A stretch of 64,000 bases of DNA, from the NCBI GenBank assembly GCA_021234155.1, contig JAJEKV010000099.1, forward strand, positions 2,732,165 to 2,796,164, given 5' to 3'. Shown in pieces: positions 1 to 64,000 of the stretch (position 1 is the first letter of the stretch; every line of letters begins with the position of its first letter). The translations under genes and the position numbers were made by a program. This DNA is from Isoetes taiwanensis (lineage: Eukaryota; Streptophyta; Lycopodiopsida; Isoetales; Isoetaceae). The notes below the pieces were generated by a model that made no database searches, was not told the DNA's origin, and saw only the letters and a list, made by a program, of their open reading frames with translations.

Positions 1-3690
<3,690 letters not shown>

Positions 3691-4001
3691 GTTCAATTTC
3701 ATTCTTTATTGACTAAAAAATTCATTTTTGACATTATAAGCTTTGTTTTCAGTTAAAAAAGAAATGTCAATGGCATTTTGTTTATCTAGAATTAGTCAGT
3801 CCATGCTAGAATCCAACTATTATTGTATGCATCCTTGTATCGTGTTTGACTTTCTGCTGCTTAGAGTTATTATGAGAGGCAGCAGATTGATCACTGTAAG
3901 AACGGCAATGGAGCAAGCTCAATCGTCTAGTGTATTGAATTCGGAGATGGGGGCAACCTCAAACTTCTAGTCAATCTAATTCTGCGGGCGAGAGTCAAGC
4001 A

Positions 4002-4103
4002 ATGGAGGAAACTCAAACTTCTAGTCAAATTTGTAGAAATTTGCTTCATATATCCAGGGAGATCAAAGGATTATGTTTAACTGATAATGCGTTAAATTTG
4101 TAA
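4002..4103 (+). CDS. possible 5' exon of the kinase gene
   Basis: A short open frame of 33 codons starts at ATG 4002 and contains a helix-like stretch (SQICRNLLHISREIKGLC). It sits about 0.7 kb upstream of a clear splice acceptor that precedes the kinase coding sequence. The N-terminal region of the kinase protein is otherwise missing its start, so an upstream exon is expected. A similar phrase (GAGCAAGCTCAATCG) occurs just upstream near 3911, so this part may be a local duplication. No splice donor is convincing. This is a weak call. Confidence 0.2.
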   Translation: MEETQTSSQICRNLLHISREIKGLCLTDNALNL

Positions 4104-4777
4104 CGCGTTATCCGTTAGCTAACAAAATAACTCATACTAACGGATTATTTTTTGCCCAAAATGTCTCAGACCTCCAAATTGAAAAAAAAAAAAACCATTT
4201 TGTTCATTTTTCCGTGCTAAAAACCTAATCCAAAAAACGTAGCATTTTGCTGCTATTTCCTCTGAAACGCTTCCAGGCTCTGTTCTGTGTCAGAGCCAGC
4301 AAAAACCACTGTTCCGGGCTCTGTTCCGGGCTCTCTTCTTCAAGAAATCGAAGCCAGCAACAACCACGGTGCTGCCATCACTGCATTTAAAGCGTGGAAA
4401 GCCAGCAAGAAGGAAGCCAGCAAGAAGGAAGTCTGATAACATGTATGCTCCATGCTTGTGCAAATGCTTTGGTTTTTATTACTTAGACAGAAGCTTTGAT
4501 AAGATCTTCAGATGGCTGTCTATAAAATAGAATGAATGAAGGATGTATGAAGATTGTATCTAAAGATTTGGCTACAGTACTTTTTGGATCATTAGGTTCT
4601 TTCAGTTTTCTTTGAAATCCTTCACCTGCTCAGCTGAAGAATCTCTGAAGATTGTATGTGAAGATTTAGCAGGTTAGAGTATGTATTTCTAAATTCTGAT
4701 TGCATATTTAGAATCAGCATGGTCAAATTAGTCAGGATCATGTTTTAAACTGTTAAAAATCTGATTTTTTTTGCCAG
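4104..4777 (+). other. probable intron or 5' flank ending in a splice acceptor
   Basis: No gene is seen. The stretch ends in a pyrimidine-rich tract and ttttttttgccag (to 4777), a typical plant 3' splice site, directly before open kinase-gene sequence. The coding frame can be read a few codons further upstream only through this tract, without an ATG, which supports an intron boundary at 4777/4778. A short direct repeat (gccagcaagaaggaag) occurs near 4404-4430. Confidence 0.5.
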
Positions 4778-5333
4778 TGATTTATGGTGTACAGTATTGT
4801 CTGTTCACGACACTTGTGGACTGTGCAAAAGAGTGGATTCGTCATTTTGAAAACAAGACAGAGTCAATCTGTCCAATGGCAATGGGGAAAAAGCTGCTTG
4901 GTGTTTTGAACAGAGGCATGCACCTTGTTCGGCAGTCTGCGGAGGGAGATCCAAATAAGCTACTCTTCATCATCCTTGGCGCCGCAGGTGAGTTTTACGA
5001 GATTTTGGAAGATGTAAGAAGATATTGTCAAATGATTGTGCAGTGCTGCCCGATAGGTAAAGTGCACCTTATTCAGAATTTTAAGAGTGAAATAGAAAAT
5101 GAATGGAGGCAGTGGCAGAGTATGATTGTTATGGCATTTAAACACGACAAGCAACAAGTGATGAAGTTCCTCAAGACTGCCAAGCAGCCTCCAGACTTTG
5201 GTTTGATTTCCTGGTTGACGACGGGAACTGCACCCGTTATTGCAGAGAGCGATCTATCAATAACAACAGAAATTTTGGGAATTGGTGGCTTTGGTATTGT
5301 CAGAAAAGCATTTTGGTGCAAAGCTGTAGAAGT
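4778..5333 (+). CDS. N-terminal helical region and P-loop of kinase/GH18-like fusion
   Basis: This is the first coding part of the gene that continues at 5334. It encodes about 185 residues. The first 150 or so look all-helical (for example FKSEIENEWRQWQSMIVMAF), resembling the helical-bundle N-terminal regions of plant cytosolic kinases such as the MLKL-like group; that comparison is by pattern only. The kinase P-loop GIGGFGIV is at 5278-5301. Frame 1 then runs on past AFWCKAVEV into non-kinase sequence, while the expected AVK lysine motif appears at 5334 in another frame. One base seems to be missing near 5333. No ATG begins the frame; it probably starts at the splice acceptor at 4777. Confidence 0.75.
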
Positions 5334-7169
5334 GCTGTCAAGGAGTTCCATTCTGACGATTATTTTCAGGATGAATACAATCTGTTTAAGAAATTGCTGA
5401 TCGTTAAATCTCCTCATATAGTTCGTATATTAGGCGACTCAGAGATTTGGAATGGGCAAAACAAAAGTAGAAAGTTCCTTGTTATGGAGCTCATGGATAT
5501 GAATTTGGAAAGAAAAATAAGGGAGAGACCAGGTAAACCGTTTTCTCTGGAGGAGTCAATTGACATCATCCTGCAGATTGTGATGGGGATGAGGAGTTTA
5601 CATAGACATAATGTAATTTACCATGACCTGAAACCGGCCAATATCTTGGTAAAAGAAAGGGACGACGGAAGTTTGATTCTCAAACTTGCGGATTTTGGTT
5701 CTGCTGAAGCAGAATTTCTGAACCCTCATAGACACAAAGGCAACAGAGGCACGAGACTGTACATGGCGCCAGAGATGATTCTTGCTGGAGGCACATACAC
5801 AAGAAACGTGGATGTTTATAGTTTTGGATTAGTCTGCATAGAAATCCTTACAAGGAGGATGTTAGACTCAGATATGAAAAACCAGTTGCAACAGAATCAA
5901 ACGCCGTCTTTACCACAATATGTCCCCAGGAATCTCTCCTCGATCATATGGCGCTGCTTACATCAGAAGGAGCATACGCGTCCTAGCTTTGAAGAAATTT
6001 TTGATCGTCTTTGGGATGTCAAAGAATGTGCCCTCATGGGAGAATTTGAATCTGAAAGGGAATCTAATTTCAGAATAAAACACACGCCAGACATCTGCAG
6101 CAGAGTTTCTGATTCTACTTGTAAGAAATTAATATACATGTGTCCAAACGATGGCACGGACATGGAACATCTTCCCTTGGATATTCTAACATATATTGTA
6201 GGAGGTCCTTTAGGTTTTACATCCTCTGGACGGGTAGAACTGGTAAGGGAGGAGAATCCCTCTTTCGGTTACTCTGTAGCAGCATTTCAATCAGAGCTGG
6301 GAATATCATTAGCACAACTCAAATTAAGAGCTATGGATATGCATGAAGGAAAGAAAACTAATATTTCCCTCGTGGTAGGAGGATGGGATAATTCAAGGTT
6401 TTTCTCTGATGCATTCTCATCCTATGAGAATCGAACAAAGTTCACCAATTCTGTGTTACAGTTCTGCAGAATTTATCCAATTTTTGATGGTCTTGTTATT
6501 GACTGGATGTATGTAAGTGATGATGGAATAAACTATGGTAAAGAGGGCAACGTTGTGAGACCGCAGGATGGCGAGAACTTCGTTCTTGTGCTAGAGCAGC
6601 TGCGAAGTGCATTGCCACCAGCTTTTCTAATCACTGTGACTTGTGCTAGAACAGAAGCCAAATGGCCAATTGAAAGAGCGTTCCATCTAATTGATCAAAT
6701 TTTTCTGCGCAACTCCTTCTCTTCTGGCGAAGAAACAGCTCACCATACAGCCAACTTGTATTCAAGTTCGCATCAAATGTGGAGTATGGATGAATCTATT
6801 AAATACTATGTATCTAAAGGGTTTCATTCTTCCAGAATCTATATAGAAGCTGCTCGTGAACCCATGGGATTCTCTAATACAGATGACATTGGCAAGCCTG
6901 CCACTAGAGGGATACCTGATGATTTACAAGTCTCTTGTTTCAGTCAGTTGATTGATATTGGTTTTGTGGAAAAATGGGACCAGGAGGCTAAAGCACCGTA
7001 TGCTTATCACCCAACCAGAAGGGTGGTTTGTGTTTATGATAACATTCAGTCTATTATGGAGAAAACACAATATGTTAAAACTAAAAATTTGGGAGGCATC
7101 TTTATTGGGCATTGTTGTGCACATAACCATGGCTGCTCCATGTTTAGAGCGGCTCATGATAATCTTTAA
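5313..7169 (+). CDS. protein kinase fused to catalytically dead GH18 chitinase-like domain
   Basis: Kinase part (residues 1-235): AVK lysine at 5334-5342, catalytic loop YHDLKPAN at 5619-5642 (Tyr-His in place of His-Arg, Asp kept), DFG at 5691-5699, then MAPE. The residues needed for phosphotransfer are present, so Ser/Thr kinase activity is plausible. C-terminal part (about 270-618): GH18 TIM-barrel features, LVVGGWDNS and FDGLVIDWMY (6483-6512). The GH18 signature DxxDxDxE reads D-G-L-V-I-D-W-M: the middle Asp and catalytic Glu are replaced, so it should bind rather than cut chitin-like ligands. No signal peptide or membrane segment is visible, so both domains are probably cytosolic. Tobacco CHRK1 also pairs a dead GH18 with a kinase, but in the opposite order and across a membrane. 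The real start lies upstream (4778 or earlier); 5313 is only where this frame opens. Confidence 0.85.
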   Translation: MVQSCRSAVKEFHSDDYFQDEYNLFKKLLIVKSPHIVRILGDSEIWNGQNKSRKFLVMELMDMNLERKIRERPGKPFSLEESIDIILQIVMGMRSLHRHNVIYHDLKPANILVKERDDGSLILKLADFGSAEAEFLNPHRHKGNRGTRLYMAPEMILAGGTYTRNVDVYSFGLVCIEILTRRMLDSDMKNQLQQNQTPSLPQYVPRNLSSIIWRCLHQKEHTRPSFEEIFDRLWDVKECALMGEFESERESNFRIKHTPDICSRVSDSTCKKLIYMCPNDGTDMEHLPLDILTYIVGGPLGFTSSGRVELVREENPSFGYSVAAFQSELGISLAQLKLRAMDMHEGKKTNISLVVGGWDNSRFFSDAFSSYENRTKFTNSVLQFCRIYPIFDGLVIDWMYVSDDGINYGKEGNVVRPQDGENFVLVLEQLRSALPPAFLITVTCARTEAKWPIERAFHLIDQIFLRNSFSSGEETAHHTANLYSSSHQMWSMDESIKYYVSKGFHSSRIYIEAAREPMGFSNTDDIGKPATRGIPDDLQVSCFSQLIDIGFVEKWDQEAKAPYAYHPTRRVVCVYDNIQSIMEKTQYVKTKNLGGIFIGHCCAHNHGCSMFRAAHDNL

Positions 7170-7189
7170 GATTGCACTAGTAAACGTGT

Positions 7190-7206
7190 GCCCGGCATTG
7201 CCGGGC
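7190..7206. other. GC-rich perfect hairpin just 3' of the kinase gene
   Basis: The 17-base sequence gcccggcattgccgggc is a perfect inverted repeat (8-base arms, 1-base loop) 21 bases after the stop codon. It could be an RNA hairpin in the 3' UTR or the end of a small transposon; CTAA follows directly. Nothing here decides between these. Confidence 0.6.
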
Positions 7207-7529
7207 TAATGTCCTGGGTTGTGTTATGCCTTGGCCATTAACATCCATATGTGCAAATTCCGACAACACTATAGGTTGATGCTTGCAAGAATGGATATGG
7301 TTTTCTTTTGTAATTATTTTTGTTGTTGAAATTGTATTTTAAGAGTAGAGAAAACAATGCTTTATAAGCTTTGTATGGGGCAAGTAAACCTTTAAAGAAT
7401 CTTTAAAGTTGAAAATTTAGGAAGACAGACCCAAATGTTATGCTCAAGAAGCAAAGGGCTCCCACCCAGTCCGAGTCATTGTTGGGCATGCTAGATGTGT
7501 GTAGATCATGGAACTGCTCGAAAGCTCGA

Positions 7530-7599
7530 CCGATTTATTGTTTCCTTATTGAGCATATTTCAGCGTTGAGAGATGCTCGGCAAGGAAACAACAAATCGG
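7530..7599. repeat. imperfect inverted repeat (27-bp arms)
   Basis: Arms at about 7530-7556 and 7573-7599 pair with about four mismatches around a 16-base loop. The core is tgtttcctt on the left and aaggaaaca on the right. A second inverted repeat with the same core occurs at 54411-54479. It may be a small MITE-like element or a transcribed hairpin. Confidence 0.6.
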
Positions 7600-7646
7600 A
7601 GTAACTCGCGAAAAGAACCAGGTTTGAAATATTGGTGGGTCTAGGG

Positions 7647-8976
7647 TGTGACGTCCCCTACTCGTATACGGTGCACTCACCGTATACAAACAGGAGTTCA
7701 TCCCCTATACCAGCTCCACACTGCTACAGGGCCCTCCACGTATCACTAAACCTTGATGAGTTCCAGTGGGAAGAATGAAGGGGTCATTTGCCCTGTCTCC
7801 CTCAGGGCCGACCTAGCTGCAGAAGCGTAAACATACATGTCAGTATACAACATCAATATCACATATGCATAGACAAAGATCAGTACATCACATGGGAAAT
7901 CCTACCCAAGGCTCAGACTCGAGGGGATGACTGACGGCTTGGGTCTCCAGAGGTCATTGCAGACAGAATTCATGGCAATGGATTTGGCTGGCATAAGAGC
8001 ATGGCTAAGGCTAGTCCACTCCATCCGCCCTCCTCTGCACACTTTGCAGATTGGGTTGAAAAGTGTTGGGACCGGACCGTAGCCTGCCAGGTGCATAGCC
8101 AAAAGGGCTACTGCTGGGTTGCATCTCCCCAGCCCTGATGAGGCAGGAAGAGAGTCGCCTCTCCTCCAGGGACTTCCATGCCCAACACAGGTGACTAGCC
8201 AGGGCCACTGCCCTTTTGACTTGAACCCAATGGAGAGTGACGCATCACTCCACGGGTGTCGAGCCCATGCCTTGCCCACACGCAGTGGCAAGCCATTAGA
8301 CCTAGTCCACAGGGATCCCCGGTAGGCTTTACACACCAGAGGGATCGTTCTGTGTTGGGACAAGCACCCCATTGTTCTGCCGGTCTAGCCCCTCGACCCA
8401 CAACACGGTGGGCTCCTGTGCACAGGCCGCATTTACAGTGCACTAAAGAGGCTAGCTAGGAGCATCAACTACTAGGCTTTAAGGTCTCTACCCCCCTTCC
8501 CAATACAATGAGTCCACAGAGATACATCATCATACATATCACAGAAGAACTAAAGAACAAGATCTAATCTATATCATAGAGTTAGGTTCTTTAGTTAGGG
8601 CTCGATATCTAGGGATCTAGATGGCTGCTATGGGCAATTTAATAGGCTAAACCTACTTATTCAATGACTGGGAGGCGGTTTAGGCTATTAAATTGACAAA
8701 ATACCTGATCCTTGGCTCGCTCCTCCTGTTCTGAACTCGACCATCTTGCTGAACTGCTAGAAGATGAAGCTAGAAGGGGAAATTGATGAGCTAGATCGCT
8801 CAGACAGAGTTTGGGAGGCGGGTTTGGCTCTTGGAGCAAGTAAAACAGAGTCCTAGAATGCTAATGGATGAAAATAGAAAGTTAGAGTTTCCTGTGCCCA
8901 TAATTAAATGCACACACCTTGCAAGTTACCCCCTAGGGTGCTACTTGCTCGGCTACACGTTGGCGTACACGTCAGT
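7647..8976 (-). mobile_element. decayed solo-LTR-like remnant related to the chromovirus LTR
   Basis: The left edge tgtgacgtcccc matches the terminal sequence of the intact LTRs on the minus strand. Internal blocks match the LTR in order: the ggctcagactc block near 7911, gtccactccatccgccc near 8014, acactttgcaga near 8039, and aggtctctaccccc near 8480. Divergence is much higher than among the other LTRs. The right edge near 8976 is approximate. No internal coding sequence follows it, so a solo LTR of an older or sister family is likely. ORFs within it are spurious. Confidence 0.65.
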
Positions 8977-9667
8977 CGGAATGGCGTGTCCACCTTGGGA
9001 TCTTCTTAACCTGCAATCAACTTGATGCATACAATTTATTATTATTATACTTACACAATTATTAGAATTACTCTAGGGTAATGTTTAAGACATTACTGTA
9101 CTATTTCATTATCCAATTAACTAATCACTTCAACTTAATCAACGCAAGGTAATTACTAACCTTACTTAATACAACATTTAAGTTTATCAAAGTTTATCAA
9201 TTTCATACAAAATTTACACTTCCAAGGTACTCTTCATCCCTTGCAACACGTTATAACAAAATTTGTGTTGCAAGTCTTTGCACCTTGAAATCCTGCATTA
9301 ATTTTACAATATCTATAATTACATACTTACTAGCTTACACAAGATTTAAGCGATTAGTTTCAATGGTAGAAATCACAACTACTCTAGAACTATCTATACA
9401 AATGCTCGTGGTGCGACTCCCCGCCGGTTCTTCGTTCTCATTGGCCTCCTGGATTCACACCACGCTAGAATATTAATGTAAAGTTGGTTATAAGGGAACC
9501 ACCCCATCTATCTACATGAATGCATGACTAATCTCCCGGCGTAGGAAGAGGATGCTTCTTCCATCGTGGCCATGGAGACAGCGCCCTATAATGCCTATAT
9601 GCCGCTCATGCCTACACCTTTAGTTGTCTGAGACGTGGAGGATAGGGTCCTTCCCGTATTTGGGCGT

Positions 9668-9718
<51 letters not shown>

Positions 9719-9731
9719 TCGGGATCGGCGG
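8977..9731. other. AT-rich spacer, no gene seen
   Basis: The region is AT-rich to about 9400 and then mixed. I see no coding signal, RNA gene or repeat that I can name. It separates the decayed LTR from the 3' LTR of element A. Confidence 0.6.
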
Positions 9732-11318
9732 TGTGACGCTCCCTGAATATATACGACCCTCGGTCGTATACATACGGGGACTTTCCCCTCCCATGGCGAC
9801 CATCTCGCCACGAGCAGGGCCCTCCATCTAACCCAGGCTGTCTACGTAGAGATGCTCGGGTGAAGGACACGGAGGGGTCATTCGGCCCACGCCTTCAATG
9901 GGCGCCTACGTCGCGGAAGCATGAATACAAGGGTTAGCACACAGCATAAATCATATACAAATAGCCACCACGAAGGGTGGTGCCTCCATCCAAGTACTAA
10001 CAACAAGAATATGCATCTAAACTAAGAGAACACCCAAAATCCAGGTTCTACCCCGGCTCCAACTCTAGTGGGGGAACGACTGACGGCTGGGTCTCAGGGA
10101 ATCAGCAGACCGAGTCTTGGCATGGCGTTGGCTGGCATAGAACATCGGCTAGGGTTGTCCACTCCATCCGCCCCTCCTGTACACACTTTGCAGATGGGTT
10201 GATTCACGCTATGGCTTCGCTATAGCCTTCCGGAGACGCAGTCTCAAGGTATTACCCTTTGAGCCTACTCCAGGTTCATGACACCTGGTCCGATAAGGCA
10301 GGTCGGGGAAGCGTCCCCTTCCAGGATCACAGTGGATTCATGGGTGAGCTAGAGAACACGTGTCGCATCAGCGACCCCCGCATCCGTACCCGACTTACTC
10401 ACCCTAATTCTACTCAAAGTGCATGGTGCCCCATACGGGTCACACCACTACACCTGTGGAGTGTCGGACCCCATACCCGCCCTCCACGTGGATCAAGCTA
10501 TTAGGCCTAGCCCCACTGTAGGAGTCTCGGGGAGCCTTTTATGCTCGTGCAAAGACCCCACCCCCACTTCACCACCTGCGTCCCCTTGTCCGGTGCTAAG
10601 CCACCCATAGCGCCTATGACCCTGTGGGCTCTTGTGCACGTGCCGAAACTAGTAGGGTGTTAAAGGAATCACTAGGAGCATTCTATACTCAAGTTCAGAG
10701 GTCTCTACCCCCCTTTTAACCCCCGTTTACTGGAATTACTAAGCTAACTCATAGAGACATCGATCATTCCATAACAAAGCATTATTCATAATTGAAGAGT
10801 ATTCCTAGTTACCAGAGAAGGGTTAATCTTAACCAACCTAGTCAGAGAACAACACCAAAGTATTATTCTACAATTTACAAGTTAAGCTACCACTGACCAG
10901 GTGTTTCGCTAGAGCCGTTGTCAAGAGGCACTTCCATGGTGCCAGATCTTGGGGCAAAGATGATTGATTAGCTTGTCTTAGCGACATGCGATGTTCAAAG
11001 AATCGGGCTCGAAGCGCTTAGTCGCCCTCGTCTTTGGTTGGGTCGAAATTGGGGTAAGGGGTGGTGACGCTGCCTTTGGTGGCTTGGTTTAGAAACCCCC
11101 ATGCTGGCCACCCAGGTTATGCCAAATGGCGCCCTGCCACCATTAGGTGTCTTATTAGCAAGTATTTAGGTAATTATCCTTTATAATTAATTTAACATAG
11201 CTAATTAAATCCCTTGTGGCCAACCCCCTAGGTTAACATGCCCCATGGTGGCGTATCTATACGGGGTGACGTGTCAATATATTTATACGTATACCATATA
11301 AATACTTAGAACGTCACA
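9732..11318 (-). mobile_element. 3' LTR of element A (chromovirus)
   Basis: The block is bounded by tgtgacgctcc on the left and acgtcaca on the right, the TG...CA inverted termini of this family read on the minus strand. It is followed at 11319 by the complement of a polypurine tract and then by the minus-strand gag-pol, which fixes it as the 3' LTR. Length is 1.59 kb. It differs from the LTRs of B-E throughout, so A belongs to an older or separate subgroup. Confidence 0.85.
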
Positions 11319-11332
11319 TTCTCCCCTCCTTA
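11319..11332 (-). other. polypurine tract of element A
   Basis: Read on the minus strand the sequence is taaggaggggagaa and directly abuts the LTR. This is the standard plus-strand DNA primer site of LTR retrotransposons and is identical in character to the tracts at 29968, 32483, 41522 and 59881. Confidence 0.85.
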
Positions 11333-11915
11333 GAATGAATGCTGTCCTCAGCATTGAGGTTAAATACAGTTATAGAAGTGAGTATATACTTATACTGTTA
11401 CACATCTTTTAGATTTGCGAAGGTAATATATATATAATAAAACTCGAAAGTTTAAAACAGTTCAAGCACCGAGGTGCATTTCACATGCTTATTAAAATCA
11501 CAAAGTTCAAGGACCGAAGTCCAATACCACATCAGAGTAGAATAAAACAAAACATGTAGACAATTCAAAACTGAAGAGTTTGGGTCATCAGCAACCCTCT
11601 ATACATGGGCAGGGCACGTACTGCTTACTGGCCTGCACATGTGAATATATTAGTATATAGATAGTATAAGTAGGTTGTGGTTGAAGGGACCACCCCCTAT
11701 ATATGAAAAAAGAAAACTATTTACAAAAGGAGCTATCATGCTTATGGTTCGGAATCCATTGTGGCATAAGGAATGGTCAAGTTCCTATTGTAGCCAAGAT
11801 GGACACAGCTTATTAACTACATGCTTTCCAAACAGTTCGCGGTCATGGCTACATTGACAATACACCACGTCCTAGGGAACACGAAGGTGATCCCATCATT
11901 GGTAACTATTATCAA
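11333..11915 (-). other. 3' untranslated region of element A
   Basis: This lies between the chromodomain stop and the polypurine tract. It corresponds to the 3' regions of the other copies (for example 29458-29967), with shared landmarks such as gggtcatcagcaaccctcta near 11582. I see no gene. Confidence 0.7.
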
Positions 11916-12149
11916 CTATAATGCATCTACCCCTGTTCTGCATACTTCCCGGCGGATCAAGCCTTCGCACTTACCGCCGGAAGCGGGGTTGATAGCGTCG
12001 TTGATGGTGCGGCCTTGAGATTCCCGCATAAAGTCCGGATAATGCTTGTCAAGGTCTATCTTCATTACCCACGTAGCATCCTCAACTGGTAAGTGTTTCC
12101 ACTTAACCAAGTATTGCAACATTTGGATTCTTCTGGTTTGCTTGCAAGC
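11916..12149 (-). pseudogene. integrase chromodomain of element A, cut off by a premature stop
   Basis: The frame continues directly from the gag-pol ORF but is separated by a TGA at 12150-12152. In the C, E and other copies the same codon is CGA, so a C-to-T change at a CpG explains the stop. The domain has the chromodomain pattern QYLVKWKHLPVEDATW followed by a helix (KHYPDFMRES). Chromodomains at the integrase C-terminus define chromoviruses and are thought to direct insertion to heterochromatin by binding methylated histone H3. About 70 residues are present. Confidence 0.85.
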
Positions 12150-15100
12150 TCAATCAAGAAGAGCTTCAGGCACTATTTCAAGTTGCTCTTCCGTCATTTC
12201 TAGGAGGGTTGGGGAATCCAAAACCTCCTCCGGATCAGGGGTATGTTGTTTCAGAAGACTCACGTGAAAAACCTTGTGGATCTTTAAGCGGGGTGGCAAA
12301 TCCAGACGGTATGCCTGCTCTCCAACAAGCTCAATAATTTCGAACGGTCCAGCCCATCTGGGTGCTAACTTCTTGTAGTTGCCAATCTTAAGTTTGGCTT
12401 GCTTCACCTTAATCTTAAGCCAAACTGATTCGCCGACCTGGAAAGTGCGTGGAGTTCTGTGCTTATCGGCTACACTCTTCTGACGACTGCGTGCAGCTAT
12501 TAAATAACCACGAACTTCCTCGACGAGCGCTTGCATCTCCAAAAGGAGTTGTTGAGAAACCTCCACCTTAGAAACGGGGTTATGCCATGTGTCTAGAGTA
12601 AGACATTGATAACCATAATTTATCATAAAGGGAGACATTCTGGAAGATTCCTGCTTCATGCTGTTATAAGCAAACTCAACCAGATAAATATAGTCAGCCC
12701 ATTGTGATTGCTTACTCCACACATAACTTCTCAGCATATCCTCTATAATGCGATTGGTGCGCTCGGTCTGGCCATCTGTTTGAGGATGATATGCGGTGCT
12801 CATAGCAAGCTTGGTCTGAATGGTAGCAAAAAAATCTTTCCAGAATGCACTCACAAATTTGGGATCCCTGTCCGATACAATTACTCGTGGCATTCCGTGT
12901 AATCTGAATATTTCCTTGGCAAATAGCAGAGCAGTATCAAAGGATGTATCCGTGGTACGACATGGCAAGAAATGAGCCATTTTTGACAATTTGTCGACCA
13001 CAACCATCAAGGCATCATATCCCCGGAGAGTTCTTGGGAGGCCCACAATGAAATCCATGGTTATCACTTCCCACTTAGCGTTGGGCACATCCAGAGGTTG
13101 CAACTCACCTGGGATCCTTAGCTGTTCCGCTTTAGTCTGCTGGCATACCTGACACTGTCTAATGTATCTGGCAATGTCCTTCTTCATCGAAGGCCAAAAA
13201 TAGCTGGAGCGAATCTTAAAGTAGGTTTTCATAAAACCTGCATGTCCAGCTATAGGGCTATTGTGTGTGTCGTGAAGAATAAGTTTCCGTACTCCTGAAG
13301 TCCCCGGCACACACAACTTATCCTTGTGATATAATAAGTTGCCCTCTTTCCTATAGGCACGACAAGCGTCGCGCTCCGCATCTGTGCGAGCTTCCTTAGT
13401 CAAACTATCCCAAATGTCACAGAACTCCGGATCTGTGGCCAAGGTCTGCTCTATCTGTTTGCCAAACTCACTGGTGAGCGTAGAAATGGCATTACAATGG
13501 GTTCGGGTTACCAAGGGATGGCGTGACAATGCATCTGCAACCACATTGAGCTTGCCAGGTTTATACATAATCTCAAAATCATACTCCTCCAAGAATTCCA
13601 TCCATCTTCTTTGACGGAGATTGAGATTTGGCTGGGTGAATAAATAACGGAGACTTTGATGATCCGTATCCAACTGGAATCTTCTCCCAAGAAGGTAGTC
13701 TCTCCATATCCGCAGAGCACGAACAACGGCTAACAATTCCTGATCATGGGTAGGATATCGCTGCTCTGTCTCATTCATTTTCTTTGAATCATAAGCAATA
13801 ACCTTCCCCTCCTGCATTAGGACTCCACCGGTGGCAATTTTACTGGCATCCGTTGCTACTAGTTTATCCTGCTCAGGATCGGGTAATATGAGAACTGGTG
13901 CGGATGTTAAGGCATCCTTAAGTTGTTGGAAACTCTTATGAACTTTCGTCTTCCAGTGCTCCATCCAATCTTTCACCTTCTCTTGCCTGGTAAGATTTGT
14001 AAGAGGAGCTGCAATCTTCGCAAAATCCTTTACAAATTTCCGGTAATATCCTGCTAATCCCAAGAAGCTGCGGACTTCGGAAACATTCTCCGGAATAGGC
14101 CATTCTCTTACGGCCTCTATCTTTGTCGGGTCTGTAGCAATTCCCTCTGCCGAAATGATATGGCCCAAGTAATCGACCTTCGGAGTGGCAAACTTGCACT
14201 TAGAGAACTTGGCATAGAGTTGATGACGCCGTAACTTTTGTAAGGCCAATTTAAGATGTCGCTCATGCTCCTCCAGGGTCTTACTATAGATGAGAATGTC
14301 GTCGAAGAAAATGACAACAAAGTCATCCAAGTATTGTCGGAAGACATCATTCATTAATCGCATGAACGTTGCTGGGGCATTAGTTAATCCGAAAGGCATA
14401 ACTGTAAATTCATAATGCCCATACCTAGTGCGAAAAGCTGATTTATGGATGTCCTCCTGCTTAATTCTTATCTGATGGTATCCGGAGCGTAGATCAATCT
14501 TTGAGAAATACTTAGCGCCTTGCAACTGATCCATTAGGTCATCTGCTCTAGGCAAAGCATAGTGATTCTTGATGGTATGCTTGTTGAGTTGTCGATAATC
14601 AATACACATCCTCAGCGAGCCGTCCTTTTTCTTGACGAAGAGTATAGGAGCGCCAAAAGGCGAAACACTAGGTCGGATGAAACCTAGGTTTAATAGCTCC
14701 TGAAGTTGCTTCTTGAGTTCTGCCAATTCTGGAGGACTCATACGGTACGGGGCCTTGCTGGTAGGCTTGGTACCCGGCTCTAAAGCTATTTCACATTCCA
14801 CCCCTCTAAAAGGAGGAAGTTTCTGAATCTCATCCGGAAAAAGGTCACCAAATTCCCGGAGAAGATTAGCAATCCCCTCTGGCAAGGTGTCGATTATCTG
14901 CTTCTGCTTAGCATCTGACTCGATGGAAGCAAGCCTAATGATGCAAAGGAGCTTTTCCTTGCGTATAGCTTTATCTAACTGTCTGATGGACATAGACTGC
15001 AGGATAGGGTTGAAGGGTTGACCTTTGATAGTGACGCGAGCTCCATTAGCTGCGTTGAAGGTAACTTCTCTCTTCTCGCAGTCTATGTTGGCTTTTGCGG

Positions 15101-15940
15101 ATGCCAAGAATTCCATGCCCACAATGAGGTCATATTTGCCAATATCCATCAACTCGGCACCCAAAGCAACCGGTGCGCCTAGCAGCTGCATATTGAGATT
15201 GATGCGACAGCCATGGGTATGTCTGACTTTACCACTGGCTAGGGTAACAGGCCTCGGTCGGGACCTCAGTGTTTCTAGACGTAAGACACGGGCCATTCTA
15301 GGTGAAGCAAAATTATGTGTACTCCCCGTATCCATAAGAATTACAAAAGGCTTCCTGTCTACTTGGCCTATGGTAGAAATAACAGCAGACTGACTTTCAG
15401 CATTGCCGGTTTCTATAGCTGCAAGGATATGAGACGCACCGTGAATGTAATCGGGAGCCTCCTCCTCGACAGGTTGTGTTGATTTGAGATCATCCCAGTC
15501 GAGGTCGGCCATGGCCAGCTGGGCAGTTTGCGTGACATAGGGGCAGTTTTGCATGAAGTGCCCTGGCCTCATACACCTGTAGCAAGCCTTATCTCGGCGG
15601 AGTTGTTCACGGGCCTCTTTAGGGATAGACTGTAAGAGGTTCCAAACTTCCTTGCCGGCATTGTTCTGTTTATCAGGCGCACTAAAGGTGACTTTCTTTT
15701 CCTGGCGGCCATAAGAGTTCTGCTGAGAGGGCCCCGGACTTGGCGAGCGGGGTCTATAAGGTGTGGACGGCCGTGGCTGCGAGTAAGGAGCGGAACGCGG
15801 ATACTGGTTCCTTGGCGTGTCCTCTTCCAGGCTTAATGCCTTAGCCTCGGCCTCTGCAACCGATTTCGGGTCTATGGCCTTAACCATCCATTTGATTGAT
15901 GGGGCCAACCCTTCAATATAGCCTTCCACTGCCCTTTTCT
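12150..15940 (-). CDS. gag-pol polyprotein of element A, 5' truncated
   Basis: A single open frame of about 1,260 element-derived residues. Counting from 15998: gag C-terminal part to about 135, zinc knuckle [14 protein letters not shown] (139-152), aspartic protease LMDTGST (221-227), reverse transcriptase with FFDD (564-567), RNase H (about 715-825), integrase zinc domain H909/H919/C949/C952, catalytic D982, D1043, E1079 (DGQTER), and WAGPF (1215-1219). Gag and pol are in one frame with no shift. The first 20 codons of the open frame (15941-15998) are antisense LTR of element B, not gag: A is interrupted there. The polyprotein would supply capsid, protease, RT, RNase H and integrase for retrotransposition. 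The missing gag N-terminus and the stop before the chromodomain make this copy non-autonomous. Confidence 0.95.
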
Positions 15941-17552
15941 TGTGACGTTCCACGTAATTATACGGTCTACTATACGGGACACGTACAAATACAAGCACGT
16001 CACTCCCTAAAGGTACGCTACCATGGGGGTATGGGAACTTAATTGCAACCTAGGGGGTTACCTTAAAAGGGATTAAATTAGCTATGCTAATTTAACACAT
16101 TAATAATAATAACCTATAACCTAGGAAATTAGGCTAATTACCATTTGGGAAGGTGCCACCTGCCCCAATCGATTGGGTAGCATGGGGATTGCCAAGTTTG
16201 GATGCCAACTTGACCCCTATCCCAGGATTGACTCAAAGATCGACCAAGGAAGGCCGAGGGAGCTGGGCCATCGGACACTTGCGTAAGATCACCATAACAA
16301 ATCGTCCCTCGTGGAAGTGCAAAATGAATTCTCAACTCCCGGAGGATGGAGGCCCCATGGAAACGCGAGTCCAGCCCGAATTCGGTAGGTGGCTATGTGA
16401 ATTCTAGTTAACACTTGGTTGTGTCCGTCTCTCTCTGTTCTCTTTGTGAATCAATCATAGAAACTAACCCTTGATTGTACAAACAAGTTCTCTTTATATT
16501 CAATTCTGGTTCTTACTCTGAAGGGATGGATTGTTAGTTCTTTGTTTAATCTGACTCAAAAGGGGGGATTACGGGGTAGAGGCCTCTGCGACTGTGTATT
16601 GTAGTATGCTCCTAGATAGCCTGTAGAGTCCCATTAAGTGCGGCACATGCACAAGAACCCACCGGGTCCTAGATGCTATGGTCCGCTTAGCACCGCACAA
16701 GGAACACAAGTGGTGACATGAGGGGTGGGGTCTTGCATGAGCATACAAGGCTCCCGAGACTCCTACACAGTGGGCTAGGCCTGATGGCCGTCACGCTTGA
16801 GGGCGGGTATGGGTCCGACACTCCAGGGTGTAGTGGTGTGATCCGTATGGAGCACCATGCACTTTGAGTAGATTTAGGGTGAGTAAGCTCCGCACGGATC
16901 TGGGGGGGCTTGATGCGCACGTATTCTCTAGCTCACCCATGGAACCACTGCGTGATTACGGAAGGGGACGCCTCCCGACCTGCCTCATCGGACCGGCGCC
17001 ATGAACCTCGAGTAGGCTCGTGAGGGTGATGCCCCGAGTTTGCGTCTCAGGAAGGCTATAGCAAAGCCATAGCATGAATTGACCCATCTGCAAAGTGTGC
17101 ACAGGAGGGGCGGATGGAGTGGACAACCCTAGCCAATGCTCTATGCCAGCCAACGCCATGCCAAGACTTCGGTCTGGCGATCTCTTGAGGCTCACTAGTC
17201 GGTCGATCCTCACGGAGTCCGGAGCCGGGTAGAACCCGGATTCTCGGGTGTTTTGTAGGATTAGATGCCTATTCTATGCCGTTGGTATATTAGATGGATC
17301 GCCACCCTTCGTGGGTGGTTATTTATGTATATTCATGCTTTTGTGTGCTAACCCTTGTATTCATGCTTCAAGGACGTAGGAGTCCCATCAAGGCGTGGGC
17401 CGAATGACCCCTTCGTGTCCTTCTTTCGGGCCTCATTTCATAGATGGACCGAAATAGACGGAGGGCCCTGCTCATGGTGAGATGATTGCCATGGGAGGGG
17501 AAAGTCCCCGTATGTATACGTCCCGAGGGTCAGATATATATTACGGGCGTCC
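15941..17552 (+). mobile_element. 5' LTR of element B
   Basis: It begins tgtgacgttcc and ends in gggcgtc, a damaged version of the family end gggagcgtcaca. It is about 1.61 kb long. An AT-rich ctttatattc near 16493 could serve as a TATA box; this is a guess. The LTR is followed at once by a primer binding site, so it is a true 5' LTR. Confidence 0.88.
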
Positions 17553-17556
17553 GCGA

Positions 17557-17567
17557 TGGTATCGAGC
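17557..17567 (+). other. primer binding site (initiator Met tRNA)
   Basis: The sequence tggtatcgagc matches the usual plant initiator-Met tRNA primer site TGGTATCAGAGC except for a missing A within its CAG. The same damaged form occurs on the minus strand at 62683-62693. The position just after the LTR is as expected. Confidence 0.8.
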
Positions 17568-18290
17568 CGTGATTTCGGTTGTTGAAATCATAGCATCGCC
17601 CAAACACTAACTTCGTAGCACGCGGTAGTTAGGAGGAAGCTAAGTCAATGCGTCGTTAGTTCTCTTTGTTGTTTGGCTTGGTGTTAGGTTAAGTTAAGAA
17701 ATTGTAGCTTTGAAGTGGAGGGGCCAAGATTGGAGGCCTAGCAGGTGCCGCAGCTCAAATGACAAAGATGATGGCTCCATTGGATTGGGCGTACTCGAAT
17801 TACCCTAAAACAACAACTCTAGGCTTAAAATGGTCAAGGGCAGGCCCAAAATGAACTTCGGGCGCCGCTTGCTTTTGTCACTTTGCAGGTCAAGATCGGC
17901 CCATCTTGTCTTTGTCGCGCCGACCCGTCGGACTTCGAAGTTAACGCTGGCCCGCCAGTCAACTTCGGCGCCGCTTGCATTTCGGCGACACCCGGTCGGC
18001 GTAAAACCCGTATAATGCCATCGGTTTCCGACCGTATGTGGCGCGTATTTCAGCCAGATAATTTTTTAATAATAAAAATTTGAAGTTAATAAGAAAAAAA
18101 AATTTTGAAATTTTAAAAGTTAATTGGCCGTTTAGCAAACCATTTTCTGTCATTTGCTTTTGCTTCCATGCCTCCAACCGCTGAGCCGCCCTCGCCATCG
18201 CCACCGCATCGACCTTGATCCTGCGCCCTTGTGCTTTGTGCATCTTAAGCCCCCCTTTGCCATCCCCTTAGCCTTGACGCCGCACTAACC
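17568..18290 (+). other. 5' leader of element B, no clear gene
   Basis: The first part is noncoding leader. Near 17834-18015 there is a block with recurring cttcggcgccgcttgc phrases, and near 18056-18120 an AT-rich stretch. A plausible intron acceptor (ctttgcag) lies near 17888. I see no recognisable protein. Confidence 0.5.
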
Positions 18291-19080
18291 GCTATGGCTA
18301 TTACCAAGAGCGCCCGGATCCGGCCCACCATGAGCATCGTGGAGATTTACGCCATGATTGCTAAGCACATGGCTACTCCAAATTTCTCATCGACATCTTG
18401 TTGGATGAGCTGGTCAATAGGTTTGAGAACAACGATAGGATTCCATATCCCGCCTATCACTTCTCGAGCCATTCCTCATCCGTTTGAACCCTCGCCACCT
18501 CCCATATACCCTTGTTGAGCAACCTGATATGGTAATGATGCTTATCAAATTTTATCCTCCCTAACAGAAGGCCATACACGAGGGAGGAAGATGTCGACTC
18601 GAGGCCGACCGTATTAGGGTTTTGCCGGGAGGACGACCACCGGAGATTGAGCTGGCTGACACAAAGAGTCCGGTAGGGAGTACCGGTACCTCGGGGGCGG
18701 CTTTGCCGGCATCGATGGCGAGCCATTGAGGTTCCCCATACCAATGGCATGAGGGTTCCAACAGCCTTTGTATGGGGAGAAATCCCCGACATCAGCATAG
18801 ACTATCCGACAACTATTGAGATAGATATGGGTCTTCGCCACAAAAGGTACCACGCTGAAACTTAATCGCCGCGTCGCAGCCCAACTTTTGCTCGATCCAA
18901 GAAGACCTAAGGAGAGCTCGGAAGAGTGCGAGAAGTTGGAGCAAGAGGAGCGGACCGACAAGATCAGCGGGACCAACAGGAGGAGGTGCATCCGGGAGTG
19001 GCTCGAACCCAAAACCGATATCCAATCCGCTTAAGCTCGGAGGAAGGAGTTGCCCATAAAGCCGGGATCAATACAAGGAT
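18291..19080 (+). pseudogene. unidentified broken ORF in element B leader
   Basis: The plus strand has coding-like stretches that change frame. The first starts at ATG 18294 (MAITKSARIRPTMSIVEIY). It continues after a shift near 18385 as FLIDILLDELVNRFENN and later, near 18772-19030, as GEIPDISIDYPTTIEID and a charged region rich in Glu, Lys and Arg. The shifts are frequent, as in other parts of elements B and D. I do not recognise the protein and cannot tell whether it is one ORF or several exons. It precedes the histone-like ORF directly. Confidence 0.35.
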
Positions 19081-19102
19081 AAGTTAAAGACCGCCGGGGC
19101 TT

Positions 19103-19543
19103 TTGGGAAGAAGACCAGCTTCAGGGAGGCAGCAGAGAGTGGATAACTCCCGCCGGTTCTTTGGGGCTAAAGGCGGTGCCAACATCGTCGGGGCCTCGGC
19201 CGGCGGAAGCCTCATCGGTTCCGACCCGATGCAGTGGCATTGCGGGAGATCCGCCAAATTTCAGAAGTCCACGGACCTTCGGGATCGAAGTCGCCTTTTC
19301 GGAGGCTGGTACGGGAGATCGCCGCGGCAATTTAAGACCGATCTCCGTTTCCGGACCTTTTGCAATTTTGGCTCCCAAGAGGTCTTTGAAGCCTACTTGG
19401 TAGCACTTTTTGGTGATGCCAACCTTTGCGCTATCCACGCAAAGAGGGTCACCATAATGCCTAAGGATTTAGCCCTCACCAGGATACGGAGAAGCAACCT
19501 TAGCCTACTTGCGGGGATCCGCGTTTGTACATATTTTTTGTGA
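19103..19543 (+). CDS. histone H3-like protein encoded in the retrotransposon leader
   Basis: Several stretches match the histone H3 fold in order: KPHRFRP (19207-19227), VALREIR (19234-19254), FQKSTDL (19259-19279), [13 protein letters not shown] (19328-19351), EAYLVALF and [15 protein letters not shown] (19424-19468). The first part is in another frame and there are further shifts at 19280-19330; the breaks fall at CTG/CAG sites. Loop 1 has canonical H3 length rather than the longer form common in CENH3. The ARTKQTARKS tail is not recognisable: the N-terminal region is different or lost. The C-terminus departs from canonical H3 after the last helix (RIRRSN in place of RIRGERA) and extends a further 14 codons. 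It lies between the primer site and gag, in sense orientation. Probably a captured host H3 or H3-variant gene; whether it is expressed is unknown. Confidence 0.82.
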
Positions 19544-19695
19544 TAATTAATAAAAAGGCTTTTATTTTGAATTAAAAGTTTAATGTTTTTTTTTTAAATT
19601 TAAAAATGCTGACGTCAGCTTTAATAAGAGGGTTTAAAAGGGGACTGTAAGGTTATTTTAAACGCTTCTTTTCCTCTCTCCTCCCTTCTAGCGCC
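19544..19695 (+). promoter_or_regulatory. short AT-rich spacer before the additional ORF
   Basis: The spacer begins with an AT-rich stretch and ends in a pyrimidine-rich run (ttcctctctcctcccttcta) directly before gcgccATGGCTGCC, a good plant start context (purine three bases upstream of the ATG is absent but GCC follows). It may act as a 5' UTR for the next ORF; inference only. Confidence 0.35.
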
Positions 19696-21103
19696 ATGGC
19701 TGCCGCCTTGCTTTGCCTTTGGTACCTTGATGGAGAGAAATGGGATCCACAGGTTCCCTTCGACCTGCTGCAGCCTTTGCTATGCCAACGCATAGATCTC
19801 CTTGCCAACATGCAGCGGCATCCGGACTACGCCGGATTCCTTGACTTTTACATGGAGGAAATGCTTCCTCTGTGTATTCCTCTGGGGGATCCTCCCCACT
19901 TGTATTTGGAGCGGGAGATAGTTCGGCAGATGCTAGGCGGGGACACACATGCTTATGATGTCCTGAAGGGGAAACTCCGATGGGGTAAACACCTACCAGT
20001 GGTCCAAAGATCGGGGGCAGCGCATTATATCTGGAAGCTACTTTTCGCTCTAGCCATCCTCATGGACCAATACGTTGAGGATGAAACCTTGCTTACGGCG
20101 AGAGAAGGGCAAGCTGCGGTAATCCTCCTCGGAGAGGGGATGACGAGCATATAGGAATGGGCGATTTTGCCCGTTGGAAAGAGCTAGCGGAGGAGCTACC
20201 ACCGCCGTGACCAATCTATAGGCTTGTCGTGGTTAGACGGGCTTCCAGTTATTTATCACCAAAGGGGAAATACCTTCTCTTGGATGATATTATCCGGGCG
20301 TATCCGTGGTGGCGGATTTAGACGCTTAGCCCAAAGACCATGTACTTTTACGAGCTTGCGGATATTGTATGGATGATTTCATCGACTTCACTTCTACCGA
20401 AGCTTCCTCCGGTGCACCACCGCTTGGGTTCCGTCCGGGAGACTCTAGAGCCCGGCGGAGACTCTACTACGCCTTACGTGACTTACGTGATGCGAGGAAC
20501 CAGCTTAAGAACCCGCACGGATGCCTTCATGGCTATGGGATTTCACGTCCCAAACATTAATATGGTGGAAGTTCCCTCCGACTCAGATGATGAGGGTGAA
20601 GATTTATACCATAACCCTGCGCACAAGAAGGAGGAACAACAGGAGCTCAAGGAGGAAGAAGTCCCCATGGACTTGGATAAGGAAGTGGCGAAAAATCGAG
20701 ACTTCATGAAGGGAAAGTCTTTGGTAACCACCTTACCTGTTTCTTTTTGTCGGCCTTCCGACATGGACAAGTCCTCTTCATAGCCCGAGATCTAGGGCCA
20801 GAGGCTGAAGCTTCATGGTGGGCCCTCCGTGCACTCTCTACACTGGCCGGCCACAAGAAGCTTCCCTATCGTACGTTCACGTATGTACTGTCTGACGGGA
20901 TCTTGCCCCGCGGCCTTGGGTCGGACATTGCGCCTTTGATGGGCATGAAGCTCCTCACGGCAGCCCCATTGGCCGTTGCCTATCCACCCGGAGGTTGCAT
21001 CATTGCGGCCGCCACGGTGAGACCACAGGGTTACTCTCACTACGACCGACCGCCTCCACCACCTCCTAAGGCTAAGGATCAGGAGGCAGGGCCTAGTTCC
21101 TAG
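19696..21103 (+). pseudogene. additional ORF upstream of gag (about 470 codons), element B copy
   Basis: ATG at 19696 (MAAALLCLWYLDGEKWD). The frame is open to 20154, then continues in other frames: FIDFTSTEASSG near 20378, an acidic stretch (PSDSDDEGEDLYHN, then many Glu/Lys) near 20570-20690, and a final part FRHGQVLFIARDLG near 20755 ending in a Pro-rich tail and stop at 21101. Element D carries the same sequence (33815-35201), identical between scattered CAG/CTG differences, so the ORF is a family feature and not a chance frame. No domain is recognised. Position upstream of gag recalls the extra ORF of Ogre/Tat elements, but those lack a chromodomain. The frame breaks may be sequencing errors. 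Confidence 0.65.
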
Positions 21104-21367
21104 TATAATTTTGCTATGAAAAATGTATATATATATATATGTTTTGCTAGTTTTTTTTCTTATATATCTATATATGTGTGTTCTGGGATTTTCGGTTGGC
21201 AATTGAATGGACCATATTGACAAATGGTGTACCTTATTTACTTATTAAATACAAAGTTCTCTTGAGGAGTATTATTGAATTGTGTGTTTTTCTTTATGAC
21301 ATCCTCTTCAAAAGTATTAAAACTTTAGAATATAATGGAATTACAAAATGTTCCAACTATGTTGCAG
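21104..21367 (+). other. AT-rich intron-like spacer
   Basis: The stretch contains a (TA)n run near 21126-21140 and ends in tatgttgcag, a good 3' splice site. In element D the same place reads tatgttgtag, so the terminal AG is kept. A matching donor is not obvious before the upstream stop codon. Confidence 0.5.
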
Positions 21368-21824
21368 AGGAAAACATTTGGGAATATGAGGAGAGAATCA
21401 CCGATATGGTTAGGAGGGACGATCCCGGGCCGCCAGACCAGGACTATGGCCAGAGATATGGTGAATATCCAGAGTGGGAGGAAGGCTATGAAACCGAACC
21501 ACCGCCACCAGGGGAACTCTACGACCCTGACAAAGGGCTAGAGATAGTTAATATCCTCAGGGATCGAGCTTTCGAGGATCCGAAGATGACCCCCGTATTC
21601 GTACACGGAACTATTGGAATATGACCGTGCACGGAAGCCTTCGAGGACGCCAACGACCATCTTTGGCAACTCTTTTATCGCGATCGCGGCTCTTTAACCT
21701 TCGATTATCAGCCCAACATGGGAGTACCAAGCAATCATTGTCCAAGCACGGGCACGCTATAAACTTCGTCCGAAATGCGGGAGAGTACCGCTTCTGCGAT
21801 CGCTACCCCTTCGCCAACCCCTAG
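21368..21824 (+). pseudogene. second additional coding segment upstream of gag (element B)
   Basis: After the splice acceptor at 21367 the sequence encodes an acidic, Tyr/Pro-rich segment (IWEYEERITDMVRRDDPG, then PEWEEGYETEPPPPGELYD), then DKGLEIVNIL. After a frame change it continues as FEDANDHLWQLFY and ends with YPFANP and a stop. The segment is present in element D (35463-35906) and in part in element E (44725-45050). It is either the second exon of the upstream ORF or a separate ORF. No family is recognised. Confidence 0.5.
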
Positions 21825-21866
21825 GCTTGGTCTCTTCCGTTGTGTTTTCGTTGTTGTGGTTACGCT

Positions 21867-21940
21867 GTGTGCAAGTAGAACTTTAAAAGTTTCCATTGTA
21901 TCATACCTACTTTTGTCTCAATCCATGTATCAATCAACCC
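21867..21940 (+). repeat. 74-bp direct repeat, left copy
   Basis: This block, starting gtgtgcaagtagaac and ending atcaatcaaccc, is repeated at 24371-24444 with one visible difference. Elements D (35949-36022) and E (near 45091-45164) have only one copy. The pair brackets an insertion unique to element B. Confidence 0.9.
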
Positions 21941-24370
21941 TTATAGTAGAAAAACAGCTTCAATTCTATGTGTCGTATTTTTTGATTTGGAGTCATAAAA
22001 GGTGTCATATCTCAATGTGACAGTCATATTTTATGACTATAGTAGAAAATCACCCTTAGTCGTTAATGGTTTAGACCCGTGTATTTCCTTTACATTATAT
22101 ATACTTTGAGGATTTAATCTCTATTGATATGCAGGGCTCGTGAAGTGCATTTTAGGGTTCTTTAGAAGCGGGTTGCATTCCTTTGCGTGGCTATGACTTG
22201 CAGGAGCTCATGGCAACATAAGGGAAGATTTTTCAACTACGAGGAGATGCTTTACCCAATGTCGCAGGCAGGGGCGTCTGTTGTGGTTTCTGCAGGGCAA
22301 CCACGGAGGGATTGGGGGGCTTGCGGAAGAAAGATGCTCTATGAAACTAGGGCATGGAGTGAGGCTGCAGCGATGGCAAAAAACCCTAGTTCTGGCTTTA
22401 GAGGAGCTAATTTTGTGACATGGCTTGTTTGCAGAATGATCTGGTTATTAAGTTTTCATGGAACTAGGGTTTTGTCACTGCACAATAAGATATGGCATAG
22501 CAGGCATCAGCAGGCATTGGAGTTCTCTTCTAAAAGCTAGAATCTTTGATACTAAGGTATGGCAAAATTTTGGTTATTTACAGAAGCTCCTACAGAAACC
22601 CCATAGATGAAGAATTCCTTCTAAAATTAGAAATTCTGGATTGATTCACATGTCTTAATCCTTTTTCACAAAATGGGTTACTATGCTAGATCTTCAAGCT
22701 TCGATGGAAATTGGGTTTGCCACTTGCACATCAAGATTTACCATAGCGGTGCATTGGTGTTCTCACTAAGAGTTAAGAAGCCCTTATGGGGAAATTTTGA
22801 TCATTTCACGAGAAGCTTTTCTCTCATGAAACCCCATAGACTCAAGAAATCCTCATCCGTAATCCATTCCTTGTCTCATTCATCCACTACTATTCTATGC
22901 ATCCTCCTCGAACGTAACAACCGACATGTGCTTCCGAGTGGTGAACATGGTTTTTGAGAAACGACATGATGGTACCTGGATTCACCAACCACTGGTAATT
23001 GCTATAAACATAGTTTTAAGATGTGTTTATGGTTGCAATAGTCTCATTCTATTGCTTGCACCAAACGTTCATGTGTGCAGTTACTAGGATCAAACATGGA
23101 TGTAAAAGCTCTCAATTTGCAAGGCATCTTCTTTTGGCTACAAAACAAACAAACTGTGCACTTGATGGTAAAGAAAAATGGAAGTCTTCAAATTGAGCTA
23201 CTGCAAGGTGCTACATTGGCCAATTTTTGCCACTTTGCGAAGCTACTCAATACGAGGTGCCAACATTTAATGCTTTTAAAACTTTCTATTGGAGAGCACT
23301 GCTCTACTGACGAACGTTGATTGATCTTATTTGAGAAAGCACCTAAATCCATATCAGTGTAACTTGCTTAGTAAATAAGAATGTCATGATATTAATTTGC
23401 CAAGAATAAATGAGCATCTTTTATTGTAGGGGATGTGGGGACGTGTTTCTTTAACAGTTATGCCTATTTGTTTATATGTATACTTAATTTCTAATCCATC
23501 TAATAAGTTCATTGTGCCTTCTAATGATATGTTCGTATTTGTTTGGATTATTTGAATTTTTTAATATAATTTTTTGGCTTGTGCAATAACTCTTTGGTTT
23601 CATAAGTCAAAAGGTTTTGCACTTGTTATTTTTATTTGCAATATAATATATAGAAATAATCAATGCCTTGATAGATTATGCAAATCAGGTACAAAATATT
23701 ACTGCCTCGTTGACATTATGTGTTGACTTATGATTTACAATTGACATTATAGGTGGTGGAAAATATGAAATTATAATTGATACAACTACAGTCTAACTTG
23801 TAACAATATGTGACATTATATTTGACGTTAAGAATGATACAATCATAACTTCCACATGATATTATATGTGATACATCTTATACTAATCATGTTAGAAATG
23901 ATGATACAAAGGATGATGATTGTGTTGACATTATGAGTCATTTAATTATAGCAGTACAGGTGATGCTATAGCTGACACTATATTATACCGTGGTGACATT
24001 TTGAATGTTTTAATTATAGCAATAAATGTGACACTATATTGCGCTCGTGATGACATTTTGAATGTTTTAATTATAGCAATAAATGTGATCCTATAGCTGA
24101 CACTATTATAGCACCACAAGGACAAAATGCATGATATTATAATTGCAGCTATAGATGATGCTATAAATGATACTATTATGACATTACAATGCTATAAAAT
24201 ATGATACTACAATTGTTGTTATTGGTGATGCTGCAAATGACGATATAGATGATGGGATTTCATCAACAGCTACCGTCACTTATTGTATCAAAATCTAAAA
24301 AAATGAAAAGTGTGATTTTCAGCAAATAAATGATGAAACTAGTGACTTAGATTACTTATTCTCTTGTAGT
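21941..24370 (+). other. 2.4-kb insertion specific to element B
   Basis: Elements D and E pass directly from the single 74-bp block to gttgttataatcaac, whereas B carries this extra DNA. The first part (22130-23330) has mixed composition with short frames, for example 22187-22540, none recognised. From about 23640 to 24300 it is AT-rich with many degenerate copies of tgacattat and atgatactat phrases. The CAG and CTG sites here look undisturbed, unlike the flanking retrotransposon. It could be captured host DNA. No gene can be named. Confidence 0.7.
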
Positions 24371-24444
24371 GTGTGCAAGTAGAACTTTAAAAGTTCCCAT
24401 TGTATCATACCTACTTTTGTCTCAATCCATGTATCAATCAACCC
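24371..24444 (+). repeat. 74-bp direct repeat, right copy
   Basis: Near-identical to 21867-21940. Sequence to its right matches elements D and E again. Confidence 0.9.
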
Positions 24445-24574
24445 GTTGTTATAATCAACTTGAATGAAATACAAATATTGTCTTCTGTTTGTATATACTT
24501 TTGTTTCGATTGACTTAAAAAGGGATTGTACATTAATGTAAATCTGCTTATATATTCATGAATGATTCCTATAG

Positions 24575-25920
24575 GCGGTAATGAATAGCGCTTGGCAAAC
24601 ACCCTCCAACGCCGTGGGTTCAACCCCTGAACGAGAATTGATGTTAATGAAAAAGGCAACTCTACGAAGTTACGTGCTTATGTGTTGCATACCAATCCAC
24701 CGCCACATACTCTCGGGAGGACGGACCGGAATTACCTCCGCGACCATTGAGTCCACACTCGCACAACAGCCATCTCCTCCCGAGCTAGCTAGCCCCTGCA
24801 CTGCATGCAGAGAAGGACTCATGCTAAGCGTCAACGGTTCCTCTAAGGATAGCGCCGCTTCCTCACATTCAACCACTTCGGGTTCTTCGGGTCCTCGCCA
24901 TCGACGCTGACCATTCAAGGCGTAAGGATAAGGAATACCGAAAACCGCTGATACAAATATCACTAGTATATGGAAGAACCGGAAGTTGGCTCGGTTTGAT
25001 GGGAAATCTAGAGGAGGCTTGAATGCGGAATCTTGGTTGGACGAAATGAAGGAATTCGGGAAGTCCTATGGAATGACGAGGAGAAAGATACAGGGGAAGG
25101 TCGCCACCACTTAACCTTTACCGAGCCGCCTGTATTTGGTGGAAGGGTTACGCCAGAGCTAAACACCGGATAGGAGCGGATGCAAGTTCGTGAAGTTTGC
25201 TAAGGCTTTTAAATCGCATTACGCGCCTCACAAGCACAAATGCCAACAGATTCGCACCTTCTACAAAGTTGGAACAGAAGGGCATGTCCGTGCGTGCCTA
25301 CACCGCATCGAATTCATGCGCTTGAGGTTGTAATGCGTGTGAATGAATGAATGAGAAAAGAGCGAGAGGGCTACATTGAAGGGTTGGCCCCATCCATTAA
25401 ACGAATGGTCAAGGCCATCGACCCAAAGTCGATAGCGTGAGGCTAAGCTAAGGCATTAAGCCTCAAAGGAAGACACGCCAAGGAGCCGCGATCCGCGACC
25501 GCTCCTTACTCGCAGCCACGGCCGCCCACACCTTACAAACCCCGCTTAGCCAAGTCCGGGCCCTCTCAAGACAATTCTTATGGCCGCCGGAGAAAGAAAG
25601 TCGCCTTTAGCACGCCCGGATAAGCGTAACAATGCGGGTAAGGAAGTTCGGGCCTCTTACACAGTCCATCCCTAAGGAGGCCGTGAGAACAGCTCCCGTA
25701 GATAAGGCATGCTACCGGTGATGAGGCCCGGACACTTCATGCGTAATTGTCCGTATCGCCACGCCAGACGCTCAACCGCCATGGCCGACCGATTGGGAAG
25801 ATTTGGAGTCCAATCTTGCTTGCCAGGAAGACGAGGCTCCCGAGTACATTCATGGTGCGTCTCATATTCTTGCCGCTATAGAAACAGTAGTAACGCCGAA
25901 AGTCACTTTACATTATTTCT
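24575..25920 (+). pseudogene. gag of element B, multiply frameshifted
   Basis: It follows a conserved splice-acceptor-like gattcctatag (to 24574; also at 36152 and 45296). Ser-rich N-terminal region near 24830-24900, then the gag core (ARFDGKSRGGLNAESWLDE near 24990), DKEYR, IEG and zinc-knuckle region near 25710-25770 (RPGHFMRNCP). The intact version of this protein is encoded on the minus strand at 63095-64000. Gag forms the virus-like particle and the zinc knuckle binds template RNA. At least ten frame breaks are visible, mostly at CAG/CTG sites. Confidence 0.8.
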
Positions 25921-28900
25921 ACAATAGGCCAAGTAGACAAGAAGCCCTTCATAATTTTGATGGACACGGGTAGTACACATAATTTTGCTTCTCCTAGAAT
26001 GGCCCGTGCATCGCGCACGGAAACGCGTTGAAATCCCAATCCTAAGCCACCACATTAGCTAGCGGTAAAGATCGGATACACTCATGGTCAGCCAGATTAA
26101 CCTTAAAATGCGGTTGCCCAGCACCCGGTTGCCTTGGGTGCCGAAGTTAATGGACATTGGCAAATATGATCTTATTGTGGGAATGGAGTTTTTAGCTGCC
26201 GGGGCCCACATAGATCGCGAGAAGCGGGAGGTCACCTTCAACGCCGCTAATGGAGCACGCGGTGACGATAAAAGGTGATTCATTACACTCCGCCATGCGG
26301 TCAATGTCAAGAAAGCAGCTAGGAAAAGCTATACGCTAGAATGAACTCCTTTGCCTCATTAAACTTGCTTCCATTGAGTCGGACTCCAAACAGCAAAATC
26401 GACGCCTTACCATCTGACATTGCTACCCTTCTTCGAATTTAGCGATCTTTTTCCGGATGAGATCCACAAGCTTCCTCCTTTCGAGGGGTGGAATGTGAGA
26501 TAACTCTTGAACCGGTACTAAGCCTACCAAAAGAAAGCCCCCCGCATCAATGAGTCCTCCTGAGTTAGCAGAGCTTAAGAAATGGCTACAAGAGTTACCG
26601 AATTTGGGGTTTATTCGCCTAGTGTTTCACCATTTGGCGCCCTATTCTTTTTGTCAAGAAGAAAGATGGCTCCTTAAGGATGTGTATTGATTATAGGCAA
26701 CTCAATAAGCATACCATCAAGAATCGCTATGCTTTACCTAGGGCGATGATCTTATGGATCGCCACAAGGAGCAAAATATTTCTCAAAGATTGATTTGCGC
26801 TCCGTACCATCGATAAGGATTAAGGAAGAGGACATCCATAAGTCCGCTTTTAGGTACCATATGGGCATTATGAATTCAACGTCATGCCTTTTGGATTGAC
26901 CAACGCCCTAACGCGTTTATGCGGTTGATGAATGACATCTTCCGCCAATACTTGGATGACTTTGTTGTCATTTTCTTTGATGACATTCTCATCTATAGTA
27001 AAACCTTGCAGCAAACATGAACAACATCTTCGAGATTAGCTTTGCAAAAGCTAAGGCGCCATCAGCTCTTTGCCAAGTTCTCTAAATGCAAGTTCGCCAC
27101 TCCGGGGTAGACTATTTGGGGCATATTATCTCAAAGGAAGGAATTGCTACAGACCCAAATAAAGATAGAAGCGAAAAAAGGATTGGCCCATTCCAGCTAA
27201 TGTTTCGAGAGGTCCGGAGTTTCTTGGGACTCGCAGGGATATTATCGAAATTTGTTAAGGATTTTGCAACAATTGCCGCACCTCTTACTAATCTCACAAG
27301 GCATGAGAAAGTAAAGGATTGATGGAACATTGGAAAACAAAAGTCCAAGCTCGGCTTTTCGAAGCTCAAGGATGCCTTAACATCCGCACCGGTCCTTACC
27401 TTACCCGATCCCGAAAAAGGATAAATCAAGAGCCACCCCGCGCCAGTAAGATAGCTACTTGGTGGAGTTCTAATGCAGAGGGGAGAGTTGTTGCTTACGA
27501 TTCAAAGAAGATGAACGATGCGAGCAGCGATATCCTACCCATGACCAGGAATTGTCGGGCGTTGTTGTTCGTGCTCTCCGTATTTGGAGACACTACCTTC
27601 TTGGTAGAAGATTTCAGCTGGATACGGATCATCAGAGTCTCCGCTATTTATCCACCCAGCCAAATCTGAATCTCCGCCAGCGCAGATGGATGGAATTCCT
27701 CGAGGAATATGACTTCGAGATTGTATATAAACCAGGGAAGCACAATGTGGTTGCGGATGCCTTGTCACGTCATCCCTTCATAACCCGCACCCATTGTAAT
27801 GCCATTTCCACACTCACCAGCGAGTTTGGGAAGCAGATACAACAGACCTTGGCCACAGATCCAGAATTCTGTAATATTTGGGAAAGTTTGGGTAAGGAAG
27901 CCCGTACCGATAGAGAACGTGAAGCATTCCGCTCATATAAGAAGGAGGGCAATTTATTATATTACAAAGATAAGTTGTGTGTTCCAAATGACTTCGTGGG
28001 TGCGAAAGCCGATTCTCCACGACACACACACACAGCCCTATAGCGAGACATGCGGGTTTTATGAAAACTTACTTTAAGATCCGCTCCAGCTATTTTTGGC
28101 CTTCCATGAAGAAGGATATTGCTAGGTACATCAAACGATTAATGTCGTTTGTCGAAAACCAAGGCTGAGCAATTAAGAGTTCCCGGAGTTGCAACCTTTG
28201 GATGTGCCCAACGCCAAGTGGGAAGTCATAACCATGGATTTCATTGTGGGGCTTCCACGCATCTCCGTGGGTATGATGCCTTAATGGTCGTGGGTCGACA
28301 AACTATCAAAGATGGCTCACTTCCCGCCATGTCGCACCACGGACACCGCCGACACCGCCTTGCTCTTTGCAAAGGAAATTTTCAAGGTTGCACCGGATGC
28401 CGAGAGTAATTGTATCGGATAGGGATCCTAAGTTTGTCGCTGCATTCTCGAAGGATTTCTTCGCCACCATCCGCACCAAGCTTGCCATGAGTACAGCCTA
28501 CCATCCTCGCATGGGATAGTCAAACGCGACGCGTGTCAATCGTATTATCGAAGATATGCTAAGAAGCTATGTATGGAGTAAAACAAATACAATGGGCGGA
28601 TTATATTTACTTGGTAGAATTCGCCTACAACAAGATAAAAGCAGAGTCTTCTAGAATGTCTCCCTTCATGATAAATTATGGCTATCAATGTTTTACTCCC
28701 CACACGCGGCATAATCCCGCTTCTAAAGTGGAGGTCTCGCAACAACTCCTTCTAGAAATGCAGCCCTTGGTGGAAGAAGTTCGATTACTTATTGGCCGCG
28801 ACGCGTCGTCCGAAGAGTCTAGCGGATAAGCACCAACCCCACGAATCTTCCGTGGGCTTAATCCGCTTTGGCTTAAGATCAAAGTAAAACAAGCCAAGCT

Positions 28901-29457
28901 TAAAATTGGTAATCAGAAGAAATTGGCACCCGGATACCGGGGGCGCTCAGATTACTGAACGTATAGGAGAACAGGCATATCGCTTGGACTTGCCACCCCG
29001 CTTGAAAATCCACAAGGTCTTTCACGTGAGTCTTCTGAAGCAACACACCCCTGATCCAGAGGAGGTTTTGGATACCCCTACCCTCCTAGAAATGACCAAG
29101 AGCAGCCGGAGATAGTGCCCGGCTCTTCTTGATCGAGCTTACAAACAGACCAGATGGACTCAAATGTTGCAATACTTGGTCAAGTGGAAGCACTTACCAG
29201 TTGAAGATGCTACCTGGGTGATGAAGATAGACCTTGAGAAGCACTATCCGGACTTCATGCGGGAATCTCAAGGCCGCACCATCAACGATGCTATCAACCC
29301 CGCTCCCGGCCCCAAGCTTGAAGGCTTGATTGACCGAGAATCATGTTTTAGAGGGGTAGACGCATCGTATATGATAATAATAACCGATGATGAGATCACC
29401 TTCGTGTTCTCTAGGACGTGGTGTATTGTTGATGTTGACATGACCGCGAATTACTAG
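25921..29457 (+). pseudogene. pol (PR-RT-RH-IN-chromodomain) of element B, multiply frameshifted
   Basis: Order of domains: protease [11 protein letters not shown] near 25950-25990; protease/RT linker 26130-26460; RT 26480-27300 with the FFDD motif near 26970; RNase H and connection 27550-27790; integrase zinc-binding and core 27990-28560; GPF-like region near 28900-29030; chromodomain 29164-29300 (YLVKWKHLPVEDATW). The longest intact piece is 27552-28043. The DNA aligns nearly base for base with the other copies apart from small changes at CAG/CTG/CG sites, so the number of true mutations is uncertain. Confidence 0.88.
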
Positions 29458-29967
29458 GAAGGCATCTAGTAAATAGATTGCGTTCATTCCGGCTATACGG
29501 GGAACTCCACCATTCCTTATGCCACAATGAATTGCAAGCCGTACACATGATAGATTCCCTTCTAGATATTTTTTCTTTTATTTGTAGGGGGTGGTCCCTT
29601 CAACCACAACTTAATCATATTATTAACCTACGGGTATATGGTTGTGTGCAGGCCAGTGAACAAGTCGTCACCGCCTTTGTATAGAGGGTTGCTGATGACC
29701 CAACTTTTCCCGTATTGGTTTTGTCTACATGTGTGATTTTTGCTGTCAGAATGTTTTAAATGGGACTTCGGTCCTAAACTCCCTTGATCATAAGTTTGTA
29801 TCGGGCACCTTGGTGCTTGTACTTTGATATTTTAACTTCAATGTATTACTGTCCGAATTACTATAATCTCAACGTATTAATGTTATATTCTTAACTTCAT
29901 TTTCTAATTCAAGTTTTTACGATATGTATTCAATTAGTGACCCCAATGCCGAGGACAAAGATTATTT
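29458..29967 (+). other. 3' untranslated region of element B
   Basis: Noncoding sequence between pol and polypurine tract, conserved in D, E and (inverted) C. I see no gene. Confidence 0.7.
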
Positions 29968-29981
29968 TTAAGGAGGGAGAA
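29968..29981 (+). other. polypurine tract of element B
   Basis: ttaaggagggagaa directly precedes the 3' LTR (tgtgacgcccc). Confidence 0.85.
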
Positions 29982-30878
29982 TGTGACGCCCCACGAATTA
30001 TACGGTCTACTATATGACACGTGCAAATACAAGCCCACGCCACTCCCTAAAGGTACGCTACCATGGGGGTATGGGAACTTAATTGCAACCTAGGGGGTTA
30101 CCTTAAAAAGGATTAAATTAGCTATGCTAATTTAACACATTAATAATAATAACCTATAACCTAGGAAATTAGGCTAATTACCATTTGGGAAGGCGCCACC
30201 TGCCCCAATCGATTGGGTAGCATGGGGATTGCCAAGTTTGGATGCCAACTTGACCCCTATCCCCGGATTGACTCCGAAGATCGACCAAGGAAGGCCGTGA
30301 GTCGGGCCCATCGGACACTTTGCGAAGATCACCATAACAAGTCGTCCCCGTGAAGTAACAAACTGAATTCTCAACTCCCGGAGGATGGAGGCCCCATGGA
30401 AACGAGTCCAGCCGAATTCAGGTAGGTGGCTATGTGAATTCTAGTTAACACTTGGTTGTGTCCATCTCTCTCTGTTCTTTTGTGAATCAATCATAGAAAC
30501 TAACCCTTGATTGTACAAACAAGTTCTCTTTATATTCAATTCTCGTTCTTACTCAAGGGATGGATTGTTAGTTCTTTGTTTAATCTGACTCAAAACGGGG
30601 ATTACGGGGGTAGAGGCCTCAACCGCGTGTATTGTAGTATGCTCCTAGATAGCTCAGAGTCCCATTAAGTGCGGCTCTGGCACAAGAACCCACCGGGTCC
30701 TAGATGCTATGGTCCGCTTAGCACCGCACAAAAGGAACACAAGTGACATGAGGGGTGGGGTCTTGCATGAGCATACAAGGCTCCCGAGACTCCTACAAAG
30801 GGCTAGGCCTGATAGCCGGTCACGTTGAGGGCCGGCATGGGCCGGCTAGGCCCTCGATAGCGGTCACGCTGTGGATCG
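29982..30878 (+). mobile_element. truncated 3' LTR of element B
   Basis: It starts with the family terminus and follows the LTR for about 0.9 kb. Near 30800-30875 a phrase with ggctaggcc and cggtcacg occurs twice. It then meets an LTR in the opposite orientation. The second half of this LTR is missing. Confidence 0.8.
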
Positions 30879-32482
30879 CGGACGCCCCTAATATATAATG
30901 ACCCTCTGACGTATACATGGGGACTTTCCCTCCCATGGCAATCATCTCACCATGAGCGGGGCCCTCCGCCTATTTCGGTCCATCTATGAAATGAGGCCCA
31001 AAGAAGGACACGAAGGGGTCATTCGCCCACGCCTTGATTGGGACTCCTACGTCCGCGAAGCATGAATACAAGGGTTAGCACACAAAGATGAATATACATA
31101 AATAACCACCACGAAGGGTGGCGATCCATCTAATATACCAACGGCATAGAATAGGCATCTAATCCTACAAAAACACCCAGAGTCCAGGTTCTACCCCAGC
31201 TCAGACTCCCGTGAGGATCGACTGACGGCTGAGCCTCAAGAGATCAGCAGACCGAAGTCTTGGTGTGGCGCTATCGGCATAGAGCATTGGCTAGGGTTGT
31301 CCACTCCATCCCCCTCTCCCGTGCACACTTTGCGATGGGTCAATTCATGCTATGGCTTTGCTATAGCCTTCCTGAGACGCAAACTCGGGCATCACCCTCC
31401 GAGCCTACTCCAGTTCATGACGCCTGGTCCGATGAGGCAGGCTCGGGAGGCGCCCCCTTCCGTAATCACAAGGTTCCATGGGTGAGCTAGAGAATACGTG
31501 CCGCATCAACGACCCCCGCATCCGCATCTTACTTTACTCACCCTAAATCTACTCAAAGTGCATGGTGCTCCATACGGATCACACCACTACACCCGTGGAG
31601 TGTCGACCCATACCCGCCCCTCAACGCGACCGCCATCGCCTAGCCCACTCAGTAGGAGTCTCGGGGAGCCTTGTATGCTCATGCAAGACCCCACCCCTCA
31701 TGTCACCATCGTGTTCCTTGTCCGGGTGCTAAGCCGCACCATATCATCTAGGACCCGGTGGGTTCTGTGCACAAAGCCGCACTTAATGGGACTCTACAGT
31801 ATATCTAGGAGCATACTACAATACACGGTTCAGAGGCCTCTACCCCCCGTAATCCCCCCTGTTTCGTGAGTCGATTAAACAAAGAACTAACAATCCATCC
31901 CTTCAGAGTAAGAACCAGAATTGAATATAAAGAGAACTTGTTTGTACAATCAAGGGTTAGTTTCTATGATTGATTCACAAAGAGAACAGAGAGAGACGGA
32001 CACAACCAAGTGTTAACTAGAATTCACATAGCCACCTACCAATTCTGGCCGGACTCGCTTCCATGGGGCCCATCCTCCTCGGGAGTTGAGAATTCAGCTG
32101 TTACTTCACAGGGACGACTGTTATGGTGATCTTCTGCAAGTGTCTGATGGCGCCCAGCTCCTGGCCTTCCTTGGTCGATCTTCAGGAGTCAATCCCAGGG
32201 ATAGGGGTCAAGTTGGCATCCAAACTTGGCAATCCCCATGCTACCCAATCGATTGGGGCAGGTGGCCTCCCAAATGGTAATTAGCCTAATTTCCTAGGTT
32301 ATAGGTTATTATTATTAATGTGTTAAATTAGCATAGCTAATTTAATCCCTTTTAAGGTAACCCCCTAGGTTGCAATTAAGTTCCCATACCCCCATGGTAG
32401 CGCACCTTTTAGGGAATGACGTGTTTGTATTTGTAATGCGTGTCCCGTATAGTAGACCGTGATAATTACGTGGAACGCCACA
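30879..32482 (-). mobile_element. 3' LTR of element C
   Basis: Minus-strand LTR of about 1.6 kb. The start is tacgtggaacgccaca read in plus orientation at 32467-32482; the end near 30879 (ggacgcccctaatatata) is a slightly altered family terminus. Confidence 0.85.
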
Positions 32483-32496
32483 TTCTCCCTCCTTAA
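32483..32496 (-). other. polypurine tract of element C
   Basis: Read on the minus strand it is an A/G run (aaggagggagaa) that abuts the LTR start. Confidence 0.85.
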
Positions 32497-33009
32497 AAAT
32501 AATGTTGTCCTCAAAGATTGGGGTCAGCTAATTGAATACATATACGTAAAGCACTGAATTAGAAAATGAAGTTAAGAATATAGCATTAATACGTTGAGAT
32601 TATAGTAATTCGGACAGTAATACATTGAAGTTAAAATATCAAAGTACAAGCACCAGGGTGCCCGATACAAACTTATGATCAAGGGAGTTTAGGACCGAAG
32701 TCCCATTTAAAACATTCTGACAGCAAAAATCACACATGTAGACAAAACCAATACGGGAAAAGTTGGGTCATCAGCAACCCTCTATACAAGGCAGGTGACG
32801 ACTTGTTCACTGGCCTGCACACAACCATATACCCGTAGGTTAATAATATGATTAAGTTGTGGTTGAAGGGACCACCCCCTACAAATAAAAGAAAAAAATA
32901 TCTAGAAGGGAATCTATCATGTGTACGGCTTGCAATTCATTGTGGCATAAGGAATGGTGGAGTTCCCCGTATAGCCGGAATGAACGCAATCTATTTACTA
33001 GATGCCTTC
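32497..33009 (-). other. 3' untranslated region of element C
   Basis: Inverted copy of the noncoding region seen at 29458-29967. I see no gene. Confidence 0.7.
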
Positions 33010-33814
33010 CTAGTAATTCGCGGTCATGTCAACATCAACAATACACCACGTCCTAGAGAACACGAAGGTGATCTCATCATCGGTTATTATTATCATATAC
33101 GATGCGTCTACCCCTCTAAAACATGATTCTCGGTCAATCAAGCCTTCAAGCTTACCGCCGGGAGCGGGGTTGATAGCATCGTTGATGGTGCGGCCTTGAG
33201 ATTCCCGCATGAAGTCCGGATAGTGCTTCTCAAGGTCTATCTTCATCACCCAGGTAGCATCTTCAACTGGTAAGTGCTTCCACTTGACCAAGTATTGCAA
33301 CATTTGAGTCCTTCTGGTCTGTTTGTAAGCTCGATCAAGAAGAGCTTCGGGCACTATCTCCAGCTGCTCTTCAGTCATTTCTAGGAGGGTAGGGGTATCC
33401 AAAACCTCCTCTGGATCAGGGGTGTGTTGCTTCAGAAGACTCACGTGAAAGACCTTGTGGATTTTCAAGCGGGGTGGCAAGTCCAAGCGATATGCCTGTT
33501 CTCCTATACGTTCAGTAATCCTGAACGGCCCAGCCCATCTGGGTGCCAATTTCTTACAGTTACCAATTTTAAGCTTGGCTTGTTTTACTTTGATCTTAAG
33601 CCAAACGGATTCGCCCACCTGGAAGATTCGTGGGGTTCGGTGCTTATCCGCTAGACTCTTCTGACGACTGCGTGCGGCCAATAAGTAATCCCGAACTTCT
33701 TCCACCAAGGCCTGCATTTCTAGAAGGAGTTGTTGCGAGACCTCCACTTTAGAAACAGGATTATGCCACGTGTCGGGAGTAAGACATTGATAGCCATAAT
33801 TTATCATGAAGGGA
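33010..33814 (-). CDS. integrase C-terminus and chromodomain of element C, 5' truncated
   Basis: An open frame of about 268 element-derived residues, from [15 protein letters not shown] through [34 protein letters not shown] and the chromodomain QYLVKWKHLPVEDATW, to a stop at 33010. Unlike element A, the codon before the chromodomain linker is CGA (Arg), so integrase and chromodomain are continuous. The open frame extends to 34128, but bases 33815-34128 are the antisense of the additional ORF of element D and are not part of this protein. CAG/CTG sites are intact here. Confidence 0.9.
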
Positions 33815-35201
33815 CCTTGCTGCCTGGTACCTTGATGGAGAGAAATGGGATCCACAGGTTCCCTTCGACCTGCTGCAGCCTTTGCTATGCCAACGCATAG
33901 ATCTCCTTGCCAACATGCAGCGGCATCCGGACTACGCCGGATTCCTTGACTTTTACATGGAGGAAATGCTTCCTCTGTGTATTCCTCTGGGGGATCCTCC
34001 CCACTTGTATTTGGAGCGGGAGATAGTTCGGCAGATACTAGGCGGGGACACACATGCTTATGATGTCCTGAAGGGGAAACTCCGATGGGGTAAACACCTA
34101 CCGCTGGTCCAAAGATCGTGGGCAGCAAATCTCCGAAGCTACTTTCGCTCTAGCCATCCTCATGGACCAATACGCTGAGGATGAAACCTTGCCGGGCAGA
34201 GAAGGGCAAGCTGCCGTAATCCTCCGAGGAGGGGATGACGAGCATATAGGAATGGGCGATTTTTGCCCGCTGGAAAGAGCTAGCGTAGGAGCTACCACCG
34301 CGTCGCGACCAATCTATAGGCTTGTCGTGGTTAGACGGCCTTCCAGCTTATTTATCACCGTGGCGCGGAATACCTTCTCTTGGATGATATTATCCGGACG
34401 TATCACGTGGTGGTCGGATTTAGACGCAGCGCAAAGACCATGTACTTTTACGAAGCTTGGCGGAGTATTGTATGGATGATTTCATCGACTTCACTTCTAC
34501 CGAAGCCCGAGGTGCACCAGCCGCTTCCGCCCGGGGAGAGACTCTAGAGCCGGGCGGAGACTCTACTACGCCTTCATTGACTTCGTGATGCGTGAACCAG
34601 CCAAGAACCCGCACTGTGATGCCTTCCACGGCTATGGGACCTCACGCCCCAAACATTAATATGGTGGAAGTTCCCTCCGGCTTCGGATGATGAGGGTGAA
34701 GATTTATACCATAACCCCAAGCACAAGAAGGAGGAGCAACATGAGCTCAAGGAGGAAGAAGTCCCCATGGACTTGGATAAGGAAGTGGCAGCATCTGAGA
34801 CTTCGCAAGGGAAAGTGCTGGGTAACCACCTTACCCGTTTCTTTTTGTCGGCCTTCCGACATGGACAAGTCCTCTTCATAGCCCGAGATCTAGGGGCGAG
34901 GCTGAAGCTTCATGGTGGGCCCTCCGCACTCTCTACACCGGCCGCCACAAGAAGCTTCCCTATCGCACGCGTTACGCATGTACTGTCGACGGGATCTTGC
35001 CCCGACGGGCCTTGGGTCGACACATTGCGCCTTGGATGGGCATGAAGCTCCTCACGGCAGCCCCATTGGCCGCTGCCTATCCACCGAGGGTTGCATCTGC
35101 TAGGCCGCCACAAGAGACCCCGGGTTACTCACCATGGACACCGAATCGCCTCCACCACCTCCTAAGGCTAAGGATCAGGAGGCAGGGCCTAGTTCCTAGT
35201 A
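33815..35201 (+). pseudogene. additional ORF upstream of gag, element D copy
   Basis: Same protein as 19696-21103 without the first few residues: LLCQRIDLLANMQRHPD near 33882, EIVRQILGGDTHAYDVLKG, the acidic region near 34690-34790, and the terminal stop near 35199. Between frame breaks the nucleotide sequence is essentially identical to element B. The shared open stretches in two copies are the evidence that it was a real gene. Confidence 0.65.
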
Positions 35202-35462
35202 TAATTTTGCTATGAAAAATGTATATATATATATGTTTTGCTAGTTTTTTTTCTTATATATCTATATATGTGTGTTCGGGAATTTCCGGTTGGCAATTGA
35301 ATGGACCATATTGACAAATGGTGTACCTTATTTACTTATTAAATACAAAGTTCTCTTTGAGGAGTATTATTGAATTGTGTGTTTTTCTTTATGACATCCT
35401 CTTCAAAAGTATTAAAACTTTAGAATATAATGGAATTACAAAATGTTCCAACTATGTTGTAG
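35202..35462 (+). other. AT-rich intron-like spacer (element D)
   Basis: Matches 21104-21367, including the (TA)n run and the terminal AG. Confidence 0.5.
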
Positions 35463-35906
35463 AGGAAAACATTTGGGAATATGAGGAGAGAATCACCGAT
35501 ATGGTTAGGAGGGACGATCCCGGCCGCACTGTGACTATGGCCGAGATATGGTGAATATCCGTGAGGGAGGAAGGCTATGAAACCAACCACCACCACCGTG
35601 GGGAACTCTCACGACCACGACAAAGGGCTAGAGATAGTTAATATCCTCGGGGATCGAAGCCGAGGATCTGAAGATGACCCCGCGGTCGCACTGGACTATT
35701 GGAATATGACCAGCACGGCCTTCGAGGACGCCAACGACCATCTTTGGCAACTCTTTTATGCGATCGAAGGCTCTTTAACCTTCGATTATCAGCCCAACAT
35801 GGGAGTACCAAGCAATCATTGTCCAAGCCCGGCACGCTATAAACTCGTCCGAGCTGTACGGGAGAGTACCCGCTACGCGATCCTGTACCCCTTCGCCAAC
35901 CCCTAG
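35463..35906 (+). pseudogene. second additional coding segment upstream of gag (element D)
   Basis: Matches 21368-21824. The C-terminal part is better preserved here: ALDYWNMTSTAFEDANDHLW, then FDYQPNMGVPSNH and YPFANP with a stop at 35904. Function unknown. Confidence 0.5.
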
Positions 35907-36152
35907 GCTTGGTCTCTTCCGTTGTGTTTTCGTTGTTGTGGTTACGCTGTGTGCAAGTAGAACTTTAAAAGTTTCCATTGTATCATACCTACTTTTGTCT
36001 CAATCCATGTATCAATCAACCCGTTGTTATAATCAACTTGAATGAAATACAAATATTGTCTTCTGTTTGTATATACTTTTGTTTCGATTGACTTAAAAAG
36101 GGATTGTACATTAATGTAAATCTGCTTATATATTCATGAATGATTCCTATAG
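35907..36152 (+). other. spacer or intron before gag (element D)
   Basis: Contains the single-copy 74-bp block (35949-36022) and ends in gattcctatag. It lacks the 2.4-kb insertion of element B. Confidence 0.55.
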
Positions 36153-37430
36153 ATGGTGTACGTAACGCCGCTTGGCAAACACCCTCCAACGCCAGTAGGC
36201 TCACCCCCGAACAGGAATTGATGTTAATGAAAAGGCAACTCGGGCGAAGTTACTGTGCTTATGTGTTGCATACCAATCCACCGCCACATACTCGAGGAGG
36301 ACGGACCGAATTACCTCCCATGACCATTGAGTCCACTCGCACAACAACACCATCTCCTCCCGTGAGCTAGCCCCAGCACTGCATTGCAGAAGGACTCATG
36401 CTAAGCGCCAACGGTTCCTCTAAGGATAGCGCCGCTTCCTCACATTCAACCACTTCGGTTCTTCGGGTCCTCGCCATCGACGCTGACCATTCAAGGCGAA
36501 GGATAAGGAATACCGAAAACCGCTGATACAGCTATCACTAGTATATGGAAGAACCTAAGTTGGCTCGGTTTGATGGGAAATCCAGAGGAGGCTTGAATGC
36601 GGAATCTTGGTTGGACTAAATGAAGGAATTCGAAGTCCTATGGAATGATCGGAGAAAGATACAGGAAGGTCGCCACCACCTAACCTTACCGAGTCGCCTG
36701 TGATTCGGTGGAAGGGTTACCGAGCTAAACACCGGATAGGAGCGGATGCAAGTTCGTGAAGTTTGCTAAGGCTTTTAAATCGCATTACGTGCCTCGCTAC
36801 AAGACAAATGCCAAATGATTCGACCTTCTACAAAGTTGGAACAGAAGGGCATGTCCGCGGCAGGCCTACACCGACGAATTCATGCGCTTTGAGGTTGTAA
36901 TGCGCGTGAATGAATGAGAAAAGAGCAAAAGAGAGGGCTACATTGAAGGGTTGGCCCCATCCATTAAACGAATGGTCAAGGCCATCGACCCAAAGTCGCG
37001 AGCAGAGGCGGAAGCTAAGGCATTAAGCCTTGAGGAAGACACGCCAAGGAGCCAAGATCCGCGACCGCCCTTACTCGCGAGCCCACGGCCGCCCACACCT
37101 TACAAACCCCGCTCGCCAAGTCCGGGGCCCTCTCAAAGACAATTCTTATGGCCGCCAGAGAAGAAAGTCGCCTTTAGCACGCCGGACATAAGCGTAACAA
37201 TGCGGTAAGGAAGTTCGGGGCCTCTTTACACCCCATCCCTAAGGAGGCCGGAGAACAGCTCCGAGATAAGGCATGCTACCGGTGCATGAGGCCCGGACAC
37301 TTCATGCGTAATTGTCCGCATGCCACGCAGACGCTTCAACCGGCCATGGCCGAATTCGATTGGGAAGATTTGAGTCCAATCTTGCTGCGGAAGACGAGGC
37401 TCCCGAAAATACATTCATGGTGCGTCTCAT
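36153..37430 (+). pseudogene. gag of element D, multiply frameshifted
   Basis: Follows gattcctatag at 36152. Contains the gag core near 36545-36620 (RFDGKSRGGLNAESW), the segment [10 protein letters not shown]-like at 36951-37208 with Pro/Ser-rich tail, and the zinc knuckle near 37284-37320 (RPGHFMRNCP). The intact reference protein is at 63095-64000. Frame breaks again fall at CAG/CTG/CG sites. Confidence 0.78.
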
Positions 37431-40400
37431 ATTCTTGCCGCTATATAAAAAAGGCACGCTGAAAGTCAGCCTTCGTTATTTCTACAATAGGCCAAGTAGA
37501 CAAGAAGCCCTTCATAATTTTGATGGACACGGGTAGTACACATAATTTTGCTTCTCCTAGAATGGCCCGTGTACCGCAAATGGAAACGTTGAAATCCCGA
37601 CCCTAAGCCACCACATTAGCTAGCGGTAAGATCGATTACACACTCATGGCCAGTGATTAACCTTAAAATGTACGCCAAAAGCACCGTTGCCTTGGGTGCC
37701 GAAGTTAATGGACATTGGCAAATATGATCTTATTGTGGGAATGGAGTTTTAGCGTCACAGGGGCCCACATAGATCGGAGGAAAACGGAGGTCACCTTCAA
37801 CGCCGCTTAATGGAGCACGTGTGACGATAAAAGGTGATTCATTACACTCCGCCATGCGCCAATGTCAAAAGCAGCTAGGAAAAGCTATAATGCCAGGAAT
37901 GAACTCCTTTGCCTCATTAAACTTGCTTCCATTGAGTCGGACTCCAAACAAACAAGAAGTAATCGACGCCTTACCATCGGACATTGCTACCCTTCTTCGA
38001 AATTTAGCGATCTTTTTTCCGGATGAGATCCACAAGCTTCCTCCTTTCGTGAGGGGTGGAATGTGAGATAACTCTTGAACCGGGTACTAAGCCTACCAAA
38101 GAAAGCCCCCATCAATGAGTCCTCCTGAGTTAGCGAGCTTAAGAAACAAAATACAAGAGTTACCGAATTTGGGGTTTATTCGCCTAGTGTTTCACCATTT
38201 GGCGCCCCTATTCTTTTGTCAAGAAGAAAGATGGCTCCTTAAGGATGTGTATTGATTATAGGCAACTCAATAAGCATACCATCAAGAATCGCTATGCTTT
38301 ACCTAGGGCGTATGATCTTATGGACCAGCTTACAAGGAGCAAAATATTTTTCAAAGATTGATTTAAGCCCGGTACCATCGATAAGGATTAAGGAAGAGGA
38401 CATCCATAAGTCTGCTTTTCGTACCAGATATGGGCATTATGAATTCAATCGCCATGCCTTTTGATTGACCAACGCCCCCTCACGCTTATAAAGCGGTTGA
38501 TGAATGACATCTTCCGCCAATACTTGGATGACTTTGTTGTCATTTTCTTTGATGACATTCTCATCTATAGTAAAACCTTGCAAAGAACATGAACAACATC
38601 TTCGATTAGCTTTGCAAAAGCTAAGGCCATCAGCTCTTTGCCAAGTTCTCTAAATGCAAGTTCGCCAATTCGAGGGTAGACTATTTGGGGCATATTATCT
38701 CAGAGAAGGAATTGCTACTGCACTCCAAATAAGATAGAAGCAAGAAAGGATTGGCCCATTCCAATGTTGTTTCGTAGGTCCGAGTTTCTTGGGACTCGCA
38801 GGATATTATCGGAAATTTGTTAAGGATTTTGCAACAATTGCCGCACCCTCTTACTAATCTCACAAGGCATGAGAAAGTAAAGGATTGATGGAACATTGGA
38901 AAACAAAAGTCCAAGTCGGCCAGTAAGCTCAAGGATGCCTTAACATCTCGCATCTCCCTTACCTTTACCCTCGATCCCGAAAAGGATAATCAAGAGCCAC
39001 CGACGCCAGTAAGATAGCTACCGGTGGAGTTCTAATGCGAGGGGAGAGTTGTTGCTTACGATTCAAAGAAGATGAACGATGCAGAAAATGATATCCTACC
39101 CATGACCGAAATTGTCGGGCGCTTGTTCGTGCTCTCCGTATTTGGAGACACTACCTTCTTGGTAGAAGATTTCAGCCGGATACGGATCATCGAGTCTCCG
39201 CTATTTATCCACCCAAATTAAATCTGAATCTATTTGCCAAGAGATGGATGGAATTCCTCGAGGAATATGACTTCGAGATTGTATATAAACCCGGGGAAGC
39301 ACAATGTGGTTGCGGATGCTTTGTCACGCCATCCCTTCATAACCCGCACCCATTGTAATGCCATTTCCACACTCACCAAATGAAGTTTGGGAAGCGATAG
39401 AATGCACCTTGGCCACAGATCCGCATTACTGTGTATTTGGGAAAGTTTGGGTAAGGAAGCCCGTCACCGATAGAGAACGTGAAGCATTCCGCTCATATAA
39501 GAAGGAGGGCAATTTATTATATTACAAAGATAAGTTGTGTGTTCCAAATGACTTCAAAAGTGCGAGCTGATTCTCCACGACACACACAAAATGTTCCCTA
39601 TAGCAGACATGCGGGTTTTATGAAAACTTACTTTAAGATCCGCTCCAGCTATTTTTGGCCTTCCATGAAGAAGGATATTGCTAGGGTACATCAAACAAGG
39701 TCGTTTGTCAAAGAAACCAAGGTCGAGCAATTAAGAGTTCCCGGGGAGTTGCAACCTTTGGATGTGCCCAACGCCAAGTGGGAAGTCATAACCATGGATT
39801 TCATTGTGGGGCTTCCAATGCATCTCCGGGGTATGATGCCTTAATGGTCGTGGTCGACAAACTATCAAAGATGGCTCACTTCCTGCCATGTCGCACCACG
39901 GACCGCCCCTTCGACACCGCCTTTGCTCTTTGCAAAGGAAATTTTCAGGTTGCACGGATGCCGAGTAATTGTATCGGATAGGGATCCTAAGTTTGTCGCA
40001 TTCTCGAAGGATTTCTTCGCCACCATCCGCACCAAGCTTGCCATGAGTACAGCCTACCATCCCTCGCATTTATAGTCAAACGTAACGTGTCAATCGTATT
40101 ATCGAAGATATGCTAAGAAGCTATGTATGGAGTAAAATAAATACAATGGGCTGATTATATTTACTTGGTAGAATTCGCCACAATAAAGAGATTGTAAAGC
40201 AGAGTCTTCTAGAATGTCTCCCTTCATGATAAATTATGGCTATCAATGTCTTACTCCCGACACGGGCATAATCCTCGTTTCTAAAGTGGAGGTCTCGCAA
40301 CAACTCCTTCTAGAAATGCAGCCTTGGTGGAAGAAGTTCGATTACTTATTGGCGCGCGACGCAAATGTCAAAGAGTCTAGCGATAAGCAATCAACCCCAC

Positions 40401-40966
40401 GAATCTTCCAGGTGGGCTTAATCCGCTTGGCTTAAGATCAAAGTAAAACAAGCCAAGCTTAAAATTGGTAATCAGAAGAAATTGGCACCCGTGATATTGG
40501 GCGCTCGTGATTACCGAACGATATGGGAGAACAGCATATCGCTTGACTTGCCACCCCGCTTGAAAATCCACAAGGTCTTTCACGTGAGTCTTCAAGCAAC
40601 ACACCCTGATCCGTAGGAGGTTTTGGATACCCCTACCCTCCTAGAAATGACCCAAGAGCAAACCGAGATAGTGCCCGGCTCTTCTTGATCGAGCTTACAA
40701 AACGTACCGGTAAGACTCAAATGTTGCAATACTTGGTCAAGTGGAAGCACTTACCATTGAAGATGCTACCGGGTGATGAAGATAGACCTTGAGAAGCACT
40801 ATCCGGACTTCATGCGGGAATCTCAAGGCCGCACCATCAACGATGCTATCAACCCCGCTCCCCTGCGTAAGCTTGAAGGCTTGATTGACCGAGAATCATG
40901 TTTTAGAGGGGTAGACGATCGTGATATGATAATAATAACCGATGATGAGATCACCTTCGTTCTCTA
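37431..40966 (+). pseudogene. pol of element D, multiply frameshifted
   Basis: Protease near 37518-37560 ([11 protein letters not shown]), RT 38060-38900 with FFDD near 38550, RNase H and connection 39100-39340, integrase zinc region 39600-39720, core 39760-40180, C-terminal region 40200-40620, chromodomain near 40720-40860, ending near 40966. It is the most disrupted of the pol copies; no domain is fully open. Confidence 0.85.
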
Positions 40967-41521
40967 GGACGTGGTGTATTGTTGATGTTGACATGACCGC
41001 TAATTACTAGGAAGGCATCTAGTAAATAGATTGGCGCTCATTCCTATATACTGAACTCCACCATTCCTTATGCCACAATGAATTGCAAGCCGTACACATG
41101 ATAGATTCCCTTCTAGATATTTTTCTTTTATTTGTAGGGGGTGGTCCCTTCAACCACAACTTAATCATATTATTAACCTACGGGTATATGGTTGTGTGCA
41201 GGCCAGTGAACAAGTCACACCGCCTTTGTATAGAGGGTTGTCGATGACCCAACTTTTCCCGTATTGGTTTTGTCTACATGTGTGATTTTTGCTGTCAGAA
41301 TGTTTTAAATGGGACTTCGGTCCTAAACTCCCTTGATCATAAGTTTGTATCGGGCACCTTGGTGCTTGTACTTTGATATTTTAACTTCAATGTATTACTG
41401 TCCGAATTACTATAATCTCAACGTATTAATGTTATATTCTTAACTTCATTTTCTAATTCGATTAGCTTTTACGATATGTATTCAATTAGCTGACCCCAAT
41501 GCCGAGGACAAAGATTATTTT
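40967..41521 (+). other. 3' untranslated region of element D
   Basis: Matches 29458-29967. I see no gene. Confidence 0.7.
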
Positions 41522-41535
41522 TAAGGAGGGGAGAA
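41522..41535 (+). other. polypurine tract of element D
   Basis: taaggaggggagaa abuts the LTR at 41536. Confidence 0.85.
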
Positions 41536-43143
41536 TGTGACGCTCCACGAATTATACCGGTCTACTATACGGACACGCATTAAATACAAGCACGCCACTC
41601 CCTAAAGGTACGCTACCATGGGGGTATGGGAACTTAATTGCAACCTAGGGGGTTACCTTAAAAGGGATTAAATTAGCTATGCTAATTTAACACATTAATA
41701 ATAATAACCTATAACCTAGGAAATTAGGCTAATTACCATTTGGGAAGGCGCCACCTGCCCCAATCGATTGGGCAGCATGGGGATTGCCAAGTTTGGATGC
41801 CAACTTGACCCCTATCCCTGGGATTGACTCATGAAGATCGACCAAGGAAGGCCAGGAGCTGGGCCATCAGACACTTGCGTAAAGATCACCATAACAGCCG
41901 TCCCCTCGTGGAAGTAACAAATGACTGAATTCTCAACTCCCGGAGGATGGAGGCCCATGGAAACAACAAGTCCAGCCAGAATTCAGGTAGGTGGCTATGT
42001 GAATTCTAGTTAACACTTGGTTGTGTCCGTCTCTCTCTTTCTCTTTGTGAATCAATCATAGAAACTACAACCCTTGATTGTACAAACAAGTTCTCTTTAT
42101 ATTCAATTGGTTCTTACTCAAGGGATGGATTGTTAGTTCTTTGTTTAATCCGACTCAAACGGGGATTACGGGGTAGAGGCCTCTGAACCATGTATTGTAG
42201 TATGCTCCTAGATAGCCACAGAGTCCCATTAAGTGCTCAGGTGCACAAGAACCCACCGGGTCCTAGATGCTATGGTCCGCTTTAGCACCGCACAAGGAAC
42301 ACAAAGGGTGACATGAGGGGTGGGGTCTTGCATGAGCATACAAGGCCCCCGAGACTCCTACAGGGCTGGGCTAGGCCCGATGGCCCCTGGTCACGTTGAG
42401 GGCCTGGTATGGGTCCGACACTCCCACAGGTGTAGTGGTGTGATCCGTATGGAGCACCATGCACTTTGAGTAGATTTAGGGTGAGTAAGTCGGGTACGGA
42501 TGCGGGGGTCGCTGATGCGGCACGTATTCTCTAGCTCACCCATGGAACCACTGTGATTCTGGAAGGGGACGCCTCCCCGACCTGCCTCATCGGACCAGGC
42601 GTCATGAACCTGGAGTAGGCTCAGAGGGTGATGCCCTGAGTTTGCGTCTCCGGAAGGCTATAGCAAAGCCATAGCATGAATTGACCCATCTGCAAAGTGT
42701 GCACAGGAGGGGCGGATGGAGTGGACAACCCTAGCCAATGCTCTATGCCAGCCAATGCCACGCCAAGACTCGGTCTGCTGATCTCTTGAGGCTCAGCCGT
42801 CAGTCGATCCTCACGGGAGTCTGAGCTGGGGTAGAACCTGGATTCTGGGTGTTTTTGTAGGATTAGATGCCTATTCTATGCCGTTGGTATATTAGATGGA
42901 TGCGCCACCCTTCGTGGTGGTTATTTATGTATATTCATGCTGTGTGCTAACCCTTGTATTCATGCTTCACACGTAGGAGTCCCAATCAAGGCGTGGGCAA
43001 TGACCCCTTTCGTCCTTCTTCGGGCCTCATTTCATAGATGGACCGAAATAGACGGAGGGCCCCGCCATGGTGAGATGATTGCCATGGGAGGGAAAGTCCT
43101 CGCATGTATACGTCCGAGGGTCGATATATTCGGGAGCGTCACA
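41536..43143 (+). mobile_element. 3' LTR of element D (first of a tandem LTR pair)
   Basis: Starts tgtgacgctcc, ends gggagcgtcaca; 1.61 kb. It is followed by agaa and then by a second LTR in the same orientation. The bases before the LTR are gagaa, so the spacer may be a target duplication or a polypurine remnant. Confidence 0.88.
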
Positions 43144-43147
43144 AGAA

Positions 43148-44724
43148 TGTGACGCCCACGTAATTATACGGTCTACTATACGGACACGCATAACAATACA
43201 AGCACGCCACTCCCTAAAGGTACACGCGACCATGGGGGGTATGGGAACTTAATTGCAACCTAGGGGTTACCTTAAAGGGATTAAATTAGCTATGCTAATT
43301 TAACACATTAATAATAATAACCTATAACCTAGGAAATTAGGCTAATTACCATTTGGGAAGGCGCCACCTGCCCCCAATCGATTGGGTAGCATGGGGATTG
43401 CCAAGTTTGGATGCCAACTTGACCCCTATCCCCGGATTGACTCCTGAAGATCGACCAAGAAGGCCGTGAGCTGGGCCATCGACACTTGCGAAGATCACCA
43501 TAACAGCCGTCCCCTGGAAGTAACAAATTTGAATTCTCAACTCCCGGAGGATGGAGGCCCCATGGAACGAGTCCAACCAGAATTCAGGTAGGTGGCTATG
43601 TGAATTCTAGTTAACACTTGGTTGTGTCCGGTCTCTCTCGTTCTCTTTGTGAATCAATCATAGAAACTAACCCTTGATTGTACAAACAAGTTCTCTTTAT
43701 ATTCAATTGGTTCTTACTCAAGGGATGGATTGTTAGTTCTTTGTTTAATCGACTCAAACGGGGATTACGGGGGTAGAGGCCTCTGAACCGTGTATTGTAG
43801 TATGCTCCTAGATAGCGCCCTGTAGAGTCCCATTAAGTGCTGGCTTTGTGCACAAGAACCCACCGGGTCCTAGATGCTATGGTCCGGCTTAGCACCGCAT
43901 AAGGAACACAAGTGGTGACATGAGGGGTGGGGTCTTGCATGAGCATACAAGGCTCCGAGACTCCTACAAAGGGCTAGGCCTGATAGCCTCCACGCTGAGG
44001 GCCGGTATGGGTCCGACACTCCCCGGGTGTAGTGGTGTGATCCGTATGGAGCACCATGCACTTTGAGTAGATTTAGGGTGAGTAAGTCGGTGCACGGATG
44101 CGGGTCGCTGATGCGACGCACGATTCTCTAGCTCACCCATGGAACCACTGCGGATTCGGAAGGGGACGCCCCGACCTGCCTCATCGGACCAAAGCGCCAT
44201 GAACCCGGAGTAGGCTCGAGGGTGATGCCCCCGAAGCCTATCCTCCCAAGGCTATAGCAAAGCCATAGCATGAATTGACCCATCTGCAAAGTGTGCACAG
44301 GGAGGGGCGGATGGAGTGGACAACCCTAGCCAATGCTCTATGCCAGCCAACGCCACGCCAAGACTTCGGTCCGGCGATCTCTTGAGGCTCACCGTCACCG
44401 ATCCTCACGAGAGTCCGAAATGGGGTAGAACCCGGATTCGGTGTTTTGTAGGATTAGATGCCTATTCTATGCCGTTGGTATATTAGATGGATCGCCACCC
44501 TTCGTGGGTGGTTATTTATGTATATTCATGCCGTGTGCTAACCCTTGTATTCATGCTTCCGCTGACGGGAGTCCCATCGTGGGCGAATGACCCCTTCGTG
44601 TCCTTCTTTAGGCCTCATTTCATAGATGGACCGAAATAGACGGAGGGCCCTCGCTCATGGTGAGATGATTGCCATGGGAGGGGAAAGTCCCCGCATGTAT
44701 ACGTCCCAGGGTCGTATATATTCG
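43148..44724 (+). mobile_element. second LTR, 5' LTR of element E with lost 3' edge
   Basis: Starts tgtgacgcccacg and follows the LTR to tatatattcg at 44724, about 10 bases short of the normal end. It then joins the second additional coding segment. The primer site, histone-like region and first additional ORF are deleted in between. Confidence 0.85.
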
Positions 44725-45050
44725 CCCACCGCCACCGGGGGAACTCTACGACCCCTCGACAAAGGGCTGGAGATAGTTAACATCCTCGTGGATCGAAGCC
44801 GAGGATCTGAAGATGACCCCGTGGTCGCACTGACTACCGGAATATGACCGTGCACGAAGCCTTCGAGGACGCCAACGACCATCTTTGGCAACTCTTTTAT
44901 GCAATCTTGAAGGCTCTTTAACCTTCGATTATCAGCCCAACATGGGAGTACCAAGCAATCATTGTCCAAGCCCGGCACGCTATAAACTCGTCCGAAGCCG
45001 CGGGGAGAGTACCTCACCACGCGATCCTCAGACCTTCACCAACCCCTAGG
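44725..45050 (+). pseudogene. partial second additional coding segment (element E)
   Basis: Corresponds to the last two thirds of 21368-21824 (GLEIVNIL near 44766, EDANDHLWQL-like near 44865). Fused directly to the LTR. Confidence 0.45.
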
Positions 45051-45296
45051 CTTGGTCTCTTCCGTTGTGTTTCGTTGTTGTGGTTACTGCCAGGTGCAAG
45101 TAGAACTTTAAAAGTTCCCATTGTATCATACCTACTTTTGTCTCAATCCATGTATCAATCAACCCGTTGTTATAATCAACTTGAATGAAATACAAATATT
45201 GTCTTCTCGCTTGTATATACTTTTGTTTCGATTAACTTAAAAAGGGATTGTACATTAATGTAAATCTGCTTATATATTCATGAATGATTCCTATAG

Positions 45297-46590
45297 ACGG
45301 TTAATGAACGCCGCTTGCAAACACCCTCCAACGCCAAAGGGCTCACCCCGAACAGAATTGATGTTAATGAAAAGGCAACTCGGGCGAAGTTACATGCTTA
45401 TGTGTTGCATACCAATCCACCGCCACATACTCCGGAGGACGGACCGAATTACCTCCGCGACCATTGAGTCCACCGCACAAACAGCCATCTCCTCCCCAGA
45501 GCTAGCCCCGCACTGCATTGCAGAAGGACTCATGCTAAGCGTCCAACGGTTCCTCTAAGGATAGCGCCGCTTCCTCACATTCAACCACTTCGGTTCTTCG
45601 GGTCCTCGCTATCGACAAAGGAACATTCAAGGCGAAGGATAAGGAATACCGAAAAACCGCTGATACAAATTATCACTAGTATATGGAAGAACCTAAGTTG
45701 GCTCGGTTTGATGGGAAATCCAGAGGAGGCTTGAATGCGGAATCTTGGTTGGACGAAATGAAGGAATTCGGGAAGTCCTATGGAATGACGGAGAAAGATA
45801 CAGGGAAGGTCGCCACCACGAAACCTTACCGGAGCTGCCCGTATTTGGTGGAAGGGTTACGCCAGAGCTAAACACCTGGATAGGAGCAGATGCAAGTTCA
45901 GGAAGTTTGCTAAGGCTTTTAAATCGCATTACGTGCCTCGCGGCGCACAAATGCCAACAGATTCGCACCTTCTACAGTTGGAACAGAAGGGCATGTCCGC
46001 GGCAGCCTACACCGACAAATTCATGCGTTTGAGGTTGCGTGCGCGAATGAATGAGAAAAGAGCAAGAGGGCTACATTGAAGGGTTGGCCCCATCCATTAA
46101 ATGAATGGTCAAGGCCATCGACCCAAAAGTCGGGCAAGAGCGTAGGCGAAGCTAAGGCATTAAGCCTTGAGAAAGACACGCCAAGGAGCCAGATCCGCGA
46201 CCTGCCCTTACTCGCAGCCACGGCCGCCCACACCTTACAAACCCCGCTCGCCAAGTCCGGCCCTCTCAAAGACAATTCTTATGGCCGCCAGAGAAGAAAG
46301 TCGCCTTTAGCACGCCAGATAAGGTAACAATGCGGGTAAGGAAGTTCGAGCCTCTTACGCCCATCCCTAAGGAGGCCGCAGAACAGCTCGGCCGAGATAA
46401 GGCATGCTACCGGCAGATGAGGCCTGGACACTTCATGCGTAATTGTCCGTATCGCCACGCCAGACGCTCAACCGCCATGGCCGATGATTGGGAAGATTTG
46501 GAGTCCAATCTTGCTGCAGTAAGACGAGGGCTCCCCGAGTACATTCATGGTGCGCCTCATATTCTTGCCGCTATAGAAACAAAGTAACGC
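45297..46590 (+). pseudogene. gag of element E, frameshifted
   Basis: Follows gattcctatag (to 45296). Core at 45683-45830 (LARFDGKSRGGLNAESWLDE, then MKEFGKSYGMTEKDTGKVAT), later IPKEAAEQLGRDKACY and RPGHFMRNCP (46330-46460), then the segment before protease to 46587. It is less disrupted than the gag copies in B and D. Confidence 0.8.
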
Positions 46591-48643
46591 TGAAAGTCAG
46601 CCTTCATTATTTCTACAATAGGCCAAGTAGACAAGAAGCCCTTCATAATTTTGATGGACACGGGTAGTACACATAATTTTGCTTCTCCTAGAATGGCCTG
46701 TGCATCGCAAATTGAAACGTTGAAATCCAGACCTAAGCCACCACATTAGCTAGCGGTAAGATCGCACACTCATGGTCAGCCGATAACCTTAAAATGCGGT
46801 TGCCAGTGTGCACCAGTTGCCTTGGGTGCCGAAAGTTAATGGACATCGGCAAATATGATCTTATTGTGGGAATGGAGTTTTTAGCGCCCCGCCAGGGGCC
46901 CACATAGATCGCGAAGAAGGGGAGGTCACCTTCAACGCCGCTAATGGAGCACGATGTGACGATAAAAGGTGATTCATTACACCACCATGCAAAGTCAATG
47001 TCAAGAAAGCAGCTAGGAAAAAAGCTATACGCGAGAATGAACTCCTTTGCCTCATTAAACTTGCTTCCATTGAGTCGGACTCCAAACAAAGCAGAGAAGT
47101 AATCGACGTCTTACCATCGGACATTGCTACCCTTCTTCGAGAATTTAGCGATCTTTTTTCCGTGATGAGATCCACAAGCTTCCTCCTTTCAGAGGGGTGG
47201 AATGTGAGATAACTCTTGAACCGGTACTAAGCCTACCAAAGAAAGCCCCGTACCGAATGAGTCCTCCGGAGTTAGCAGAGCTTAAGAAACAGCTACAAGA
47301 GTTACTGAATTTGGGGTTTATTCGGCCTAGTGTTTCACCATTTGGCGCTCCTATTCTTTTTGTCAAGAAGAAAGATGGCTCCTTAAGGATGTGTATTGAT
47401 TATAGGCAACTCAATAAGCATACCATCAAGAATCGCTATGCTTTGCCTAGGGCAGATGATCTTATGGACCAGTTACAAGGAGCAAAATATTTCTCAAAGA
47501 TTGATTTGCGCTCCGGGTACCATCAGATAAGGATTAAGGAAGAGGACATCCATAAGTCTGCTTTTCGTACCAGATATGGGCATTATGAATTCACTGTCAT
47601 GCCTTTTGGATTGACCAACGCCCCTGCAACGTTTATGCGGTTGATGAATGACATCTTCCGCCAATACTTGGATGACTTTGTTGTCATTTTCTTTGATGAC
47701 ATTCTCATCTATAGTAAAACCTTGCAGCAACATGAACAACATCTTCGATTAGCTTTGCAAAAGCTAAGGCGCCATCAGCTCTTTGCCAAGTTCTCTAAAT
47801 GCAAGTTCGCCACTCCGAGGGTAGACTATTTGGGGCATATTATCTCAGCAGAAGGAATTGCTACAGACCCAGCTAAGATAGAAGCAGTAAAGGATTGGCC
47901 CATTCCAGCTAATGTTTCAGAGGTCCGGAGTTTCTTGGGACTCGCAGGATATTATCGGAAATTTGTTAAGGATTTTGCAACAATTGCCGCACCTCTTACT
48001 AATCTCACAAGGCATGAGAAAGTAAAGGATTGGATGGAACATTGGAAAACAAAAGTCCAAGTCGGCTTTCAGAAGCTCAAGGATGCCTTAACATCTGCAC
48101 CAGTCCTTACCTTACCCTCGATCCCGAAAAGGATAAATCAAGAGCCACCGACGCCAGTAAGATAGCCACTTGGTGGAGTTCTAATGCGAGGGGGAGAGTT
48201 GTTGCTTACGATTCAAAGAAGATAAACGATGCAGAAAGCATATCCTACCATGACCAGGAATTGCCGGCGCTTGTTCGTGCTCTTCGTATTTGGAGACACT
48301 ACCTTCTTGGTAGAAGATTTCAGCTGGATACCGGATCATCGAGTCTCCGCTATTTATCCACCCGAAAAAAATCAATCTACAAATACAGATGGATGGAATT
48401 CCTCGAGGAATATGACTTCGAGATTGTATATAAACCAGGGAAGCACAATGTGGTTGCGGATGCTTTGTCACGTCATCCCTTCATAACCCGCACCCATTGT
48501 AATGCCATTTCCACACTCACCAGCGAGTTTGGGAAGCAGATAGAACAGACCTTGGCCACAGATCCAGAATTCTGTAATATTTGGGAAAGTTTGGGTAAGG
48601 AAGCCCGTACCGATAGAGAACGTGAAGCATTCCGTTCATATAA
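46591..48643 (+). pseudogene. protease, RT and RNase H of element E, truncated
   Basis: Protease [11 protein letters not shown] near 46645-46685. RT is fully open at 47197-48165 (322 codons) with [41 protein letters not shown] (near 47692) and [11 protein letters not shown]. After a frameshift near 48110 RNase H and the connection follow (48190-48643; [17 protein letters not shown]). The element ends at 48643 where coding sequence meets unrelated DNA. The open RT block keeps its CAG/CTG sites, in contrast to the same region in B and D. Confidence 0.9.
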
Positions 48644-48660
48644 AAGTCGTATTTAATTAA

Positions 48661-51600
48661 AGTGGGACAAATCTTGAATTTTGGGACTCGGACTGAAAAT
48701 GGGACTCACACACCATAAAAGAAATTTCTGAATTGATTGCTTGAATAGAATTACACGTGACACACATAGAATTGGGTTACTTGTTTTCCTCATAAATTTT
48801 ACAAACCACTAGTTGAGAAAGTTTTCAAACTTCTCAATATTATGCACCCTCATACAATGATATAGCATGGAGGTTGCTCATGGCCTTGTCCATCTCCTTT
48901 CTTGGGATCTTGTGTGTGTTGTCTTTTGCAATGTGAGAACTTGGATATGACCATACCACACATTCCACCAATTCCCTCCTTTGAGGGTCAGCATAATTTG
49001 GCCTCCACTTCTTCTCCCAGCCATCCGCTGTATTGCTCCTTCAAGTTGCCCTTCTTGTGCCTCCCAATGGGCTCCCAATATTGAATTTGGAATCCAGACG
49101 CAACTCCTCTCCATCGGGGCATAGTGGTGGTCACATCGAGAGTGCCACCCCTAACCATATTGGACAGATCCTCATCATCGCCTTACTAGCACAAAGTATC
49201 CTTCCTTGATGTCCTCAAAGGGATCCCACTCGTGAAGATCAAACCACTTCGCTTTGAGGCCTTACTTCCCACAAACCACTTGGGACCCAAGTGAGCATTC
49301 TTAGACGTGCTTGCACCTTGAGAACCCTCCCATCTTGACTCGGGTAAGAACCTGCCTCTTAGCTCCCTCCCACATGGTCATTCAGTTTCTAAGCATGTTA
49401 CAACTTTCTCCCAGTACTTGATTAGGGAGTCCATTTGATTTTTCTTAAGAGTGGAGGTGTGCTTTCCATTTCGAACATCATCCAAGTGCGTTATGTAATC
49501 CTTGATGCCCTTCACCAGTTGGCTAGAGTCTTTGACTGCCTTGAAGGGAGGTAGTGGTTTTGGCTGCCCTTTAGAATGAGAACTTCACCAAAGAACACCC
49601 CTTCGCCACAACTCGATACCTTGTACAGGCATCCACAACTTGTCACCTGGTCTCCACTTATATTGCATGATTGGTATTCCATCCCTAACCCAAAACTTGA
49701 ATTGAAGTGGCTTTGTGTGTCCTCATCAACCGGTCCTTGCCATCTAGCAAGTATCCTTCTACAAATGATTTCCAATCTGCAACCTCATCCATCAAGAAAG
49801 CCATTGGGTTGGGGTCAATGCAGCTCTCAAACACATCCATTAGTTCAGGGAGAGTGGTCACGTTTTCTCTCTTGAGCTTGGTGGAGAAAGTTCCAAAGAA
49901 TCCATCAATATCATCATGCGTATGCCCAACCATCATGAATCCCACTTTCACAACTTTGAATACTCCCACCGCCGGGTCAAGTATGACATTGCCCCAAACA
50001 TCCATCTATTCTTGTTTTCTTTCCAACAGTTGTCCAACTCAACACATAGCTCCTCAAAGTGATTTTCTCTAGTAAGGGGAAATCATCCCAAGTCCTCCTT
50101 GATTCACTAGGCACCTTGGATGTGAGCTTTTTATCCGCCTTTGGTAACAAAGCGGTTGATCATCCATCAAAGCCTCAAAATGGGTGCTGAAGGGGAATAC
50201 CTCCTCCCTTCTATCGATCCTTTCTCTAATGTTCTCAAGCACTTGAAAATAGAGCTCACATGGAAGTTTGGATCATCTCTCCATAGATCAAGCACAAAAT
50301 GACCATATGTTCCAGTTCCATGACCATGTGTTAATACACCCACTTTACTTACTTTCATCGAAAAGCGTTTTGACAACGCTTGGGTAAAGGATCTAGCTTT
50401 GGCAAGAAAGTCTTGTGTTGGTCCATCTTATCATGAATTATACACAAAAATTTGTCCCGCTGCATCTCGGAAAATGTTCTCCACGCCAATACAACCTGTC
50501 TACATGATATTTGGTCTCTTTGGTGATCTCGCAAATTGCTCCCTAATTGCCATTCTTTCTTTCTCTATTGCAGTTGATGCAAGTGTATCCTTGAGTTGAA
50601 TGCAAGTGTTGCACTTTGAGAATGGCATGTGTTGTAGGACACTCACGTCCAGAAGTGAGTGCTCCATAACTTGGTCGAAATGTGATTGAGAAAGAGGCCT
50701 ACCTCCAAAAGTTTCTAGGATGGAGTTGACCTCCTTAAGGCACTCCTTTTGGATATAGTGTTGTGGCAACACTTTTGCACCACTCGCACACCGTGCTCGT
50801 TCACCTTCGACTTGTGGGGCATAGATTGAGACATGTATCTCACAAAGCTCTCAAGACTGCAATGGCCTTTAGAGTATTTGCTCTAGGTTTCAAAGTGAGT
50901 GCATTACCATGTTGGAACAAAGTGTGCCCTTTTTCTAACCTGCTCCCCAAAGATCACGTAAAATGAAGACTTGCTCACCCCAAGAATCCATCTCAATGCT
51001 CTCATACATACCTTCATTCCCCTCAATTGATATAGCAGTAGTCCCGGTGTTTTCATCATAGCTGGAATTCCTACACAAGGAGTAAATGAAATTAATCCTA
51101 TCTTTTTGAAGTCTGTCCAATGTATTGGGACCTTATCCTCTTGAGAGGTCATCCACATTGTAATGCACCTGTGCAATCTAGGTTGCAACACTCTTGTCCC
51201 CTAATTGCCTCCGTGTTTCTTTGGTTGGTGCCATACTTTCCATCCTTTCTAAATATTTGTCACTTCTAGGCCTCTTGGGCACCTTTGGCTGCCTTTTTAT
51301 GAAAGACATAAGCGTCTCTTCCTTGTGATCAAAGGATGCTCATCGACCACCAAATCTTCCACATGGCCTTGGGTGGGCCTTGGGGTGTGTAGTTCAGTAG
51401 GGCATTCTAGAGTATCACCATTCTTGTGTGTAATAAATCTAATTGGCCATCTCAAACGAGCTTGGGACTCCGGCCCGCCAGCAGCACACAATGCAATCAC
51501 TAGAGCTTCCACAGGACATGATAGTATCAACTTCGATAAGAAGCTTCACAATGCCAACTCCAAGATGTTCATCTCCCAAAATCTCATCATTCACACTATC

Positions 51601-51800
51601 AAATGGATCAACTGCGGTTATTATGCCCTCTGCAAATACCATCCGGTTGCAAGGGTGCAACAAAAGGCAACCCATCCTCCTCCATTGGAGCCTAGGGCAA
51701 TGGCCTCCTTTGGACTTCCCCGGCTCCATTTTACTCATCTCACATGCTCCCCGAATGAAAAAGCTCACATTAAAACCATATAGCCCCAAACACCACAAAT
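48661..51800 (-). pseudogene. DUF7869-type transposon gene, degenerate
   Basis: Read on the minus strand the pieces come in this order: DUF8039-like segment at 51439-51740 (EGIITAVDPFDSVNDEILGD, then VEALVIALCAAGG and WPIRFITH near 51440-51500); 50904-51191; a cysteine-containing helical segment at 50500-50772; THGHGTGTYGHFVLDLW-like near 50290-50370; ELCVELDNCWKENKNRWM near 49990-50060; then VKVGFMMVGHTHDDIDGFFG (near 49890-49950). The pair 'LDN...ENKNR' and 'GHTHDDID' is typical of the DUF7869 family, which is thought to be transposon-derived with an RNase H-like core. Several frame breaks separate the pieces. Boundaries are approximate. Confidence 0.7.
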
Positions 51801-52015
51801 ATGACCATATGAACCATATAAAACCATACAAACATATTAAATATAACCATATTAAATCATACAACCATATTAACTAAAATCATATAACCATATTAAAGGA
51901 TACAACCACACTCATTCTAAACCATATGTGAACATTGTAACCATATATATACCATTGATACTATTCAACCATTGAAACCTTATTAAATACATAAGACAAC
52001 ATATATAAACATATA
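51785..52015. repeat. degenerate AACCATAT simple repeat
   Basis: Phrases such as aaccatat, ccatattaa and catacaacc recur many times. It separates the minus-strand DUF7869 remnant from the plus-strand gene that starts at 52045 and may hold the promoters of either. Confidence 0.75.
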
Positions 52016-52044
52016 ACTAACCCTTTCATATCTTGGCATGGCCA

Positions 52045-52605
52045 ATGCGGCGCTTCTTCGAGGAGGTGGCAACCGCGGGCGTCGACAAGATCCGCGACTT
52101 TGCCATCGCCATGGAGGGCATGGCCCACACGCGATGTAAGTATATTATTGCACTTTTTGGAGGTTCGAGGGTGCAGCCGAATCAATCGCCCTCTTCCTCC
52201 CCGACCATTCTTCCTCCCCTCGTTTTCTCTGATCGGTCTTGAGCTCCCTTTTCCTTAAGAGCGGCTTTTACCGATCAGGCGATCGAGCAAACCGAAATAT
52301 TCCAAAACGCATCTTATGGCAAAGAGCCTTGGTCGATCGGGGCAGCTTCCCTAAAGCCCGAAGTTCTCGCCTTGAGGTTCATTGTTCGAGCGGGCATGCA
52401 CCGAGAAGAAAGTGAGGCCCTTTTGTGCTGCTTTTTAGTTTTACAGAAGTCTTTTAGTGCATTTTTCTTATATTCTTTGTTAGAGGCTCTTATTAATCCC
52501 TCGATACAATTTACAGCCCGACAAATCCTTATTCACGCTTTGTCAACGACTATACCCACATGGAATCGGAGTCGGAAGCCTCCTCCTCATCCAAAGAAAT
52601 CTTCC
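52045..52605 (+). CDS. first three exons of an unidentified spliced gene
   Basis: Exon 1: ATG 52045 to 52135 (MRRFFEEVATAGVDKIRDFA), donor gtaagt. Exon 2: about 52262-52411 (TDQAIEQTEIFQNASYGKE, later LALRFIVRAGMHREE), donor gtgagg. Exon 3: 52517-52605, acceptor tttacag, donor gtatgt. Joining the exons at these sites keeps the frame open. Splice sites and open exons support a real gene rather than chance frames. It probably continues at 55101 and contains the VDGQHS motif at 56261, but exons between 52605 and 55101 are not clear. Family not recognised. Confidence 0.5.
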
Positions 52606-52949
52606 GTATGTTTTGTAATATCATACCCTTTTTAATCTCATTTTTCTCAGATCGCTTTCTCCACTTTTCTCCTCAGACTTGTTCTCCACTTTTCTCTTTT
52701 TCTCATTAATCTTAATAATCTTTTGTATTGTTTTCTGTTTTTGTTATCTTTTTCTTGCTTGTGGTTGAATTGAATACATTGTACATGCACAAGTGAGAAT
52801 AGTGGTTATAGTAGCAAGCAAACAGCGAGAGAAATCATCGAGACCGGTGTTAGGAAGTAAGATATTGCGAGCATTAACGTAAAAATAACTAGGAATGTCT
52901 TTCTCCAGCAAAGAATTCAGAATAGGAATTGCTTCACACGAATCTCCAT

Positions 52950-54300
52950 TTCTAACTCACGTTAAGAAATCCACCTGCGGAGACATGCGTAAGGGAGTTG
53001 GCGAGTTGAGAATACTTCACCTTGCCAACGAAAGGAAAGTGAGGGCCTTCTTCTCGACCGCGAAGTCGAGAACTTCTCGACTTCAGGGCGCAGAAGAGGG
53101 AGGTACACTTCGACCGTGGCGGGTTGAGGGATTCTCGACTTCGCGATTCGATTGCACGACTACCCGATGTCTTCACATTCTTTAGAACCTCGCTGCAGCC
53201 TTCTCGACTTCGTGAGTCGAAATGTGATACCCTCGCCAATGGCTCTTTGTGCAAATCGCGGTGCCTCCACCCGATCCTCGAGCCACTCTCCTTGAACCAT
53301 GCTCATCCGGTTGCGAAGAGGACTGGCTCCGACCGGGTGGAGGCCTCCTCGCGACTAACCATCGAGGTGTTGGCGGCTTTCGACTTCGTGGAGTCGAGAA
53401 CGAACTGCAGCGATCCTCAACCACTCTCCTTCTATCTTCCTCGACATTGCGGCGGGAAGTGGTTTTGACTGCCTAGGCCAACTCTTAGCAACCCAATTCT
53501 CCTTGTATTGTGGGTCGCCGTGGCCTCTACCCAATCAAAGACCGCCTCCTTCAACCATCTTCGCATGAATATTGCGAAGGGGATGGGCTCATTGGGTGGA
53601 GGCCTCGGCGATAACCACGAGTTGCTGGCTGCTTTCTCGACTCGTGGAGTCGAGAAAACGCGAGCTCTAGTGCACTCTAGAGCTGGCTGCAGGTGCCTTA
53701 AACACTCTCCTTCTATCTTCCCGGACATTGCGAAGGGAAGTGTTTTTGACCTGCCTGCAGGCCAACTCTTAGCAACCCAATTCTCTCCTTGTGGTGGCTC
53801 GCGGAATGCATGCATTCCACGAGCTTCTTTGTATGCATTCTCGACTTCGCTGAAGTCGGAATGCCTTTACCCAACCGCACTCCATGTGTACTAACCTGAG
53901 TTACGATGGTTAAGGCATTCTCGACTTTGCGAACGAAATGTAGACAGAAGCATTAACATTCTCGACTCGCAAGTCGAGAATCCCTTAGCCAGCCAATTCT
54001 CCTGTGTCGGTAGCAGTGGCCTCTACCCAGTCAGAGTCACTCTCCTTCGAACCATCTTCGTCGAATAGTGCGAAGGGGAGGGGCTCGGACTGGGTGGAGG
54101 CCTCTACAACTAACCACAGGGAAACCACAGAGGAAGCCAAGGCTTGCATTCTCTACAAATCACTGCACTTTCTATTCTCCCTGCTTTTAGTCCCAAGTGC
54201 CTCTAGCCCTGCTCTGAGCCACTCTCCTTCAACCATCTTCCTCGAATATTGCGAAGAGGAGTGGTTCGGACAGGGTGGAGGCCCCTCCGACTAACTACTA
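52950..54300 (+). repeat. cluster of ~85-bp hairpins and ~24-bp palindromes
   Basis: Two repeat types alternate. Type 1: hairpins whose arms read like gcctctacccagtc and gactgggtggaggc, at about 53262-53344, 53520-53603, 54015-54105 and 54200-54283, with shorter relatives near 53416 and 53698; the loop region carries ccatcttc and gcgaagggga. Type 2: palindromes around ttctcgactt/gaagtcgagaa at 53051, 53131, 53201, 53378, 53633, 53835, 53917 and 53958. They lie in what is probably a long intron of the plus-strand gene. ORFs here follow the repeats and are not convincing. Confidence 0.75.
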
Positions 54301-54410
54301 GAGGAAGCATTTGAACCTTAGTCCTAGCCTGATCTATGTACAACATTCCAAGTAAACATTCCATGGAAAAAACAGGACCTATAACGAACTGTTTCTTTAC
54401 CCCGATCCAA

Positions 54411-54479
54411 TGTTTCCTTGCCGGCATCTCTCAACCTAGAGAGTAAATCATCTCGGCCGAAATGCCGGACAAGGAAACA
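54411..54479. repeat. inverted repeat with TGTTTCCTTG core
   Basis: Arms tgtttccttgccggcat (54411-54427) and atgccggacaaggaaaca (54462-54479) pair with one bulge. The core is shared with the inverted repeat at 7530-7599. Confidence 0.65.
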
Positions 54480-55100
54480 TCAATCCGTCCGAGCTTATCC
54501 GGCCAGCCCATTATTTAAACACATACGGCATGTTCTACAAGCGAAATAACATAGGCATCTCTCAAACTCACACCTCTTCACGCTGTAATTCCTTGGCCAT
54601 CAGATCACGGATCCCGCAGCCTCACCCGAGTCTTTGCTTCTTCCGTTGGTCTCTTCAAGAGTGTATTCGCATCTATTACTGTATCATCACTGCGATTCTC
54701 GCGTATCCCCTTTCCATGGCGCCGCAGTGTAGAGTTCCGGTGTCCGCAGCTCCTCTCCGCTTCCTACCTTAGCTCCGTGCTCATCGATCAATTCAACTGC
54801 TTGCAATAGGGGCCAGGAAAAACACACATATGCAAGGCGCTATTAGCAGCTTACCACGTCAGCGGGCGCCATTCCTAAGTCGCTAACGATCGATGATCCC
54901 CTCCGACCTCGAGTTCCCCAATGCCGCAGGGAAGATAAACTACGCTCCACTCACTTAGTCCCTTGATGTGATTCAATTTCGAAATAGTGTTTGGGCGGGC
55001 TAAAGCCGACCGTGCTGTACCCTTAGCCCGCTTTTTTTCATAAATGATTGCATGTCCTTAACTTCAAATTAAAGAACACGCCCGATCTTTTTACATGCAG
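54480..55100 (+). other. intergenic or intron sequence, no gene seen
   Basis: Short frames exist (for example an ATG at 54716 with 19 codons) but none is supported. The stretch ends in ttttacatgcag, a good 3' splice site. Confidence 0.45.
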
Positions 55101-55567
55101 TCCTAAAACTCACAACGCTACGGAGGAAACTTAATTTACGAGTCGTCCAAGCGGATGAGAGGGCATATAGAAATGACTCCGTCAAGAAGCTGGGAGGGGA
55201 TGCTTCGCCAACGGAGCAAGAAGAAGAAGACAAACACCCCAGGTGAGCTCGAGGTTTTTGTATTGTCGGGAATACCTTAACCGATCCATCCGTTCTTCTT
55301 GCAAAAGCATTCACCTCGGACTCACCGGGTGATCACCGGGCCAACTCCATTCTTCGGCCATCGAGGGACCGGAGACGAGCTTCTTGAAACAGCGGCAGAT
55401 TCTTGGTGGTATGTCGAGGTATCGACAAGTGGGAAGGAGAAAGATCTGCTTCTACACCAAAGGGACAAGAAGAGCTCCCAGACAAGTACAAGAAAATCGG
55501 TTGTTGTGCTCTCCGCCTCGCCCGGATTCGAAGCATTTGACACTACATGTCGAGGACTGCCAGAAGA
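55101..55567 (+). CDS. middle exons of the VDGQHS gene
   Basis: Exon at 55101-55242: open, with LRRKLNLRVVQADERAYRND and a Glu-rich end (SPTEQEEEDKHP), flanked by acatgcag and a gtgagc donor. Next exon from about 55299 to 55567: TGDELLETAADSWWYVEVST, then KSVVVLSASPGFEAFD, followed by a gtaagt donor. The composition (acidic, Lys-rich) and clean splice sites suggest genuine coding sequence. Function unknown. Confidence 0.5.
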
Positions 55568-55589
55568 GTAAGTTCTATCGCACCAAAAA

Positions 55590-56425
55590 ATTGGCAGTTT
55601 CAAATTATTCTCACTCTTCCATGAGCAAGGCTAAGGGCACCGAAAAAAGGCCGGCGCCTTTAAATTGTCAGAACCTTGGGTGGAAGGATCTGGAAGGGAT
55701 GAAGGAGGCCGGAACCCTAACATCCAGGGAGCTTGGTATGGAGATTTCCAGAGTCAGGGAAAAACTGTTCAATACGGGGAGCTTCACATCTACTGTGCTG
55801 AAGACTCTACAACACTCTGCAGTGGGGAATGTTGTGGTTCATACACAAAAAAGTCCACCAAAAAACATAGATGGGGATGATGACACCACACGGGAGGAGT
55901 CAGATGACGAAGGAGACGAAGATATGGTCGACTCCCAAACCTCGATCCGGATGATCAGATCAGGATTTCTCGAGAGGGGCACGTAAAATGGAGCGCCTAG
56001 CTCAAGATATCCGCTTAAGAATATCACACAAGCTGCTGCTGGACATTAGACGGCTGAAGGTTTGCACGGGAGATGCCGTCTTGTTCAACCACAGGGAATT
56101 TAATCCAGCACACATGCTGGAGATTCTGAACCTGATGGTGCGACATCCTGTTGCAGATCCAATGCCTGCGGATGTCATACCTTTTAGCAGATCGACAGGT
56201 GAGTTGTTCAGCTGGAAGTCTGAGGAAGATCTGAAGGGAAAAGACGTCCGGTTCTGGGTTGTAGACGGTCAGCATTCAGTTAGGGCGGCTCAAGTATTGC
56301 AGACGGAGAAGGAGGTGCCGCAAAGGATCAAGGATAGATATGCCAAGCGAGAGTGCAGAGTTCTTTCGGCGGAGACGCCAAAGAACCGAACCGGCCAAAG
56401 ATTAGCCAATGCCGTAACACAATAG
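55590..56425 (+). CDS. exons with a VDGQHS motif (ParB/DGQHR-like)
   Basis: From an acceptor near 55594 the frame reads MSKAKGTEKRPAPLNCQNLG, then an acidic linker (DGDDDTTREESDDEGDEDM) to a stop at 55984. A second frame from ATG 55988 encodes RISHKLLLDIRRLKV, FNPAHMLEILNLM and, near 56251-56295, FWVVDGQHSVRAAQVLQ, ending at 56425. Reading the upstream sequence in the second frame gives a continuous sense, so one base shift near 55960 is likely. DGQH motifs of this type occur in ParB-like/DndB-like (DGQHR) proteins that bind nucleotides or DNA; assignment to that fold here is by motif only. Confidence 0.55.
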
Positions 56426-56472
56426 CGCCGAAAAGCCGCCACGTAAGGTAAATAACTCTCTCGAATCTTTCC

Positions 56473-56798
56473 ATTCTGACTCGCCGAAGTCGAAAGCCCT
56501 GCCATCCTAACATTTGCCGATTATCACTGGGGTTTCTCGACCGCAAAGTCGAAAAGCCCGAGTAACACGTAAAAATCAAAGGATGTGGAGCTTTCGACTC
56601 GCGAAGTCGAGAAACCCCAAAGGATAATCGGCAAATGTTAGGATGGCGGGGCTTTCTCGACTCGCGAGTCGAGAAAGCCAGGGTAATGCAGAAAATCAAA
56701 GGATGCAGAGCTTTCTCGACTCGCGAGTCGAGAAAACCCATAGAAGTAAAAGAAAATTAGACATTCAGGGACTTTCTCGACTCATGAAAGTCGAGAAA
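56473..56798. repeat. 60-bp-period array of six 22-28-bp palindromes
   Basis: Palindromes built on the half-site ctttctcgactcgc start near 56473, 56533, 56591, 56651, 56711 and 56773, a spacing of 58-62 bp. The one at 56651-56678 is a perfect 28-bp palindrome and the one at 56712-56735 a perfect 24-bp palindrome. The 31-36-bp spacers are related to one another: two are direct copies (aaatcaaaggatg) and two are inverted copies (catcctaacatttgccg and its complement). The array lies between coding segments of the plus-strand gene. Confidence 0.85.
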
Positions 56799-56899
56799 CC
56801 CCCGGCTACATTTTACCGCTTATTCCCCGGTGTTTGTAGATACTTTCATGCTCGACATTGGTACATTGTCCTAATGCAGCCCTTTATCCCTCGACCAGA

Positions 56900-57527
56900 T
56901 CATACACGCTAGGGCAAATGTGGAAAGCATTGGGTTGTCCTCGGCCCTAAAGGAAACAGGGCTCCCTGATAAGTGGAAGACCTTTGAGAAACTATGCGTA
57001 TATGTTCTCCACTGGAGGGACAGGAAGATGACGAGGGAGAGGAAGAAGAGGAGAAGAAGAAGAGAACACCAAGGAAAGGCAGGGAGTCTCTCTCAGACCA
57101 ATACGACCTCATTCTTAGCACTGAGGCGGTCTGGGAGAAATGGACTGAAATATGGGCTCAATGGACAAGAGGCAAGCTGAAGGACAAAGAATGGAGAATT
57201 TCCAAGCGTGCCCGACCCCAAGTTGTTTGACAAGCAGTTCATGAAGAGGATACAGGGGCCTCACGGACAAAGAAACGCTTTGACCTACAAGGCAAAATCT
57301 TGAGGGAACAATCCTGGCCGAGGAAGACCAGAGTTCTAAATTGCGGGATCGCAAAGGATTATGCCACATCCTAAAGCGGCAAATAAGCGTTAGAAGAAGG
57401 CATCACGGAGTTCGCGCACAACGTTGCATCTAATGAATACCATGAATTTGATTATTACAAGGAAAAGGCTGCCCTTGATGAGGAAGACATGAAGGAATTG
57501 AACCGTCTATGTCAACCCTACATCAAC
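56900..57527 (+). pseudogene. 3' coding part of the VDGQHS gene, truncated
   Basis: Open stretches: LSSALKETGLPDKWKTFEKL (from about 56935), an acidic/basic low-complexity region (GEEEEEKKKRTPRKG) near 57010-57070, and a Trp-rich segment EAVWEKWTEIWAQWTRGK near 57120-57180. After frame changes a last piece NEYHEFDYYKEKAALDEEDM lies near 57430-57500. The sequence stops at 57527 where retrotransposon pol begins. It looks like the C-terminal region of the upstream gene with at least two frame breaks. Not recognised. Confidence 0.45.
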
Positions 57528-57584
57528 ACGGATCATCAGAGTCTCCGCTATTTATCCACCCCAAATTAAATCAATCTACGCCAA

Positions 57585-59224
57585 ATGAGATGGATGGAAT
57601 TCCTCGAGGAATATGACTTCGAGATTGTATATAAACCAGGGAAGCACAATGTGGTTGCGGATGCTTTGTCACGTCATCCCTTCATAACCCGCACCCATTG
57701 TAATGCCATTTCCACACTCACCAGCGAGTTTGGGAAGCAGATAGAACAGACCTTGGCCACAGATCCAGAATTCTGTAATATTTGGGAAAGTTTGGGTAAG
57801 GAAGCCCGTACCGATAGAGAACGTGAAGCATTCCGTTCATATAAGAAGGAGGGCAATTTATTATATTACAAAGATAAGTTGTGTGTTCCAAATGACTTCG
57901 TGGGTGCGAAGCTGATTCTCCACGACATTAACGCAACAGCCCTATAGCAGGACATGCGGGTTTTATGAAAACTTACTTTAAGATCCGCTCCAGCTATTTT
58001 TGGCCTTCCATGAAGAAGGATATTGCTAGGTACATCAAACAGTGTCAGGTTTGTCAGCAAACCAAGGCTGAGCAATTAAGAGTTCCCGGGGAGTTGCAAC
58101 CTTTGGATGTGCCCAACGCCAAGTGGGAAGTCATAACCATGGATTTCATTGTGGGGCTTCCACGCATCTCGCGGGTATGATGCCTTAATGGTCGGGTCGA
58201 CAAACTATCAAAGATGGCTCACTTCCCCGCCATGTCGCACCATCGGACACCGCCGACACCGCCTTGCTCTTTGCAAAGGAAATTTTCAGGTTGCACGGGA
58301 TGCCGAGAGTAATTGTATCGGATAGGGATCCTAAGTTTGTCGCAGCATTCGAAGGATTTCTTCGCCACCATCCGCACCAAGCTTGCCATGAGTACAGACC
58401 TACCATCCTCGCACGGATGGTCAAACGAGTAACGTCAATCAATCGTATATCGAAGATATGCTAAGAAGCTATGTATGGAGTAAAAAAATCACAATGGGCG
58501 GATTATATTTACTTGGTAGAATTCGGCCACAACAAAGATTAAAAGCGTGAGTCTTCTAGAATGTCTCCCTTCATGATAAATTATGGCTATCAATGTCTTA
58601 CTCCCGACACGCGGCATAATCCTCGTTTCTAAAGTGGAGGTCTCGCAACAACTCCTTCTAGAAATGCAGGGCCTTGGTGGAAGAAGTTCGATTTACTTAT
58701 TGGCCGCGACGCGTCGCCGAAGAGTCTAGCGGATAAGCACCGAACCCCACGAATCTTCCAGTGGGCGAATCCATTTGGCTTAAGATCAAAGTAAAACAAG
58801 CCAAGCTTAAAATTGGTAATCAGAAGAAATTGGCACCCGATATGGGGGCCGCTCGTGATTACCGAACGTATAGGGAGAACAGTATATCGCTTGGACTTGC
58901 CATCCCGCTTGAAAATCCACAAGGTCTTTCACGTGGAGTCTTCCGAAGCAACACACCCCCATCCGTAGGGAGGTTTTGGATACCCCTACCCTCCTAGAAA
59001 TGACTGAAGAGCAGCTGGAGATAGTGCCCGAAGCTCTTCTTGATCGAGCTTACAAACAGACCAGAAGGACTCAAATGTTGCAATACTTGGTCAAGTGGAA
59101 GCACTTACCAGTTGAAGATGCTACCTGGGTGATGAAGATAGACCTTGAGAAGCACTATCCGGACTTCATGCGGGAATCTCAAGGCCGCACCATCAACGAT
59201 GCTATCAACCCCGCTCCTACGTAA
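57585..59224 (+). pseudogene. RNase H end, integrase and chromodomain (E-like copy)
   Basis: RNase H end and linker open at 57585-57947 ([20 protein letters not shown]). Integrase zinc region and start of the core at 57965-58180 ([15 protein letters not shown], then MDFIVGLP). Core continues in pieces to 58460. C-terminal part near 58760-58960. Linker and chromodomain open at 58976-59224 (QYLVKWKHLPVEDATW). Frame breaks lie at 57950, 58180, 58400-58760 and 58830-58960. Confidence 0.88.
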
Positions 59225-59879
59225 AGCTTGAAGGCTTGATTGACCGAGAATCATGTTTTAGAGGGGTAGACGCATCGTATATGATAATAATAACCGATGA
59301 TGAGATCACCTTCGTGTTCTCTAGGACGTGGTGTATTGTTGATGTTGACATGACCGCGAATTACTAGGAAGGCATCTAGTAAATAGATTGCGTTCATTCC
59401 GGCTATACGGGGAACTCCACCATTCCTTATGCCACAATGAATTGCAAGCCGTACACATGATAGATTCCCTTCTAGATATTTTTTCTTTTATTTGTAGGGG
59501 GTGGTCCCTTCAACCACAACTTAATCATATTATTAACCTACGGGTATATGGTTGTGTGCAGGCCAGTGAACAAGTCGTCACCTGCCTTGTATAGAGGGTT
59601 GCTGATGACCCAACTTTTCCCGTATTGGTTTTGTCTACATGTGTGATTTTTGCTGTCAGAATGTTTTAAATGGGACTTCGGTCCTAAACTCCCTTGATCA
59701 TAAGTTTGTATCGGGCACCTTGGTGCTTGTACTTTGATATTTTAACTTCAATGTATTACTGTCCGAATTACTATAATCTCAACGTATTAATGTTATATTC
59801 TTAACTTCATTTTCTAATTCAGTGCTTTACGTATATGTATTCAATTAGCTGACCCCAATGCTGAGGACAACATTATTTT
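59225..59879 (+). other. 3' untranslated region of the E-like element
   Basis: Matches 29330-29967 almost base for base. I see no gene. Confidence 0.7.
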
Positions 59880-59893
59880 TAAGGAGGGGAGAA
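59880..59893 (+). other. polypurine tract of the E-like element
   Basis: taaggaggggagaa abuts the LTR at 59894. Confidence 0.85.
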
Positions 59894-61490
59894 TGTGACG
59901 TTCCACGTAATTATACGGTCTACTATAATGACACACGCAAATACAAGCACGCCACTCCCTAAAGGTACGCTACCATGGGGGTATGGGAACTTAATTGCAA
60001 CCTAGGGGTTACCTTAAAGGGATTAAATTAGCTATGCTAATTTAACACATTAATAATAATAACCTATAACCTAGGAAATTAGGCTAATTACCATTTGGGA
60101 AGGCCACCGCCCCAATCGATTGGGTAGCATGGGGATTGCCAAGTTTGGATGCCAACTTGACCCCTATCCCCAGGATTGACTCAAAAGATCGACCAAGGAA
60201 GGCCGGGGGTCGGGCCATCGACACTTGCAGAAGATCACCATAACAGTCGTCCCTGTGAAGTAACAGCTGAATTCTCAACTCCCAGAGGATGGAGGCGCCC
60301 CATGGAAACGAGTCCAGCCAGAATTCAGGTAGGTGGCTATGTGAATTCTAGTTAACACTTGGTTGTGTCCGTCTCTCTCTGTTCTCTTTGTGAATCAATC
60401 ATAGAAACTAACCCTTGATTGTACAAACAAGTTCTCTTTATATTCAATTCTGGTTCTTACTCAAGGGATGGATTGTTAGTTCTTTGTTTAATCGACTCAA
60501 ACGGGGATTACGGGGTAGAGGCCTCTGAACCATGTATTGTAGTATGCTCCTAGATAGCGCCCTGTAGAGTCCCATTAAGTGCGGCCTGTGCACAAGAACC
60601 CACCGGGTCCTAGATGCTATGGTCCGGCTTAGCACCGCACAAGGAACACAAGCAGGACATGAGGGGTGGGGTCTTGCATGAGCATACAAGGCTCCCCGAG
60701 ACTCCTACAATGGGCTAGGCCCGATAGCCTGGTCCACGCGTTGAGGGCCGGGTATGGGTCCGACACTCCCAGGTGTAGTGGTGTGATCCGTATGGAGCAC
60801 CATGCACTTTGAGTAGATTTAGGTGAGTAAGTCCGCACGGATGCGGGTCGCCGATGCGCACGTATTCTCTAGCTCACCCATGGAACCACTGGTGATTACG
60901 GAAGGGGACGCCCCGACCTGCCCTCATCGGACCAGGCGCCATGAACCCGAGTAGGCTCGAGAGGGTGATGCCCCGAAGCCTTTGCGTCTCCCAAGGCTAT
61001 AGCAAAGCCATAGCATGAATTGACCCATCCGCAAAGTGTGCACAGGAGGGGCGGATGGAGTGGACAACCCTAGCCAATGCTCTATGCCAGCCAACGCCAC
61101 GCCAAGACTCTTCGCCCGCTGATCTCTTGAGGCTCACCGCCGGTCGATCCTCACGGAGTCCGAAATGGGGTAGAACCCGGATTCCGGTGTTTTGTAGGAT
61201 TAGATGCCTATTCTATGCCGTTGGTATATTAGATGGATGCGCCACCCTTCGTGGTGGTTATTTATGTATATTCATGCTGTGTGCTAACCCTTGTATTCAT
61301 GCTTCCGCGACGTAGGAGTCCCACTGAAGGCGTGGGCCGAATGACCCCTTCGTGTCCTTCTTTCGGGCCTCATTTCATAGATGGACCGAAATAGACGGAG
61401 GGCCCTGCTCATGGTGAGATGATTGCCATGGGAGGGGAAAGTCCCCGTATGTATACGTCCGAGGGTCGTATATATTCTGGGAGCGTCACA
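59894..61490 (+). mobile_element. 3' LTR of the E-like element (first of a tandem pair)
   Basis: tgtgacgttcc to gggagcgtcaca, 1.6 kb. A gtaa spacer and a second LTR in the same orientation follow, as at 43143-43148. Confidence 0.88.
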
Positions 61491-61494
61491 GTAA

Positions 61495-62687
61495 TGTGAC
61501 GTTCCACGTAATTATACGGTCTACTATACGGGACACGTACAAATACAAGCACGTCACTCCCTAAAGGTACGCTACCATGGGGGTATGGGAACTTAATTGC
61601 AACCTAGGGGGTTACCTTAAAAGGGATTAAATTAGCTATGCTAATTTAACACATTAATAATAATAACCTATAACCTAGGAAATTAGGCTAATTACCATTT
61701 GGGAAGGCGCCACCTGCCCCAATCGATTGGGTAGCATGGGGATTGCCAAGTTTGGATGCCAACTTGACCCCTATCCCTGGGATTGACTCCTGAAGATCGA
61801 CCAAGGAAGGCCAGGAGCTCATCATCGACACTGCGTAAGATCACCATAACAGTCGTCCCTGTGAAGTAACAGCTGAATTCTCAACTCCCAGAGGATGGAG
61901 GCGCCCCATGGAAACGAGTCCAGCCAGAATTCAGGTAGGTGGCTATGTGAATTCTAGTTAACACTTGGTTGTGTCCGTCTCTCTCTGTTCTCTTTGTGAA
62001 TCAATCATAGAAACTAACCCTTGATTGTACAAACAAGTTCTCTTTATATTCAATTCACCGCTCTTACTCTGAAGGGATGGATTGTTAGTTCTTTGTTTAA
62101 TCGACTCAAAAGCGGGGGGATACGGGGTAGAGGCCTCAACCGTATTGTAGTATGCTCCTAGATAGGCCTGAGAGTCCCATTAAGTGCGGCTCAGGCACAA
62201 GAACCCACCGGTCCTAGATGCTATGGTCCGGCTTAGCACCGCACAAGGAACACAAGGTGGTGACATGAGGGGTGGGGTCTTGCATGAGCATACAAGGCTC
62301 CCGAGACTCCTACAGGTGGGCTAGGCCCGATGGCGGTCACGCTGAGGGCCTGGTATGGGTCCGACACTCCCTGGTGTAGTGGTGTGATCCGTATGGAGCA
62401 CCATGCACTTTGAGTAGATTTAGGGTGAGTAAGTCGGGCACGGATGCGGGTCGCTGATGCGCACGTATTCTCTAGCTCACCCATGGAACCACCGTGATTC
62501 GAAGGGGACGCCTCCCCGACCTGCCTCATCCGGACCAAAGGCCATGAACCCGAGTAGGCTCTGGATGGTGATGCCCCGAGTTTATGCTCTCCCAAGGCGG
62601 CTATAGCAAAGCCATAGCATGAATTGACCCATCTGCAAAGTGTGCACGTGGAGGGGCGGATGGAGGGACAACCCTAGCCAATGCTCG
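61495..62687 (+). mobile_element. second tandem LTR, truncated
   Basis: Starts tgtgacgttcc and follows the LTR for 1.2 kb, then switches at caatgctc to an inverted primer site and LTR end. Confidence 0.85.
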
Positions 62688-62693
62688 ATACCA
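62683..62693 (-). other. primer binding site on the minus strand
   Basis: gctcgatacca is the complement of tggtatcgagc, the family primer site, and lies next to an LTR end at 62698. It shows that a minus-strand 5' LTR end is present here. Confidence 0.7.
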
Positions 62694-62697
62694 CCAT

Positions 62698-63094
62698 TGT
62701 GGACGCCCCGGATATATACGACCCTCGGGACGATACATACGGGGGACTTTCCCTCCCATGGCAATCATCTCACCATGAGCAGGGCCCTCCGTCTATTTCG
62801 GTCCATCTATGAAATGAGGCCCGAAAGAAGGACACGAAGGGGTCATTCGGCCCACGCCTTCAGTGGGACTCCTACGTCGCGGAAGCATGAATACAAGGGT
62901 TAGCACACAGCATGAATATACATAAATAACCACCACGAAGGGTGGCGCATCCATCTAATATACCAACGGCATAGAATAGGCATCTAATCCTACAAAAACA
63001 CCCAGAATCCAGGTTCTACCCCAGCTCAGACTCCCGTGAGGATCGACTGACGGCTGAGCCTCAAGAGATCAGCAGACCGAGTCTTGGCGTGGCA
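62698..63094 (-). mobile_element. inverted LTR fragment
   Basis: Minus-strand LTR 3' end: tgtggacgccc, the Pro-rich ccctcccatggcaatcatct block and the landmarks up to cttggcgtggc. At about 63094 it changes to gag sequence at the zinc knuckle. Only about 0.4 kb of LTR is kept. Confidence 0.75.
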
Positions 63095-64000
63095 TACACC
63101 TGTAGCAAGCCTTATCTCGGCGGAGTTGTTCACGGGCCTCTTTAGGGATAGACTGTAAGAGGTTCCGAACTTCCTTGCCGGCAGTGTTCTGTTTATCAGG
63201 CGCACTAAAGGTGACTTTCTTTTCCTGGCGGCCATAAGAGTTCTGCTGAGAGGGCCCCGGACTTGGCGAGCGGGGTCTATAAGGTGTGGACGGCCGTGGC
63301 TGCGAGTAAGGAGCGGAACGCGGATACTGGTTCCTTGGCGTGTCCTCTTCCAGGCTTAATGCCTTAGCCTCGGCCTCTGCAACCGATTTCGGGTCTATGG
63401 CCTTAACCATCCATTTGATTGATGGGTCCAACCCTTCAATATAGCCTTCCACTGCCCTTTTCTCATTCATACCGGGTACATACAATCTTAAGCGCATAAA
63501 CTCATCCGTATAGGCTTGAACCGACATACCCTTCTGTTCTAACCTATAAAAGGTCTGGATCTGTTGGCACTTGTGCGCACGAGGCACATAATGCGACTTA
63601 AAGGCCTTGGCAAACTTCCTGAAGTTGCATCTGCTCCTGTCCAGATGCTTGGCTCTGGCGTAGCCCTTCCACCAAATACGGGCAGCTCCCGTAAGGTTTG
63701 TGGTGGCCACCTTCCCGGTATCCTTTTCTGTCATGCCGTAGGAACGTCCAAACTCTTTCATCTCGTCGAGCCAGGATTCTGCATTCAGTCCGCCTCTAGA
63801 TTTCCCATCAAACTGGGCCAGTTTCCTGTTCTTCCATATACTGGTTATGGCCGTGTCAACTGTCTTACGGTACTCCTTGTCCCGGCGCTTCGTATGGTCA
63901 CCAGACGATGCAGACGACGCAGAGGACACCGAAGTGGCCGATTGTGAGGAGGTGGCGCTATCCTTGGAGGAGCTCCGACGACGTTTGGCCTGAGGCTTCC
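63095..64000 (-). CDS. gag of a further minus-strand chromovirus, N-terminus off window
   Basis: A clean frame, open through to the window edge. Ser-rich start (RRRSSSKDSATSSQSATSV), basic stretch (HTKRRDKEYRK), gag core ([76 protein letters not shown]), Pro/Ser-rich linker, and the first residues of the zinc knuckle ([10 protein letters not shown]) before the LTR junction near 63094. It overlaps element A's gag from [10 protein letters not shown] to RCM and is nearly identical there, but it includes the N-terminal two thirds that A lacks. It serves as the reference for the broken gag copies in B, D and E. It is truncated at the knuckle, so it cannot make pol. Confidence 0.92.

Follow-up and report, generated by a model that had tools for sequence, protein, structure and literature searches.

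A chromovirus family of Isoetes taiwanensis carries a pre-gag open reading frame that ends in a histone H3 core

In this study, we analysed a stretch of 64,000 nucleotides of the Isoetes taiwanensis assembly (the window), and the comparisons presented here indicate that a histone H3 sequence lying ahead of gag in one LTR retrotransposon belongs to the resident genes of a family of chromoviruses and is not a one-off capture. This conclusion is drawn from the recurrence of the gene, its fixed position among the element genes, purifying selection, the target duplications of four copies and the H3 core of a neighbouring element. It is likely that the family possesses a selected reading frame, here called ORF0, which ends in a complete H3 core and whose histone fold allows it to serve as an H3.

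The H3-coding block of the window (19103-19543) belongs to element B (Table 1). Its single open frame matched Pfam Histone (E 5.4e-13) and, as the best sequence match in the PDB, Histone H3.2 (E 4.8e-20). In a frameshift-aware alignment with canonical plant H3, residues 4-131 were located at 19108-19489 on the plus strand, with 80 of 121 aligned residues identical, eight frameshifts and a score of 315, against a maximum of 47 among 30 mononucleotide shuffles. The preliminary description was right that a retrotransposon with a chromodomain has a sense-oriented H3-like gene between its primer binding site and gag, and the translated region is indeed nearest to H3. The gene is larger than the H3 block noted there, which forms part of ORF0. 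The altered C-terminus and unrecognisable tail noted for the block are explained in part by frame breaks of this copy, while the tail is foreign in open copies as well. The coding region at 19.7-21.1 kb that had been read as gag is an orphan frame, ORF1; a Ty3-type gag is found further downstream, near 24.58-25.8 kb. For the ORF0 leader of the window copy alone, coding potential was z 4.5 on the plus and 3.3 on the minus strand; that ORF0 is coding was established from other copies.

Table 1. Features of element B and of related elements in the window (positions are those of the window).
Feature	Position	Strand	Basis or remark
5' LTR of element B	15941..17556	+	self-BLAST, sequence; starts TGTGACG
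Primer binding site TGGTATCGAGCC	17557..17568	+	sequence; pattern adjoins LTR end in 15/19 copies
ORF0 of element B, interrupted by frameshifts and stop codons	18294..19503 (approximate)	+	
Histone H3 core (H3 K37 to C-terminus), C-terminal end of ORF0	19207..19500	+	
ORF1, orphan coding region, not gag	19696..21103	+	coding-like, z 8.9
ORF2, orphan coding region	21300..21830	+	coding-like, z 12.8; no Pfam match; found in 15/19 stretches
Insertion in B, not present in window copies C and D	21941..24369	+	self-BLAST
gag region (broken) of element B, Ty3-type	24580..25800	+	found in 15/19 stretches
Integrase chromodomain of element B	29146..29259	+	Pfam Chromo, E 2.7e-7
3' LTR of element B, truncated; adjoins inverted copy	29982..30841	+	self-BLAST
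Copy C: ORF1 through 3' LTR	33815..43129	+	self-BLAST
Copy D: LTR joined straight to ORF2; without ORF0 and ORF1	43148..48643	+	self-BLAST
Element A: open 1299-aa gag-end/pol frame	12150..16049	-	

According to the available part of the assembly paper (PMC8566536), sequencing was by Nanopore, with polishing by racon and pilon. When copy B is compared with copy C over 19706-21940, there are 100 substitutions (48 transitions and 52 transversions) as well as 68 gap openings, of which 66 comprise 1-3 bases. This pattern indicates that long-read error has been added to decay. Because both the mix of differences and the Nanopore assembly fit long-read error, the frameshifts of the window copy carry little information.

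The other copies in the genome are more informative. A DNA search with the block gave 1319 first-look candidates; the best 40 were scored and all matched, one being the window and the other 39 matching at 88-90%. With an open fragment as protein query, 11558 first-look candidates were obtained, and all of the best 131, which were the ones scored, matched, with identities of 73-100%; in 89 of these, no in-frame stop interrupts the matched region (hand count). In both searches the scored matches are the best of the list, and first-look candidates are unverified as copies. Matches 2-20 of the DNA search were fetched as 10-kb stretches, and the check suggested in the preliminary description, a search for further copies with this frame between primer site and gag, was positive in all 19. 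The order LTR, 0.6-kb leader, N-terminal region and H3 was constant (19/19), and the LTR piece 15944-17556 was matched in every copy. ORF1 was also found in 19/19, directly behind H3 in 18, although only in part in L010; its position far downstream of H3 in L019 suggests an insertion. ORF2 and gag lay inside the 10-kb stretch in all copies except L010, L016, L017 and L019. The whole 463-codon frame was open in three copies (L017, L018 and L020). The possibility that a host H3 was captured passively once and is now a decaying pseudogene, as the preliminary description had considered, can appeal to the eight frameshifts of the window copy, which is itself broken. We regard it as highly improbable for the family: the H3 recurs in 19/19 fetched copies and in the best 131/131 scored matches, open frames exist, dN/dS is low (see below), and the ratio of gap openings to substitutions between B and C suggests that much of the damage is long-read error.

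The gene moves together with the rest of the element. In the four copies for which the 3' end was fetched (L018, L020, L014 and L026), both LTRs and 5-bp target duplications were present; the duplications were read by eye from the flanks, with the LTR edge set at CACA in three of the four. As expected of Ty3/Gypsy chromoviruses, all four have LTRs with TG..CA ends and the 5-bp duplications. The integrase C-terminus bears a chromodomain in the same four copies (tblastn) and in copy B (Pfam). The LTR pairs differ by 2.8-4.7% in substitutions, sequencing error included. The 5' LTR of element B has an eroded end, and better copies end in CGTCACA. In many relatives the primer binding site reads TGGTATCAGAGCC; we take this site to be of the plant initiator-tRNA-Met type.

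The H3 core is also present in a neighbouring, diverged element. The open frame of element A has the order PR-RT-RH-INT (Pfam, with rve slightly below the cut-off), and B and the four fetched copies are homologues. The element at the right end of the window, which we read as the rest of A, is ~79% like B in DNA over pol. A's two halves were linked on the basis of a 371-bp duplication: 371 bp of A occur at both edges of a large block inside A (15570-15940 and 63093-63463, 99.2% identical). This duplication is too long for a target duplication and reflects either a rearrangement or an assembly join. The element read as the continuation of A contains an open H3 core ~6.2 kb past the window (L043:6185-6496, minus strand) with the same ten diagnostic residues as the open copies described below; the fetched stretch ends at the core. 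Between 2009 and 5386 of L043, foreign sequence that includes a transposase-like frame interrupts ORF1 of this neighbour (by eye).

Several other features of the region were recorded. Within the window, ORF1 is seen again in copy C and ORF2 in copies C and D; most of the genome copies that were fetched contain the two frames. Copy C cannot show H3, since everything left of its ORF1 is missing. An inverted partial copy E (30841-33815) abuts the 3' LTR of B and ORF1 of C, and these joins may be assembly artefacts. The insertion in B holds CACTACAAGAGAA at its right edge on the minus strand, which resembles a CACTA transposon end, and a flank of ~75 bp is repeated on both sides (21866-21940 and 24370-24444). 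A single open frame at 5142-7169 contains a protein kinase domain and a C-terminal glycosyl hydrolase 18 domain, 49688-50005 on the minus strand encodes a DUF7869 domain (E 4.5e-21) that is possibly part of another mobile element, and 1-3866 contains diverged direct repeats of several hundred bases.

For the analysis of the protein, 11 further copies were taken from the stop-free protein matches so as to span their divergence. All 11 were open and, together with the three fully open copies, gave a set of 14 that is best-scoring and chosen for open frames. In these copies ORF0 encodes 409-421 aa from the first conserved Met; no other large gene lies between it and the primer binding site, and the two orphan frames and gag come after it. 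An acidic N-domain (1-208) is followed by a coiled coil, a glycine-serine linker and a basic tail. The H3 core of 99 residues terminates the protein and is preceded by ~310 other residues. Histone was the only family above the Pfam cut-off (E 2.6e-41), and the best PDB match was H3.3 (E 2.5e-52). For the N-domain, neither a recognised family (Pfam) nor a recognised fold (Foldseek) was found. The tail has the invariant blocks QYK.KL..VGA.GK, RRQ..VD and G.K..P. When the tails were aligned by eye, a K27-like lysine was seen in 14/14 open copies; ARK(S/T)G, resembling the H3K9 context, occurs in the tail of three.

The 14 cores run from KPHR(F/Y) to RIRGE plus two residues and a stop, the last two residues being QP and HP in six copies each and QS and RL in one each. 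Over the canonical alphaN-to-alpha3 core, 82-85 of 99 residues are identical to H3, and the canonical tail ARTKQTARKSTGGK is absent from the N-terminus of the protein. Counting K37 as the first residue of the core, all 14 copies share Y54F, S86T, S87F, V89I, A90L, G102A, E105G, T107A, I124L and Q125A relative to the canonical H3 used, and 16 positions vary among them. Residues 108-123 and 126-132 are canonical except for V117I in L018. Position 41 is Y in 8/14 and position 90 is L in 14/14, a combination that we take to be plant H3.3-like. The chaperone-site sequence is FAIL, and the changed positions 105, 107, 124 and 125 presumably lie inside the stretch that contacts histone chaperones. CENH3 has a longer loop 1 and a divergent core. 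In the element, loop 1 reads FKTDLRF in 12/14 copies, with one substitution each in L036 and L040 and no insertion, which rules out an identity as CENH3. None of the 120 H3 matches listed of 7995 contained QTF, VALFGD, GDANLC, RGEQP or RGEHP. Two database H3s, P0034 (which shares MPKDLALA) and P0031 (which shares FAILALQ), are ordinary H3s elsewhere.

Both the H3 core and the N-domain are conserved at the protein level. Among the 14 open copies, the mean amino-acid identity of the H3 core is 0.958 and its median dN/dS 0.035 (maximum 0.235), calculated over 88 of 91 pairs, the rest having a dS of 0.05 or less or being saturated; pooled pN/pS is 0.055 (codon bootstrap 0.026-0.097). The N-domain gave a median dN/dS of 0.072 (78/91 pairs), coil and linker 0.262 and the tail 0.279 (91 pairs each). 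As a reference for pol, element A compared with three open segments of L018 and L014 gave 0.019-0.060 at dS 1.35-1.78. In the first sample the H3-core pattern was matched in 13/19 copies and not in six, L019 being matched with an altered core; the 12 copies left when L019 was dropped had a pooled pN/pS of 0.10 (66 pairs). Across 409 codons, the three fully open copies showed dN/dS values of 0.07-0.10; for the 54 codons that precede the conserved Met, pN/pS was ~2.0, 0.36 and 0.57. All ratios were obtained by the Nei-Gojobori method from non-independent pairs of copies picked for open frames; we do not think that this choice alone would give 0.035. Judged by these ratios, ORF0 in the open copies examined is under purifying selection about as strong as that on pol. 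The dN/dS comparison suggested by the preliminary description thus speaks against neutral decay.

The synonymous distances of N-domain and H3 are correlated (rho 0.90, 91 pairs), which indicates that the two travel together, and the ten substitutions common to 14/14 copies argue for a single capture. The median dS of the H3 core (0.51) is about half that of the N-domain (1.00), and three copies display a mosaic identity in which recombination among copies is visible. Both observations would fit a scenario in which the low dN/dS is borrowed: gene conversion, either between copies or with H3 genes of the host, would keep the core canonical in a sequence that has no function for the element. This appears very unlikely to us, as fixation of ten non-canonical residues is the opposite of conversion to canonical H3, and as the fused N-domain, which is not derived from H3, is constrained as well. 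Recombination may not necessarily be the whole reason for the lower dS of the H3 core, and an overlapping RNA signal is a possible source.

In the AF2 model of ORF0, helices near the N-terminus (residues 11-40, block pLDDT 91-94) were predicted with confidence, as was a long helix at 185-232 (block pLDDT 96-98 over 201-230), whereas the H3 part reached only 40-65 and most of the remainder was low too. Foldseek with this model returned no match at E <= 0.001; three of its 37 rows were SAP-domain proteins, all very weak (E 2.3-9.8). Because AF2 confidence was low and Foldseek gave no significant match, the assignment of a histone fold rests on sequence. The long helix and the selected N-domain, in elements that also have a chromodomain, leave some room for a tether, in which the H3 core, either within a nucleosome or together with H4, would anchor the particle or integrase complex via coiled coil and N-domain and so add to or steer the chromodomain. 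We consider such a tether possible though rather unlikely, given that the N-domain matches no recognised family or fold. For ORF1, which is 490 aa stop to stop in L018, no Pfam match was found, its first part had no database homologue (0/65 candidates) and the AF2 model had a mean pLDDT of 34.8. The start of ORF1 and the N-domain of ORF0 had no relatives in viral contigs, and the similarity between ORF0 and ORF1 was not significant.

The basic tail (17 K/R against 3 D/E in L020) could also suit a role in which H3 core and tail condense element RNA or cDNA in particles without entering host nucleosomes, and virion packaging is mentioned as a histone role in the available part of a viral histone review (PMC9145170). 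Packaging seems unlikely to us all the same, since the core retains long runs of canonical H3 residues and no partner histone was convincing in the leader: in frameshift-aware comparisons of 18100-18700, 18600-19150 and 19690-20400 with H2A, H2B and H4 (8 shuffles each), eight of nine scores were inside the shuffle range. The ninth, with H4, exceeded the shuffle maximum by one point (35 against 34, over 22 codons) and was taken as noise.

Most likely, we infer, ORF0 is an H3 variant whose tail has been replaced and which is competent to form nucleosomes. An H3.3-like H3 would have been captured once, lost its canonical N-terminus and come to follow the acidic N-domain, the long coiled coil and the basic tail. 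The core would pair with host H4 and be taken up by host H3 chaperones of the replication-independent type. Nucleosome entry, which we favour slightly, would swap out the silencing-prone H3 tail and plant the N-domain and coiled coil on chromatin, although the changes at 105, 107, 124 and 125 count against it and the fusion of ~310 residues may hinder deposition. Potentially, chromatin of the element would thereby be kept from tail-based silencing, or element complexes would be docked there. In flowering plants, transposon silencing acts partly by H3-tail marks such as H3K9me2, according to the available part of PMC10952607. An anti-silencing role of the ORF0 H3 is conceivable, if clearly less probable than nucleosome entry itself. 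It is tempting to speculate, and only tentatively, that a self-encoded H3 variant enters nucleosomes, rewrites the chromatin state of insertions or targets and evades tail-based silencing, possibly with the element's own chromodomain. Simple mimicry of methylated H3 for that chromodomain is doubtful, because the canonical H3 N-terminus is absent from ORF0. If the proposal is true, an H3 with a replaced tail in distant subfamilies (the pol dS given above), selected about as strongly as pol, would give direct genetic access to the ways in which mobile elements manipulate nucleosomes, and the numerous open copies make the idea testable.

The family shares LTRs, primer binding site, gag, PR-RT-RH-INT, chromodomain and 5-bp target duplication with plant Ty3/Gypsy chromoviruses, but differs in three extra pre-gag frames, the first of which ends in histone H3. 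Compared with plant H3.3, the core has the best PDB match and the residues at 41 and 90 noted above in common; it differs in the lack of the canonical tail, the ten fixed core changes and the fusion. A search of titles and abstract openings in the open-access literature, with preprints and most subscription papers outside its coverage, revealed no report of a histone-encoding retroelement. An additional frame fixed in an LTR-element family is known from other plant LTR retrotransposons (PMC7264820) and from orchid Gypsy elements with an AlkB frame, which is host-like (PMC9289625); as far as the available parts of these papers describe, the difference is that here the frame encodes a core histone and precedes gag. 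In the former review, the main text has 0 occurrences of the word "histone".

Single histones were described for bracovirus (H4), xenomavirus (H3) and phycodnavirus (H3), and the available part of the review on viral histones (PMC9145170), whose main text contains "retrotranspos" and "retrovir" 0 times, gives mostly 73-89% identity in the core, long foreign N-terminal tails for some and an altered chaperone site in viral H3. In the same account, viral H3s that occur singly, have long new tails and read SAIL or TAIL at the chaperone site were judged likely to form nucleosomes with host histones, and bracovirus H4, which acts by way of its tail, was found in nucleosomes of the host. Incorporation into host nucleosomes, as in these cases, is compatible with the sequence of the element H3. 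The nudivirus protein Orf1 is likewise long, with a first part without known homologue and histone folds at its end; it differs in carrying an H4-H3-like doublet of 30-40% identity, whereas the element has a single near-canonical H3 (available part of PMC9145170). The single viral histones described there come from DNA viruses or polydnaviruses, in contrast to the LTR retrotransposon studied here. In summary, the parts of this element are of known kinds and, as far as the literature search showed, their combination is new; if our reading is true, histone capture would extend from DNA viruses to retroelements.
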